Positions 1-64,000 of a stretch of DNA of 64,000 bases are shown here, piece after piece. Under the pieces are notes generated by a model. That model saw nothing but the letters and a program-made list of their open reading frames with translations, had not been told where the DNA came from and ran no database searches. A program made the translations under genes and the position numbers. This stretch comes from Bacteroidales bacterium (GTDB taxonomy: Bacteria; Bacteroidota; Bacteroidia; Bacteroidales; P3), in NCBI GenBank assembly GCA_009785425.1, contig WQWI01000002.1:1-64000 (forward strand), in the 5' to 3' direction. The first letter of the stretch is position 1; the number at the start of each line of letters is the position of its first letter.

Positions 1-79
1 AAGATGAAGGCTAAAAAAGAACCGCAATGTTCCAGTTTAGTTTCAGCTTCAATCCACGAAAGCTTTTAACTGTTGCGGT

Positions 80-226
80 TGCAGGTCTTCTGACTTACCG
101 TTCGTTTGGACACCTTCCCATGATTTTTTTTCACAGTGGCTTTTGCCAAACGCTTGACTTTTCACGGCTTACAGCAGCGGGACTGTTCAGGATTTTCACC
201 TGATTCCTTCGCACAATAGGTTGTGC
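80..226 (-). ncRNA. Cobalamin (AdoCbl) riboswitch; controlled gene lies off the left edge
   Basis: The reverse complement reads GGAATCAGGTGAAAATCCTGAACAGTCCCGCTGCTGTAAGCCG...AAAGCCACTG...GGGAAGG...GTAAGTCAGAAGACCTGC, which are the conserved cobalamin riboswitch blocks. Confidence 0.93.
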
Positions 227-239
227 TACAAACGCGGTG

Positions 240-270
240 CAAAGTTACGAAAAAAAAATGAGACTACCAA
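240..270 (-). promoter_or_regulatory. Bacteroidota-type promoter driving the cobalamin riboswitch
   Basis: CAAAGTTA (rev. TAACTTTG) at 240-247 and CAA at 268-270 with a 20-nt spacer, just upstream of the riboswitch. Confidence 0.6.
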
Positions 271-280
271 ATTTTTTATT

Positions 281-353
281 GTCGTCATGTCGAGCGTAGC
301 CGAGACATCCCCCTATAGCAAGGGGATTCCTCGACTTCGCTCGGAATGACGAC
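281..353. repeat. Composite short palindromic element (gtcatgtcgagc..gagacatc plus ggattcctcgacttcgctcggaatgac)
   Basis: Ends are inverted (gtcgtcat ... atgacgac). Related segments occur at 4902-4932 and 58673-58710. It abuts the stop codon of the aminotransferase. Confidence 0.7.
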
Positions 354-1664
354 TTAGGAATTCTGCTTATGAAACAACTCCAAGCGTTCTTTCAATAGTG
401 GTAATTGTTCGGATTTAACAAGTGACACACAGGCTCGAATGCCTTGACATTCACTGCCGGTTGTATCTAATGCAATGGCAGAAATACCGTAATTTAACAA
501 TTCTTTCAAAAGTTTGTCGCCGGCATAACCCGGATAATTCACCGTGAAAAAGAATCCATCGGCAATCGCCTCTTCGCCGTCTTTGTCATAGACAATATAA
601 AAGCCGTTGTCGGTAAAGTACTGCTTCATAATTCTTGCTCTTTCGCCGTATTCTTTTACCGCTTCGATATAGTTGTAAGTGCTGTCATTAGTGGCTTTCA
701 GCATGGCTGCAAAACCATATTGAGCAGAATGCGAAGTCCCGGCACTCAATGCATAAAGTGCTCCAAACATAAAGGCTCTACCCAGTCTGTCGGTTGAAAA
801 AAAGCGTAGCAAATCCGGTGCTTGCAAGCTCCAAACTTTTTCTGAAAAAACAACCAATGCCATACGTTCTCCGGCATAACTAAATGCTTTCGACGAAGAA
901 ATGAACAAAATAAAATTGTCAGTATATTTTGCAACAGTCGGTTGATACGGCGAAACTCCGGGCTTGCTGTAATCTTTTCTGAAATCCATACCGAAATACG
1001 CCAAATCTTCAATCACGATTATATTATACTTGTTTGCAACCTCGCCGATAATCTGCAATTCCTCTTCGGTAAGGCAAAACCACGCAGGATTGTTCGGACT
1101 GGAGTAAAGTATGGACGAAATTTTTCCGTCCGACACCATCTCCTCCAACTTTGCACGTAGTTTTTCGCCACGATAGTTATACACATCAAATGTGCGATAG
1201 GTATGGCCAAGCATTTTACATTGTGCTTTTTGTACAGGAAATCCCGGATCAATAAACAGTGTCCCTTCCTTATCTTTGTACATGCGATTTACCGTGAGAA
1301 CAGCCGCCATCCCGGCTTGCATAGAGCCTGTCGTAGGAATGCAGCACTCGGATAAAACGTCTATATCCAAGAAATTTTTCACAAAACGTACGGCTTCCGT
1401 TTTAAATTCCGGTATTCCGTCAATAGGCGGATACACACTACTGACACCGTTTTTCAATGCTTGAATGTGAGCATTAACACCGATTTCCGGGGTTGGTAAT
1501 CCGGGAACACCTATTTCCATGCGGATAAACTCAACGCCGGTTTTTTGCTCAATATCGTTAATGATTTTACTAACTTCGCGAATGTTCGCATGTCCAATGT
1601 TCTTAATGCCGTTTAACGACAATACCTCTTCTGCTACGTTTTGAGGTACGGGAGTTGATTTCAT
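354..1664 (-). CDS. Pyridoxal-phosphate-dependent aminotransferase (class I/II)
   Basis: ORF trimmed to MKSTPVPQNVAEEV. Fold-type I motifs: SSPNNPAWFCLTEEEL, IVIEDLAYFGMDF, SSSKAFSYAGERM. Confidence 0.85.
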   Translation of the reverse strand: MKSTPVPQNVAEEVLSLNGIKNIGHANIREVSKIINDIEQKTGVEFIRMEIGVPGLPTPEIGVNAHIQALKNGVSSVYPPIDGIPEFKTEAVRFVKNFLDIDVLSECCIPTTGSMQAGMAAVLTVNRMYKDKEGTLFIDPGFPVQKAQCKMLGHTYRTFDVYNYRGEKLRAKLEEMVSDGKISSILYSSPNNPAWFCLTEEELQIIGEVANKYNIIVIEDLAYFGMDFRKDYSKPGVSPYQPTVAKYTDNFILFISSSKAFSYAGERMALVVFSEKVWSLQAPDLLRFFSTDRLGRAFMFGALYALSAGTSHSAQYGFAAMLKATNDSTYNYIEAVKEYGERARIMKQYFTDNGFYIVYDKDGEEAIADGFFFTVNYPGYAGDKLLKELLNYGISAIALDTTGSECQGIRACVSLVKSEQLPLLKERLELFHKQNS

Positions 1665-1693
1665 CGTGTTTATTTTTATTCGCTTAGTCGCAA

Positions 1694-1732
1694 TTTTTTG
1701 CAAATATACACAAAAAAACGTATCTTTGCAAA
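1694..1732. promoter_or_regulatory. Face-to-face overlapping divergent promoters
   Basis: TTTTTTG|CAAATATA-N12-TATCTTTG|CAAA. The -33 box of each direction is adjacent to the -7 box of the other, with a 20-nt spacer both ways. Confidence 0.6.
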
Positions 1733-1749
1733 TTAAAAATGATAAAATC

Positions 1750-3072
1750 ATGCCACAAAACCAAAAGCACGGCAATATTATAGCAATTATCGTAATGATT
1801 TTCCTTTTCGGAATGATTGCGTTTGTTACAAATTTGGCATCGCCGATGGGCGATATTCTCAAACATCAGTTCGGAATTGCAAATTGGATGGGAACTTTGG
1901 GCGTTTTTGCAATCTTCATTGCATACGCTGTGATGGGTTATCCTGCCGGAAGTTTGCTTCAAAAACACGGTTACAAAAAAACGGCACTTTTGGCGATTGC
2001 CATTGGTTTTACAGGCGTAGGCGTTCAAACAGTTTCGGGAGTTTTCGGGAGTTTTGGAATTTATTTGTTGGGAGCATTTATCGCAGGTCTTTCAGTGTGT
2101 TTGCTCAACACGGTTATTAATCCGATGATGGTTAAATTGGGCGGTGGTGGAAATAAAAGTAATCGTCTCATACAAATCGGCGGCACATTCAGCTCTATTT
2201 CAGGCACATCGGTTATTCTTTTGACGGGAATTTTGATTCCTTCAATTACACAAGCACAAATCAGTGATGTGTTTCCGTTGATGTTTGCGGCTTTGGCGAT
2301 TTTTGCGTTTGCGTTCATCGTGATAGCATCAACAAACATTCCTGAGAACAATCAGGAGATTCCCGCCTTCGCGGGAATGACGCAGGAGAAGCCAATGGAA
2401 GTAACAAAAAGTCCTTTGTCGTATCGTCATTTTGTTTTGGGTGCTATCGGTGTGTTTGTTTATGTGGGTATTGAGGTTGGCATTCCGAATGTGTTAAACA
2501 AATGGCTTCAAAATCCACAGTTGAATGTTTTGGGTGCTGTAAATGCGGAAGTTATGGCGGCTTCAGTTGCGGCAACGTATTGGTTTTTGATGCTTGTCGG
2601 GCGGTTTATCGGTGTAGCCGTCGGAGGCAGAGTTTCCCCAAAAGCGATGTTGATTTTTACGTCTTGTTTGGGTTTGATATTGACCTTGTCCGCGATATTT
2701 GCCCCAAGTTCCGTCATGGTCAGCATGCCGGTGTTTAAGAATGATGCTTATGCTTTGTTCGGCTTGGCAAATGTGCCGATTAGTGCGGCTTTGCTGGTTT
2801 GCCTTGGTTTATGCACATCTGTGATGTGGGGTGGAATTTTTACCCTTGCCGTAGATGGCTTGGGCAAACATACCGAAAAAGCATCCGGTATTTTTATGGT
2901 AATGGTTTGCGGAGGCGGAATTTTACCGTTATTGCAAAACGGAATTATTGATTTGGCAGGCGGTGTAGGTCATCTCGTCAGCTATTGGGTGGTGGTTGCC
3001 GGATTGCTTTACTTGTTGTATTATGCATTGATTGGGAGTAAAAATGTGAACCGAGCGAAGCGAGCTCATTGA
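1750..3072 (+). CDS. MFS sugar transporter (FucP-like)
   Basis: Polytopic membrane ORF. Start trimmed to MPQNQKHGNIIAIIVMIFLFGMIAFVTNLASPMG after a TATCTTTG promoter. Confidence 0.8.
   Translation: MPQNQKHGNIIAIIVMIFLFGMIAFVTNLASPMGDILKHQFGIANWMGTLGVFAIFIAYAVMGYPAGSLLQKHGYKKTALLAIAIGFTGVGVQTVSGVFGSFGIYLLGAFIAGLSVCLLNTVINPMMVKLGGGGNKSNRLIQIGGTFSSISGTSVILLTGILIPSITQAQISDVFPLMFAALAIFAFAFIVIASTNIPENNQEIPAFAGMTQEKPMEVTKSPLSYRHFVLGAIGVFVYVGIEVGIPNVLNKWLQNPQLNVLGAVNAEVMAASVAATYWFLMLVGRFIGVAVGGRVSPKAMLIFTSCLGLILTLSAIFAPSSVMVSMPVFKNDAYALFGLANVPISAALLVCLGLCTSVMWGGIFTLAVDGLGKHTEKASGIFMVMVCGGGILPLLQNGIIDLAGGVGHLVSYWVVVAGLLYLLYYALIGSKNVNRAKRAH
2358..2381. repeat. Palindromic element GATTCCCGCCTTCGCGGGAATGAC inside MFS CDS
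   Basis: Same core as the two inverted copies at 12533-12601. Translates in frame as EIPAFAGMT. Confidence 0.85.
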
Positions 3073-3102
3073 GGCGAAGCCGAGATAATTGAAAACTGAA
3101 AA

Positions 3103-3528
3103 ATGGAAAATACTATACTTAAAATAGAACAACAAATCGTTGAGGAATTTTCGAAATTCGATGAATGGCTGGATCGTTACAACTATTTGATAGAGCTGGG
3201 TAGAGAGTGTCCTACTATCAGCGAAAGCGAGAAAGTTGAAGCAAATCTAATCAAAGGTTGTCAGTCGAGAGTATGGCTCAGCACGGAATTTAGAGATGGA
3301 AAAATCATTTTTAAAGCCGACAGCGATGCCGTGATTACAAAAGGTATTGCCAGTTTGTTGATTCGTGTTTTTTCAAATCAAACATCCGACGATATTTTGA
3401 ATGCCGACCTCACATTTTTAGACACAATCGGACTTCGCACACACCTTTCTCCTACCCGCTCGAACGGACTTACATCCATGATAAAACAAATGAAACTTTA
3501 CGCTATGGCGTATAAAATGAAGCAATGA
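3103..3528 (+). CDS. sufE: SufE-family Fe-S cluster assembly protein
   Basis: 141 aa; motif GRECPTISESEKVEANLIKGCQSRVWL with the conserved SufE cysteine. Confidence 0.9.
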   Translation: MENTILKIEQQIVEEFSKFDEWLDRYNYLIELGRECPTISESEKVEANLIKGCQSRVWLSTEFRDGKIIFKADSDAVITKGIASLLIRVFSNQTSDDILNADLTFLDTIGLRTHLSPTRSNGLTSMIKQMKLYAMAYKMKQ

Positions 3529-4832
3529 AAATTCTACTCATAGTTCCGGGTGCCGGAGATACCTTTTTTTGCGGAAATTGTTTTCGCGATAATCTCTATG
3601 CTCAAGCCCTACAAAACGCCGGGCACGATGTTTCTATCATGCCTCTGTATCTCCCGTTGACAGCAGAATCGTGGAAATCAAGTACACCCTTGTTTTTTCC
3701 GGCAATATCCTACTATGTCGCACAAAAATTTTTCAAAAAAGGGAAAATGCCGCATATTTTGAGAAAAATTTTGGACTCCCCTATCGCTTTACGTTTGGCT
3801 TCTCGTTTTTCCGGAACAACTTCTGCCAAAGGCATGGAAAACATGACACTTTCCATGATTAAAGGCGAAGATAAACATTTCGCAACACAAGTTGAAAAAA
3901 TTATTTATTGGATCGAAAATCACGAACGTCCCGATGTTATTCACCTTTCGACTTCAATGTTGATTGGACTTGCAAAAGCGATAAAAAATCGTATTGATAT
4001 CCCTATCGTTTGTTCGTTACAAGACGAAGAAATTTGGCTGGATAGCCTTGACAGTAAACACGCTCAAGAAGCATGGAAATCTATCGGAAAAAATGTAGGT
4101 TTTGTTGATAAGTTCGTTGCATCAAGCGAGTTCTACAGGTCTGTTTCGTTTGAAAAAATTCCTGAAATCAAGAACATCGAAATTGTTAGTCCGGGTGTGG
4201 ATATTGAAAAATACAAATCGTCGGAACAGCCAAAAGATCCGACAATAGGCTTCTTTTATCGTGCAAATTACGAGAACGGTTTGGATATTTTGGCACAGGC
4301 TTTTGTAAATTTGAAAAAGGAAAACTCAATTCCAAATTTGAAGTTAAAAATCGGTGGCGGCTACACTCATGAAAACAAAAAATTTGTCAGCCATATTCAT
4401 ACGATTTTAGAACCGTATATCAACGATGTGATTTGGCTGGATCAATATTCTTTGAATGAACATACAACGTTTTACAAAAACATCTCTTTGATTTGTGCCC
4501 CTCTCCGATTCAACGAAGCATTTGGCTTATATTTAAGTGAGGCATTTGCAGCAGGCAGACCTGCCGTTGTTCCGGATACAGGGTCTTTCAGCGAGGTTGT
4601 CGGAGATGCAGGCATTTTATATTCGCCAAACGACAGCGAAAATTTGACAAACGCCTTACGAGAAATTTTGACAAATCCTACGATTTATGACGCTTGTAAA
4701 GCAAACGCCATACGATTGTCTTATGAAAAGTACAGTGATAAAATAGCCGCGAGAAAATTGGGGAGGATTTATTCAAGGTTATTGCAAACAGATCCCTCAG
4801 TCGCTTCGCTCCTTCGGGATGACAGACACTAA
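3525..4832 (+). CDS. Glycosyltransferase family 4 (GT-B)
   Basis: 4-nt overlap with sufE. Motifs PGAGDTFFCGNCFRDNLYAQAL and EAFGLYLSEAFAAGRPAVVPDTGSFSEVVGDAGILY. Confidence 0.88.
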   Translation: MKILLIVPGAGDTFFCGNCFRDNLYAQALQNAGHDVSIMPLYLPLTAESWKSSTPLFFPAISYYVAQKFFKKGKMPHILRKILDSPIALRLASRFSGTTSAKGMENMTLSMIKGEDKHFATQVEKIIYWIENHERPDVIHLSTSMLIGLAKAIKNRIDIPIVCSLQDEEIWLDSLDSKHAQEAWKSIGKNVGFVDKFVASSEFYRSVSFEKIPEIKNIEIVSPGVDIEKYKSSEQPKDPTIGFFYRANYENGLDILAQAFVNLKKENSIPNLKLKIGGGYTHENKKFVSHIHTILEPYINDVIWLDQYSLNEHTTFYKNISLICAPLRFNEAFGLYLSEAFAAGRPAVVPDTGSFSEVVGDAGILYSPNDSENLTNALREILTNPTIYDACKANAIRLSYEKYSDKIAARKLGRIYSRLLQTDPSVASLLRDDRH

Positions 4833-4844
4833 GAAATGGGGGGG

Positions 4845-4883
4845 ATAGATAAGTGGAGCGGCTTTGCCGCTCCACTTATCTAT
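4845..4883. terminator. Perfect 18-bp stem hairpin with TTT loop between convergent genes
   Basis: atagataagtggagcggc-ttt-gccgctccacttatctat. Confidence 0.7.
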
Positions 4884-4901
4884 TTTCCTACGTTAGTTCG
4901 C

Positions 4902-4932
4902 CGTCATTCCGAGCAAAGCGAGGAATCTGCCT
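4902..4932. repeat. Short palindromic element gtcattccgagcaaagcgaggaatc
   Basis: Same family as the right half of 281-353. Confidence 0.65.
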
Positions 4933-4943
4933 GTTACAACGAT

Positions 4944-5651
4944 TTATTTCATGTTATGATAAACATTCGTAACGTCCTCGTCTTCTTCAATTTTAGCGAG
5001 CATTTTTTCGACTTCGGCACGATGTTCGAGAGCAAGTTCTTTAGTATCTAACGGAATACGATCGAAACCTCCTAAAATCAACTCAAAATGGTTGTCTTCA
5101 ATGTATTTTTGGATTTTTCCGTAGGCATCGAATGGTCCGTAAATAATGATTTCCCCTTCATCGGTTTTGAACACTTCTTCACCGCCAAAATCTATCAGTT
5201 CAAGTTCCAATTCCTCTAGATCAACACCCTTATCTTTTATTTTGAACACACATTTATGGTCGAATACAAAGTCCAAACTCCCCGTTGTTCCTAACGATCC
5301 GTTGAATTTATTGAAATAGCTGCGAATATTTGCAACAGTCCGCATGTTGTTATCGGTAGCGGTTTCTATCACAATAGCAACACCGTGAGGAGCGTGACCC
5401 TCGTAAACGAGTTCTTTGATGTCGGCTTTGTCTTTCTCTACGGCACGTTTGATTGCACGCTCCACGTTTTCTTTCGGCATATTTTCCGATTTTGCCTCTT
5501 GAATCAAAGCACGTAAACGCGGATTTGTGTCAGGGTCTGTACCGTTTTTGGCAGCCATGGTAATGTGCTTACCTATACGCGTGAACACACGTGCCATATT
5601 TCCCCAGCGCTTGAATTTTGCGGCTTTGCGGTATTCGAATGCTCTTCCCAT
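4944..5651 (-). CDS. YebC/PmpR family regulatory protein
   Basis: MGRAFEYRKAAKFKRWGNMARVFTRIGKHITMAAKNGTDPDTNPRLRALIQEAKSENMPKENVERAIKRA. Confidence 0.95.
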   Translation of the reverse strand: MGRAFEYRKAAKFKRWGNMARVFTRIGKHITMAAKNGTDPDTNPRLRALIQEAKSENMPKENVERAIKRAVEKDKADIKELVYEGHAPHGVAIVIETATDNNMRTVANIRSYFNKFNGSLGTTGSLDFVFDHKCVFKIKDKGVDLEELELELIDFGGEEVFKTDEGEIIIYGPFDAYGKIQKYIEDNHFELILGGFDRIPLDTKELALEHRAEVEKMLAKIEEDEDVTNVYHNMK

Positions 5652-5764
5652 TTTTTAGTTTGTTTGTTCGTAATATTTTGAGACGCAAAGATACAACTTT
5701 TTTTGAAATTCATGAAAATTTTCATTTTTTTTTCGTACCTTTGCACTTTCAAAATATTTTTTTT

Positions 5765-6688
5765 ATGGAAACAACAAAATGCTTAATCATTGGCTCTGGT
5801 CCTGCGGGTTACACAGCCGCTATTTACGCGTCTCGAGCAGATCTTAGCCCCGTTTTGTATCAGGGTATTCAGCCGGGCGGACAATTAACTATTACGACTG
5901 ATGTCGAAAATTTTCCGGGTTATCCCAACGGGGTTACAGGTCCGGAATTGATGGAAGATTTGCGAAAGCAAGCCGAACGTTTTGGTGCTGATATTCGCAC
6001 GGGAATTGTGTCGGCAGTAGATTTGTCGAAACGTCCGTTTTTGGTAACCGTTGATGAAAAGCATCAACTTTTGGCGGAAACTATTATTGTTTCAACCGGT
6101 GCTTCTGCGAATTGGCTCGGATTGGAAAGCGAAAAAAAGTTTCAAGGTATGGGTGTTTCCGCATGTGCAACTTGCGACGGATTTTTCTACAGAAATCAAG
6201 ATGTTTGCGTGATTGGCGGCGGAGATACGGCAACCGAAGAAGCTTCGTATTTGGCAAATTTATGCAACAAAGTGTATTTGATTGTTCGTCGTGATGAACT
6301 TCGTGCGTCAAAAGCCATGCAGAAACGAGTTTTGGATAATCCAAAAATCGAAGTTGTCTGGAAACACCAAACCAAAGAAATTTTGGGCGATGATAGCGGG
6401 GTTACCGGAATTCTACTTTATCATTCCGACACCAAAGAAGAGAAAAAACTTGATGTTACCGGCGTTTTCGTAGCAATCGGTCACACGCCGAATACAGACT
6501 TATTCAAAAATCAATTGGAACTTCACCCCGAAGGTTATATCAAGACTGTTCCGGGTAGTACAAAAACAAACGTTCCGGGTGTTTTTGCCGCCGGAGACGT
6601 GCAAGATTTGCATTATCGACAAGGCATTACAGCTGCGGGTACGGGTTGTATGGCGGCTATCGAAGCTGAACGGTTTTTGCAAGAGTAG
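5765..6688 (+). CDS. trxB: Thioredoxin-disulfide reductase
   Basis: Start METTKCLIIGSGPAGYTAAIYASRA; CATCDG active site; GGGDTATEEA. Confidence 0.95.
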   Translation: METTKCLIIGSGPAGYTAAIYASRADLSPVLYQGIQPGGQLTITTDVENFPGYPNGVTGPELMEDLRKQAERFGADIRTGIVSAVDLSKRPFLVTVDEKHQLLAETIIVSTGASANWLGLESEKKFQGMGVSACATCDGFFYRNQDVCVIGGGDTATEEASYLANLCNKVYLIVRRDELRASKAMQKRVLDNPKIEVVWKHQTKEILGDDSGVTGILLYHSDTKEEKKLDVTGVFVAIGHTPNTDLFKNQLELHPEGYIKTVPGSTKTNVPGVFAAGDVQDLHYRQGITAAGTGCMAAIEAERFLQE

Positions 6689-6698
6689 TTATTGATGG

Positions 6699-6758
6699 TT
6701 AGTGGTTAATGGCTAATCGTTTATTTGCCAATTGCAGTGATTAACCATTAACCACTAA
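6699..6758. terminator. Inverted repeat (ttagtggttaatggctaatc / gattaaccattaaccactaa) downstream of trxB
   Basis: About 20-bp arms with one mismatch, followed by A/T-rich sequence. Confidence 0.5.
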
Positions 6759-6772
6759 TCATTAAAAATTCA

Positions 6773-6804
6773 TTTGCATATTTCAAAAAAAAATCGTATC
6801 TTTG
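6773..6804 (+). promoter_or_regulatory. Promoter for tRNA-Arg
   Basis: TTTG (6773-6776)-N20-TATCTTTG (6797-6804). Confidence 0.6.
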
Positions 6805-6833
6805 CACTCCCAAAAATTTTATTTTTGGAAAGG

Positions 6834-6907
6834 GGTTCCGTAGCTCAGCTGGATAGAGCAACAGCCTTCTAAGCTGTGGGTCACTGGTTCGAATCCAGTC
6901 GGAATCA
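6834..6907 (+). tRNA. tRNA-Arg (anticodon TCT)
   Basis: Cloverleaf: GGTTCCG acceptor / CGGAATC; D-arm GCTCAGCTGGATAGAGC; anticodon stem-loop CAGCCTTCTAAGCTG; T-arm CTGGTTCGAATCCAG. Confidence 0.96.
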
Positions 6908-7191
6908 CTCGAAAAACTACAGAAGCCGCCTGTAATTAAAGGAGTTTAAGACGGGCGGTTTTCTTTTTGCCAAACATTTGCCAAACATAGCCTTTGGAAG
7001 GCATTCGTCAGACTGTTGATATTTTTTGATAATTTTGCCATAACTTTTGCACGACTCTTGCACGACAGGCTATACATAGCCCCTGTATTTTTTCTCACGT
7101 TCCATTTTCAAAATCTCGTGCAAGGCATGCAAATATACATAAACACATTTTTTAACAACTGAGTTTAATTTTTACAATGATTTGTTGGGTC

Positions 7192-8043
7192 TCATAGTTT
7201 ACGTTTCCAAATATCCGATTCTTTCATATACACAATCCTTTCAGTCAATTGCAAAAAATAATCATTCGACCAAATTTCCAAGTCTTTTGGAGATTGAATA
7301 AAGGGCAGAACATCTCGTTTTACTAAATCAATGTTTGTGGATGCAAATCTTTCTTTTAGTCGTTCAACAAATGTTTCCTTACTCATGTCCTCGCCATTGA
7401 ATTCTTTTGTTCGGACTTGTAAATGCTCGAAATTCAACGGCACATCGTGTCGAACGTACCATTCAAAATCGAACCAATCTCTGCCTTTTACGCGAGTTTT
7501 CCAATTACGGAACAACAAAGCATGCATCTTTCCTGCATACAAATCCGGCAATGTGAAACAGCGAGTCATAAACGAAAACGGCATTAAAGATAATTTCTGC
7601 TCAGTAGAAAATCCAAGTGGCGGATCAATATCTACTTCGATTTTGATTTTAATGCTTTTATCCATTTGAAATTGAATGTCGTACATCGCCGTGTTATCTT
7701 TCAAAAAAGCAGATTCTATCTTTGTGTCGTTTTTTTTGTCCTTACGAACAATAACCACATCACGTCCGGCGGCTTTAAATTCCTCAGTAATGGCAGGGAA
7801 ATAATGCTCCAAATCAAACGTTTCATTTTTGGAAACAAGAGAAAAATCCATATCTTCCGAAAAACGCGGCAAGTTATGAAAAATTCTCAAACACGTACCT
7901 CCGTAAAAAGCAGCTTTGTCGAAAAAACCACTGCGATATAACCCTGCGAGTGCAATTTTTTGCATTACCTCGTGAGTAGCATTTACTTGTTGTTCACGAG
8001 TTTGAACAGTATATCGCGAAAGCATTTGTTCAAAAATATTCAT
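7192..8043 (-). CDS. AbiEii/AbiGii-family nucleotidyltransferase toxin
   Basis: YGGTCLRIFHNLPRFSEDMDFSL nucleotidyltransferase motif. Overlaps the upstream antitoxin by 4 nt. Confidence 0.9.
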   Translation of the reverse strand: MNIFEQMLSRYTVQTREQQVNATHEVMQKIALAGLYRSGFFDKAAFYGGTCLRIFHNLPRFSEDMDFSLVSKNETFDLEHYFPAITEEFKAAGRDVVIVRKDKKNDTKIESAFLKDNTAMYDIQFQMDKSIKIKIEVDIDPPLGFSTEQKLSLMPFSFMTRCFTLPDLYAGKMHALLFRNWKTRVKGRDWFDFEWYVRHDVPLNFEHLQVRTKEFNGEDMSKETFVERLKERFASTNIDLVKRDVLPFIQSPKDLEIWSNDYFLQLTERIVYMKESDIWKRKL

Positions 8044-8669
8044 CGTTGTAATAATTTTAGTAGTAATGATAAGATTCTTTTTTTCTTCCCTGTTTCGATA
8101 CATTGTGCTATGATATCGGTATCCATTTTTTCTAAAGCGGACATATCAAAACGCAAATCATCTTCGAGATAAGATGACAAGGCAATCACAGATTGAATTT
8201 GAAGATACGGCGTAGTTACAATCATATCGCACAATGCTTTTTCCGGTGTAGCAATCAAAAATGTGCAATTGTTTTCTATTTGTTGTTTTATACCAATGGA
8301 GTAATAGTCTTTGCCAACCGTTGTGTATTCGAAATTTGCAATCGTATTTTCAAATTTCTTCGAACGGTTAGTGGTCATCGAACGAACCGTATACACCTGT
8401 TCGGGAATCAGCCCATAATATCGCAAAGCTGTCTCCATTGAAACATACGACGGTCCGTAGAGGTGATTGGCGATAAGTTCAGTCGAAAGTGTTTGTCGGC
8501 TTACCTTTGGCGATACCACAAACATTCCTTTCTTCAGTCGAATTAAGTTTCCCGCATGTTCAAGATAAGCAATCTTGTCTTTTGGGAAGCGATAATTCTG
8601 AAACAACGACCGCAGAACCGCAAAATTTACCGGTACAATGCCAAATTGTTCTAATTGATCCATATCCAT
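8040..8669 (-). CDS. AbiEi-type antitoxin (type IV TA partner)
   Basis: 209 aa; N-terminal wHTH region, YVSMETALRYYGLIPE and TPEKALCDMI motifs. Immediately upstream of the AbiEii gene. Confidence 0.85.
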   Translation of the reverse strand: MDMDQLEQFGIVPVNFAVLRSLFQNYRFPKDKIAYLEHAGNLIRLKKGMFVVSPKVSRQTLSTELIANHLYGPSYVSMETALRYYGLIPEQVYTVRSMTTNRSKKFENTIANFEYTTVGKDYYSIGIKQQIENNCTFLIATPEKALCDMIVTTPYLQIQSVIALSSYLEDDLRFDMSALEKMDTDIIAQCIETGKKKRILSLLLKLLQR

Positions 8670-8743
8670 AATTTTTGCAAAGATACGAAAATTTACGCAG
8701 ATAATAGATTTTTTTTCGATTATCTGTGTAAAATTTGATATTT

Positions 8744-9010
8744 TTACTCTAAATTTTTCACAAGTTCCAATTTCATTTCTTCGTCAATCTCTCGGTAGCG
8801 TAGTGCCGCTCGACTGGTTGGCGAATGTCCTGTCAATAAACCTGCAAGTGCAGGGTCTTTGAATTTCTTATAAACATTGCCGTAAAGCGTTCTGCGAGCC
8901 ATATGCGAAGAGGCGACTTCGTAAATAGGTCTTTGTACATCTGTTCGGGTTTTGTTGTCCATAATCGTAACGATGCGGTTGACTTTTGCAATTTCTAACA
9001 TTCTTTTGAT
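8744..9010 (-). pseudogene. Truncated tyrosine recombinase/integrase (C-terminal ~90 aa only)
   Basis: RMLEIAKVNRIVTIMDNKTRTDVQRPIYEVASSHMARRTLYGNVYKKFKDPALAGLLTGHSPTSRAALRYREIDEEMK retains HxxR and a C-terminal Y. The N-terminal catalytic half is missing. Confidence 0.85.
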
Positions 9011-9321
9011 TGATCTCGTTATTGGAGATCGAAGTACAGAAACAGGAATAAGCCTGTGGAGTAAGATTAAGCAGCAAGCCATTGGCGATGTGAACACAGA
9101 CCATTGGAAGTCCTTACAATGAGATGATTCCGGAGGAAAAACTCAAACAAGGCAGGAAACTAACCAGTATGGTCGAAAGTTTTAATGGCAAATAAGACAT
9201 TTTTTGGCAAGATTCAGAAGGTGGACAAAGTGCTATTCTAAGTGTGAAGAAATGATGTACATCTCTCTAAAACTCTTTATGGCAAAGCGAAACGGAACAC
9301 TGTCTATATCTACCTACTAAT
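9010..9321 (+). pseudogene. IS1-family-like transposase remnant with frameshifts
   Basis: Piecewise translation: IDLVIGDRSTETGISLWSKIKQQAIGDVNTDHWKSLQ / MIPEEKLKQGRKLTSMVESFNGK / IRHFLARFRRWTKCYSKCEEMMYISLKLFMAKRNGTLSIST. At least two frame changes. Confidence 0.7.
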
Positions 9322-9330
9322 TCCGCATAT

Positions 9331-9366
9331 AAAAAAGCAGCGACAAATTTTGTCGCTGCTTTTTTG
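9331..9366. terminator. Rho-independent terminator of the susC operon (A/T tracts on both sides)
   Basis: aaaaaagcagcgacaaa-ttttgtcgctgctttttt. Confidence 0.85.
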
Positions 9367-9385
9367 TTAAAATACATCCCGTAAA

Positions 9386-10702
9386 TTACGGTGTAGGGAA
9401 ATGTGCAGTTGTTGAAACAATTTCCTCTCCGTCCCACACAATCGTAATTGTTACCGGAGCATATGTTCTGGTTTCAGCAACATTAATGTTTGCAGTTCCG
9501 CTGAAATTGCCGGTATCACCTGTGATGATAAGAGCAGGTGCATATTGAGTTCCGAAACTAATCCAAAATGCTTGAGAACCGCCTTGCATAATTTGAATTC
9601 CAAACGCTCTACCATCACCACCAATCATTTCTACGCTTGGGATAGTAAATACATAGGTTCCTGCAAAGGTTTCAGCGTCAACACCTGAACTTGAAGAGAA
9701 CGCAAATACAGCCGACTCCCAACCGGTACCTTCTCCTATTGTGCTACCGTGAATTTGGACTGTCCACTCCTCTGAAGGGTCGATTGGATCGACTGGTCCT
9801 TCGCCAGGAATACCAGTCCACTCGAGAACTTCGTCAGTAACCGTAGTTCCACCTGTAAATAAACGATTTCCTCTGTTTTCTTCTCGATCCCAACTCCAAT
9901 CCAATGTTCCGTCTGCGAGTCTCCAGACATACTTGTATTGAAGACCTACCGGAACATCATTAATAGTTACAGACCACGTACCGCTGGTATAAGTCATAAC
10001 AAATGATTGGGCAATATCCCAAGCTCTACCAGGGAAACTACTAACAATACCAACTTCAGCACCGTCAGGAAGTGCCGGACCTGTCATATTAAACGTAACA
10101 TTATACGTAACCGGAGGGATACAAGGTGCTGCATTATTTGCCCAGTTTTTCACAACGAAGAAAGCCACAGAATTATCTGCATCAACGGCAGCAAAATCTT
10201 GCTCATAGCCACCTGCACCATGGAAGCCATCTTCAAGTACACCTACTTCCGGACGATTTGGCTCAAAGAAAACGTTAAGGATTCCTGCATCGGCATCATT
10301 TCTTCCCCATTGGAAAGGCCAGTCTGCATTACCATCTCCGTCTAATGCTACAGGCTTTAGTTCCAGCCCATCATACCATGGAAGGGTAATTTTGTACCAC
10401 GTTTGAGTGCCTTCAACTCTTTCGAACATATAGTCAGAAGGATTGGCGAATGCATCTGCCCAACCATTGAAAGAACCAACAGCCATAATTCCGTTGCAAG
10501 GCTCATGTCCTGGAGGAACAGCAACAGCAATTGCCATTGTAAAGAATCCCGGACCCGGAGGGGCAATAACAGGTGCTTCTTCCCAATCTTGAGGTACTGG
10601 TGGCGGCGGAGGTGCCACCGGATCATCGTCTCTATTACAAGACGTCGTGAGTGCTAATGCCGATGCTGCAAGGGCAAAAGCAAGAAATTTGAATTTTTTC
10701 AT
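9386..10702 (-). CDS. SusE/SusF-like starch-binding outer-membrane lipoprotein
   Basis: Lipobox (ALTTSCNRDDD); CBM-like repeats (MAVGSFNGWADAF..., YKYVWRLADGTLDWSWDREENRGNRLF). Third gene after SusC/SusD. Confidence 0.75.
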   Translation of the reverse strand: MKKFKFLAFALAASALALTTSCNRDDDPVAPPPPPVPQDWEEAPVIAPPGPGFFTMAIAVAVPPGHEPCNGIMAVGSFNGWADAFANPSDYMFERVEGTQTWYKITLPWYDGLELKPVALDGDGNADWPFQWGRNDADAGILNVFFEPNRPEVGVLEDGFHGAGGYEQDFAAVDADNSVAFFVVKNWANNAAPCIPPVTYNVTFNMTGPALPDGAEVGIVSSFPGRAWDIAQSFVMTYTSGTWSVTINDVPVGLQYKYVWRLADGTLDWSWDREENRGNRLFTGGTTVTDEVLEWTGIPGEGPVDPIDPSEEWTVQIHGSTIGEGTGWESAVFAFSSSSGVDAETFAGTYVFTIPSVEMIGGDGRAFGIQIMQGGSQAFWISFGTQYAPALIITGDTGNFSGTANINVAETRTYAPVTITIVWDGEEIVSTTAHFPTP

Positions 10703-10741
10703 AAATTTTTTGTTTTAAGGTTTTTTATTTTTTCAGTTTAA

Positions 10742-12508
10742 TTAAAGTTCGAATCCGGGATTTTGTCTAAGGTTTTGGTTTGCCATAATATCATTGAACG
10801 GTATCGGATAAATGTTAAAGTGACTTAACACTGTTGTACCTGCTGGTATGCCACCTCTCCATTCCCAAGAAGGTCCTGAGGTAAATCTGTTGAAACGCAC
10901 GAGGTCGGTTCTGCGATGTCCTTCCCAAAAAAGTTCTCTTCCGCGCTCGTCAATAATCCAATTTAGGTCGAAATTAGAGATATTCGGCAATCCTGCTCTT
11001 GCTTGTAGTTCGTTAAGATTCGCAATCGCTGCTCCTCTATTTCCTCCGCTACCGCCACGTTCAATGGCTTCTGCATAAATCAGAAACATTTCTGCTAAAC
11101 GGAAAAGCGGGAAAGTATTATCAGCAAATTCACGTTGCGGGTCGTTGCCAAAAGGTCGCTCCTCATCCATATAACGTTGAAACAGGAAGCAACCTTCATT
11201 AGGACCACAAACGGTGCAAGCACCCGGCGTTCCGTGAGCATAGAAGCTTCCGGTGGTATCTAAAGTTCTTTCACAACCTTGAACAACCATTCTTGAAGGA
11301 ATGTTGCGAAACTTAAATGTAGCCATACCACTCAATGCAAAATTATCCGTGTTGGCACCGATAGACGTGCTTGGACCCACAAACAAAAATCGCCTGTCGT
11401 TATCTCGGTCAAAAAGGTTTACAAACTGACCTCTTACACGGGATCCTGCCCAATTTGCATTTAAAAACATACCGTAATGCAACAACTCTGCTCTATGATT
11501 TACTTGATGTTCACTGTTAGATGCTACATTTATCAAAAAAGTTACACCTGAGAACGTTCTGGCGTGAACACCGTGAAAAAATAGACCCCAGATCATTTCC
11601 GGACTATCTTGGTTATCATTCAAAAACAAATGTTCGTAGTTTGAATGGAGTGAGAACACACCGGAACTGATGACTCTGTTTGCAAATTCTATTGCACTTG
11701 TGTAGAACTGTGTGTTGTTGCCCGGATTTCCCACGGGGCTTGTATAAACGTTTGCATTGAGATATATTCGTGCAAGCAATGCCCATGCAGCAGCCTGACA
11801 AACACGTCCTCGTTCGTTGGTTCCGGCAGGTCTTAATCCATTATCGGCTAAATAAAGCAACTCGCTTTCGATCCAACTGAAAAGCATTGCACGCCCTGTG
11901 TTTGCATCCTCGTGCTTTTGACTTGGTATTGTGCCAAAAGGCATCGTTTCATCAATAAACGGTGGGTTTGCAAAGACATCCATCAACACCCAATACTGAA
12001 ACGCACGAATAAAGCGTGCTTCAGCACGCATCACGGCGATTTCGGCACGGTCGGCATCCGAAAACCCTCCGAGATTGCTTGGGTCACTTTGACGCATAAA
12101 ATGGTTTGCAAACAGGATATTCAATATTGATCGGTTATATAATGCTCCCGAAAATGGATTTGTTGCATCAAACTCAATACTGTTCAATGCAGGAAGTCCA
12201 TCATCGCCCCAGTTGTCAAATGCTTCATCGGTTGGCAACGTTTGAACATTCCAAAACGTACGTGTGAAACCCGAGAAGCCCTCGTCCATTCCTGCAATAT
12301 CGCTTTGTCCGGCGGGTCCTTGCTGACCGGTAAGGGTCAGTGTTCCATAAACTCTTGCCAAAGCCATTCTAAAGCCCATAACATCCGTATAGACGTCATC
12401 TCCGGTTATATCATTTATCGGAAACCTGTCTAAATCGTTCAAGCAGGATGTGAATATAAACACCATTCCTGCTAAAATTAACGCTATTTTTTTTGTGATA
12501 TGTTTCAT
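10742..12508 (-). CDS. RagB/SusD family nutrient-uptake lipoprotein
   Basis: Signal with lipobox FTSCLNDLDRFP; GRAMLFSWIESELLYLADNG; C-terminal RLAEMFLIYAEAIERGG and RGRELFWEGHRRTDLVRF. Confidence 0.95.
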   Translation of the reverse strand: MKHITKKIALILAGMVFIFTSCLNDLDRFPINDITGDDVYTDVMGFRMALARVYGTLTLTGQQGPAGQSDIAGMDEGFSGFTRTFWNVQTLPTDEAFDNWGDDGLPALNSIEFDATNPFSGALYNRSILNILFANHFMRQSDPSNLGGFSDADRAEIAVMRAEARFIRAFQYWVLMDVFANPPFIDETMPFGTIPSQKHEDANTGRAMLFSWIESELLYLADNGLRPAGTNERGRVCQAAAWALLARIYLNANVYTSPVGNPGNNTQFYTSAIEFANRVISSGVFSLHSNYEHLFLNDNQDSPEMIWGLFFHGVHARTFSGVTFLINVASNSEHQVNHRAELLHYGMFLNANWAGSRVRGQFVNLFDRDNDRRFLFVGPSTSIGANTDNFALSGMATFKFRNIPSRMVVQGCERTLDTTGSFYAHGTPGACTVCGPNEGCFLFQRYMDEERPFGNDPQREFADNTFPLFRLAEMFLIYAEAIERGGSGGNRGAAIANLNELQARAGLPNISNFDLNWIIDERGRELFWEGHRRTDLVRFNRFTSGPSWEWRGGIPAGTTVLSHFNIYPIPFNDIMANQNLRQNPGFEL

Positions 12509-12532
12509 TGTTTTTTATTTTTTGTTTTTGTT

Positions 12533-12601
12533 GTCATTCCCGCGAAGGCGGGAATCACCGTTCCCTCTGTTCTGGTGGATTCCCGCCTTTGCGGGAATGA
12601 C
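12533..12601. repeat. Two inverted copies of the palindromic element in the SusC-SusD intergenic region
   Basis: gtcattcccgcgaaggcgggaatcacc...ggtggattcccgcctttgcgggaatgac. Confidence 0.9.
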
Positions 12602-12607
12602 GGTCTG

Positions 12608-15600
12608 TTAAAATGTCAAACGTAATCCTAAATTAAACGTACGTGGAAACGGGAATGCGTTATTGTCGATACCGTTGTTCGCTGTTCTTTCAGGATCTAC
12701 GCCGCTGTATCCGGTTATCGTGAACACATTTTGAACGGTGAAGTTTGCCGAAAGATTGCCTCTGTTTCCGACTACACTTCCAAAATTGTACGTTGCCGAG
12801 ATATTGTCCATTCTCAAAAACGCTGCACTTTCGAGGTAGAAATCTGAAACTAACTGACGATTCCGAAAGCCCGAGCGGAGGATATTTTGCGTGGTGTTTT
12901 GCAAAAAACCACCACCGTTCAACACTTGAGAGTAGTTGGCAATATCCGCATTGATGTTGTTGAAAATATAGTTGCCGATATTTGAGCGCAACATCGTTGA
13001 AAACTGCCAGTTTCTCCAAGACACACGAGCATTAAACCCTAAAAACGCTACAGGCTCCGGATTTCCAAACATCTCACGGTTTGCTTGCATATAAGTCGCT
13101 GGAACTTCAATGGGGAATGGTCCGGCGAACTGTTGTCTAAATACAAAAAATGTGTTTGGTGCAAACCCAACGTTGTGCATTTGGATATGTTGACCTACAC
13201 CACCACTGATACCACCGATCAAAATACCAATATCATCGTCATCATCATTCAAGGTGAGTTGAGTAATTTCTCGTCTGCTCACAGTAAAATTAAGTCCTAG
13301 TTCAAGCATCAAATCATTGGTTTGAATCGGAATATAATTTAATGCAATTTCGATGCCTTGGTTTTGCATGCTACCGATGTTTCTAACCATGCGGTTGGTA
13401 AAATTAGAGCCAATGGGCAAATTCACATCGTTAAGGAGATTGGTTGTTGTTGAGTGGTATGCATCGATTGTTCCGGAGATTCGACCACCCAAAAATGCCC
13501 AATCCACACCGACGTTCCACTGTGCGGTTTCTTCCCAACCACGTGTTCCGTCAAAAGCTGTCGGACGCCACATTTGCACCCATCGAGGGGTTCCATCTTC
13601 GTTATATCCCATACGAACCATCGCTGTGCCTGTACTCAAACCGTAGCGTGGAATATGGTCATAAAGTCCGATACCATCCTGCTGTCCGGTAACGCCCCAA
13701 CCTGCACGTAATCTCAACGATGTTACAAACGGATTGTTGACCAAGAATTGCTCTCTATCCAAACGCCACGCCACAGAGGCTGCCGGGAACACACCCCAGC
13801 GGTTGTCAGGTGCAAAGCGTGAACTTCCATCTGTACGCAACGAGAATTGGAACATATATCTGTCGTCAAAACTGTATTGCATACGCCCAAAAAACGAAAT
13901 CAACACACTTTCGTACAAACGCGTTGGGAATGTTGGCATCGCCCCAACAACGGTTTCTCTGTCGTATTCAAGATACGGAAAGTTTTGATGTTCTGTTTGC
14001 AAACTATGGTAAGAGTAACCTGTCATAATATCAATGCTGTGTCTGCCAAAATTTCTTGCATAATTGAGATGAGCATCGAAAAGCAGGTCGGTACGCGTTT
14101 GGTCGTGTTGTTGATGACGCCCAACACCAAGAAATCCTGGTGCCCACGGTGCCCACGTATTGGTTCCAAAACCATTGACTAGATCGAAACCAAAGTTTGC
14201 GCTTGCCGACAAACCTTCAATCGAATGCAATCTATAAGTCGCTTGGATATTACCAAACAAGCGATTTCCTGTACCCAAGTCCTGACGGGATTCAAGTACC
14301 GAAAGCGGGTTGCTTGTCGCCATTGTGTTTATGTTTCTTATAGTTCCCGGTGGAGTTGGTCCCGTTGGGGATTCCCATTGCCAAAATCCGTTATAACGCT
14401 CCATATCGGCAGCTCTTACGGGTTTTGTAGGATCCATACGGATTGCAGCACCGATGGCACCGCCGTCACCAAAACGGCTTTGTTGGTGTGACCCTCTAAC
14501 GTTGGCGTTTATATTCAAATGGTTTCTGAAAAAACTTGGTCTGAGAGAAACGGCAGCCGTTGTTCTATTAATATGGTCTGTTCTGAGGACACCGTTTTGG
14601 TGGAAATTTCCAATCGAAACACGGTAAGGGAAGTTTCGTGTAAAAGCCCCTGAAATGGCAACATTATTGTCTGTCGTAAACGCCGCACGGCGATAGATTT
14701 CACTTTGCCAACACGTGTTTGCAAAACGCTGTTCGCCATCCACCCAGTAGCCCAAACGATCTAATTGGACTTGTGTTACACCCGGAAAAGTTTCAACGAG
14801 ATTTCTAAATTGACTTGCAGAAAGCACATCCACTTGGCGAGCCACGGTTGCGATGCTGTTTACTGTTGAAACTTCAACGTTTATTTGCCCCGGCTGAACG
14901 CCACGTCCGCTTTTGGTTGTAATGATAATTACACCATTCGATGCACGAGAACCAAAAATAGCGGTTGCCGAAGCATCTCTCAAAATGGTGATATTGTAGA
15001 TATCGTTTGGATTTAGCGACGATAATGGGTCGGTTTGTCCTCCAATTCCTGAATTACTTACTGGTAACCCGTCAATCACAATCAGCGGGTCATTACTCGC
15101 ATTCAACGACGAGCCACCTCTAATTCTGATGCGGTTTCCATCTCCGGCACGACCTGTTGACGGTGAAACGTGAACACCGGCAGCCGTTCCAACGAGAAGC
15201 GATGCGGGACTGCTAAAAACACCCTGTCTGAAATCGGCTTCACCGATGGTGGTTACGGCACCGGTCAATCGTTCGCGAGTTGCCGTACCGAAACCGATAA
15301 CAACAACTTCGCCCAAGCCGATTGCATCTGTTCTCATAGTAACATTTACCGTAGTTCGTCCGGCAATATCAATTTCTTGTGTTTCCATTCCTGTGAAAGA
15401 GAACACGAGGTGTGTGTGTTCGGCTGACATGGTAATAGAAAAGCGTCCGTTAATGTCCGTTACCGTTCCGATCAGCGGACTTGATCCTCTTACAATAATT
15501 GACGCACCTGGAATTCCGAGATTGTCATCGGCACTGATAACCGTTCCCGTTATCGTGCGTTGAGCCGTTGCCGAAAAACCCAAACACAGGATTAGGGCAG

Positions 15601-15634
15601 CCGGCAGTACAAGAAAGTTTAAGATTCGTTTCAT
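12608..15634 (-). CDS. SusC/RagA family TonB-linked outer-membrane receptor
   Basis: Carboxypeptidase-regulatory-like N-terminus (ITGTVISADDNLGIPGASIIVRG), TonB plug (IRGGSSLNASNDPLIVIDGLPV), C-terminal FPFPRTFNLGLRLTF. Confidence 0.97.
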   Translation of the reverse strand: MKRILNFLVLPAALILCLGFSATAQRTITGTVISADDNLGIPGASIIVRGSSPLIGTVTDINGRFSITMSAEHTHLVFSFTGMETQEIDIAGRTTVNVTMRTDAIGLGEVVVIGFGTATRERLTGAVTTIGEADFRQGVFSSPASLLVGTAAGVHVSPSTGRAGDGNRIRIRGGSSLNASNDPLIVIDGLPVSNSGIGGQTDPLSSLNPNDIYNITILRDASATAIFGSRASNGVIIITTKSGRGVQPGQINVEVSTVNSIATVARQVDVLSASQFRNLVETFPGVTQVQLDRLGYWVDGEQRFANTCWQSEIYRRAAFTTDNNVAISGAFTRNFPYRVSIGNFHQNGVLRTDHINRTTAAVSLRPSFFRNHLNINANVRGSHQQSRFGDGGAIGAAIRMDPTKPVRAADMERYNGFWQWESPTGPTPPGTIRNINTMATSNPLSVLESRQDLGTGNRLFGNIQATYRLHSIEGLSASANFGFDLVNGFGTNTWAPWAPGFLGVGRHQQHDQTRTDLLFDAHLNYARNFGRHSIDIMTGYSYHSLQTEHQNFPYLEYDRETVVGAMPTFPTRLYESVLISFFGRMQYSFDDRYMFQFSLRTDGSSRFAPDNRWGVFPAASVAWRLDREQFLVNNPFVTSLRLRAGWGVTGQQDGIGLYDHIPRYGLSTGTAMVRMGYNEDGTPRWVQMWRPTAFDGTRGWEETAQWNVGVDWAFLGGRISGTIDAYHSTTTNLLNDVNLPIGSNFTNRMVRNIGSMQNQGIEIALNYIPIQTNDLMLELGLNFTVSRREITQLTLNDDDDDIGILIGGISGGVGQHIQMHNVGFAPNTFFVFRQQFAGPFPIEVPATYMQANREMFGNPEPVAFLGFNARVSWRNWQFSTMLRSNIGNYIFNNINADIANYSQVLNGGGFLQNTTQNILRSGFRNRQLVSDFYLESAAFLRMDNISATYNFGSVVGNRGNLSANFTVQNVFTITGYSGVDPERTANNGIDNNAFPFPRTFNLGLRLTF

Positions 15635-15689
15635 ATTTTTTTGTTTAGATTATACGTTGGTTTGTTACTCACATACTGGATACGTCCCA

Positions 15690-15720
15690 CAAAGATACAA
15701 ACTTTATTTGTAATTAACAA
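15690..15720 (-). promoter_or_regulatory. Promoter upstream of susC-like gene
   Basis: CAAAGATA (rev. TATCTTTG) 15690-15697, N20, CAA 15718-15720. Confidence 0.6.
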
Positions 15721-15964
15721 GTTTTTAACGATTTTTTTTGATTATTTTAATTTCACGAAATTGGCTACTATAATTCTGTGTATACCAAATATTCGTGCAA
15801 TGGCTGATTTCGAAACGTTTTTATTCGGCAAAGCCTTTATTTTTTCAGAAGTATATTTTCAAAAACAGGAACACGTTTGTGTTCCTGTTTTTTATCTCTA
15901 CAAAATTTGGTTTTATCGGAAAAATGTTGTAATTTTGTGGTGCAAAATGAAAAATATCCGCAAA

Positions 15965-16177
15965 ATGAATCCTGTTTTAATTTATCCGTCCAACTCCGAA
16001 GGGGCAAAGATCATTAATGATGTTGCTGAATATAGTGGTGCAAAGATTGTCAAATTTCCTAAAGAATATATTGATATTATTGGCGATTATTTGTTTGCAA
16101 AAAGTATTGAAGAGGGCATGGAATCCCCCGAAGTGCCTGAGGAAGAGATTTTTAAAATCTTGAAACGATGCAAGTAA
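15965..16177 (+). CDS. Small putative antitoxin paired with RelE/ParE-type toxin
   Basis: 70-aa ORF MNPVLIYPSNSEGAKIINDVAEYSGAKIVKFPKEY..., overlapping the toxin start by 10 nt. Confidence 0.65.
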   Translation: MNPVLIYPSNSEGAKIINDVAEYSGAKIVKFPKEYIDIIGDYLFAKSIEEGMESPEVPEEEIFKILKRCK

Positions 16178-16443
16178 AATATCGCAAAACTTTCGAGAAG
16201 GACATTTCTAAAATTCGCTTACAGTCCGTCCTTGACGAAATAATGCTTCAGATTACTACTGTAAAAAAGTGCAATTCTATCACTGATTTTGTTCTTCTAC
16301 CTAATGTTACAAAACTTGTTAATGAGAAAGATTGCTATAGGATAAGGATAGGGAGTTACAGAATCGGGGTAATAGTTGTTGACGACATCGTGCATTTTGT
16401 GAGATTTGGTACGAGGTCTAAAATTTACAATATTTTTCCATAA
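16168..16443 (+). CDS. RelE/ParE-superfamily toxin
   Basis: 91 aa; KYRKTFEKDISKI ... LVNEKDCYRIRIGSYRIGVIVVDDIVHFVRFGTRSKIY. Confidence 0.85.
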   Translation: MQVKYRKTFEKDISKIRLQSVLDEIMLQITTVKKCNSITDFVLLPNVTKLVNEKDCYRIRIGSYRIGVIVVDDIVHFVRFGTRSKIYNIFP

Positions 16444-16448
16444 AAAAA

Positions 16449-19400
16449 CTATTGCTTGATAATCCTCACCGAAGCATTACCAATCCTAACGATATACATA
16501 CCATTCGCTAAATGCGAAATATCAATCTCAGTTATTGGATAAGTTGCAGCCTGTGCCAATACCAATCTTCCGGAAAGGTTAAAAACCTTGACGATTTGAT
16601 TGTTCGTTCCGGCAGGTAGTTCTATAAACAGAATGCCGTCAATTACCGGATTGGGGTATAGAATTATAGGCTGGCTATCTTCTGTTTCCACGACTACAAT
16701 GTCGGTGGAAGGCGGATCAAAAGGTGGTGCTTCTCTGAATGGGATATTCGCAGCTCGTACTTCAAAGAAATTATTCGGACCTCGCTCAAGAATTCTGTAG
16801 TGATGGAAATTTCCCCACGTAGCCGGTCGGTCTATAAGCCTATGCGCTGATTCGTTATTTTCCACAGTTTCCGGTCTTATGTAATTGCGTATCATATCGT
16901 GCCAAGCCTCAATACGTGGAATGCTCCTATCCACATGAAACAGATCGTTGTCCGGATGAATTAGCTGGTTGAGATAAATCAGATATTGCTCACGAAATTC
17001 CTCAATAGCCAGAATTTTATCAATTAACGGACGATTTCCCCCTCCCCAACGCAATACATTTTCCGTTCCCGGATCAAAGAAATTATTTAAACCTGTACCA
17101 AGCACATTATCGTAATCCCAAGGAATATAAAAAACTCTTCCTGTATGACTTTCAAAATACAAATAAAAATTATTCCCATTTCCCCAATGGCCATCCCATT
17201 GGCCAAGCACAACGTTTACAGCATACGCTCTGAGAAATAAATCTACATCAAAGTAGGTTGTAATCCAAGTTTTGAAAGCATCTCCGGTGAGTGTATTCAA
17301 ATTTCTAACCCAGTTGTAAAACTCTTCTCTTGCTGTTGCGATATTTCCTCGATTTGTTTTCAAATCATAGGTGTAATACCTACTTTGTGATGGATCAAGG
17401 CGAACATCTCTGACACCCATTCTCTGACGTGCATTATTCAATGTCAAATCGGCAGGACCTCCTACAGGCTGGCATTTCCAAAGATTTCCGTTGTCTGTTT
17501 CAAAACGACCGATACCACGCCTTTCAGACAAAAATGTTTCGTCAACCTGTTCAATCATGGCATAAATTCCAAAATAAGCCGGTGGTCCATCTCCTACCTT
17601 GATATAAAGTCTAGCATAACTTGCACGCGGTGCAGTCCAAACACCAAAACGATGAAACAAATCAAAACTGTATATTTCGCGGGCAAACATCGCATCGTCT
17701 TTATGCCATTTCATAATGAGTCTACGTAAGCCGTGAAAACGCTGATTGCTGTTGGCACTTGCAAAATTTATTGAAAAATGTGCATTTTGCCAAACCGGAT
17801 TATCCGGATTGTGCACACCACCGTGAGATATTTCCGGTCTTCTTCGGCTTGTATTACCACGTATGCGAAAGCCTATTTCATGCGGTAATCTTGTTTCAAT
17901 ACCATCTTTATAGAAAACAAAATTTCCACGAACTCTCTCTAAATGATGAGGGTTCATATCAAAATATCTCAACGATCTATTCCACTCGTCAACCGAGACT
18001 TCAATCGTTATGGTTGGCAGTGCTGATATGTCAAAAACCGGATGAGGGTGCAAAGCCGGAGGTTGTGGCAGATACGGTATTTGCGGTACTCGTGTTAGTC
18101 CTGCTGTTGATGTTCCGTTAAATGCGTTCGGCGTGGGTGTTGTGAAAAAGAATGGTCCTGTTCCGTCCGGAATACGTGAAAATGACCTGTTTCTGATATC
18201 GTAAATACCGTCATCACGTGCTCTTGTTAAGCGGTCTATCTCGTTTCCGTTCGGATCTACGAGTTTAATAATCAATATGCGTTGTGCAGTTAATCCGGTT
18301 GTAAACGAACACGGATTGTGGCGTCCCATAAGGGTAAATAATTGTCCGGGCAGAATGATTTGATCGGCACAACCTACCCATGTAAGCCTGTTGTCATTGG
18401 GTGGAAAACTCCCTCCTCGATCGGAATTGGTATTGTAATAAATTCGAAAACCCTCGAGGTTTATAGGGTAATTTCCAAGATTTATCAGCTCATAAAAAAG
18501 TTCCGAATCGCTTCCAACGCCACTAACTTCGTTGAGTCGGATTACTGTGTAATCAGCCGGAGTTGTTCTGCGTATAGAGATGATTGAATCTCTAACATCA
18601 ACACGAATTCTATAGTAGCCGGCTGCTGTAACTCGCATATTTCCGGACTGCTGAAATCCGTTAAAAACATGTTCTTCGTCGTTATCAGGAACATCAGATC
18701 CGATACCTCTAAATTCTCTTCCATCCCATGCCCTGCTCGGAGCAAACTTAAACTGTGTGCCGGCTTCAAAAAAGATTGTTGTTGTAAATGTACAGCCGTT
18801 GTTGGATGGGGTCATTGTTACAGCAGAGCTCCAAGTCCAATCATTAAATGTGCCTATCAAAAATAAATTTTGAAAACATGGTGCTCCCGGTATTTCCGTC
18901 AAATAGCCTGGACTTACGATATTGTGTAGTCTTGGTCCGTTTGTTGTACCGGGTGTTACTGCTGCCCAAGCCCAAGAGCCGTCATCCATACGAGAGTAGC
19001 CCGGTCTTATGTTTCCATATGCTCCTGAATTCACATTGCCCGGTCGCGAAGCGTTTGGGGTTCCCCATCCGGGAAGCGGTACATCTCCACGGATAAACAC
19101 ATCAATAGGTTCTCCGGCAGGATCAACAAGAGCAATTTTCAAAGTTTGTTGATTGGATAACCCTCCTGTAACCGTCCAACTCATTCCAGGCCACGCAGGA
19201 CTATTTTGCAATTGAGAGGGGGCATCCGGACCACTATTATTGCCATCGCTACGACCATTTCTAAAAAGAATAATGCGATACGCTCCGGCAGGAATACTAT
19301 CACCTGCTTGTCCAACCCATTCAGTACCGGTTGTTAGAGATGTGCTGTAAGAAGGACCCTCATTTCTTTGAAGTCTTACGCCTTCCAAATCAATTGGATC

Positions 19401-19541
19401 TGTACCTGAGTTAAAGATTTCAACGAACAGAGCGGTATTTTCTCCGCTGATTTCGTTAAGTCTCAAATTCGAAAAGTCTGTTTGTGCCCATAAACTCAAC
19501 GAAAGGATAAGAGCAAAAAAGGTTGTGATGTGCTTTTTCAT
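16449..19541 (-). CDS. Secreted CotH-kinase-family protein with lamin-tail domains, SusE/F-like starch-binding module and T9SS type A sorting domain
   Basis: CotH motifs FRIRGNTSRRRP, AYFGIYAMIEQVDETFL, GQWDGHWGNGNNFYLYFESHTGRVFYIPWDYDNVLGTG. LTD-like LRLNEISGENTALFVEIFNSG and IRLNEVSGVGSDSELFYELIN. SBD LFLIGTFNDWTW...YYRIRVDVRDSIISIRR. CTD YPNPVIDGILFIELP...NGMYIVRIG. Confidence 0.87.
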   Translation of the reverse strand: MKKHITTFFALILSLSLWAQTDFSNLRLNEISGENTALFVEIFNSGTDPIDLEGVRLQRNEGPSYSTSLTTGTEWVGQAGDSIPAGAYRIILFRNGRSDGNNSGPDAPSQLQNSPAWPGMSWTVTGGLSNQQTLKIALVDPAGEPIDVFIRGDVPLPGWGTPNASRPGNVNSGAYGNIRPGYSRMDDGSWAWAAVTPGTTNGPRLHNIVSPGYLTEIPGAPCFQNLFLIGTFNDWTWSSAVTMTPSNNGCTFTTTIFFEAGTQFKFAPSRAWDGREFRGIGSDVPDNDEEHVFNGFQQSGNMRVTAAGYYRIRVDVRDSIISIRRTTPADYTVIRLNEVSGVGSDSELFYELINLGNYPINLEGFRIYYNTNSDRGGSFPPNDNRLTWVGCADQIILPGQLFTLMGRHNPCSFTTGLTAQRILIIKLVDPNGNEIDRLTRARDDGIYDIRNRSFSRIPDGTGPFFFTTPTPNAFNGTSTAGLTRVPQIPYLPQPPALHPHPVFDISALPTITIEVSVDEWNRSLRYFDMNPHHLERVRGNFVFYKDGIETRLPHEIGFRIRGNTSRRRPEISHGGVHNPDNPVWQNAHFSINFASANSNQRFHGLRRLIMKWHKDDAMFAREIYSFDLFHRFGVWTAPRASYARLYIKVGDGPPAYFGIYAMIEQVDETFLSERRGIGRFETDNGNLWKCQPVGGPADLTLNNARQRMGVRDVRLDPSQSRYYTYDLKTNRGNIATAREEFYNWVRNLNTLTGDAFKTWITTYFDVDLFLRAYAVNVVLGQWDGHWGNGNNFYLYFESHTGRVFYIPWDYDNVLGTGLNNFFDPGTENVLRWGGGNRPLIDKILAIEEFREQYLIYLNQLIHPDNDLFHVDRSIPRIEAWHDMIRNYIRPETVENNESAHRLIDRPATWGNFHHYRILERGPNNFFEVRAANIPFREAPPFDPPSTDIVVVETEDSQPIILYPNPVIDGILFIELPAGTNNQIVKVFNLSGRLVLAQAATYPITEIDISHLANGMYIVRIGNASVRIIKQ

Positions 19542-19543
19542 GT

Positions 19544-21424
19544 CTATTTTGGAAAAACGATAATCGCCGACTTGCGTGCAGGGATTACATAATTATCTAA
19601 TGTTATGGTTTCGCCCGTTTTGATGTCCGTGCCGATAGGCTGATACAAACTCAAAATTTCTGCAAACCTGGTTGGATCAATTTCTCTGTCTTCCGTAGTA
19701 TTATTGACGATAGTCATCACCAATTCCTCATCGTTGAAACGGAAATACACAAACACGTTGCGGTCGGGAACAAACTGCATCATTCGTCCGTTATGTACGG
19801 CTGATGAGGTTCTACGCCAGTTGAAAAGCGTACTTACGTAGTTGAACATTCTGTTCTGCTCCGGAGTACGTCCTGCTTCTGTCATTGCATTTATTGTGTC
19901 GTCCGGATGACCGCCCGGCATCATCATACGCTCCTGTCCGTGTCCCAATGCTTCGCTCACCATCAACAATTCCGTACCTTGATAAATTTGCGGTATTCCA
20001 CGCAAAGTGGCAAGCATCGTATAAATACGCTTCAATTTGTAAACATCGCCACCCAGTTGGTGCAACAAACGATGTACATCGTGATTTTCTGCAAAAATAA
20101 CCATCATAAACGGATTGGCATACAAAAAATCTTGTGCCAAAACGTTGTAAACTCTTAACATTCCCGTAAGCCAGCCTGTCCAGTCTTGTTCGCGCTTTGC
20201 CTGAATCATTGCATCTTTCAGCGGAAAATCCATACCGCTTGGTGCGAATGAATTAAATCCGCAACGTCCTTCGTTTGCACCGGCTTGCCAAAAAGCCGTC
20301 ATTGCAGGATTTCCAAACCAGGCTTCGGCAACGATGTTGAGATTTGGGTATTCGTACATAATTCTACGCGTCCATTCTGCGATGCCGTGTTTGTAGTTAT
20401 ACGGATAAGTATCCACACGCAAGCCGTCGAGGTTGGCAAACTCTATCCACCAAACTGCCATTTGTGCAAGATAAGTTACCACCATTGGGTTATGCATATT
20501 CATATCTGCCATTGAGCGGTCGAACCAGCCGTGGATCAAAGCATTCAAGTCATATTGTGAGCGGTGCGGATCGCTTTGGGTCGCCATTTGATGGCTTGTT
20601 CGTCTGAACTCCTGAGACGGTCTGTTAATCCAATCACTCATCGGCAAATCGTTAAACCACCAATGTGCTGTTCCGTGATGATTTGGAACAATATCTTTAA
20701 TCACCTTCATTCCTCTGGCGTGGGCTTGTCTGACCATTTCTCTGTAAAGTTCGTTGGTTCCAAAACGTGGGTCAATCAAGAAATAGTCCGCAGTTGCATA
20801 AGAATGATAAGAGAATGTTGCTTGATTGTCGAGGGTCAAAGGCGTAGGCCAAATCACGGTTGCTCCCAAACTTTGAATATAGTCCAAACTATTGATGATG
20901 CCTTGAATATCTCCACCGTGTCGTCCATCCGGATTATTACGGTTGACTCTTTCAATCGTGGCAGGGTGCGAGTCGTTGGTTGGATCACCGTTTACAAAAC
21001 GATCGGACATAATTAGATAAATCACATCTGCAGGTCCAAAGCCTTGACGTTCGGCAGAGCCCGGTCTGCGTTCCCACAATTCATAATTGTGAATAACTCT
21101 TCTTCTGCCGATGGTGAACTCCAAACGATAGGTTCCGGGTTGGGCATTTTCGGCAATGTCCAATTCAACAAACAAAAAATTGGAGTTTTCCGGTCTGTAC
21201 ACGCTCAAAACGTCAACGCCTGCATCGAGGCTTCGCACTTCGGCAGCACCGATATTATTGCCGTAAACCAATAGTTGCAACGGAACAGGGTTTTTCATTC
21301 CGACCCACCAGTTTGGAGGTTCAACGCGTTCGATTTGACCGGCTCTTACGCTCGGCTGGGCGGACATTGGCAAATACGCAATTAGGAAAAATGCCAACAA
21401 TAGGAACAGGAAATGCTTCTTCAT
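19544..21424 (-). CDS. GH13 alpha-amylase/neopullulanase (SusA-like)
   Basis: Signal MKKHFLFLLLAFFLIAYLPMSAQ; DVIYLIMSDRFVNGD; GLRVDTYPYN, VAEAWFGN, FAENHDVHR catalytic motifs. Confidence 0.93.
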   Translation of the reverse strand: MKKHFLFLLLAFFLIAYLPMSAQPSVRAGQIERVEPPNWWVGMKNPVPLQLLVYGNNIGAAEVRSLDAGVDVLSVYRPENSNFLFVELDIAENAQPGTYRLEFTIGRRRVIHNYELWERRPGSAERQGFGPADVIYLIMSDRFVNGDPTNDSHPATIERVNRNNPDGRHGGDIQGIINSLDYIQSLGATVIWPTPLTLDNQATFSYHSYATADYFLIDPRFGTNELYREMVRQAHARGMKVIKDIVPNHHGTAHWWFNDLPMSDWINRPSQEFRRTSHQMATQSDPHRSQYDLNALIHGWFDRSMADMNMHNPMVVTYLAQMAVWWIEFANLDGLRVDTYPYNYKHGIAEWTRRIMYEYPNLNIVAEAWFGNPAMTAFWQAGANEGRCGFNSFAPSGMDFPLKDAMIQAKREQDWTGWLTGMLRVYNVLAQDFLYANPFMMVIFAENHDVHRLLHQLGGDVYKLKRIYTMLATLRGIPQIYQGTELLMVSEALGHGQERMMMPGGHPDDTINAMTEAGRTPEQNRMFNYVSTLFNWRRTSSAVHNGRMMQFVPDRNVFVYFRFNDEELVMTIVNNTTEDREIDPTRFAEILSLYQPIGTDIKTGETITLDNYVIPARKSAIIVFPK

Positions 21425-21453
21425 CGTGTGTGTATATTTTTTGTTTTTGCCCA

Positions 21454-21517
21454 CAAAGATACGATTTTTTTTTAACTTTGACAATCCTTGCAAAATCCAT
21501 TTTTTTTTGTATCTTTG
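21454..21517. promoter_or_regulatory. Divergent promoter pair between GH13 operons
   Basis: Minus: CAAAGATA 21454-21461 with CAA 21482-21484. Plus: TTG 21488-21490 with TATCTTTG 21510-21517. Confidence 0.6.
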
Positions 21518-21543
21518 CAGAAATTTTAAGAAGTCGTCAAACT

Positions 21544-23721
21544 ATGAAACAGCTTTTCGTCACTTTTTTCTGTTTATTGGCATTTAGTGCGAAAGCACAA
21601 CTTACACATACGCATAGTAGCACAAGAGTTGCACAATCTATGCCCGTAGGTGTTAGAGACGGTATCAACGTCAATGCCCCCAACGAGGGTGATGTAACGC
21701 TTGTGCTTCGTGTGCCAAGGCGAACAAGCCCGCAACACACCTGGCAAAACCCCGATATTCCTCAAACTTACGAACTCGGCAGAAACAGAGTGCATGTGAT
21801 TGGCGATTTCAACAATTGGCAACCTTCGAGTCGCTATGAGATGAAAACAGACAGTATCTTTTACTGGATTACATTGACCGGATTAGACCCGAATCGGCTC
21901 TATCGTTTTCAATATCTCGTTGATGATACACTACGAATTACAGACCCATTTACCGAATTGATTTTAGATCCTTGGAACGATGGAATGATCAACCAACATG
22001 TCGAGATTTTTCCGGACTTACCGCCTTTTCCGGAAGGCTATACAACCGGATTAGTGGCTACATTTCAAATCAACAGACCAGAGTTTGAATGGTCGCAAGA
22101 AGCCTTGGATTTTGTACCTCCACGACAGCAGGATTTGATTATTTACGAATTGTTGATTCGAGATTTTATGCAGTTTCCGAGCTATGATCGAATCATGGAC
22201 TATAAATTTCAACATCTGATTGATTTGGGTATTAATGCGATAAAAATCTTGCCGAATACGGAATTTGATAGAAACAACAGTTGGGGCTATAACCCGAATC
22301 ACATGTTTGCCGTTGACAAAGCATACGGTTCGCCTGAGGCGTTTAAGCGATTTATCGACAAGGCACATAGCCATGGCATTGCGATAATTATGGACATTGT
22401 TCTCAATCATCAAACCAACCATTCGCCCATGACGAAGTTGTTTTGGGATTATGAAAACCACCGTCCGGCTACTGACAATCCTTGGTTTCATGCAGAACCC
22501 ACACATCGCTGGAATGTGTATTTTCAGATGAATCACCGTAGTGTGCATACGGTTTATTTCAGCCAACGTGTGGCGGAATTTTGGATGAAGGAGTTTAGAA
22601 TTAACGGTATTCGCTTTGATTTATCCAAAGCATTTACATTCTTAGGTCCACATCCGCAAGGAACCGACTATATGGAACGTGCCTGTCCGGTACGCATACA
22701 ATACTGGAAAGATTATGCAGATTTTATGTGGAATATCAATCCAGATTTTTACATAATTTTGGAACATTTTGCCGACAACGATGAAGAGCGTACGTTGGCT
22801 AATCACGGCATTTCGGAAGGACGTCCGGGCATGATGCTTTGGGGCAATATGAATTGGGCATACAGCTGGCTGGCGATGGGCTACTCTGAAGGCTCTTCAT
22901 TGGATTGGGCGTTTGCAAAAGGTGGTCGCACCGACAGTCAAGGTAATGTTGTTGGTGGTCGAGGCTGGAAGGCTCACAATTTGATTGTGTATGCTGAAAG
23001 CCATGACGAAGAGCGTGTAGCAACAAGAGTTGGGGGCTTTGTTAATACTGATGGCTCCAGAGTTCATTACGGTTATGGTCGAACATCTCCGGATGGAACA
23101 TACAATACGAGACATCTTCAAGCAGAGCGAAAGGCACTTGTAGCTACCTTTATGATTCCACTTCCCGGTCCAACAATGATTTGGCAGTTTGGCGAATTTG
23201 CTTACGATGGTCCTCTTAATCTTTGTTATACCCCGGTAGAATTAGGCGGAACGGGAATTGGTACTTTTCCCGCAGACCAAGACGGTTTGGGTGGTCTTCA
23301 CGGTAATTGTCGAACAGGTCGTGCACCGTTGTTGTGGCACTATTTGGAGCGAGCTGAAAACAGACACACGTTCAACGTTTTCAGAGGATTGATTTATCTC
23401 AGACTGAACCATCCTGCCTTTACAAATCAACGGAATTTCGTTTATCGAACAGGTGGTGATGCAACTGACCTTCGACGTTGGATTATTGCAGAATCGTATG
23501 TTGCTGATTCGAGTGTGATTATTCTCGGAAATTTTGATGTAGTAGCAAGGGATTTTATAGTTCCCGGCATTCCGGTAAACGGCACTTGGTATAATTTTTT
23601 TGGAGCAAATCATTTTAACATAGGCTCCGTTGTTGTAACAAATCACAGGATGAACATTACTCTTCCGCCCGGTGCATATATCATTTTCACAAAAGAGCGA
23701 CAGGACAATCCTACAAAATAA
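21544..23721 (+). CDS. GH13 alpha-amylase with N-terminal CBM48/E-set-like module (tandem copy 1, no T9SS tag)
   Basis: Signal MKQLFVTFFCLLAFSAKAQ; VHVIGDFNNWQPSS; GIRFDLSKAF, IILEHF, AESHDEER. Confidence 0.92.
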   Translation: MKQLFVTFFCLLAFSAKAQLTHTHSSTRVAQSMPVGVRDGINVNAPNEGDVTLVLRVPRRTSPQHTWQNPDIPQTYELGRNRVHVIGDFNNWQPSSRYEMKTDSIFYWITLTGLDPNRLYRFQYLVDDTLRITDPFTELILDPWNDGMINQHVEIFPDLPPFPEGYTTGLVATFQINRPEFEWSQEALDFVPPRQQDLIIYELLIRDFMQFPSYDRIMDYKFQHLIDLGINAIKILPNTEFDRNNSWGYNPNHMFAVDKAYGSPEAFKRFIDKAHSHGIAIIMDIVLNHQTNHSPMTKLFWDYENHRPATDNPWFHAEPTHRWNVYFQMNHRSVHTVYFSQRVAEFWMKEFRINGIRFDLSKAFTFLGPHPQGTDYMERACPVRIQYWKDYADFMWNINPDFYIILEHFADNDEERTLANHGISEGRPGMMLWGNMNWAYSWLAMGYSEGSSLDWAFAKGGRTDSQGNVVGGRGWKAHNLIVYAESHDEERVATRVGGFVNTDGSRVHYGYGRTSPDGTYNTRHLQAERKALVATFMIPLPGPTMIWQFGEFAYDGPLNLCYTPVELGGTGIGTFPADQDGLGGLHGNCRTGRAPLLWHYLERAENRHTFNVFRGLIYLRLNHPAFTNQRNFVYRTGGDATDLRRWIIAESYVADSSVIILGNFDVVARDFIVPGIPVNGTWYNFFGANHFNIGSVVVTNHRMNITLPPGAYIIFTKERQDNPTK

Positions 23722-23743
23722 AAACCTTTAAATCTATAAATCG

Positions 23744-26700
23744 ATGAAACAACTTTTTATCACAGTCTTTTCACTTTTGGCACTCAGTGCGAGTGCACAA
23801 CTCATTCGAACGTATCCCGAATTTTTTAGGGAAACCGATACGGTTAGAATTATTTTTGATGCAACCCAAGGAAACAGAGCACTGGCAGGCTTTACCGGAA
23901 ATGTGTTTGTTCACACAGGGGTAATTACGAACACAAGTACAGGTCCAAGTGACTGGCAACATGTTATCACAGGTTGGGGAACAAACATACCCGGCAGAAA
24001 CCAAGCCACACGTATCGGACAGGATTTGTATGAATTTATTATCACTCCGAGCGTTCGTGAATTTTATGACGTAACGAATGATACCATAACCGTTGAAAGA
24101 ATTGCCATTCTTTTTAGGAATGCCAGCGGAAGTATAGTTGGAAGAGCAGAGGGTGGTGGTGATATCTTTATTGATTTGTTTTTGGGCGATTTTGGAATGC
24201 GTATCACCTCTCCGCAGCCCGGGCAGTTTTTCGATCCGACCGATAACGTTGAATTTTCTGTGGTAACATCATCAAATGCAGATATTACATTTTTCTTGAA
24301 TGGTACGGAGGTAACGTCTGCAACAGATGTTAATGCACTAACACATACGTACAGCACTTTTTCTGCCGAACGTTATGAGTTTGTTGCAAGAGCCGTATGT
24401 CCAACGTATGGGAATTTTTACGATACATTGTTTCTCAACATTCGTTCGCCAAGAGTTTACGAGCCTGTTCCAGCCGGAGCAAGAGACGGCATCAACACTA
24501 ATTTTCCAAATCCCGGCGATGTAACGTTTGTACTTCGTGTGCCCAAGCGTACAAGCCCACAGCCTACAGTCCAAAGTCCAAATACTCCTCAAACGTACGT
24601 GCTTGGCAGAAACAGCGTTCATATGATTGGCGATTTCAACAACTGGCAACCTTCAAGTGCGTATCAACTGAAAGGGGATACGGTTCGTTTGGCTTATTGG
24701 ATTACATTGAGCGGATTAGACCCCGATAATTTATATCGCTTTCAATATCTCGTTGATGAAACGCAACGTATCACCGACCCATACACCGAGTTGATTTTAG
24801 ACCCTTGGAACGATCATTGGATCAACCATTATTCTCAACTACACAGCGGATTTGATATTTTTCCGGACATGCCGGAATTTCCAACCAATTATACCACCGG
24901 ACTTGTGGCCACATTCCAAATCAACAGACCTGAATTTCAGTGGTCGCCGGAAGCTTTGGCATTTGTTCGTCCGGTTCAGCAAGATTTGATTATTTACGAA
25001 TTGCTGATTCGCGACTTTATGATGTTTCCGAGTTACGACAGAATAATTGAACATAAATTTCAACACTTGATTGATTTGGGCATCAATGCCATCAAAATTT
25101 TGCCAAATATGGAATTTGACGGTAACAATAGTTGGGGCTATAATCCAAACCATATGTTTGCCGTAGACAAAGCCTACGGCACAGCAGAATCGTTCAAACG
25201 CTTTATCGATAAGGCACATAGCCACGGCATTGCCATTATTTTGGACATCGTTCTCAACCACCAAACGGGAAGTTCACCATTGACACAATTGTTTTGGGAT
25301 TCTCAAAACAACCGTCCTTGTGCTGATCATAACCCTTGGTTTCATCCGGAAGCGACACACCCGTGGAACGTGTTTTACCAAATGAACCACAGAAGCAAAC
25401 ATACCGTATATTTCAGCGAACGCGTGGCGGAATTTTGGATGAGAGAATTTAGAGTTGACGGTTTCCGCTTCGACTTATCCAAAGCATTTACGTTTTTGGG
25501 GCCCAATAATGATCCGGCTATGAGCGCTCACAATCCGGTACGAATTCAGTATTGGAATAATTTTGCGGATTTTATGTGGAATATCGATTCCACGTTTTAT
25601 GTAATTTTGGAGCATTTTGCCGTCAATACCGAAGAGCGTGATTTGGCTAACCATGGTCTATCTGAGGGACGTCCCGGTATGATGATTTGGGGAAATATGA
25701 ATCATGCATACAGCCAGTTGGCTATGGGCTGGGCTTCAGGTTCTTCGTTGGATTGGGCGTTTGCAAAAGAAGGACGTCGAAATGCAGCAGGTAATTTCAC
25801 CGGAAATCGTGGTTGGGGTGCTCACAATTTGATTGTGTACGCCGAAAGTCATGACGAGGAGCGTGTATCAACACGAGTTGGCGGGTTTGTTAATGCTGCC
25901 GGAACAAGAATTCATGCCGGATATGGTAATAGAACTGCGGACGGTAGCTATAGCACCAGATATCGTCAAGCAGAGCGAAAAGCTCTCGTAGCAGCCTTTA
26001 TGATTCCACTTCCAGGTCCAACAATGATTTGGCAGTTTGGCGAGTTTGCATTCGATGGTCCATTGAACATTTGCTACAGTCCGTCACATTTGGGCGGTTC
26101 GGGAATCGGTACATTTCCCGCAAATCAATCCGGTTTAGGTGGTGGTGCAGGCAACTGCCGAACAGGTCGTTCACCGTTGCTGTGGCACTATTTGGAAAGA
26201 GAGTCTAACCGTTTTACGTTTTACGTTTTTAGCGGACTAATCAATATGCGATTGAACCATCCGGCGTTTACAGATCAAAGAGATTTCTTCTATCAAACAG
26301 CAGGAGGTAATACTCATCTTCAACGTTGGATTATTGCAGAATCAATGGTTCCGGACTCAAGCGTAGTTATTGTAGGAAATTTTGACACGATTCAAAGAGA
26401 GTTCACCATTCCGGGCATTCCGGCAAACGGCGTTTGGCACAGTGTTTTTACGACAGACGAGGTTACTGTAACGAACAACACGTTAAACATTACCTTGCCA
26501 CCAGGTGGATACAGGGTATTCACCAGATCAGAAGGCTGGATTAACGAAAATGCAACAAGCGTTGTAGGTTTCGAGAGAGCAGAAATTCCGATGAGTATTT
26601 TCCCAAATCCTGCACAAGACGAAATCTTTGTGGACTTTGAAGCCGAAGGACAGCGCGAAATTCAGATATTTAATCTAAGTGGACAACTGATGCAAACGAT

Positions 26701-26815
26701 TAGCACACGTAGCCAAAACGTGAGAATGGACGTGTCGAATTTGCGAGCAGGCTCGTATATTCTCATCGTTACAGATGGTGCAAGCATTTCATCACAACAG
26801 ATCATTATACAGTAA
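23744..26815 (+). CDS. GH13 alpha-amylase with extra N-terminal module and T9SS C-terminal sorting domain (tandem copy 2)
   Basis: Closely similar core to the upstream gene; C-terminal MSIFPNPAQDEIFVDFEAEGQREIQIFNLSGQLMQTI...LRAGSYILIVTDG. Confidence 0.93.
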   Translation: MKQLFITVFSLLALSASAQLIRTYPEFFRETDTVRIIFDATQGNRALAGFTGNVFVHTGVITNTSTGPSDWQHVITGWGTNIPGRNQATRIGQDLYEFIITPSVREFYDVTNDTITVERIAILFRNASGSIVGRAEGGGDIFIDLFLGDFGMRITSPQPGQFFDPTDNVEFSVVTSSNADITFFLNGTEVTSATDVNALTHTYSTFSAERYEFVARAVCPTYGNFYDTLFLNIRSPRVYEPVPAGARDGINTNFPNPGDVTFVLRVPKRTSPQPTVQSPNTPQTYVLGRNSVHMIGDFNNWQPSSAYQLKGDTVRLAYWITLSGLDPDNLYRFQYLVDETQRITDPYTELILDPWNDHWINHYSQLHSGFDIFPDMPEFPTNYTTGLVATFQINRPEFQWSPEALAFVRPVQQDLIIYELLIRDFMMFPSYDRIIEHKFQHLIDLGINAIKILPNMEFDGNNSWGYNPNHMFAVDKAYGTAESFKRFIDKAHSHGIAIILDIVLNHQTGSSPLTQLFWDSQNNRPCADHNPWFHPEATHPWNVFYQMNHRSKHTVYFSERVAEFWMREFRVDGFRFDLSKAFTFLGPNNDPAMSAHNPVRIQYWNNFADFMWNIDSTFYVILEHFAVNTEERDLANHGLSEGRPGMMIWGNMNHAYSQLAMGWASGSSLDWAFAKEGRRNAAGNFTGNRGWGAHNLIVYAESHDEERVSTRVGGFVNAAGTRIHAGYGNRTADGSYSTRYRQAERKALVAAFMIPLPGPTMIWQFGEFAFDGPLNICYSPSHLGGSGIGTFPANQSGLGGGAGNCRTGRSPLLWHYLERESNRFTFYVFSGLINMRLNHPAFTDQRDFFYQTAGGNTHLQRWIIAESMVPDSSVVIVGNFDTIQREFTIPGIPANGVWHSVFTTDEVTVTNNTLNITLPPGGYRVFTRSEGWINENATSVVGFERAEIPMSIFPNPAQDEIFVDFEAEGQREIQIFNLSGQLMQTISTRSQNVRMDVSNLRAGSYILIVTDGASISSQQIIIQ

Positions 26816-26825
26816 GGTATAGACA

Positions 26826-26885
26826 GACTTCGCTCAGCCACCGCACTTCGACAGGCTCAGTGCCCGGCGGTCGTTGAGCGAAGTC
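26826..26885. repeat. Inverted-repeat element (gacttcgctca ... tgagcgaagtc) after GH13
   Basis: 11-bp perfect terminal arms; internal cacttcgacaggctcagtgccc typical of dispersed elements. Confidence 0.65.
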
Positions 26886-26917
26886 GAAACGCCCGCAACT
26901 CATAACACACAAACACT

Positions 26918-28267
26918 ATGAACACAATTCAAAAACCAAATCTACCCCTCAAGCAACTTTGGGCTTTAAGTTTCGGATTCTTCGGCGTACAAATCGCATT
27001 TGCTTTGCAAACGTCAAACGTCAGTAGAATTTTCGCCACATTAGGTGCAGATCCTCATACGCTCAGTTATTTTTGGATCGTACCTCCGCTAACCGGATTG
27101 CTTGTACAGCCCATCGTTGGTATGCTTAGCGACCGCACTTGGACCAAGTGGGGAAGGCGTATCCCCTACTTGATTATCGGTACACTTGTTACCGCTTTGC
27201 TTTTGATTATTCTACCCAATTCCGGAGCACTTGGTTTAGCTGTCGGCACTGCGATGATTTTCGCTGCAACGTGTTTGGTATTGTTCGGTGTTTCGACAGA
27301 TATGGCACTACAGCCGTTTAGAATGCTCGTTGGCGATATGGTTAACGAAAAGCAAAAAAGTTTGGCTTTTTCGATACAAAGTTTTTTGTGCAATGGAGGA
27401 AATATCCTTGCGTATCTTTTGCCGATTGCACTTGTAACCTGGGGCGTTTCCAACGTTGCTCCGGTGGGGATGATTCCCGATTCAGTCAAATGGACATTCT
27501 ATATTGGTGCGGCATTGCTCATCTTGTGTGTTGCCGTTACTGTATTTCGAACGAAAGAATTACCTCCGGCTGAGTATGCAAAATACAACGCCATTGACGA
27601 AAGCAAGGTAAGAGAAGAAAAGGTCAATATCTTTGAGTTGCTGAAAAAAGTACCGAACGTCTTTTGGACTGTAGGTCTTGTACAATTTTTCTGTTGGGCG
27701 GCTTTCCTATACATGTGGACTTACACAACAGGTGCTATTGCAGGCTCCGTTTGGGGTACAACCGATGCAAGCAGTGCACTGTTTCAGAGTGCCGGTAATT
27801 GGGTTGGTGTACTTTTTGCTGCACAAGCGATTGGCGGTGTACTTTGGGCAATGGTTATTCCAAAATTCAAAGACATCAAAATGGCGTATGTGGCGAGTCT
27901 TGGGATTGGTGCAATCGGGTTCATTCTCACAAGATTTATCGGACCGGAAGTTAGTATTTTAGGTATGACAATGTCGGGTCAATTTGCGTTACTTTTCCCA
28001 TTTTTTTTAGTGGGTTTCGCTTGGGCGGGAATGCTCTCAATTCCGTTTACATTATTGACAAACGCCTTGCAAGGCACAAGCCGAATGGGAACCTATTTAG
28101 GATTGTTTAACGGAACGATTTGTATTCCGCAAATCGTTGCAGCAGTTGCCGGAGGCGGATTACTCCTTTTGGTAGGCGGTAATCAGTCGAATATGCTTGT
28201 CATTTCAGGTATTTTATTGATACTTGGTGCGATTGCGGTGCATTTTATCAAGGTTGAAAAGAAATAA
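26918..28267 (+). CDS. SLC45-like MFS (maltose/oligosaccharide) transporter
   Basis: FGFFGVQIAFALQTSNVSRIFATLGADPHTLSYFWIVPPLTGLLVQPIVGMLSDRTWTKWGRRIPYL. Confidence 0.88.
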   Translation: MNTIQKPNLPLKQLWALSFGFFGVQIAFALQTSNVSRIFATLGADPHTLSYFWIVPPLTGLLVQPIVGMLSDRTWTKWGRRIPYLIIGTLVTALLLIILPNSGALGLAVGTAMIFAATCLVLFGVSTDMALQPFRMLVGDMVNEKQKSLAFSIQSFLCNGGNILAYLLPIALVTWGVSNVAPVGMIPDSVKWTFYIGAALLILCVAVTVFRTKELPPAEYAKYNAIDESKVREEKVNIFELLKKVPNVFWTVGLVQFFCWAAFLYMWTYTTGAIAGSVWGTTDASSALFQSAGNWVGVLFAAQAIGGVLWAMVIPKFKDIKMAYVASLGIGAIGFILTRFIGPEVSILGMTMSGQFALLFPFFLVGFAWAGMLSIPFTLLTNALQGTSRMGTYLGLFNGTICIPQIVAAVAGGGLLLLVGGNQSNMLVISGILLILGAIAVHFIKVEKK

Positions 28268-28278
28268 AAACAAAATCT

Positions 28279-28306
28279 GTAGGGGCGAGGCATGCCTCGC
28301 CCCTAC
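28279..28306. repeat. Perfect 28-bp palindrome gtaggggcgaggcatgcctcgcccctac
   Basis: 14+14 bp perfect palindrome; same family as 34305-34336. Confidence 0.85.
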
Positions 28307-28325
28307 CATATTTAAATCAAAAATC

Positions 28326-30656
28326 ATGAAAAAAAATCTCATTATTGTTGTTTGTGCCGCCTTGCTTCTCGCTGCTTGCGGTCGTTCTGTAAATCCGATA
28401 AGTTCGGAAATTGCACCAATGTTAAGTAGTGGATTAGCATCCCCTATTCATCTTAGTCCGATAGAAACCGTTGTGTTTATCAACGACTATATAATGCCGC
28501 AATTTGAAGTTACTGCCGCAGAAGCCATCGGTCACGACATTAGAGTCGACCAAGAAAATCGTTTGCTTCATATCACAAGAAGACCCGAAACTACATCAAA
28601 ATTAGCCGAATTAAGGCTAACGGTAGAAGGTCAAATTTTGTCTATTCTGATGATTGCAAGCGACAGCGAATATGTAACGTTCCGTATCCCCGATAACCGC
28701 TATCGCTCGTTGAGAATCAAAGGCGAATTCAACGATTGGAACGAAAATTTGGCAGTTGCCGAACTCATCGACGGTTATTGGACCGTAACTATCGAAGTTC
28801 CACACGGTGTGTTTCAATACTGCCTCGTGGTTAACGGCGCAGATATGCCAAATCCACACAACCCTATAATTGTTAGCAACGGTATGGGTGGATTTAACTC
28901 TCTTTTAACTGTAGGCGATTTGTACGGAACACCACCGAGTTTGTTCACCGTCTCAGGAGGTCGTCAGGTGACGATTTACGTGGAAAATCAACACGAAGAA
29001 CTTTTTGTATTTTGGCAAAATGTGCGTTTGGACGACCGTTTCATCAGAACGCATAACGATGGACGCGTGACTATCGCTGTTCCTCGCAATGCAAGAAGTA
29101 TGGAGCGTTCGTTTATTCGCGTTTTCACGTATAACTATGCCGGCAAGTCGAACGATGTTTTGGTTCCGTTGCAACGTGGTCGAGTCATTCAGAACGCTGA
29201 TCAATTGGTGCGTTCGGATTGGCATCGTATGATTATGTATATGTTGATGGTTGACCGTTTTAAGGATGGTGACCCGAGCAATAATCGTCCGTTGAATATT
29301 CCGGAAGTACACCCCATGGCCGATTGGTTTGGTGGAGACTTTGTTGGTATTACGAAAAAAATCGAGAGTGGTTATTTCCAAAGATTGGGAATGAACACGC
29401 TTTGGATTTCTCCAATCACGATGAACCCTCCGGGAGCTTGGGGCTTGCACGAAGAAGCAGACAAGGGTGTAAGAAGTAAATTTACAGGTTATCACGGTTA
29501 TTGGCCGATTTATATGACGGTTGTTGATCCTCGTTTTGGAACGGAAGAGGAGTTACGCACGCTTTTGCGTACGGCTCACGCCAACAATATGAACGTGCTT
29601 TTGGACTACGCAGCCAACCATTTGCACCAAGACAGTCCGTTTGTTCAAGGTCGTGAAAGTTGGTTTACACCACTTTATTTGCCGGACGGAAGACGAAATA
29701 TCGGTTATTGGGACGAGCATCGTTTGACGACTTGGTTTGATTATTTTTTGCCAAAGTTTGATTTTGAGCAAGAAGTTGTTTCGGAAGGTCTTGCGGATTC
29801 ATTGATGTTTTGGGTAGAGCAGTTTGATTTTGACGGCTTCCGTCACGATGCAACCAAGCATATTCACGATCGTTTCTGGCGTACGGTTACGTTGAGAATG
29901 AAACAACGTATGGATCGTCCGATTTTCCAAATTGGTGAAACTTACGGAAGTCCGCAATTGATTAGAAGCTATGTTGGTAGCGGTATGTTAGATGGCCAAT
30001 TCGACTTTAACCTTTTCGATGCGATTGTTAATGCGTTGATTGATCCAAACGGCTCGTTTGTCAATGTAAACCGAACAATGATGCAAAGTTTGAGAGTTCA
30101 CGGTTTCCACAACCTTATGGGTATCGTCACCGGAAACCACGATAAAGGGCGTTTCATTTCTTACGCGGGCGGTTGCTTGCGCAGAGGCGAGGATTCTAAG
30201 CGGGCAGGATGGACACGCGAAATTACGGTTGGAGATGCCGAAATTGCATTCCCAAAATTGAGGCTTTTGCAAACCTTTATTCTCACTGTTCCCGGAATTC
30301 CGGTTATCTATCAAGGCGATGAGTTCGGACAGCCCGGCGGAGACGATCCGGATAATCGTCGTTGGATGCAATTCGACGGGTTGAACGAAGACGAACTCAA
30401 AACACGTAGAAATGTCGAAACACTCGCACATTTACGCACAAATTCTATGCCGTTGATCTTTGGAAAATATGTTCCGCTCGTTGTTGAAGATGATGTGCTT
30501 GTGTTTGGCAGATTTTATTTCGGCGAAGGCGTTATTGTTGGTTTGAACAAATCTAGAGTAAACCGAACCGTAGAGTTTACGCTGCCTTCGGCTTTTGGCG
30601 GACGCACACAAACACTGACAATTCCGGCCATGGATCATGCAATAGAAAAATTGTAG
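28326..30656 (+). CDS. GH13 alpha-amylase/cyclomaltodextrinase-like lipoprotein
   Basis: Lipobox LLLAACGRS; RIKGEFNDWNE E-set; DGFRHDATKH, QIGETYGS, VTGNHDKGR. Confidence 0.92.
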   Translation: MKKNLIIVVCAALLLAACGRSVNPISSEIAPMLSSGLASPIHLSPIETVVFINDYIMPQFEVTAAEAIGHDIRVDQENRLLHITRRPETTSKLAELRLTVEGQILSILMIASDSEYVTFRIPDNRYRSLRIKGEFNDWNENLAVAELIDGYWTVTIEVPHGVFQYCLVVNGADMPNPHNPIIVSNGMGGFNSLLTVGDLYGTPPSLFTVSGGRQVTIYVENQHEELFVFWQNVRLDDRFIRTHNDGRVTIAVPRNARSMERSFIRVFTYNYAGKSNDVLVPLQRGRVIQNADQLVRSDWHRMIMYMLMVDRFKDGDPSNNRPLNIPEVHPMADWFGGDFVGITKKIESGYFQRLGMNTLWISPITMNPPGAWGLHEEADKGVRSKFTGYHGYWPIYMTVVDPRFGTEEELRTLLRTAHANNMNVLLDYAANHLHQDSPFVQGRESWFTPLYLPDGRRNIGYWDEHRLTTWFDYFLPKFDFEQEVVSEGLADSLMFWVEQFDFDGFRHDATKHIHDRFWRTVTLRMKQRMDRPIFQIGETYGSPQLIRSYVGSGMLDGQFDFNLFDAIVNALIDPNGSFVNVNRTMMQSLRVHGFHNLMGIVTGNHDKGRFISYAGGCLRRGEDSKRAGWTREITVGDAEIAFPKLRLLQTFILTVPGIPVIYQGDEFGQPGGDDPDNRRWMQFDGLNEDELKTRRNVETLAHLRTNSMPLIFGKYVPLVVEDDVLVFGRFYFGEGVIVGLNKSRVNRTVEFTLPSAFGGRTQTLTIPAMDHAIEKL

Positions 30657-30707
30657 GGCAGAGTACCACTTGCAGCATTTTTTCAAAAAAAACAAAAACA
30701 TACAGCT

Positions 30708-32798
30708 GTGAAAATAATTTTTCATATCAACTACAGAACCGAATTCGGTCAGACTTTAAAAATCGTTGGAGACCACGCCAAATTGGGGAAAAACGGCCTT
30801 GTAAAGGCTCCATATATGTTCCACACCGGTGACGGAAACTGGACATTGACCATAGATTTACCGAAAACCACAAAACCATTCGCTTACCGCTATGTTGTGA
30901 TTGACGAACGCACCGGAGCAGATTGGAGCGAGTTGTATTACCCCGACAGAGTTTTAACCTTGGATAAAAATCAAGACGACATGCAGATTTTTGACCAATG
31001 GAGAATGCCGTTTCGTGGCTCGGGAGTTGCCATTCCCGTGTTTTCAATCCGAACAGAAAAAGGGTTAGGTGTAGGTGAATTTTCAGACATCAAAATTCTT
31101 GCCGATTGGGCGGAAGTGTGCGGTTTGAAGCTCATTCAAATCCTTCCGGTGAACGATACTACGCGAAATTTTACGTGGACAGATTCGTATCCATACAATG
31201 CAATCTCTGTGTTTGCTTTGCATCCGATGTATTTGAATATCGAGGGTATGGGGAAATTCACGAAAAAAGAATTGTCCGAATATCAAGACCTTTGCAAAAA
31301 ATTGAACACTTTGCCGGCAATAGATTACGATGCCGTGATGGACGCAAAATGGAAATATATTCGCCATTTCTTCAAAAAAGATGCGGAAAAAACATTTGAA
31401 ACCAAAGGCTACAAAGATTTTTTCAAGAAAAATGCCGACTGGTTGGTACCTTACGCTGCATTTTGTGCCTTGCGTGACCGATACAAAACGCCGGATTTTC
31501 CAAAATGGAAAGAATTTTCGACGTATGACGAAAAGGCTGTAAACGCTCATTTTAGAAAGCATTTCGACGAAGTTTCGCTTCATTATTTTGTGCAATATCA
31601 TTTACATGTTCAACTTTCAGAAGCCTCCAAATATGCTTTAGATAAAGGTATTCGTGTGAAAGGGGACATCCCGATCGGCGTATATCGTTACAGTGTAGAT
31701 ACTTGGACTGAGCCGCATTTGTATCACATGAATTGTCAAGTTGGAGCACCACCCGATGCATTCTCTACAACCGGTCAGATCTGGGGTTTCCCTGCATACA
31801 ACTGGGACGAAATGGCAAAAGACAATTACGCATGGTGGACTCGCAGGCTGAAAAAAATGGAGGACTATTTCCAAGTTTTCAGAATTGATCACATTTTGGG
31901 ATTTTTTCGTATTTTCCAAATGCCGCTAAATGTAAAGGACGGGCTTTTGGGTGTTTTCTCCCCTGCCCTGCCGTTTTCTGTTGAGGAGTTAAACCATCGC
32001 GGTATGTGGCTCGATTACGATCGTTTGTGTAAGCCTTACATTGATGGAGACGTAAATGAAGTTCTTTTTATCGAAGACACAGCACAGAAAGATCATTTTC
32101 ATCCGAGAATTACGTTTCATTCAACCCGCTCGTATCAGGACTTAGACGATCACTCAAAGCATGTTTTGAATGAAATCTACAACGACTACTTTTATCGTCG
32201 TCACAATCGGTTTTGGCATGACATCGGACTAAAAAAACTGCGTAGTTTGAAAGATTCGACCACCATGTTAGTTTGCGGTGAAGACCTTGGAATGGTGCCG
32301 GATTGCGTGCCAGGTGTGATGAGCGAGTTGAAAATCCCAAGTCTAATTATCCAGCGCATGCCGAACGATCCGAAGGTGAAATTTGCCGATTTGGCACATA
32401 CTCCTTATCTCAGCGTTTGCAGTCCGAGTAGTCATGACATGAGTGGAATTCGCGGTTGGTGGGAAGAAAGCATAGATACCTCGAGAGATTTTTACTACAA
32501 TGAGTTGAAACAGCACGGCGAATGTCCGATGTTTTGTGAACCTTGGATTGCACAACTTATCATTGAGCAACACCTGAATTCACCAAGCCTTTGGGCGGTT
32601 TTCCCGATCCAAGACCTTTTGGCAATGAACAGAGAATTACGTTTCTACGATCCACAAGCAGAGCAAATCAACATACCTGCTAACAATGACAAACATTACT
32701 GGCGTTACAGATTTCACCACACCATCGAAGACATGATGAAGTTTGACGAATTCAATCAAAAAATTGCCGGTTTGGTCAAAAAATCGGGGCGTTTCTAA
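30708..32798 (+). CDS. malQ: 4-alpha-glucanotransferase (GH77) with N-terminal CBM20-like module, GTG start
   Basis: KTTKPFAYRYVVIDERTGADWSE; GVAIPVFSIRTEKGLGVGEFSDIKILADWAEVCGLKLIQILPVNDT; FRIDHILGFFRIF; GEDLGMVPDCV. Confidence 0.95.
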   Translation: MKIIFHINYRTEFGQTLKIVGDHAKLGKNGLVKAPYMFHTGDGNWTLTIDLPKTTKPFAYRYVVIDERTGADWSELYYPDRVLTLDKNQDDMQIFDQWRMPFRGSGVAIPVFSIRTEKGLGVGEFSDIKILADWAEVCGLKLIQILPVNDTTRNFTWTDSYPYNAISVFALHPMYLNIEGMGKFTKKELSEYQDLCKKLNTLPAIDYDAVMDAKWKYIRHFFKKDAEKTFETKGYKDFFKKNADWLVPYAAFCALRDRYKTPDFPKWKEFSTYDEKAVNAHFRKHFDEVSLHYFVQYHLHVQLSEASKYALDKGIRVKGDIPIGVYRYSVDTWTEPHLYHMNCQVGAPPDAFSTTGQIWGFPAYNWDEMAKDNYAWWTRRLKKMEDYFQVFRIDHILGFFRIFQMPLNVKDGLLGVFSPALPFSVEELNHRGMWLDYDRLCKPYIDGDVNEVLFIEDTAQKDHFHPRITFHSTRSYQDLDDHSKHVLNEIYNDYFYRRHNRFWHDIGLKKLRSLKDSTTMLVCGEDLGMVPDCVPGVMSELKIPSLIIQRMPNDPKVKFADLAHTPYLSVCSPSSHDMSGIRGWWEESIDTSRDFYYNELKQHGECPMFCEPWIAQLIIEQHLNSPSLWAVFPIQDLLAMNRELRFYDPQAEQINIPANNDKHYWRYRFHHTIEDMMKFDEFNQKIAGLVKKSGRF

Positions 32799-32806
32799 GC
32801 ATTTCC

Positions 32807-32838
32807 TTTGCTTTTCTCGATTATTTTGCTTATCTTTG
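32807..32838 (+). promoter_or_regulatory. Promoter for the tandem GH13 lipoprotein pair
   Basis: TTTG 32807-32810, N20, TATCTTTG 32831-32838. Confidence 0.6.
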
Positions 32839-32888
32839 TACCATTGGACATGAAACAAAATCAAACAAAAATTAAAACCATATCAACG

Positions 32889-34301
32889 ATGAAAAAATTA
32901 TTTTCTACACTTCTCGCAGCCGGATTTGCTGCATTTCTATTCGTTAGTTGCTGCAACAACGTTCAGCAACCTTGGAATCCAACGACTCCTGAGTGGGCAA
33001 AAAAATCAACAATTTACGAAGTAAACATTCGTCAATTTACGCCGGAAGGCACGTTTGCCGCTTTCAGAGAGCATCTACCGAGACTTCAAGCACTTGGTGC
33101 GGATATCCTTTGGTTTATGCCGATTCACCCTATTGGCGTAAAAAATCGAAAAGGCACGCTTGGAAGTTATTATTCTGTTCAGTGCTTTCGCAAAATCAAT
33201 CCGGAATTTGGAACAGAAGAGGAATTTAAGGATTTAGTTAGAGAAATTCACCGTTTAGGCATGAGAATTATTTTGGATTTCGTGCCGAATCATACTGCTC
33301 CCGACCATCGCTGGGTTACCGAAAATCCGGAGTGGTACATTTGGAGAGAAGACGGAACGCTTTATTACAAGCACGATTGGTACGATATTGCTCAACTGAA
33401 CTGGCAAAATCCGGAAGTTGCAGACGCAATTCTTGCTGATATGTTATTCCAAATCAGAGAGTGGAACATTGACGGTTTCCGCCAAGATGTAGCAGGTTAT
33501 GTTCCTGTTCAGTTTTGGGAGAGAGCACGTAGAGAGTTCGATGCAATCAGACCAACATTCCACCTTGCAGAGGACGAGAATTTCAGTGTTTTTCTTCACA
33601 GAGCATTTGATGCTAACTATACGTGGCATTTGAGCAACACGCTCATGAACCGTATCGCACAAGGACGCCCCGGTTACGATGTGAACAGCATCATGAGATG
33701 GCACCACGAAGATATCCGTCGCGTACCACGCAGAGCATTCCGTATGATGTTTACATCTAACCACGACGAAAACTCATGGGCAGGTACGGAGTTTGACCGT
33801 ATGGGTGATGCTAAAGCGACAATGGCTGTATTGACATTTACGTTTGAAAACAGTTTTCCGTTGATTTACAACGGACAAGAAGCCGGTCACAACAGAATGT
33901 TGGAGTTTTTCGAGAACGATTCGATTGATTGGGATGGTCCTCGTGCTGCTGACTGGACTGACTTCTACACAACGCTTGTTGCGATGAAGAGAAACAATGA
34001 GGCTCTTTGGAATGGTGAGTGGGGTGCACGTATGGTGCGTGTCAACACGAACGAACAAGAGAGAGTTCTGGCGTTTACCCGTGAGAAAAACGGAAACAGA
34101 GTTTTCACTATTCTCAATATGTCGGATCGCCCTGTAACATTCACGTTTGAAGGCGATCGCTTTGTTGGGCAATACACGGAAGTTATCAGAGGAACCGGAA
34201 ACTATTTCACAACAAACTCAGATAACAGAGTAACATTCACAGCTAATCAAACGATGTCTATGGATGCTTGGTCGTACCAAGTACTTGTTATGAATTTTTA
34301 A
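32889..34301 (+). CDS. GH13 alpha-amylase lipoprotein (tandem copy A)
   Basis: MKKLFSTLLAAGFAAFLFVSCCNN; YEVNIRQFTPEGTF; DGFRQDVAGY, FTSNHDENSW. Confidence 0.93.
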   Translation: MKKLFSTLLAAGFAAFLFVSCCNNVQQPWNPTTPEWAKKSTIYEVNIRQFTPEGTFAAFREHLPRLQALGADILWFMPIHPIGVKNRKGTLGSYYSVQCFRKINPEFGTEEEFKDLVREIHRLGMRIILDFVPNHTAPDHRWVTENPEWYIWREDGTLYYKHDWYDIAQLNWQNPEVADAILADMLFQIREWNIDGFRQDVAGYVPVQFWERARREFDAIRPTFHLAEDENFSVFLHRAFDANYTWHLSNTLMNRIAQGRPGYDVNSIMRWHHEDIRRVPRRAFRMMFTSNHDENSWAGTEFDRMGDAKATMAVLTFTFENSFPLIYNGQEAGHNRMLEFFENDSIDWDGPRAADWTDFYTTLVAMKRNNEALWNGEWGARMVRVNTNEQERVLAFTREKNGNRVFTILNMSDRPVTFTFEGDRFVGQYTEVIRGTGNYFTTNSDNRVTFTANQTMSMDAWSYQVLVMNF

Positions 34302-34304
34302 ATC

Positions 34305-34336
34305 TTGTAGGGGCGACGCCTGCGTCGCCCCTACAA
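34305..34336. repeat. Palindromic element ttgtaggggcgacgc-ct-gcgtcgcccctacaa
   Basis: 15-bp perfect stem, 2-nt loop, between tandem GH13 copies. Confidence 0.85.
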
Positions 34337-34355
34337 TTTAATATCACATCATATA

Positions 34356-35765
34356 ATGAAAAAAATATTTTCTACATTTCTCGCAGCCGGATTTGCTGCT
34401 TTTTTGTTTGTTAGCTGTTGCAACAACGCACAACAACCTTGGATTCCGACTACACCGGAATGGGCGAAAAGATCAACACTTTACGAAGTAAATATTCGTC
34501 AATTTACGCCTGAAGGTACGTTTGCGGCTTTCAGAGAGCATTTACCACGCCTTCAAGCACTCGGTGTAGAGATTCTTTGGTTTATGCCCATTCACCCGAT
34601 TGGAGTAAAAGATCGTAAAGGTACACTCGGAAGCTATTATTCCGTTCTGTGTTTTCGTCAGATTAATCCCGAGTTCGGAACAGAAGAGGAATTTAAGGAT
34701 TTGGTTAGAGAAATCCACCGTTTGGGTATGAGAATCATTTTGGATTTCGTTCCAAACCATACAGCACGTGATCACCGCTGGGTAACTGAAAATCCGGATT
34801 GGTACACGTGGAGAGAAGACGGAACGTTGGATTATCCACACGATTGGTACGACATCGCCCAGTTGAACTGGAGCAATCCTGAAGTTCACGATGCAATTTT
34901 GGAAGAAATGTTGTTCCAAATCAGAGAATGGGGTATTGACGGATTTCGTCAAGATGCAGTAGGTTACTTTACACCTGTTGAATTTTGGGAAAGAGCACGT
35001 AGAGAGTTTGATAAAATCAGACCAACATTTCATCTTGCAGAGGACGAGGCTTGGCGAGTAATGCTTCACAGAGCTTTTGATGCGAATTATTTTTGGCATT
35101 TCAGCAATGGCTTTTTGAATGGTATTGCGCAAGGCAGATACAACGTGCAGCAATTGATGGACTGGCATTATCAAGACATTAGAATCACACCACGCAGAGC
35201 GTTTAGAATGGCGTTTACCTCTAATCACGACGAAAATTCGTGGGTAGGAACGGAATTTGAGCGTATGGGCGATGCGAAGGCGGCAATGGCTGTATTGACG
35301 TTCACGTTTGAAAACACGTTCCCGTTGATTTACAACGGGCAAGAAGTAGGTTTTAACAGACGGTTGGCGTTTTTCGAAAAAGATTCTATCGATTGGGACG
35401 GTCCACGTGCCCAAGATTGGACAGATTTCTACACGACGCTCGTACATATGAAGAAAGACAACGAAGCACTTTGGAATGGCGAGTGGGGTGGTCGTATGAC
35501 GCGTATCAACACAAATGAGCAGTACAGGGTTTTGGCGTTTACTCGTGAGATGAACGGTAACAGAGTATTTTCGATTTTCAATATGTCGGATCGTCCTGTA
35601 ACGTTCACGTTTGAAGGCGATCGCTTTGTTGGACAATACACAGAGGTCATTTCAGGATCCGGAAATTATTTCACCACAAATTCAGGAAACAGGCAAACTT
35701 TCACAGCCAATCAAACGATGTCTATGGGTGCTTGGGCATATCAAGTATTCGTGATGAATTTTTAA
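34356..35765 (+). CDS. GH13 alpha-amylase lipoprotein (tandem copy B)
   Basis: Very similar throughout to 32889..34301, including signal peptide and C-terminus. Confidence 0.93.
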   Translation: MKKIFSTFLAAGFAAFLFVSCCNNAQQPWIPTTPEWAKRSTLYEVNIRQFTPEGTFAAFREHLPRLQALGVEILWFMPIHPIGVKDRKGTLGSYYSVLCFRQINPEFGTEEEFKDLVREIHRLGMRIILDFVPNHTARDHRWVTENPDWYTWREDGTLDYPHDWYDIAQLNWSNPEVHDAILEEMLFQIREWGIDGFRQDAVGYFTPVEFWERARREFDKIRPTFHLAEDEAWRVMLHRAFDANYFWHFSNGFLNGIAQGRYNVQQLMDWHYQDIRITPRRAFRMAFTSNHDENSWVGTEFERMGDAKAAMAVLTFTFENTFPLIYNGQEVGFNRRLAFFEKDSIDWDGPRAQDWTDFYTTLVHMKKDNEALWNGEWGGRMTRINTNEQYRVLAFTREMNGNRVFSIFNMSDRPVTFTFEGDRFVGQYTEVISGSGNYFTTNSGNRQTFTANQTMSMGAWAYQVFVMNF

Positions 35766-37007
35766 ATGGTGCCAAAAGTCAATAAGAACAAAATCACTAT
35801 TATGGTTCCCCTCCACAAATTTAAGCAAGTCGGACTAGTAACACTGCTTCTACTCCTGCTTAGCGGAATATTGCTGTCTTGTGCACCTCCACAACAAGAC
35901 AGAATGAATGTGATTCGCCTTGAGTTGGAAGGCATACGGTACGATAGCTTGTCCTTACGTCTTACGCTCCCTGACTTTGAAAGAAAACTTATAGCAGGAT
36001 ATTCTGATGATGGCTATAATTGGGAGTTTTCATATCCGGATAGTTTGTACGATTATATTGGAAATTTTGCTATTATTGTTTTAGGGACACCTGATAATGT
36101 AGGTCAGAGTCTTGGTTTTAGTCTCGTTTTCTATGGTGATACGATGGAATCTGTAAACCTTCGTTTCGGAAGACCTCTTTCACTTGTTAGAGCCAACTAT
36201 ATAAGAACTACAGGACCTTACGAGGGATGGATACGAAAGCCCGGAACAGAAGATGAATTTATAATGGGAAGTTTTTTCAATGATTTTTTTGAGATTCTCA
36301 CCAATGATAAAGAAGTCGTATCGTCCATAAAATCTATGCATTATGGACACGGATTTTTTGCATACAGGCACCCTCGAACTGTGGGACTGACTTATGAAGA
36401 AATCATACAAAGAGATATGGAGTTTATCAAGCAAAATCCCAATTTTCGAGGAATGTTGATTTCTGTTTTTTACAACATAGCATTGTTTAATTCAAATGAC
36501 GATATCGCCAAACTCTTCAATCTTTTCACACCCGAGCTTCAGCAATCATTTTACGGACAAAAAATCTACAGACACATCACACGTTGTATGACATTTGTCA
36601 ATCAAAAACTGCCCACTTGGGACACAGGTGTGCTTGAGCTGATTGTGCAAGATTCTTCAAAATTTAATTTGATTCTTTTTTCCGCTTCGTGGTGTGCACC
36701 TTGTATTCGTCAGATACCTATATTAAAAGAGATTTACCGAGATTTGGGACACAAATTGATTATGACTTACGTGTCGATAGACCACGAACAAACTGCCGAA
36801 AGTTGGCGAGAAAAAATGCGTGAATATCAAATCCCTTGGCGAAGCTTGATGGTTTTAACCAGAGAAAAAGGAAGAACAATACAGGCTGACTATGCCGTTC
36901 AAGGTGTTCCGGATGCTTTTTTAGTACATCCACACAGCATGGAAAAGGAAAGGCTCGTTCTTTGGGAAGAAACCCACAGGCAAAGATTGTATGAATTGGT
37001 CAAATGA
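35766..37007 (+). CDS. Thioredoxin-like (TlpA/AhpC-TSA) lipoprotein
   Basis: Lipobox GILLSCAPP; C-terminal FSASWCAPCIRQIPILKEIYRDLG with a CxxC motif; DUF4369-like N-terminal region. Actual start may be the Met at 35802. Confidence 0.82.
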   Translation: MVPKVNKNKITIMVPLHKFKQVGLVTLLLLLLSGILLSCAPPQQDRMNVIRLELEGIRYDSLSLRLTLPDFERKLIAGYSDDGYNWEFSYPDSLYDYIGNFAIIVLGTPDNVGQSLGFSLVFYGDTMESVNLRFGRPLSLVRANYIRTTGPYEGWIRKPGTEDEFIMGSFFNDFFEILTNDKEVVSSIKSMHYGHGFFAYRHPRTVGLTYEEIIQRDMEFIKQNPNFRGMLISVFYNIALFNSNDDIAKLFNLFTPELQQSFYGQKIYRHITRCMTFVNQKLPTWDTGVLELIVQDSSKFNLILFSASWCAPCIRQIPILKEIYRDLGHKLIMTYVSIDHEQTAESWREKMREYQIPWRSLMVLTREKGRTIQADYAVQGVPDAFLVHPHSMEKERLVLWEETHRQRLYELVK

Positions 37008-37153
37008 TAATCAAAATAGGCTTGAAGGACAAAATTTCGGATTTTTAGATTTTAAAACTGCTTTTGAAATACTCATTTATAAACACTTTTCGTCTGTTTT
37101 TAGCAAGTTCATTGTGATTTCTAAGTTTGGTTTTTAACTTCAATAGCGTAAAA

Positions 37154-37693
37154 ATGAACGTAACCTCACTTCTAAAAAAACTTGATAAGTACGAACACTT
37201 ATTTGAGGAAATTACGGTTCCCAAAAAAATAATATTGCTCCAGGAAGGAGAAATATCACAGCGAGTTTTTTTCGTAAAACAGGGTGCTTTGAGACTTTGG
37301 GCGAATAATAATGGCGAGGACGTTACGTTTCGATTTTGCTTTGAGAACGAAGCCGTATCATCTTTTTTTGGAAACGAACCAAGTATTTTTACTATTGAGG
37401 CCCTCGAAAGTTCAACGCTTATCGTCATAGAAATAGAAGATTTTAAGAAATTGTTAGAAATAACACCCGAATATAAAGATATGTTTATCGAACTCTTGAC
37501 TAAACGTTTGAATGATTATGCCAACCTCTTTCTTTCTCGTATCACGAAAAGTCCTGAACAACGCTATATCGATATAATGAAAAACAACCCTGAAATACTT
37601 TTGCGTGTTCCGCAACACTATATTGCTACTTATTTAGGCATTACGCCTGTTTCGTTGAGCCGTATTCGAAACAGAGTGAAAAAAATCCAGTAG
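37154..37693 (+). CDS. Crp/Fnr-family transcriptional regulator
   Basis: cNMP-binding fold (LLQEGEISQRVFFVKQGALRLW) and C-terminal HTH (VPQHYIATYLGITPVSLSRIRNR). Confidence 0.9.
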   Translation: MNVTSLLKKLDKYEHLFEEITVPKKIILLQEGEISQRVFFVKQGALRLWANNNGEDVTFRFCFENEAVSSFFGNEPSIFTIEALESSTLIVIEIEDFKKLLEITPEYKDMFIELLTKRLNDYANLFLSRITKSPEQRYIDIMKNNPEILLRVPQHYIATYLGITPVSLSRIRNRVKKIQ

Positions 37694-37780
37694 CTGTCAT
37701 TTTTAGATTTCTTTACATTTGTTATCGTTTTTTTGGACGATTTGTTCGTATTTTTGCAAAAAAATTTAAGAGCAAAAAAC

Positions 37781-38491
37781 ATGAACAAAATTATTTTATC
37801 GACCGTATTCGTATTTGGACTTGGAGCTACTCACATTTTTTCTCAAATCCCGGTCGGTGTCAGACTTGACGCTAATACTTCACACTTCATTTTGTCAAAT
37901 GCCGATGAAAGGGGCAGGGGTAACAGTTTGAGAAATCAAAGAGGCTTTGGTTTTTCGATGGGCGGTTTTACCAGAATTGATTTTTCTGAAAATTTTGCAT
38001 TGCGAACGGAATTGCTGTTGCATTACAAAACCAGCAGAATGGAACGGTTTGAATCGAGTGAAAATTTTCAACATTCAGGTGCAACTTTTCAATCCTTTGG
38101 TGTAGAAATTCCCTTTCATTTTATCTTTCAAACCAACGGGCGTAGATGTTTTATTGGAACAGGCTTTTACGTTGCTTATGGTCTTGGTGCTCGTTATAGG
38201 TTCGACGGCGGAAACAACTTAAGTCTTTACAGAGGGAACAATGCCGAACTAAATCGTTTAGATTTTGGTATAGCAAGTATAATCGGACATCAATTTTTGG
38301 GTCGTCGGCTACAACTTGTAATTACCTGTAAGGTAGGGCTTTCAAATTTGTTAAATGCCAATAGAGATAGCGCCAGAATGCGAATTCACACGTTAAGCGT
38401 GGGATTAGGGTACACATTAAATCCTGGTAGAGAATCCTGTAACAGAAGTTGTAGTGCTTGCCGTCGGAAAGATAGATGTCGTATGCGTTAA
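37781..38491 (+). CDS. Outer-membrane beta-barrel protein
   Basis: Signal MNKIILSTVFVFGLGATHIFS; alternating-strand pattern, FGFSMGGFTRIDFSENFALRTELLLHYK. Confidence 0.7.
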   Translation: MNKIILSTVFVFGLGATHIFSQIPVGVRLDANTSHFILSNADERGRGNSLRNQRGFGFSMGGFTRIDFSENFALRTELLLHYKTSRMERFESSENFQHSGATFQSFGVEIPFHFIFQTNGRRCFIGTGFYVAYGLGARYRFDGGNNLSLYRGNNAELNRLDFGIASIIGHQFLGRRLQLVITCKVGLSNLLNANRDSARMRIHTLSVGLGYTLNPGRESCNRSCSACRRKDRCRMR

Positions 38492-38503
38492 AATTTTACA
38501 GCA

Positions 38504-38908
38504 ATGAAACAGATATTTTTAACAAAACACTCAAAAGCAATCATCGATATTTTGTTGATTATTGGCATTTTTTTATCCATAAAAACTGCTCGCAACACCT
38601 GCTATTCGTGGGGTTCTTGGCATTGTATTGTAAGTATGATTTGGTATGCACTTATGCTTATTCATATTTGGCAACATTGGGCACTCACCAAAGCCGTATC
38701 AACAAAATGGAAGGTTATGAAGCGAAACAAAATAACGTTTTTTACCGTTGTTGTTTTTGTTTTAATGACGTTAAACATCATTGTTTTCATCTTCGAAGTG
38801 AACTCCACATTAGTCCACGTTCATCACATTCTTTCGCACATCTTTTGGAAGGTAATGATTATCCATACGATTCAAAAAACGAAACATTTTGCTCGCCTTT
38901 TCAAGTAA
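38504..38908 (+). CDS. DUF4405-like small membrane protein
   Basis: SKAIIDILLIIGIFLSIKT...SWHCIVSMIWYALMLIHIWQHWAL; multiple TM segments with paired histidines. Confidence 0.7.
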   Translation: MKQIFLTKHSKAIIDILLIIGIFLSIKTARNTCYSWGSWHCIVSMIWYALMLIHIWQHWALTKAVSTKWKVMKRNKITFFTVVVFVLMTLNIIVFIFEVNSTLVHVHHILSHIFWKVMIIHTIQKTKHFARLFK

Positions 38909-39020
38909 TGAAACTCGCTGGTAAGTACAAGGTAGCGGAATGCGGAAACTATGACAAATTTTCAAAACAACAAAACGTGTTCATAACGTTATTTTCCTAC
39001 GATGCATCTATCCGCTTTTT

Positions 39021-39824
39021 TCATTTTGTTTGGTTGTTTTCTGTATCTTGTAACATTGAACGTAAATCGTATCCTTTTTTGTCTATTTGAAATGCTCCCC
39101 AAGTAGGTTGCAGTGCCCTTTGCGGACAATTATACACACATCCCAAACACATATCACATTGATTGCCGAATTTTGGCAAGTTCGTTTCCATTTGAATGTT
39201 TGAAGAACAGCAGTTTTTGGCACAAAGTCCGCAGCTTGTGCAACTATCTAAAACGTTTATTCCGCTCCCAAACTTGTGGGTGCTGTTTTGTGTGGTTCTG
39301 CCAAGTGCTGTCAGTAAATAGTCAAACCAATAAATCAGTTTTCTACCTCTTTTTTCTGTCGCAATAGCTTTAGCAATTTTTTCTATCTTGGTAGGAAGTT
39401 TTGAAAGTAGTCGAGTATATTTTAGCCTTTCAGGCACGTTTTTCCAACTGTTTGGCATCCGTACCATGTCTTGATAGATTATGTCAAAACCCACTTTTTT
39501 CAAGAGTTTTCGGGTTTTGTATCTGCAAGCGGTATTAGTAAGAGCATTTCCGGCACCGGCAACCGAGATTATAGCGGTTTTACAGCCGTTTGCTGTTAGA
39601 TGTTTTGCCCACTCGAAAATCGGTTTTGGCGGATTGAATCCATGCACGGGAAAAATCAAAACATAATAGTCGACATCGAGCGTTTTAGGTTCTTTGGTGT
39701 CGGCTCTGTAAATTCGATTAACAATAACAGTATTGTTTTCGGTTTTTAATTTTTCTGCTAATCGCTCTGCAATCAGTTGTGAGCCACCTGTTCCGGTGTA
39801 GTAATCAATGCGAATATTTTTCAT
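39021..39824 (-). CDS. EFR1-type flavodoxin/ferredoxin fusion (4Fe-4S)
   Basis: DYYTGTGGSQLIAERLAEKL; CTSCGLCAKNCCSSNIQ and CDMCLGCVYNCPQRAL clusters. Confidence 0.87.
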   Translation of the reverse strand: MKNIRIDYYTGTGGSQLIAERLAEKLKTENNTVIVNRIYRADTKEPKTLDVDYYVLIFPVHGFNPPKPIFEWAKHLTANGCKTAIISVAGAGNALTNTACRYKTRKLLKKVGFDIIYQDMVRMPNSWKNVPERLKYTRLLSKLPTKIEKIAKAIATEKRGRKLIYWFDYLLTALGRTTQNSTHKFGSGINVLDSCTSCGLCAKNCCSSNIQMETNLPKFGNQCDMCLGCVYNCPQRALQPTWGAFQIDKKGYDLRSMLQDTENNQTK

Positions 39825-39842
39825 ATAACGATTTCTTTGGCA

Positions 39843-40400
39843 CTACAACTCCAAATTTGTAGCCCATTCAGTAAACAAGAGCTGCGAATTACCAATGTTT
39901 TCGCGATTAACATTGAATGCGTCAATGATGTTCGCATAAGGTAGCCAATCACGCAGATATGCAACACTTTGAGTATTATCACCTCTACCGCTTGTGCTAA
40001 ACAAAACCACCGTCTTTCCCGATAAATCATACGTATCTATAAACGTACGAACAGCCATCGGAACGGTATTAATCCATATCGGATAGCCTAAAAAGATAAT
40101 GTCGAAATCACCGAAGTTATCTAAACTGTAGGCAAGTTCCGGTCTTGCGTCACTTGCTAGTTCATAGCGAGCCCTTTCGATAACCTCTTGGATGTCTTCC
40201 GGATATTCATCCACTGTCCTGATTGTAAATAATTCTCCACCGACTACTGCTTGAATATACTCGGCCGCAGCTTTTGTATTTCCTGTAAGTGAGAAATATG
40301 CGATTAAAATGTTTGGACTTTGTGTAGATGTCCTGTCTCCGCAAGCCGTTGCCATAATAGCAAAAGCAGCGATAGCGATGATTGATGCAATTTTTTTCAT
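39843..40400 (-). CDS. Flavodoxin-like lipoprotein
   Basis: Lipobox IMATACGDR; LIAYFSLTGNTKAAAEYIQ; FLGYPIWINTVPMAVRTFID. Confidence 0.87.
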   Translation of the reverse strand: MKKIASIIAIAAFAIMATACGDRTSTQSPNILIAYFSLTGNTKAAAEYIQAVVGGELFTIRTVDEYPEDIQEVIERARYELASDARPELAYSLDNFGDFDIIFLGYPIWINTVPMAVRTFIDTYDLSGKTVVLFSTSGRGDNTQSVAYLRDWLPYANIIDAFNVNRENIGNSQLLFTEWATNLEL

Positions 40401-40440
40401 ATGAGTATTTTTTTGCAAAGATACAAAAAAAACTAATTGT

Positions 40441-40472
40441 TTTGTCTATTTCAAAAAAAAATCGTACATTTG
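40441..40472 (+). promoter_or_regulatory. Promoter of rocD
   Basis: TTTG 40441-40444, N20, TACATTTG 40465-40472. The divergent CAAAGATA at 40416-40423 likely serves the flavodoxin gene. Confidence 0.6.
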
Positions 40473-40494
40473 CAAAAAATAAAAACAAAATATC

Positions 40495-41712
40495 ATGACA
40501 AAAACTGAACAACTTATTGCAATGGAAGAGCATTACGGTGCTCACAACTATCATCCTCTACCTGTCGTTTTGAGCAAAGGCGAAGGACCGTTTCTATGGG
40601 ACGTTGAAGGAAAACGTTATTATGACTTTTTATCGGCTTATTCTGCCGTCAATCAAGGACATTGTCATCCGAAAATCGTGAATGCTTTGTGCGAGCAGGC
40701 GAAAACGCTTACGCTCGTGTCGCGTGCATTTTACAACGAAACTTTGGGTGGGTACGAAAAATACATGACTGAATATTTTGGTTACAGCCGAATGCTCCCA
40801 ATGAATACCGGTGCGGAAGCTGTTGAGACTGCACTAAAATTGGCTCGTCGTTGGGGCGTTGTGAATAAAAATATTCCGAATGATGATGTATTGATTGTTT
40901 GTTGTGAAGGTAATTTCCACGGACGCACATTGGCAATCGTTTCGATGTCGAACGATCCCGATTCGTATGCAAATTATGGTCCGTTAACGCCGGGTTTTAC
41001 ACGCATTCCATACAATGATGTGAAAGCATTGGAAGATATTTTAAGCAAAGAAGGCAAGCGTATCGCCGCATTTTTGGTTGAGCCGATTCAAGGCGAAGCC
41101 GGAGTTTTTGTTCCTGATGAAGGCTATTTGCAAGCGTGCTACGAGTTGTGTAAAAAGCACAACGTATTGTTTGTTGCTGATGAAGTACAGACGGGCATTG
41201 CACGCACCGGAAAACTTTTGGCTTGCGATCACGAGGGCGTTCGTCCAGATGTTTTGGTTCTCGGAAAAGCCCTTTCGGGTGGTGTAATTCCGGTGTCGGC
41301 AGTATTGTGTGATGACGAAATTATGCTTAATATCAAACCGGGAGAACACGGTTCGACATTTGGCGGATTCCCGCTCGCAGGTAAAGTCGCAATGGCTGCA
41401 TTGGATGTGGTAAAAGACGAAAAACTTGCCGAAAGAGCCGAAACTCTTGGACAAATTTTCCGTGACGAAATGGCGAAATGCAAATCAGAGCGTATTGAAT
41501 TAGTTCGCGGCAGAGGACTTTTGAATGCCGTTGTAATCAAGCCGATGGCAGGTAAAGAGGCATGGGATGTATGTATGAAAATGCGAGATTTAGGCGTTTT
41601 GGCAAAACCAACACACGGACACATTATTCGCTTCGCTCCACCGTTGGTGATTACCGAAGAACAACTACGCGAAGCAATAGCCTTGATTATTGAAGCAATA
41701 GAAACTGTGTAA
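40495..41712 (+). CDS. rocD: Ornithine-oxo-acid transaminase
   Basis: [62 protein letters not shown]. Confidence 0.95.
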
Positions 41713-41997
41713 TCAAAGAACAGCAATAGTTTTAACAACTTCATGCGAAAACTCTGCGTTGACTTTCCGGCGAAATTCGTCGGATTGGAGACGCAGATTG
41801 TTTTTGAGTGAGGGCGAATTCACTTTTACAAACAAGATACCGTTCTTCATCTCGATTTTCAGCGTTTGTGCCAAAATTTCGGGAGACATCAGCGATTTCC
41901 AAATGTTTATGACTCGCACTTCGTCAAGCACATGTTGTTTGTTGTAAATTCTGGCAAATGCTTTAATTAGTTCGGTTATCGGCGTCGGATTCGACAT
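41713..41997 (-). CDS. DUF721/DciA-like protein
   Basis: MSNPTPITELIKAFARIYNKQHVLDEVRVINIWKSLMSPEILAQT; overlaps the recF 3' end. Confidence 0.8.
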   Translation of the reverse strand: MSNPTPITELIKAFARIYNKQHVLDEVRVINIWKSLMSPEILAQTLKIEMKNGILFVKVNSPSLKNNLRLQSDEFRRKVNAEFSHEVVKTIAVL

Positions 41998-43087
41998 GGC
42001 TAATGATATTATGTTCTGCAATTTCAAAGAGTTTGAAACTGATGTTTTGTTCGTTCAAAATTCGCTCTAAACGACCGGCGTCTGTGTCGGTAATAAACAC
42101 TTGTCCGAAATCGTCATGCCCCACCAATTCAAGCAATCGAAGAATGCGGGACTTATCCAACTTGTCAAAAATATCGTCTAAAAGCAAAACAGGGAAACAG
42201 CCGTTTTGCTGTTTGGTAAATTCCAATTGAGCCAGTCGCATGGCAAGTGTAAACGATTTTTGCTGTCCTTGTGAACCAAATTTCTTTATCGGAAAATCGT
42301 TAATTAACAACACCAAATCGTCTTTGTGAATTCCGACCGACGTGAATTGCAACATTCGGTCTTTTTGTCGAGAATTTTGAAGTTGTTCTGAAAACGTTGG
42401 ACTGTCTTGTAATTGCGAATTATAGCGGATTTCGACACATTCAGAGCCTTTGGAAAGCGTATTGAAATACTGTTGAAATAGCGTTGAAAACTGATTGAGA
42501 AATTTTTTGCGAGATTCAAAAATTTTTGAGCCGTATTGAACTAATTTTTGATCAAAAACATCGCAAAGTGTTTCGTCGAACTGCTCGGATTTTAAAAACT
42601 TATTTCGCTGCTCAAGCGTTTGATTGTACGCAATCAGATGCTCTAAATAAAATTTGTCGAATTGCGAAATCACGATATCCATAAACTTTCTCCGAACATC
42701 GCTTCCATCATCAATCAGACTGCTATCATAAGGTGAGATCATGACCACCGGAAACAATCCGATATGATCCGAAAATCGTTCATAATCCTTTTTGTCCAGT
42801 CGCATGATTTTTCGCGAACCGCGTTTTTGAATACAAGAAACAACATCCGTTTTACCATCTTTTTCGAATGTTCCGTGAATGGCAAAAAAATCTTCGTTGT
42901 GCCGAATGTTCTGCATGTCGGCATTCTGCACAAAACTTTTACAAAACGAAAGGTAGTGAATGGCGTCTAACAAATTGGTTTTTCCAACACCGTTGTCTCC
43001 CGCAAAACAATTGATATTTGGCGAAAAATCCAGAGTAAGTTCCGGATAATTTTTAAAGTTGGTTATACTGAGAGATTTTAGGTGCAT
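41963..43087 (-). CDS. recF: DNA replication/repair protein RecF
   Basis: MHLKSLSITNFKNYPELTLDFSPNINCFAGDNGVGKTNLLDAIHYLSFCKSF; LLLDDIFDKLDKSR. Confidence 0.96.
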   Translation of the reverse strand: MHLKSLSITNFKNYPELTLDFSPNINCFAGDNGVGKTNLLDAIHYLSFCKSFVQNADMQNIRHNEDFFAIHGTFEKDGKTDVVSCIQKRGSRKIMRLDKKDYERFSDHIGLFPVVMISPYDSSLIDDGSDVRRKFMDIVISQFDKFYLEHLIAYNQTLEQRNKFLKSEQFDETLCDVFDQKLVQYGSKIFESRKKFLNQFSTLFQQYFNTLSKGSECVEIRYNSQLQDSPTFSEQLQNSRQKDRMLQFTSVGIHKDDLVLLINDFPIKKFGSQGQQKSFTLAMRLAQLEFTKQQNGCFPVLLLDDIFDKLDKSRILRLLELVGHDDFGQVFITDTDAGRLERILNEQNISFKLFEIAEHNIISHVESDADNRTN

Positions 43088-43236
43088 GTGAAATCAAACC
43101 TGCCTTTTTATTGAATGCAAAGATACGATTTTTTTTTGCAAATAGCAAGGAGGTTCCCCTCTCGCATTGCTATTAACCTTTCTGCACAAAAAAAACAAAC
43201 GTAATTAAATTTCTGACAATCAAGCACAAGCGCTCT

Positions 43237-43304
43237 TGTAGTTAGAAAAACACTCATACAACTACAAAAATAGTTGCATAACTAAAAAATTAGTTGTAAC
43301 TTTG
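43237..43304 (+). promoter_or_regulatory. Operator-like palindrome array overlapping a core promoter
   Basis: TTGTAGTTAG half-site; CAACTA-N6-TAGTTG (43259-43276); AACTAA-N4-TTAGTT (43280-43295); TAACTTTG (43297-43304); ATG at 43309. Confidence 0.6.
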
Positions 43305-43308
43305 TGGC

Positions 43309-44283
43309 ATGAAATCTGAAGATATTATTCCGGAAGCACCGCAAGGAGCCAATGAAGCAAGGCGTGCAGACAATAAACTGCTCATTCTGCTAAAAAAATC
43401 GGTAGATTTTTCTTTTTATGCGATGTTCATCTTAATGGTTCTGCTACTTTGGACTTCTATAGAACGTCCTACAACTATTACAGGGCATATTACAGGACTC
43501 CCCGATGGAGAATTATTTATACCGGGAACATTTTTGGACGATTTCGACGAACGACCGAGAAGAGGAAGAATGAGGTTTGATGGATTTGTTGGTTTAATGG
43601 GTTTCGATCTCAATGAAATTATCGAAGTACGTGGTGGACGTTTCAAACTTATCCTTCCCGATGATGGTACGTATTTGATGTATCTTTTTTTTCGGGAATT
43701 GTTTCAAGATGACAAACATTTTATACCCCACAATAGTGGCTTATGGTTCGTTGTCGAACCGGGAAACCGCATAAACATTACCGGTCGTATTAATTCGATT
43801 TCTGAAGGCTTGAGCAATATTACAATTTCCGATTCAAGATTCGGTCGTTCCGCGTCAAGGCTTAATCGTGATTTTGCATTACTTCAAAACGAATTGTTTG
43901 AGGTTAACAAATACGAAAACAGGGACGAAACTGCCCTCTTTCAAGCGATGATAGTGGAAGGAAATATAGAGAATATGAATTTTGGTTTGGCACAACGTGA
44001 ACAGCGAAATAATGCGAATTTGGAACTACTTACCAACTACGTAAAAGCAAATCCTGACAATCCTCTTTCAGCATTTATTGTTGCTCAAAAACTTCCCCAT
44101 ACAAACATTGGACAAGGTCTAAACAACCGACTTCCGCCGGATAGTATAGTTCCGTATTACACTATACTCGGAGAAAATGCTCGCAATTCTCTGTTCGGCA
44201 GTTTGCTCAACGCACGGATAGAAGATCTCAAAAGATCAATAAACATGAGGGAAGCAGCACTCCAAAACATTATTGAGCGATAG
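43309..44283 (+). CDS. Membrane-anchored DUF4369-like protein of unknown function
   Basis: Single TM (FSFYAMFILMVLLLWTSI) then TITGHITGLPDGELFIPG...; no thioredoxin CxxC domain. Confidence 0.6.
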   Translation: MKSEDIIPEAPQGANEARRADNKLLILLKKSVDFSFYAMFILMVLLLWTSIERPTTITGHITGLPDGELFIPGTFLDDFDERPRRGRMRFDGFVGLMGFDLNEIIEVRGGRFKLILPDDGTYLMYLFFRELFQDDKHFIPHNSGLWFVVEPGNRINITGRINSISEGLSNITISDSRFGRSASRLNRDFALLQNELFEVNKYENRDETALFQAMIVEGNIENMNFGLAQREQRNNANLELLTNYVKANPDNPLSAFIVAQKLPHTNIGQGLNNRLPPDSIVPYYTILGENARNSLFGSLLNARIEDLKRSINMREAALQNIIER

Positions 44284-45133
44284 CAACTACGCTTTCCGCA
44301 ACCTGTTCCATCAGCCACATCGGCGTTGAAGTTGCACCGCAAATCCCTACCCTATCAACGGATTCAAGCCACTCAGACTTCAGTTCGAAAGCATCGGAAA
44401 TAAATTGTGTATTCGGATTTGCTTTCTTGCAAAGGTTGAATAAGTATTGTCCGTTCGAACTGTTTTTTCCGCAAACAAAAAGAATGAGTTGATAGTTTTT
44501 ACAAAAATCACACAGCTCTTTTGCACGATTTGCCACTTGTTTGCAAATGGTGTCGAAAGCAATAAAATCAATGTCTTTATTCAGTTTTGTTTGAATATTT
44601 TTTTGCAAATTTTCGTAACCCTCTTTGCTTTTTGTTGTTTGCGAATAAAGACGAATAGGCTTTGAAAAGCTGATATTTTTCAAGTCTGAATCATCGTCAA
44701 TAACAATAGCGTGATGTTCGGTTTGCCCTTCCAACCCTGCTACTTCGGCGTGTCCGGGTTTTCCAAAAATCACTACTTGTCCATCGACTTTTTGCATATC
44801 TTGATAACCTTCTCGAATACGTTGCTGCAACTTGAGTACAATCGGACAGGTCGCATCAATCAACATGATGTTTTGTATCTCTGCAATAGCATAAGTTTCC
44901 GGAGGTTCGCCGTGAGCACGAATGAGAACCTTACAATTGGAAAGTTTTGCAAATTCTTCGTGCGAAATCACGTGAAGCCCGCATTTGGCAAGGCGTTCCA
45001 CCTCCGCACTATTGTGGACAATATCGCCCAAGCAATACAAAAACTTGTCGTTTTCTAACTCTTTTTCGGCACGCTCAATGGCAGAAACTACGCCAAAACA
45101 AAACCCCGAATGTTGCTCTATATCTACAATCAT
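44270..45133 (-). CDS. ispH: 4-hydroxy-3-methylbut-2-enyl diphosphate reductase
   Basis: SGFCFGVVSAIERAEKEL; RAHGEPPETYAIA; DATCPIVLKLQQRI; GICGATSTPMWLMEQV. Confidence 0.95.
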   Translation of the reverse strand: MIVDIEQHSGFCFGVVSAIERAEKELENDKFLYCLGDIVHNSAEVERLAKCGLHVISHEEFAKLSNCKVLIRAHGEPPETYAIAEIQNIMLIDATCPIVLKLQQRIREGYQDMQKVDGQVVIFGKPGHAEVAGLEGQTEHHAIVIDDDSDLKNISFSKPIRLYSQTTKSKEGYENLQKNIQTKLNKDIDFIAFDTICKQVANRAKELCDFCKNYQLILFVCGKNSSNGQYLFNLCKKANPNTQFISDAFELKSEWLESVDRVGICGATSTPMWLMEQVAESVVAIAQ

Positions 45134-46467
45134 AAGATGTTTCCGGCTAACTCGGCAAGTTGGCTACGCTCTCCTTTCACAAGATTAACATGAGCAAACA
45201 ATTCTTGTCCGTGCATTTTGTCGGTTAAATATGTGATACCGTTTGAACGCTGATCCAAGTAAGGTGAATCAATTTGGAAAATATCTCCCGTCAAAATAAT
45301 TTTTGTATTTTCTCCGGCACGTGTGATAATCGTTTTGATTTCATGTGGCGTGAGATTTTGTGCCTCGTCAATGATAAAAAACGTGTTGCTCAAACTACGT
45401 CCGCGAATGTATGCCAAAGGCGAGATATTCATTTTTTCCGTACGTAGCAATTCGTCAATTTTCAAAACCTCTCTCGAATTAGGTTTGCAGCGACTTTTAA
45501 TAAACGCAATGTTGTCGAAAAGCGGCAACATATACGGTCCAATTTTATCTTTGATATCGCCCGGCAAAAAACCGATTTCTTGATTTTGCAAAGGAATCAC
45601 GGGGCGTGCCAACAAAATTTGATCAAAATCCGCTTCTTGCTGAAGTGCTGCTGCCACAGCCAAAAGGGTTTTTCCCGTACCCGCCATTCCTGTGAGCGAA
45701 ACCAATTGCACCTTGGGGTTTAGGAGAGCATCAAAGGCAAATGTTTGTTCGGAATTTCGAGGCTCAATGCCGTAACAACGCTGCTTTTCAACACGAACAA
45801 AATGGTCTGTGTTTTTTTCATACCTCGCCAAAGCACTGTTATTTCCGTATTTCAGAACAAAAAACTGGTTGGCAGCCGGACTTATGTTTTTTAAAATTTC
45901 CGAAGAAATTTTTCCATCGGCATAAAACTGGTTAAGTACGCTATCGTCAGAAATTTCAGCGGTTACAGCACCTGCTTTCAACTCCAAGCCTTCCATGTCT
46001 TGCACTTTATCGTTGAGATAATCCTCTGCGGCAATACCTAACGATTTCGCTTTAACACGCAAATTCACATCTTTGCTTACCAATGCTACATGACGTCCCG
46101 GATTTTGCTTGGCTTCGTGATAAGCAACTGCTAAAATGCGGTGATCAGGCACATCATCGTAAAACGGTTTCAAAATCTCTTCCGGAAATGGCTGTCCAAG
46201 CACAATACGAAGATTGCCAAGACCTTTTCCTAAAGAAATACCACCATTAAACAGCTTATCACCGGACAATTCATCAATCATGCGAATGAAAGCACGTGCA
46301 TTATAGTTGATTTGTTCATTGCCTTTCTTGAAATTGTCCAACTCCTCAAGAACAACTATCGGTAGCACAATATCGTTATCTTGAAAGTTGTGGATACAAT
46401 TGTAGTCATGCAAAATAACATTGGTATCTAACACGAAAATTTTTGGTTGCTTAGATGCTTTTGTCAT
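45130..46467 (-). CDS. PhoH-family protein (PIN domain + PhoH ATPase)
   Basis: KIFVLDTNVILHDYN (PIN); LTGMAGTGKTLLAVAAAL Walker A; FFIIDEAQNLTPHEIKTIITRAG. Confidence 0.95.
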   Translation of the reverse strand: MTKASKQPKIFVLDTNVILHDYNCIHNFQDNDIVLPIVVLEELDNFKKGNEQINYNARAFIRMIDELSGDKLFNGGISLGKGLGNLRIVLGQPFPEEILKPFYDDVPDHRILAVAYHEAKQNPGRHVALVSKDVNLRVKAKSLGIAAEDYLNDKVQDMEGLELKAGAVTAEISDDSVLNQFYADGKISSEILKNISPAANQFFVLKYGNNSALARYEKNTDHFVRVEKQRCYGIEPRNSEQTFAFDALLNPKVQLVSLTGMAGTGKTLLAVAAALQQEADFDQILLARPVIPLQNQEIGFLPGDIKDKIGPYMLPLFDNIAFIKSRCKPNSREVLKIDELLRTEKMNISPLAYIRGRSLSNTFFIIDEAQNLTPHEIKTIITRAGENTKIILTGDIFQIDSPYLDQRSNGITYLTDKMHGQELFAHVNLVKGERSQLAELAGNIL

Positions 46468-46480
46468 ATTTTTTTGAAAT

Positions 46481-47452
46481 TTAATGATTTCTGTTTGCGA
46501 CAAAACTCACAAGATTTTCAAAAACGGATTTTCCTGTGCCATTTGGGAAAAAACTTAGTAAACTGTTAGCCTTTTCAATGTGTTCAGCGATTTTTGACTC
46601 AACATAAATCAAGCTTTCGCTATTCAAAATTTGTTGCGACAAATCTTGAATTTTATCCATATCGAGATGATGGTTTTGAATGGTATCTAACGCAATTTTT
46701 TTGTCGGTTTCCGATGCCGTTCGCAAAAAATGAATGAGTGGTAACGTCAATTTTTGTTCATGTATGTCATTGCCTTTCGGCTTCCCCGTTTCTGCGTTAG
46801 GTAGCAAATCAAGAAGATCGTCTTTGATTTGAAATGCCATACCGAGATGCCAGCCTATTTGCCGAAAAGTTGAAATGTTTTTTTCTTCTGCATCTGCCGA
46901 GAAAGCCCCGCAAGCACATGCTGCAGCAAAAGCAGATGCAGTTTTTTTGCTGATAATATCATAGTAAATATCCTCGGAAATATCAGCATTTGCGATATTC
47001 TGCATTTGAATAAGCTCACCCTCGCAAATTGCTCTAACAGCTTCGTTCACGATTTCCAACACCTCATAATCTTTGTGTGTGGTAATTGTTTTCAGTGTTT
47101 CCGAAAAAAGGTAGTCGCCCACCAAAATAGCCGTTTTATTATCCCATTTTGCATTGACCGATTGTTGATTTCGACGCATTTCGGATTGGTCGACAACATC
47201 ATCGTGCAATAGCGTTCCCAAGTGAAGTACCTCCATCGAAACCGCAGCCCGATAAGATTTCGGCGTGATGCCCCCGCAGATTTCGGCAGACAATAAAATT
47301 AAAATAGGTCGAATTTGTTTGCCCTGCGAGTTCCGAATATGATTGAAAACATCGTTGAGCAAGGGTATATCAGAAGTTGTTGCATTTGAAAATTCCTGTT
47401 TGAATTTTTGAAAAGCAGGGTCAATCGGCTGTATAATTTCTTTGAATTTCAT
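46481..47452 (-). CDS. Polyprenyl diphosphate synthase
   Basis: LLHDDVVDQSEMRRNQQSVN and FQIKDDLLDLLPNAETGKPKGNDI aspartate-rich motifs. Confidence 0.95.
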   Translation of the reverse strand: MKFKEIIQPIDPAFQKFKQEFSNATTSDIPLLNDVFNHIRNSQGKQIRPILILLSAEICGGITPKSYRAAVSMEVLHLGTLLHDDVVDQSEMRRNQQSVNAKWDNKTAILVGDYLFSETLKTITTHKDYEVLEIVNEAVRAICEGELIQMQNIANADISEDIYYDIISKKTASAFAAACACGAFSADAEEKNISTFRQIGWHLGMAFQIKDDLLDLLPNAETGKPKGNDIHEQKLTLPLIHFLRTASETDKKIALDTIQNHHLDMDKIQDLSQQILNSESLIYVESKIAEHIEKANSLLSFFPNGTGKSVFENLVSFVANRNH

Positions 47453-47548
47453 CCGGCAAAGGTACGAAAAAAAATGAAAATAACAAAGTCGAGATAAATT
47501 TAATTGCGGTTAGCTGAAAATTAATTTGTTATGGCAACAAACAAAACA

Positions 47549-47580
47549 TTTGTCTATTTCAAAAATAATTCGTATCTTTG
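47549..47580 (+). promoter_or_regulatory. Promoter of peptidylprolyl isomerase gene
   Basis: TTTG 47549-47552, N20, TATCTTTG 47573-47580. Confidence 0.6.
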
Positions 47581-47625
47581 CAGACTTAAATTTGTATAAA
47601 AAATCACGAAAAGTAAAGAAAAAAT

Positions 47626-49758
47626 ATGGCAGTAATCAGTAAAATCAGAAAACGTTCGGGCTGGATAGCCGCTGCGATTGTTTTAGCTATTGTAGCTCTT
47701 GTTTCACAAGACGCTTTTTTGGGAGATAGTCCCGGAAGGCGAATTCCGAAATTTGCAGTAATTAACGGAGAAGAAATCCAAATTCAACAATTTGACGAAC
47801 GCGTTAGGCAAGTTTCAGATAATTTTCAGCGTCAGCAAGGCGGAGTACCACTTTCGCAAGAAGATATGCACGCACTGCGTGAACATGTTTGGGAAACCAT
47901 GGTCGGTGAAATCCTTTTGGGACGCTCTATCGAAAGGCTGGGGATAACCGTAACTAATAGAGAAATGAACGATATGTTCTATGGTCAATTCATCCATCGT
48001 CTCGTTTTTGATGCGTTTTCAGATCCTGCAACCGGTATGTTCAACCGCCAGCAAGTGATGATGTTTATCAATAATTTTCATCAAATGCCAATCGAAGCAC
48101 AACGACAATTCCGTGATTTGGAAGTCTTGATTAGAGAGGACCGTCTGAGAAACAAGTATTACGCCATGGTTGTAAATGCTCACTTTGTGCCAACGTTTTT
48201 TGCTAATTATATGCACCAAAAAGCCAACTCTTCGGCTTCCGTGACAGTTGCAGCCTTAAATTTTGCTGAAATTCCCGATTCGGACATAACCCTTACAGAT
48301 GCGGATTTTAGAAGATTTTTCAACGAGAACAGGTCTTTGTTCAGACGTCCGGAAACTATGCGTGCTGTGGACTTTATAGTTTTTGATGTTCTTCCTACCA
48401 ATGCGGATATGCTTGCTCTTTCGCAACAAGCCAACGAATTGTTCGAAGAATTTAAGGTTGAAGAAGATTTGCCGAGTTTTATAAATGCCGTATCAACACA
48501 ACGTTTTGATAGTATTTTCCTGGGTAGAGAGGCGTTTATGGCTCCTTGGGATTCATTGCTATTCAACTCGCCGAGAGGAACGTTTTTTGCTCCCGAAATT
48601 CGTCGCAATCACTACGAAATGGCGAAACTTATCGATGTTGCCTATCGTCCGGATTCGGTAAGAGCCAGTCATATTTTGATTACATACAGGGGCTCTGCTG
48701 CAAACCAAGGTCAGATTCGCACGAGAGCCGAAGCTGAAAGCATTGCCGATAGTTTAAGAAGAGAAGTTTTGAGAGATCGAACGAGATTTGCAGAAATCGC
48801 ATTCGAAAATTCGGAAGACGGCTCTGCTGAAGTCGGTGGAGATTTGGGTTGGTTTTTAGATGGGCAAATGGTACCACAGTTCAATGAAGCAGTTGTTAAC
48901 GGAAGAGTCGGAGATGTCGTTGTCGTGGAAACTATGTTCGGATTTCATGTAATTCATGTTACAGGGCGATCAACGCCTGTTAGAAAAGCAATGGCCGCCT
49001 TTGTTTTCGTTCCGATTGAACCAAGCGATGCAACAAACCGAGCAATTTACGCCGAAGCCAGTCGTATTTTCGCCAGAAGCCGCGATTTGACTTCTCTCGA
49101 AGAGGCCGCAAGAGAAGAGGGTCTTCATATTCGCCGTGCAGACTTCGTTACGGAAATGGATGCCATGCTACCCGGCTTGCCGAACGCACGAAATATCGTT
49201 CGTTGGGCTTACGATAGAAGAACAAGAGTTGGCGATGTTGCCCAAGAAATTTTCGAATTCGAAAATAGATTTGTGATTGCCGCACTTCGTGAAATTCGTG
49301 AAGAAGGCTACCCGACATTGGCCGAAATCAAAGAGCTTCCTGAAGTGCAGTTCGCAGTTCGCAATGAGAGAAAGGCCGAAATACTGATCGAAAGAATGAA
49401 TGGTGTACTTAGCACAAACCGCTCAATATCCGCTCTCGAAGCAATCGGTGCCGATGTGGAAACCGCCGACTTTGTTACTTTTGCCGGCTACAATGTAGGT
49501 TCAAGAGGCTTTGAGCCGGAACTTATCGGAACTATCTTTGGAACAGGCGAAAATCGCTTGTCAACTCCGATAAGAGGACGTTCAGGAGTATTTGTTGCTC
49601 AACCGCTGCATTTCATCACGCCTATCGCACCTCTGGAAGACATCGAACTCATGAGGCAACAAATGCAATTTATGTTTGGGAGAGGAATGATAGAAAGATT
49701 GCGTAGTGCGAAAGAAAACGATGCTAGAATTGTAGACAATCGGGCATTCTACTTTTAA
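47626..49758 (+). CDS. PpiD/SurA-like peptidylprolyl isomerase
   Basis: N-terminal TM; parvulin domain VRASHILITYRGSAANQGQ...GGDLGWFLDGQMVPQFNEAVVNGRVGDVVVVETMFGFHVIHVTG. Confidence 0.92.
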   Translation: MAVISKIRKRSGWIAAAIVLAIVALVSQDAFLGDSPGRRIPKFAVINGEEIQIQQFDERVRQVSDNFQRQQGGVPLSQEDMHALREHVWETMVGEILLGRSIERLGITVTNREMNDMFYGQFIHRLVFDAFSDPATGMFNRQQVMMFINNFHQMPIEAQRQFRDLEVLIREDRLRNKYYAMVVNAHFVPTFFANYMHQKANSSASVTVAALNFAEIPDSDITLTDADFRRFFNENRSLFRRPETMRAVDFIVFDVLPTNADMLALSQQANELFEEFKVEEDLPSFINAVSTQRFDSIFLGREAFMAPWDSLLFNSPRGTFFAPEIRRNHYEMAKLIDVAYRPDSVRASHILITYRGSAANQGQIRTRAEAESIADSLRREVLRDRTRFAEIAFENSEDGSAEVGGDLGWFLDGQMVPQFNEAVVNGRVGDVVVVETMFGFHVIHVTGRSTPVRKAMAAFVFVPIEPSDATNRAIYAEASRIFARSRDLTSLEEAAREEGLHIRRADFVTEMDAMLPGLPNARNIVRWAYDRRTRVGDVAQEIFEFENRFVIAALREIREEGYPTLAEIKELPEVQFAVRNERKAEILIERMNGVLSTNRSISALEAIGADVETADFVTFAGYNVGSRGFEPELIGTIFGTGENRLSTPIRGRSGVFVAQPLHFITPIAPLEDIELMRQQMQFMFGRGMIERLRSAKENDARIVDNRAFYF

Positions 49759-49777
49759 TTGAAAGTGGAAAGTTGAG

Positions 49778-49808
49778 AATGACGCCGGGTTTTCCGGCGT
49801 CATTTTTT
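49778..49808. terminator. Rho-independent terminator (AATGACGCCGG-gtttt-CCGGCGTCATT-T-tract)
   Basis: 11-bp perfect stem followed by a T-run, after the ppi gene. Confidence 0.85.
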
Positions 49809-49820
49809 TACTCCTGCATT

Positions 49821-50348
49821 TCAAATGAAAAATGAAAAATGTACTTTCCCATATTTTCGCAATTCTGAAAACCTTGGGAAGGTTGAATAATCGTGCTTTT
49901 CCGAATGCTCTAAAATAAAAATACCGTTCGGAGTTAGCAGGTTATATTCGAAAATCAATGTTGGTAATAAATCTATCGTTGGCAAATCGTAAGGCGGATC
50001 TGCGAAAATCAAATCAAACGTTTGCCGAGTTTTTGCCAAATATGCGAAAACATCGGTTTGCATCACGCGAACGTTATCGATGTTTAACTTCTCTATCGTT
50101 TGCTTGATAAAGTCCGTATATTTCGGGTTGTTTTCTACTGCCAAAACACTTGCTCCTCGCGATGCGAACTCGTAGGAAATACCGCCGATTCCGGCGAATA
50201 AATCCAAAACGTTCAACTCTTCAAAGTCCACATGATTGTTCAAAACATTGAACAAACTTTCTTTGGCAAAGTCTGTGGTTGGTCTTACCGGTAAGTTTGC
50301 CGGTGCTTGAATTCGCCGCCCTTTCAGAGTTCCACGGATTATTCGCAT
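49821..50348 (-). CDS. rsmD: 16S rRNA (guanine966-N2)-methyltransferase
   Basis: MRIIRGTLKGRRIQAP; RPTTDFAKESLFNVL; LDLFAGIGGISYEFASRGA; FADPPYDL. Confidence 0.95.
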   Translation of the reverse strand: MRIIRGTLKGRRIQAPANLPVRPTTDFAKESLFNVLNNHVDFEELNVLDLFAGIGGISYEFASRGASVLAVENNPKYTDFIKQTIEKLNIDNVRVMQTDVFAYLAKTRQTFDLIFADPPYDLPTIDLLPTLIFEYNLLTPNGIFILEHSEKHDYSTFPRFSELRKYGKVHFSFFI

Positions 50349-50959
50349 AAAGCAGGATTTATCAGCGAAAGTCCCGGTTGAATTTTCATACGTAAACTCA
50401 ACGGGTTTTCATTGCCGGATAGTTCAATTATCGACAAAAAATATGGTTCCAAAACATCTACTATTCCCTTAGAACTGTCGGTAGAATTGGTTATTTTCAA
50501 AGTTAAACCACCCGTATCAATCCTCAACCGATTGACAACATGAAGAAAATAGTACAAAAAATCGTTCGATGATTGATAAGTGAACGTATTTGCAAAAATC
50601 AGTCTTTGATTTTTCTCAAAAATGAACAAATCAAACGAATTTGGCATGATATTTACAAAAATCTGATGCTTGCTACGTTTGTCGGCACGAGATAGTTTTT
50701 TAAAGCCCAGGAAAAGTAAACGATATGTGCTAAAGAAGGCTACTGCTGGGAACTTACACGTAGCCATATCGTACATTTTTTTATCAACAACCGACAAAAA
50801 GACAACATCATTGCAAATTTCGGATAGCACAACCTGATATTTCGCATCAAACCCAAAATTCAATTCCACAATAGCCTGCTTCAACTCCGGATTAAAAATC
50901 TCTTTGGGGATAAGCGTTGTTTGTGCAGGTTCAATATTGATATCAAGTCTGTGGGGCAT
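50339..50959 (-). CDS. DUF3822-like protein
   Basis: Overlaps rsmD by 10 nt; the RLLFLGFKKLSRADKRSKHQIFVNIMPNSFDLFIFEKNQRLIFANTF segment and the rsmD linkage are typical of this family. Confidence 0.75.
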   Translation of the reverse strand: MPHRLDINIEPAQTTLIPKEIFNPELKQAIVELNFGFDAKYQVVLSEICNDVVFLSVVDKKMYDMATCKFPAVAFFSTYRLLFLGFKKLSRADKRSKHQIFVNIMPNSFDLFIFEKNQRLIFANTFTYQSSNDFLYYFLHVVNRLRIDTGGLTLKITNSTDSSKGIVDVLEPYFLSIIELSGNENPLSLRMKIQPGLSLINPALCE

Positions 50960-50966
50960 ACTTGTA

Positions 50967-51596
50967 TTACTCCCAATTTCCTTCGGTTATGGGGTCGGTC
51001 ATGGACCCGAATTTCCTACCTGGAAAGCGACCTATATCTATTGCTCGTTTGGCGGCATTAACCGCAAGTTGCTGAAATTCCGGCTCGTTCATATAATAAA
51101 GTAGAGGAGCGGTAACTTCAACAACCGGAATTTGAATTTCGTGACGTGTAATAAATCCGGCCTCAACGGTGAACTCTCTGGTACGATTTGTAAATGGAAT
51201 AAATCTAAAATTCGCCATGTGTGTCGCTCGATCTCTGTCCGGGAACAATACCCCGTACGCGTACTCAAGAACGGTGTCGCGAGTGATAATACCCATTCTC
51301 AAAGCTTCCGCTTCCGTGAGCGTATCAGGAACGTATCCAATTCTTATTACCCTCGGCATCTTGCCTTCTTCCAAGAAATGAACCAAGGTGTCCATGGTAC
51401 CGGCAAAGTGTCCGTGAACATTTCTGAACGCCAATTGAGCTGTACGAACATCTCTGAGGCGGTTAACAACTTCAACTTCTTTTCTTGTTCGTAAAGTTTC
51501 GAAGCGTTGAGGTTTCATAATACTTTCGTAGATGAAGTAAGACAAAACAATAATGGCAATAGCTAATAGAATCTGGACAATAGTTTTTAATTTCAT
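50967..51596 (-). CDS. Conserved membrane-anchored hypothetical protein
   Basis: N-terminal TM MKLKTIVQILLAIAIIVLSYFIYESIMKPQRF; compact operon position with DUF3822/rsmD. Confidence 0.65.
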   Translation of the reverse strand: MKLKTIVQILLAIAIIVLSYFIYESIMKPQRFETLRTRKEVEVVNRLRDVRTAQLAFRNVHGHFAGTMDTLVHFLEEGKMPRVIRIGYVPDTLTEAEALRMGIITRDTVLEYAYGVLFPDRDRATHMANFRFIPFTNRTREFTVEAGFITRHEIQIPVVEVTAPLLYYMNEPEFQQLAVNAAKRAIDIGRFPGRKFGSMTDPITEGNWE

Positions 51597-51687
51597 AATG
51601 CAGAATGGTTTATTTTGGTTTGACAAAATGCAACGACAAAGTTACAAATAATTTTTCACATACGGAACTATTTTTCACATTTTTTTT

Positions 51688-53103
51688 TTATTTTTGTTCT
51701 CTGTGATTCACAACGATTTGCATATCAAATTCTTGCAAAATTATTTCCGAAATTTTTTCTGCACAATAAACCGAACGGTGTTGTCCGCCGGTGCAACCGA
51801 AATTAATTTGCAAATGTTGGAAATCTCGAGCGATATAATTCTGAATTGAGCCAACAACTACACGGTAGCAATTGTCAATAAAATCGGCTACTTCGGCGTA
51901 TTGCTCCAGATACTTTTTTACGGCTTCGTCTTTCCCATTTAAGGCTTTATATTCGTCGTAACGCCCGGGATTGGGCAATCCTCGACAATCAAACACAAAA
52001 CCTCCCCCATTTCCTGACAAATCTTCGGGATAACTTCCTTTTTTGAAAGAAAAGCTATTGATGCTTACCGTCAAATTGCCTGATGATAATTTCGCTTGAT
52101 GACGAAAATTTTGATTGTTGATAATTTCCGTAATTACATTTTTCAAAACAGGCATTTCCGCAAGAAATTCGAATTTTCTGAAAAGATACTCAAGGTTATC
52201 GACAGCAAATGGAATACTTTTCAAAAAATGTTCCTTTTTCTCGTAAAAACCACGAAATCCATACGCTCCAAGCGTTTGAAGAATGCGAATAAACACAAAT
52301 CCGTAGTATTGTTTTTTGAATGAAATCTCATCGACATTTTGATAATTGCGAAGTTCAGCGATATAAAAATCCAAAAGTTGTTCACGAATGCTGTGTGGAA
52401 TATCTGCTTTCGCCTGATGAAGCAAAGACGCCAAATCGTACTGCAATGCCCCTCTCCGTCCACCTTGATAGTCGATGAAATACAGTTTTTCGTTATGTAG
52501 CATGATGTTTCTCGATTGAAAGTCTCGATACATAAAATACTCTGAATGTGCTGTCAACAGGAAGTTTGCAAATGCGTGAAAATCTTTTTCCAATCCGTGT
52601 TCGTCAAACGAGATTTTTGCTAATTTCAGAAAATGGTACTTAAAATAATTCAAATCCCAAAGCATGGATTCTTTGTCGAATTTCGCTTTTGGGTAGGCGT
52701 ACGTGTAATCGAAATCCTTTCCGGCTTTAATTTGAAATTCCAGCAAATGCTTGATAACAGATTTGTAAATCTCAATCAAATGTTCGTCAAAACCTTTGTT
52801 AATTCTGTATTTTACGAGATATGAATGCAGTGTTTCATCGCCTAAATCTTCAATCAGATATTGATTTTCATCCAAATTTTCTGCCAAAATCTTTGGAACA
52901 TTCAGTCCCAATTTTTCAAACTGACGTGTGTAGCTAACAAATGCCAGATTTTCCTTCGGGTCAGGATTTTCTACACCCAAACAATGCTTGGTCTTGCTCC
53001 TGATACGATAGTATTTTCGATAAGAACCTCCCGATTCGGTAAGCTGCTCGATATGTTCAATCAATTCGTTTGCGTAAGAAGAGAAAAGTTGATCGAAATT
53101 CAT
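51688..53103 (-). CDS. Fusion: APH/AmgK-like phosphotransferase + RapZ C-terminal domain
   Basis: N: YRDFQSRNIMLHNEKLYFIDYQGGRRGALQYDLASLLHQ. C: FVFDCRGLPNPGRYDEYKALNGKDEAVKKYLEQY...INFGCTGGQHRSVYCAEKISE. Confidence 0.9.
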   Translation of the reverse strand: MNFDQLFSSYANELIEHIEQLTESGGSYRKYYRIRSKTKHCLGVENPDPKENLAFVSYTRQFEKLGLNVPKILAENLDENQYLIEDLGDETLHSYLVKYRINKGFDEHLIEIYKSVIKHLLEFQIKAGKDFDYTYAYPKAKFDKESMLWDLNYFKYHFLKLAKISFDEHGLEKDFHAFANFLLTAHSEYFMYRDFQSRNIMLHNEKLYFIDYQGGRRGALQYDLASLLHQAKADIPHSIREQLLDFYIAELRNYQNVDEISFKKQYYGFVFIRILQTLGAYGFRGFYEKKEHFLKSIPFAVDNLEYLFRKFEFLAEMPVLKNVITEIINNQNFRHQAKLSSGNLTVSINSFSFKKGSYPEDLSGNGGGFVFDCRGLPNPGRYDEYKALNGKDEAVKKYLEQYAEVADFIDNCYRVVVGSIQNYIARDFQHLQINFGCTGGQHRSVYCAEKISEIILQEFDMQIVVNHREQK

Positions 53104-53302
53104 TGACTGGTTTCTTTCCATAATCTTCTGCAAAATTACAAAAAAAATCGGAATAAGTGTTAATAAATTTGCTGAAATGTCAATTATTTTTTGTACCTTT
53201 GCATCCGGCAAAATGGATAATACACAAAAAAACATTATATAATCAACAGAAGTTGCCGATTGAAGAGAACGACCTTTTGAACACAAAATAAAAAAAATCA
53301 CA

Positions 53303-54214
53303 ATGAAAAAATTATACACTCTAATTTTCGTTTTCGCCATTGCAAGTTTGCAGGCATCTGCCCAACGCCCTCAAAACGAATTTCAAATTTTTGGTGGCGG
53401 TGGAATCCCCATATCTTTACAGAGTGGCGTATCTACAACAGGTTTTAGTGGAGAGACCGGAATAGGTTTCACGGCATTTGTCAGCCGAAGTATCGGTATT
53501 CATTTTGGCGTAGGAGTAGGAACTCTACATAAAGAAGTAAATGTTGATGCCTTGCGTACGGTTACTTATGGCTCAATCGATGCCAACGGTTATGTTCGTG
53601 ATTTACATACCACGCTATTTGATTATCGCGAAACTCTGCGGACAAGTACACATCTCTCTGTTCCGTTAATGTTACAATTTCAGCCAAACAGGCACGGTTT
53701 TTATGCAATGGGCGGTGTAAGAATGATTTTTTTGGCAAGCCGAAATGCAAGCTATGATGTAAGCGTTGCGGCACTCCACAATGAGGCGTTTTATCATCAA
53801 CCTGGAAATTGGGCAATTGCTGATATAGGTACGTTCCCAGGCAATAGTGTAAGTAGAAATTTCGAGTTTCCACAGCCAACCACCATGCTCACTCTCGAAA
53901 TGGGCTGGAAATGGCGTATCGGCGAAAATGTGTTTCTCTACACAGGTGCATTTTTGGATTATGGTTTGAATGATCTCGCTCGAGACATAAGACAACCTTT
54001 GAGCAACTTCACCCTACCAGAAACTTTGCAAAATCTCACAGTGCTCCAATATACCGATAGAGTAAGTCCTACCGTTGTCGGTATCAAACTGCGATTGGCG
54101 TTCGCTCACTCAGACGGACAACGACAAAGAGGTGGACACGGTATGCGAGGACATTGTCCGCCACCGACGAGAGGTTCTGGAAATCAAAATGTGATTTTCA
54201 ATATGCCGCGTTAA
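53303..54214 (+). CDS. Outer-membrane beta-barrel protein
   Basis: Signal MKKLYTLIFVFAIASLQASAQ and barrel-like strand pattern. Downstream of TACCTTTG (53194-53201). Confidence 0.7.
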   Translation: MKKLYTLIFVFAIASLQASAQRPQNEFQIFGGGGIPISLQSGVSTTGFSGETGIGFTAFVSRSIGIHFGVGVGTLHKEVNVDALRTVTYGSIDANGYVRDLHTTLFDYRETLRTSTHLSVPLMLQFQPNRHGFYAMGGVRMIFLASRNASYDVSVAALHNEAFYHQPGNWAIADIGTFPGNSVSRNFEFPQPTTMLTLEMGWKWRIGENVFLYTGAFLDYGLNDLARDIRQPLSNFTLPETLQNLTVLQYTDRVSPTVVGIKLRLAFAHSDGQRQRGGHGMRGHCPPPTRGSGNQNVIFNMPR

Positions 54215-54275
54215 ACGCAGTGTTGTAAGGGCGTATTGCGTGCGCCCCTACGATTATCTACCCTAGTCTGAAAAA

Positions 54276-54307
54276 TTTTGCTGTTTCATTTTTTTTTTGT
54301 ATCTTTG
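54276..54307 (+). promoter_or_regulatory. Promoter of deoxynucleoside kinase
   Basis: TTTTG 54276-54280, N19, TATCTTTG 54300-54307. Confidence 0.6.
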
Positions 54308-54344
54308 TGGTTGAATATCTTGTATAATCTCAAACAACAGACCC

Positions 54345-54956
54345 ATGCATATTGCAGTTGCAGGAAATATCGGTTCCGGAAAAACCACCTTGACGGGCTT
54401 GCTCGCCAAGCATTACAAATGGAAAGCACACTACGAAGATGTGGAAACAAACCCCTATCTAAGTAGTTTTTACGAAGATATGCGACGTTGGTCGTTCAAT
54501 CTGCAAGTGTATTTTTTAAACAGTCGCTTTCGTCAAGTGATTGAAATTCGTAAAGGTAACAAAAATGTGATTCAAGATCGTACAATTTACGAAGATGCGT
54601 ACATTTTTGCACCAAATTTGCACGCCATGGGGCTAATGACACTTCGCGATTTTGAAAATTATTCGTCGTTGTTTGAATTGATGAATTCATTTATTCAAAT
54701 GCCGGATTTGTTGATTTATCTGAAAGCAGATGTGCCTAAATTAGTCGAGCAAATTCAAAAACGCGGACGCGACTATGAAAATTCCATTCGCTTGGACTAC
54801 CTAAGTGCTCTCAACGAACGCTATGAATCGTGGATTGAAAGCTACAAAGGCAAGCTTTTGGTCATTGACGTAAAAGAACTGAATTTTTCGGATAACAAAG
54901 AAGATTTAGGACAAGTCATCGAAAAGATAGACGCACAAATCAACGGACTTTTTTAA
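54345..54956 (+). CDS. Deoxynucleoside kinase
   Basis: MHIAVAGNIGSGKTTLTGLLAKHYKW; QDRTIYEDAYIFA; LIYLKADVPKLVEQIQKRGRDYE. Confidence 0.95.
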   Translation: MHIAVAGNIGSGKTTLTGLLAKHYKWKAHYEDVETNPYLSSFYEDMRRWSFNLQVYFLNSRFRQVIEIRKGNKNVIQDRTIYEDAYIFAPNLHAMGLMTLRDFENYSSLFELMNSFIQMPDLLIYLKADVPKLVEQIQKRGRDYENSIRLDYLSALNERYESWIESYKGKLLVIDVKELNFSDNKEDLGQVIEKIDAQINGLF

Positions 54957-54980
54957 TTTATAACACAAAAAACGAAGGAT

Positions 54981-55847
54981 ATGAATATCGTTCACAACTT
55001 GAAGAGATTCTTCAACGAACAGCAAGATGAAGCCGCAATTCCCGGATTGGGCGTATTTTTCAAGACAGCAACCGATGACACCGGGAAGCCTCTTCCGAAG
55101 GGCGATTCGGTAATTTTGTTTGTAGAAAAAGCACCGAGAAGCAATGCTTTCATAAATTTTTTCGGATACGAGGAAAATTTAACTGAAAACGAGGCGGTTG
55201 AAGTCATTGAGCAATGGGTGTCGGGGATTTTAAATGATTTGAAAAAAGACAAAATTGCCAATATCCCTGAATTGGGTACCTTTGAAGTCAAACAAGATAA
55301 AGTAATTTTTATGCCTGCTGCCGACCAAAATCTTCTGAAAGAAGCCTCTCCGGATAGATACGGATTGGATGATGAAATTCCTAAAGTTGGAGAAGGAGAA
55401 GTGCAGGCAAAAAATACGCCGGAAAAAGAAAAGCAATCGACAAATCGTGCGGTTCTTTGGTCGATTATCGGAGCAATTGTAGTTATCTTGATTGGTGTAT
55501 TCATTATTTTTGGTGGAATAGATATGTTTCGAGGTGATGGATCAGCACAACCACCTATTGTGGTTGGTCCCGCCGCTGTTGCCGAAATTGACGATGAAAT
55601 TTCGGATGTGCAGGTTGTGCTATTACCGTATGCCGTTATCGGTGGTTCTTTTTGTGATAGAGCCAATGCTGAAGCTTTTCTCGCACGAATGAGAAGTCAA
55701 GGTTACAATGCCGAGCTGATTTTTTGCAATGATATACAGCGACATCGAGTTGCTTTGGGTAGCTTCAGAACTAGAGCCGAAGCAGTCGAATTTATGAACC
55801 GTGTCCGTGCAACCACTATTACCAATGCCTGGATTTTAGCGAGATAA
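54981..55847 (+). CDS. HU-CCDC81-like N-terminal domain + TM + SPOR domain protein
   Basis: N: MNIVHNLKRFFNEQQDEAAIPGLGVFFKT...IPELGTFEV. TM: AVLWSIIGAIVVILIGVFIIFGG. C: YAVIGGSFCDRANAEAFLARMRSQGYNAELI...VALGSFRTRAEAVEFMNRVR. Confidence 0.87.
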   Translation: MNIVHNLKRFFNEQQDEAAIPGLGVFFKTATDDTGKPLPKGDSVILFVEKAPRSNAFINFFGYEENLTENEAVEVIEQWVSGILNDLKKDKIANIPELGTFEVKQDKVIFMPAADQNLLKEASPDRYGLDDEIPKVGEGEVQAKNTPEKEKQSTNRAVLWSIIGAIVVILIGVFIIFGGIDMFRGDGSAQPPIVVGPAAVAEIDDEISDVQVVLLPYAVIGGSFCDRANAEAFLARMRSQGYNAELIFCNDIQRHRVALGSFRTRAEAVEFMNRVRATTITNAWILAR

Positions 55848-56521
55848 TGGGAAAAGGAAAATTAGCGAAATTTGAGGAAAACAAAACGTTTTCCAACCTT
55901 TTTCAACCGCTCTACGAGGATGTTGCTACTCACGGATTTCCGCTAAAGGGTGCGTGGCAAAAGGATTTTTTCAAAAACACAAACCCAATCGTTTTAGAAC
56001 TGGGATGCGGAAAGGGAGAATATACTGTGGGTTTGGGAGAAAAATATCCGGAAAAGAATTTCATAGGAATAGATATTAAAGGTGCTCGAATTTGGCGAGG
56101 ATTAAAGCGATGTCAGGAAAAAAGTCTAAAAAATGTGGCTTTTTTACGGACACGAATTAGTAACATTAACTTGTTTTTTGCACCCAACGAAATAAGTGAA
56201 ATTTGGATTACATTTCCCGATCCTCAACCTAAAAAAGAAAACAAACGTCTGACTTGTCAGCGTTTTTTGGATCTTTACAAAAAGATGCTTGTTCCCGATG
56301 GAATCATTCATCTCAAAACAGACGATACCATGCTTTATGACTATACGTTGAACGAAGTTATTCCCAACGGAAAGCACAAGCTACTTTTGCATTCAGACGA
56401 TTTGTACAAAGATGGAAGCCCCCATTTGGAAGTCAAGGAAATTCAAACTTATTACGAACAAATCTGGCTCGAAATGGGTAAGAAAATCAAATATATTCGA
56501 TTTCAGTTGAACTCCAAATAA
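55847..56521 (+). CDS. trmB: tRNA (guanosine(46)-N7)-methyltransferase
   Basis: LELGCGKGEYTVGLGEKYPEKNFIGIDIKGARIWRG; ITFPDPQPKKENKRLTCQRFLDLY. Confidence 0.95.
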   Translation: MGKGKLAKFEENKTFSNLFQPLYEDVATHGFPLKGAWQKDFFKNTNPIVLELGCGKGEYTVGLGEKYPEKNFIGIDIKGARIWRGLKRCQEKSLKNVAFLRTRISNINLFFAPNEISEIWITFPDPQPKKENKRLTCQRFLDLYKKMLVPDGIIHLKTDDTMLYDYTLNEVIPNGKHKLLLHSDDLYKDGSPHLEVKEIQTYYEQIWLEMGKKIKYIRFQLNSK

Positions 56522-56537
56522 GTTTTCAAAACACAGC

Positions 56538-58658
56538 ATGAAGTATCTTCCAAAATATCTGATTCTGATTTTCACATTGTGCCTGTCTAATGTGGCTCTT
56601 GGGCAATACGAATATACTCAACCGGCAGATACAACCAACGTTCCTCCGGAACCGGAAAGACGCGAAATAGCAAGTAGAGAGGGAGGCTCTGCAAACAGGG
56701 GGATCGTTTACTTTTTTTACGAAAATAAATTTAATGTTGGACGTCCGGATCTCCAGTTTATTGACACTATAAAAACGCTTTTTCATCGCTATAATCCGAT
56801 TATGCGAAACAATGCTTTTCGTGCCGACCGTGGAAATATGGGATTAATTGTTGACGATTTAGAGTTTTCTTTCAGAAACGATCTTTTGTTTTCATACGGA
56901 AGAAGTCCGTTTGAATTATATCGCTTCACGCCTTTCAACACGAAATTTTATCAAAACACGATTCCGTACGTTGAATTGTATTATGTACAAGGTGGCGAGC
57001 GAAAACAAAATTTCCGAATGCTTTTTACACAAAATGTTCTGCGAGGTTTGAATGTGGGGGCAGAATACAACGTCATTATGGCACCCGGAGTTTACCACCG
57101 TTCGTCCACGAGGCACAACAATGTTCGTGTGTTTTCAAATTTTATTTCCGAAAATCAAAGGTATCGAGCTGTGGCAGGATATTTTTTCAATCACTTTCAA
57201 TCCAATGAAAACGGTGGAATTACTATCCCCCTTCAATCGGCTGCAGATTTCAGCAACAAGCAAATTGTCCCGATTAGACTTTTACAAGCAGAAAATGTCT
57301 GGCGAGAAAATACTTTTTACATCCGGCAATCCTACCATTTTGGCATAAATCGAAACAGGAGACAAAACAGAATTCAAAATGAAGTTTTGAACGACAATCT
57401 GAATGATACCCTGAATGGGAATGGCTATATGAATGGAATTGAAAATGGAGAATTGAAAATTGAAAATGGTTATTCCGAGGCAAACGGTGTTAATCAGCGA
57501 ATAAGCTTTGGCTCTCTTTCACATTCACTTGAGGTACAGCGATTTCGCATGATGTTTAATGACAGGCAATTGAATCCGGAAAATTATCCCGCTATTTTTA
57601 GAGATTCGACACAAACACGAGATTCCACATTTGTAGAGTTGATTCGGAATACCCTTTCATGGAATATCGGTGATGTAACCTCGTTTCGAAATTCGCAGTT
57701 TCTCAATCTGAGTTTTGGTGCGACGATGGATTTGGCAAGAGTTCGAACCGGAGATGTTATTTTTGACACATTAAAATCTGATCCTGTTGAATACTACAGA
57801 AATTTCAATCGTGATTTCGGCTATCTTTACCCGTTCGCCAACCTGCGTTTGAACTTTCGAGATCGATATTTTTTGAGTGCAGGAATAATGTATCAAACAC
57901 GTTTAAGCACTCGAGACTTAAGAACTTTTACAGGTTTTTCTGCTAATGCAAGGTTTGATTATTTTTTCAACCAAGCAAGATCTAACGACGGCTTTTTTGC
58001 TGAAGCAAATTTTACAGATGTTTTGCCTCGTCCGTTTCAACAGTTTTATATCAGCAACAATTTTCGATGGGAAAATTCTTTCACAAATCCACAAACGCTG
58101 CATTTTGCTGCCGGTGCACGTTGGAGAGGTTTTCGTTTGAGAAGTGAAATCGCAACATTTAACAATTTCATCTACCTAACTCCAACAAATTTTGCACAAT
58201 CCAACGAAACTTTTTCGATATTCAAAACATCGTTGGAAAGAACATTTCGATTTTGGAGAATTCTTGCATTAGACACACGTTTGGTGTATCAACACAATAC
58301 ATCGGAAACTATCATGCAACTCCCGACATTCTCAACACGAAGTGCACTGTTCTTCGACTTTATTTTACTCGGCACAACGCCTATGCAGGTCGGCTTTGAA
58401 GCATTCTACAACACACCATTTCATTCAAGATTTTTCAATCCGGCATTAGGTATGTTTTACGATCAAAGGCAACTCCAAACGGGTGGATTTGTTTTTGCCG
58501 ATGCATTTCTGAATTTGCGTATAGCACGTGCAAATGTTTTCTTCAGAATGAGTAATCTCGGTGCAAACTGGTGGGGCTACAACTACATGATGACCAACGG
58601 TTATCCGATCGCCTATCGCACGTTTTCGTTTGGGGTATTATGGCGGTTTTATGATTAA
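56538..58658 (+). CDS. Putative porin / outer-membrane beta-barrel
   Basis: Signal MKYLPKYLILIFTLCLSNVALGQ; FFYENKFNVGRPDLQFIDTIKTLFHRYNP; many barrel strands, C-terminal aromatic. Confidence 0.8.
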   Translation: MKYLPKYLILIFTLCLSNVALGQYEYTQPADTTNVPPEPERREIASREGGSANRGIVYFFYENKFNVGRPDLQFIDTIKTLFHRYNPIMRNNAFRADRGNMGLIVDDLEFSFRNDLLFSYGRSPFELYRFTPFNTKFYQNTIPYVELYYVQGGERKQNFRMLFTQNVLRGLNVGAEYNVIMAPGVYHRSSTRHNNVRVFSNFISENQRYRAVAGYFFNHFQSNENGGITIPLQSAADFSNKQIVPIRLLQAENVWRENTFYIRQSYHFGINRNRRQNRIQNEVLNDNLNDTLNGNGYMNGIENGELKIENGYSEANGVNQRISFGSLSHSLEVQRFRMMFNDRQLNPENYPAIFRDSTQTRDSTFVELIRNTLSWNIGDVTSFRNSQFLNLSFGATMDLARVRTGDVIFDTLKSDPVEYYRNFNRDFGYLYPFANLRLNFRDRYFLSAGIMYQTRLSTRDLRTFTGFSANARFDYFFNQARSNDGFFAEANFTDVLPRPFQQFYISNNFRWENSFTNPQTLHFAAGARWRGFRLRSEIATFNNFIYLTPTNFAQSNETFSIFKTSLERTFRFWRILALDTRLVYQHNTSETIMQLPTFSTRSALFFDFILLGTTPMQVGFEAFYNTPFHSRFFNPALGMFYDQRQLQTGGFVFADAFLNLRIARANVFFRMSNLGANWWGYNYMMTNGYPIAYRTFSFGVLWRFYD

Positions 58659-58672
58659 GGGAGCGGCTTTTC

Positions 58673-58710
58673 ATCGTCATTCCGCCGTAGGGCGGAATCC
58701 CCTTGCTATT
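58673..58710. repeat. Short palindromic element (gtcattccgccgtagggcggaatccccttgctat)
   Basis: Shares ggaatccccttgctat (rev. atagcaaggggattcc) with 313-328. Confidence 0.65.
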
Positions 58711-58732
58711 TTCGTTTTTTTTCGTATCTTTG
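58703..58732 (+). promoter_or_regulatory. Promoter of DUF4349 lipoprotein; -33 box inside dispersed element
   Basis: TTG 58703-58705, N19, TATCTTTG 58725-58732. Confidence 0.55.
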
Positions 58733-58750
58733 CAAAAAAGAAAATAGGTT

Positions 58751-59470
58751 ATGGTTAGATTATTCTTAAATTTCTGCATTTCTTTGGTTGGATTTGCTTT
58801 GGTGTCCTGCCATACACCGTCTAATATACCAGCTCATGCACCAACTGATATGGTTATGACTGGGGCAGGGACGACAACTTCTCAAGGCGAGCCTCTTGCT
58901 CTTGAATCTTTTACTGTTGTAGCACGAGGTACACAGCGTGCGAGCGATCAAAGAATGGTTGCACATACGGCATCATTGAGACTATCGGTTAGAGATGCAG
59001 AAAATACACGAAATGTGCTTCTGCAACAAGTTAAAAACAATAACGGCTTTCTTGTTAGAGAAGCAGGAAATTCAATAACAGCACGAATTCCAACCGAAAA
59101 TATGGAAGTCTTTTTAAATTATGCAAAGACACTTGGTAACCTTGAAGGTCTCAACAGAACAGGAACAGATATTACAGATCAATATCGGGATAATGTGCTT
59201 AGATTAGATAATTTAAGAAACGTGCGGAACAGATATTTGGCATTATTGGAACAGGCAAACACAGTTAGCGATATTTTAAGTATTGAAAGAGAACTTGAAC
59301 GTGTAAACTTAGAGATAGATAGACTTGAAGGACGAGTTCGACACGCAGAATTAAGTGTTGCGTTATCAAATGTGACTGTAACGTTTAGAGAAAGAACAAG
59401 ACCCGGACCTGTAGGGTGGATTTTTTATGGTTTGTACCGAGGAATAGAATGGTTATTTGTATGGAATTAA
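58751..59470 (+). CDS. DUF4349 lipoprotein
   Basis: Lipobox ALVSCHT; ASLRLSVRDAENTRNVLLQQVKNNNGFLV; RYLALLEQANTVSDILSIERELERVNLEIDRLEGRV; C-terminal membrane segment. Confidence 0.87.
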   Translation: MVRLFLNFCISLVGFALVSCHTPSNIPAHAPTDMVMTGAGTTTSQGEPLALESFTVVARGTQRASDQRMVAHTASLRLSVRDAENTRNVLLQQVKNNNGFLVREAGNSITARIPTENMEVFLNYAKTLGNLEGLNRTGTDITDQYRDNVLRLDNLRNVRNRYLALLEQANTVSDILSIERELERVNLEIDRLEGRVRHAELSVALSNVTVTFRERTRPGPVGWIFYGLYRGIEWLFVWN

Positions 59471-59682
59471 CAAAAATCTGCTCGGTATAGTACAAAGGTT
59501 GTTTCCTCTACAGAGTTCAATAAAACAGCATAATCCGATACCCTTATCTGCTTGCGGCAAAGCATAAAAATCTACGAACGCAGTGAGTACGTTACCGCGA
59601 AAATTGTCAGAGCGGTAGCGGAAACATAATTTTCGCAAAGCGTTTTTTTGGTTCGTTTTTTGTCGCTACAAAAAATGAACGA

Positions 59683-60492
59683 TTAATAAAAAATCGTATT
59701 CAACACATACGCCAAACGAACACCACCAAGCAACAACTGCTCGTCAACGACACTCAAAAATGTTCGATAACGCCCGTCTATCATTTTTAGTCCATGAATA
59801 TAACTGAAACGCAAATCGGCATATCTCGGTGTGTGTTTGTAAACATAATGTGCCAAAATAACCGTTTCCTCAACCCAATCTCTTGGGCCACCTTGTTGCA
59901 TTTCAGCAATAGTAGCAGGGGTAGTAGGTGCCATCAAATTGTATGCCCATTCGGTATGACTCCAATTTCTTGCACGTTCCACAATTGGAGAATCCCATAT
60001 TGCGTGCAAGTTTGTTCTCGATCCAAACCAATACACAGGATGTAGATTTCCTCCGCGATCGGCTCTGCGTCCGGCGTGCATCGGACAATGAATTTCGCCA
60101 ACGGTGTGAATCATAACTTTCAAAAAAACCCTTTTTGTTGAATCACAATAAGCGTTTGATGAGAGTTTGTATATCGCAAGTTCGGTTGCAGTAACCATAT
60201 CGCCCGTTTCGGCAGGCGGACTGGTTGCATAAGTATAGCCGGAATCAACATTTACGAAGTGCCATGTTCTCATGAAATCGAATTTAGGAATGCTTCGGGC
60301 GTTGTCCATCCACATGGCATAAGTAGCCATCGTTCTACCGTTCAAAAGCCGTGTGACTTCAGCTTGTGCCTCCGGCGTGAGATTTTTCTGTGCGATGAGA
60401 GCAATAGCGTCATGTGCTCGACTCCCCCACGCAGAAAGTTGAAGGGTTAGCAATAAAAAGACGATTGGCGATAGGATTTTTTTGATTTTCAT
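59683..60492 (-). CDS. S1/P1 nuclease
   Basis: Signal then WGSRAHDAIALIAQKNLTPEA; IHTVGEIHCPMHAGRRADRGGN; NLHAIWDS. Confidence 0.92.
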   Translation of the reverse strand: MKIKKILSPIVFLLLTLQLSAWGSRAHDAIALIAQKNLTPEAQAEVTRLLNGRTMATYAMWMDNARSIPKFDFMRTWHFVNVDSGYTYATSPPAETGDMVTATELAIYKLSSNAYCDSTKRVFLKVMIHTVGEIHCPMHAGRRADRGGNLHPVYWFGSRTNLHAIWDSPIVERARNWSHTEWAYNLMAPTTPATIAEMQQGGPRDWVEETVILAHYVYKHTPRYADLRFSYIHGLKMIDGRYRTFLSVVDEQLLLGGVRLAYVLNTIFY

Positions 60493-60541
60493 AAGAGATT
60501 TATTTTTTGCAAAGATACGAAAAAAAATCGCATTTTTTAGC

Positions 60542-62573
<2,032 letters not shown>

Positions 62574-62580
62574 GTAGGAA

Positions 62581-63840
62581 TTAAATTAGTGCCTTAACAC
62601 CAATATCTGTACGATAAAACAGATTTTCGCACTCGATTTTTTTAACGGCTTCTAATGCTTTTGCTCGGGCTTCGTCCAAATTTTTGCCTGTACCTACAAC
62701 CATAAGAACCCTTCCGCCGGATGTGAGTAACTTGCCGCTTTTTTCGGTTGTTCCCATATGATAGACTTTTACGTCTGTTGTGGACGTATTCAATACGCCC
62801 CTACAGTCGATTTCATAACCTGTTTCGTAATCTCCGGGATAACCTTTGGATGCCATAACAATGCCTAAAATCGGAAAATCATCCCATTCGATTTCGATTT
62901 TTTGCCCCTCGGCAATGCCGTAAAAAATATCAAAAATATCGCTTTTTAATCTTGGCAGAACTATTTCCGTTTCCGGATCTCCAAAACGTGCATTAAACTC
63001 GATGACTTTGATACCGTTTTTAGTTTTCATTAATCCGCCGTACAGCACACCCGAAAACGAACAGCCCTCTTCGACCATCGCAAATGCTGTGGGTTTCAGG
63101 ATGTTTTCCAAAGCATAGTTTTGGTCTTCTTCGGTTACGAAAGGAAGTGGTCCGTATGCACCCATTCCGCCTGTGTTCGGACCTGTATCGCCATCGAACG
63201 CACGCTTGTGATCTTGTGCCAAAACCATCGGATAAACATCTGCACCATTCACAAAACACATAAACGAAAATTCAGGACCTTCCAAATAATCCTCAATAAC
63301 AACTTTTCCTTCGCCAAATTTATCGTCAACCAACATATCTTTCAACGCAAGTTCCGCTTCCTCAATGGTTTCAGCGATAACAACACCTTTTCCGGCAGCC
63401 AGTCCATCGTATTTCAGCACGGTAGGAAGCGGTTTTTCTTTAACATAGTTCAACGCCTCGTTGAAGTCTGTGAATACCTCATAAGCAGCCGTCGGGATGC
63501 CATATTTTATCATCAAATCTTTTGCAAAACGCTTGCTCGATTCGATTTGTGCAGCCTTTTGATTGGGACCAAAAATACGCAGTCCATTTTCTTTGAAAAC
63601 GTCAACAATTCCAAGAGAGAGCGGTGTTTCGGGACCCACAACTGTGAGGTCAATTTGTTTTTCGATAGCAAACGTAAGAAGCCCGTTCACATCCGTATCT
63701 TTCAGTGCAACGAGTTCCGCTTGCTTTGCTATTCCTGCGTTTCCGGGAGCACAATAGATTTTAGAAACTTTTGACGACTTCGACAAAGCATCTGCGATAG
63801 CGTGTTCTCTACCGCCTCCTCCAATGATTAGTACGTTCAT
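62581..63840 (-). CDS. purD: Phosphoribosylamine-glycine ligase
   Basis: MNVLIIGGGGREHAIADALSKS; DGLAAGKGVVIAET; DHKRAFDGDTGPNTGGMGAYGP. Confidence 0.96.
   Translation of the reverse strand: MNVLIIGGGGREHAIADALSKSSKVSKIYCAPGNAGIAKQAELVALKDTDVNGLLTFAIEKQIDLTVVGPETPLSLGIVDVFKENGLRIFGPNQKAAQIESSKRFAKDLMIKYGIPTAAYEVFTDFNEALNYVKEKPLPTVLKYDGLAAGKGVVIAETIEEAELALKDMLVDDKFGEGKVVIEDYLEGPEFSFMCFVNGADVYPMVLAQDHKRAFDGDTGPNTGGMGAYGPLPFVTEEDQNYALENILKPTAFAMVEEGCSFSGVLYGGLMKTKNGIKVIEFNARFGDPETEIVLPRLKSDIFDIFYGIAEGQKIEIEWDDFPILGIVMASKGYPGDYETGYEIDCRGVLNTSTTDVKVYHMGTTEKSGKLLTSGGRVLMVVGTGKNLDEARAKALEAVKKIECENLFYRTDIGVKALI
62782..62805. repeat. Degenerate copy of the TGTAGGGGCG..CGCCCCTACA element inside purD
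   Basis: Coding strand tgtaggggcgtattgaatacgtcc, translated CRGVLNTS; half matches elements at 28279-28306 and 34305-34336. Confidence 0.65.
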
Positions 63841-63940
63841 TTTTTTTACAATTTCTGTTTGAACTACCTCATTCCAGTGAATACTGTCCTGTTTTTTCCC
63901 GCTGATTATTGTGGTCATTATGCTCATAGCCTTATGTTTT

Positions 63941-64000
63941 TTAATGTTTGAAATGTCGCATTCCCGTAAGAAGCATTGTAATTCCCAACTCGTTGGCTTT
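63941..64000 (-). CDS. purH: C-terminus of bifunctional AICAR transformylase/IMP cyclohydrolase (partial at window edge)
   Basis: Minus-strand translation KANELGITMLLTGMRHFKH-stop matches the conserved PurH C-terminus (...MRHFRH); adjacent to purD. Confidence 0.8.
   Translation of the reverse strand, partial: KANELGITMLLTGMRHFKH

Follow-up and report, generated by a model that had tools for sequence, protein, structure and literature searches.

We analyzed a 64,000-nt stretch of DNA from a Bacteroidales bacterium (assembly GCA_009785425.1, contig WQWI01000002.1, positions 1 to 64,000 of the forward strand; here, the window). The source genome is a MAG, 71% complete and divided among 49 contigs, of which the one holding the window is 119 kb long. 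At its center of interest, the window encodes a 1,030-aa multidomain protein in which a CotH kinase domain is combined with a signal peptide, two lamin tail domains (LTDs), a SusE/SusF-type starch-binding module, and a type IX secretion system (T9SS) tail. The features of the protein and of the surrounding locus are as follows:

16449..19541, minus strand: gene for the LTD-CBM-LTD-CotH-T9SS protein, 1,030 aa, very probably exported (ORF, translation, Pfam)
19482..19541, minus strand: likely Sec signal peptide (MKKHITTFFALILSLSLWAQ), read off the translation by eye
19098..19475, minus strand: lamin tail domain 1, residues 23 to 148 (PF00932)
18534..18860, minus strand: SusE/SusF-type module, residues 228 to 336, with W235, K265, and W272 (PF16411, alignment, PDB profile, AlphaFold, Foldseek)
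18072..18551, minus strand: lamin tail domain 2, residues 331 to 490 (second PF00932 stretch)
16866..17780, minus strand: CotH kinase domain, residues 588 to 892 in Pfam and 496 to 927 as folded (PF08757, 5jd9 alignment, model)
16461..16661, minus strand: T9SS type A sorting domain, residues 961 to 1027 (PF18962 and TIGR04183)
19544..21424, minus strand: SusA-like GH13 of the cyclomaltodextrinase/neopullulanase type, upstream of the CotH gene (PF00128, PF09087, PF10438)
21454..21484, minus strand: exact Bacteroidota-type promoter, TTG-N20-TAnnTTTG, about 30 nt before the SusA start
15690..15720, minus strand: separate exact Bacteroidota-type promoter of SusC-SusD-SusE/F
12608..15634, minus strand: SusC, TonB-dependent receptor (Pfam)
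10742..12508, minus strand: SusD (Pfam)
9386..10702, minus strand: surface protein in the SusE/F position, after SusD (weak CBM20 match, 0.0084, below the cutoff)
21583..23721, plus strand: GH13 with a weak glycogen-binding-type CBM (Pfam)
23744..26815, plus strand: GH13 with a T9SS tail (Pfam), whose relatives adjoin CotH in other families (loci L068, L071, L080, L085, and L130)
26918..28267, plus strand: MFS sugar transporter (Pfam)
28224..35765, plus strand: remainder of the alpha-glucan cluster, comprising a GH13, a GH77-CBM20, and two more GH13s

The reading frame at 16449-19541 opens with an ATG and is unbroken over its 1,030 aa, and its domains follow one another in the order signal peptide, LTD, SusE/F-type module, LTD, CotH, and T9SS type A tail. 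The original prediction, made from the letters alone, had proposed this architecture at these positions, and each of its parts was recovered from the ORF, Pfam, or TIGR04183. Pfam matched CotH (PF08757) at residues 588 to 892 with 2.8e-40 and 139.2 bits (curated cutoff, 23.8), SusF_SusE (PF16411) at residues 228 to 336 with 1.8e-9 and 38.6 bits (curated cutoff, 27.5), LTD (PF00932) over two stretches with 1.3e-16 and 61.4 bits, and Por_Secre_tail (PF18962) at residues 961 to 1027 with 3.3e-11, the latter two likewise above their curated cutoffs; TIGR04183 agrees on the type A tail. The host genome encodes SprA and 28 type A tails, which qualifies the protein as T9SS cargo. We thus hold its identity and export with high confidence, and a location at the cell surface would follow. 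The recovered part of the genome has a single CotH gene, the one in this locus.

The stop codon of the SusA-like GH13 (19544-19546) is separated from the ATG of the CotH gene (19541) by 2 nt, as initially noted, and no exact match to TTG-N20-TAnnTTTG occurs between the two genes. About 0.8 kb, holding a small gene pair on the opposite strand, lies between the CotH gene and the SusC unit. As promoters precede SusA and SusC and none precedes the CotH gene, SusA and CotH are likely cotranscribed, with SusC-SusD-SusE/F predicted to form a second transcript. The coexpression originally suggested is therefore retained for the SusA-like GH13, with which the CotH gene apparently shares a promoter, and not for the whole Sus locus. 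The SusC/SusD pair and the alpha-glucan enzymes together identify the region as a Sus-type polysaccharide utilization locus. In the four genus mates searched (G186 to G189, against the window's genome, G000), SusA was not found, and the entire starch locus is probably missing from them too; the absence of SusA implies either a gain of the locus in this species or its repeated loss. Two further gene pairs were observed nearby. The pair between the CotH gene and SusC (15965-16443, plus strand) consists of small overlapping genes with a toxin-antitoxin look, the first of which has no Pfam match, and the other (7192-8669, minus strand) comprises an AbiEii-type nucleotidyltransferase toxin gene (PF08843) and an overlapping upstream gene that is probably its antitoxin.

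In an alignment of the SusE/F-type module with 42 relatives, chiefly SusE/SusF-like proteins, G230, W235, K265, W272, G308, and Y310 (module positions 12, 17, 47, 54, 90, and 92) are near invariant. Among these, W235, K265, and W272 sit in columns that are at least 90% conserved and correspond to the Trp/Lys binding-platform positions of SusF. A search of the PDB with a profile from this alignment recovered BT3088, a dextran-locus protein, as the best match, followed by SusF and SusE, and W235 aligned with the GxW-motif Trp of SusF domains a and b. By the chain offset these Trp residues are W177 and W287 of the published numbering, which are starch-binding residues. The AlphaFold model of the module has a mean pLDDT of 94.6, and Foldseek searches with it found the SusE/F fold that had been predicted, with SusF as the best match (4fe9; 1.8e-4), the X25 module of Ruminococcus bromii Sca5 second (7rpy), and then SusE and an amylase N-terminal domain. 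These matches make alpha-glucan binding by the module quite probable. The gene content around the module is starch-like and its top profile match is BT3088; as the latter leaves an alpha-1,6-glucan specificity possible, dextran or another alpha-glucan is a possible ligand.

The CotH domain retains both the NNFYLY and the WDYDN motifs, as first reported. In an alignment based on 5jd9, D783 corresponds to D228 and D809 to D251 of Bacillus subtilis CotH (the spacing in the aligned Bacillus chain is 23 residues, as between 228 and 251); mutants of these two residues have been described as inactive, both Asp being needed for activity (PMC7821199). Across 76 further CotH proteins from the order, D783 never varies and D809 is kept in 75 (one has Asn); D616, G557, G562, G658, and Y660 are invariant, E664 and K689 are each present in 75, and the RGN motif is likewise shared by the relatives and the 1,030-aa protein. 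The model of the domain (pLDDT 84.5) has B. cereus CotH in its Mg/AMP complex (5jda) as its best Foldseek match (3.3e-19; TM 0.75 on the target), and B. cereus CotH is also the only solved relative found in the PDB. The fold anticipated for this region was thus recovered with no loss of catalytic residues: judged by alignment, the active site is intact, and both the catalytic activity of the domain and its substrate are predictions.

A search for relatives across 393 genomes of the order assigned the parts of the protein to different sources. The CotH part matches stand-alone proteins of 460 to 510 aa (42 to 50% identity), the second LTD matches separate LTD-LTD proteins of two other Bacteroidales families (57 to 62% identity) that occupy unrelated loci (L066 and L067), and the CBM part matches SusE/F-like proteins; the fusion looks like a mosaic. 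Its exact architecture was found in this one MAG, and the 80 nearest CotH relatives in the genome collection all differ from it. A tree built from 102 CotH domains places the window CotH with seven stand-alone CotH proteins in an 8-row clade (100/97), whose sister is the CotH of a GH13-GH65-SusCD locus (L068). We considered whether this subfamily is starch-linked in general and rejected the idea, as about 9 of the 80 nearest relatives lie within 9 kb of a GH13, with many of the loci truncated. Side observations from this survey include the conserved pairing of an LTD-LTD protein with a small T9SS-tailed one (L066:8724-10338 and L067:3269-5039), a similar small protein that precedes CotH in L064, and a run of four consecutive CotH genes in a Brevinematales MAG (L211).

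Bacteroidota also have a common class of CotH-LTD-T9SS proteins of about 750 aa, which share CotH, LTD, and T9SS tail with the 1,030-aa protein and occur beside GH13 genes in 11 Bacteroidales families. Membership of the window protein in this class was rejected, as the 750-aa proteins form a separate CotH clade and have the reverse domain order, with CotH N terminal and LTD C terminal. To measure their linkage, the CotH loci of the order were picked by CotH similarity alone and their neighborhoods were annotated with profiles. Within the CotH-LTD-T9SS clade, a GH13 lies within 8 kb in 22 of 54 loci and within 500 bp in 16 of 54, against expected upper bounds of 5.1% and 1.3%, respectively, computed from the GH13 counts and sizes of 29 of these genomes; contig ends bias the linkage counts low, if anything. 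The corresponding binomial values (7e-15 and 1e-17) ignore relatedness, and the spread of GH13-linked loci over 11 of 26 Bacteroidales families is the safer statement. At least 11 changes of the GH13-link label are forced by well-supported branches of the tree. In the other CotH clades, 1 of 48 loci is GH13 linked, 26 of these loci being from the window's own family. Clustering of 572 neighbors placed a GH13 family at the top (9 families) and the T9SS-tailed GH13 second (4 families), with every other cluster in at most 3; CotH-LTD loci without a GH13 have no other recurrent partner, and their neighbors are mostly housekeeping genes. A phylum-wide starch link was rejected: among 50 full-length loci outside the order, a GH13 lies within 8 kb in 5 and within 500 bp in 2, which is near background, and both of the latter belong to the same class. 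This points to CotH-LTD as a widespread exported protein whose starch linkage is mainly a Bacteroidales trait; the protein is not starch specific as such.

Two genomes of family f89 (loci L085 and L130) encode a CotH-LTD-CBM-T9SS protein with an extra module at about residues 703 to 781 that matches the SusE/F profile (2e-9 to 5e-9) and, below the cutoffs, CBM20 and AMPK1_CBM. Its gene directly adjoins a GH13 and is placed between SusC-SusD-SusE and the genes that come next, and the f89 members are the only CotH-LTD-T9SS proteins seen with a starch-type CBM. As this fusion is independent of that in the window, a starch-binding module has become fused to CotH at least two times, on a different side of CotH in each case. 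The association of CotH with starch is hence not a one-off: it is recurrent in Bacteroidales, with a second fusion in f89, and its recurrence in many families makes it stronger than the sequence of the window by itself could tell. Proteins of about 1,100 aa with five tandem SusE/F-like modules are encoded next to a GH13 and a CotH-LTD gene in two loci (L071:14099-17410 and L080:9605-12919), the former having in addition a CBM9-like domain and a T9SS tail. A CotH relative in genome G321 (L065:8881-11642) adjoins a gene for a histidine phosphatase of branch 2 (phytase-like), followed by SusD and SusC, so that genes for a kinase-like and a phosphatase-like protein stand side by side. Candidate links of CotH to phytase (this one locus) and to polyphosphate (PPK2 near two loci) were rejected as too rare.

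The 1,030-aa protein may be compared with several known systems. It shares the CotH fold and both catalytic Asp residues with the Bacillus spore coat kinase (PF08757; 5jd9 and 5jda), from which it differs in its Sec/T9SS export, its LTDs and starch-binding module, and its placement in a starch locus with no spore context. With SusE and SusF of Bacteroides (4fch and 4fe9) it has in common the CBM fold, the Trp/Lys platform, and the type of locus; however, it has one such module embedded in a CotH protein and is T9SS cargo rather than a surface lipoprotein. The X25 module of Sca5 belongs to the amylosome of R. bromii, another host system, and the matched entry lacks CotH. The nearest precedent is the cellulosomal CotH proteins, such as Cthe_0239 of Clostridium thermocellum, with an LTD-LTD-Fn3-CotH architecture, and CseP (PMC6083626). 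These too are secreted parts of a polysaccharide-degrading surface machine and have LTDs ahead of CotH, whereas the 1,030-aa protein has no Pfam match to a dockerin, has a T9SS tail and a SusE/F-type CBM instead, and is associated with starch rather than cellulose. By this analogy, it would be a T9SS/Sus counterpart of the cellulosomal CotH-LTD proteins.

Set beside the domains, folds, conserved residues, operon arrangement, and recurrent GH13 linkage established computationally, our preferred explanation, which we put at slightly under even odds, is that the protein is exported, targets starch, and serves an alpha-glucan utilization locus as an accessory, bringing a catalytic CotH domain to starch. 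The protein would be made together with the SusA-like GH13; its signal peptide would take it across the inner membrane and the T9SS across the outer one, and its SusE/F-type module would hold it on or near the alpha-glucan. The LTDs may serve as beta-sandwich spacers or contact domains, and CotH would thereby come to lie close to starch and to the Sus proteins of the surface; its most likely activity there would be phosphotransfer to a surface protein or to a glucan-protein assembly. The parts of this explanation differ in strength: a functional tie to starch use is probable, while phosphotransfer to protein as the role of the CotH domain is a tentative proposal. Several observations count against the explanation as a whole: the CotH subfamily of the window consists of stand-alone proteins not generally linked to starch, the exact architecture was found in one MAG, CotH-LTD loci outside the order are near background for GH13, and the best PDB match of the module profile is a dextran-locus protein. 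Phosphorylation outside the cell, as originally put forward, agrees with the conserved catalytic residues, and nothing further supports it; we know of no ATP supply outside the outer membrane, which is the main difficulty for this proposal.

The scarcity of extracellular ATP favors a somewhat less probable reading, ranking next behind a catalytic CotH at starch, in which the protein is a noncatalytic adhesin or scaffold whose CotH fold attaches to a surface partner or contributes to the assembly of enzymes on starch, its kinase chemistry being unused. Such a role would fit the CBM and LTDs, whose folds serve for binding or spacing. The role of cellulosomal CotH proteins has been called unclear, and they have been proposed to be structural and/or regulatory kinase components (PMC12484212); for CotH of fungal cellulosomes, binding to the plant cell wall has been speculated (PMC8665504). 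Yet if CotH had a structural use alone, one would expect a tendency to lose the equivalents of D228 and D251, which are kept in the 1,030-aa protein and nearly all its relatives, along with K689, E664, D616, and the RGN motif.

We consider it improbable that the CotH domain is a phosphotransferase on a glycan or small molecule rather than on protein, phosphorylating, for instance, the glucan itself. All characterized CotH kinases act, to our knowledge, on protein, and we know of no precedent for glucan phosphorylation by CotH. The two independent fusions to an alpha-glucan-binding module would suit such an activity, as would the phytase-like gene and SusC-SusD beside the L065 relative, although this neighbor is a single case. 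A distant atypical secretory kinase, Fam20B, does phosphorylate xylose (PMC5865150).

Still less credible is a passenger gene, i.e., a mosaic T9SS cargo that lies in a starch locus by chance and contributes nothing to starch use. It is true that its closest CotH relatives stand alone and mostly do not adjoin a GH13, that relatives of the second LTD occur in unrelated loci, and that the starch locus is probably missing from the four genus mates; against this stand the SusE/F-type module within the protein itself, the 2-nt spacing from SusA with an apparently shared promoter, and the repeated, independent placement of CotH next to GH13 genes, seen in 11 families. An assembly artifact fusing unrelated genes, conceivable for an architecture seen in a single MAG of 49 contigs, is very hard to reconcile with one uninterrupted frame inside a 119-kb contig, GC content and codon usage like those of its neighbors, and the coherent starch locus that flanks it in both directions.

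In the open-access papers searched, we found no report of CotH in a starch or Sus locus. A bolder and rather unlikely extension is a hitherto unrecognized starch-linked phosphorylation system of Bacteroidales, in which CotH phosphotransferases would be exported, kept on alpha-glucan by starch-binding modules either fused to them or encoded nearby, and would modify surface Sus proteins or the glucan with a phosphate donor outside the cell. From its genomic contexts, CotH seems to be an accessory that recurs in bacterial starch utilization. CotH domains occur in the secreted polysaccharide-degrading machines of bacteria and fungi (PMC12484212). The recurrent starch link and the two fusions tie CotH to one nutrient and to few candidate partners, i.e., SusA, the T9SS-tailed GH13 enzyme, and SusC-SusD-SusE, and the question of whether extracellular CotH proteins are kinases or scaffolds thereby becomes directly testable.
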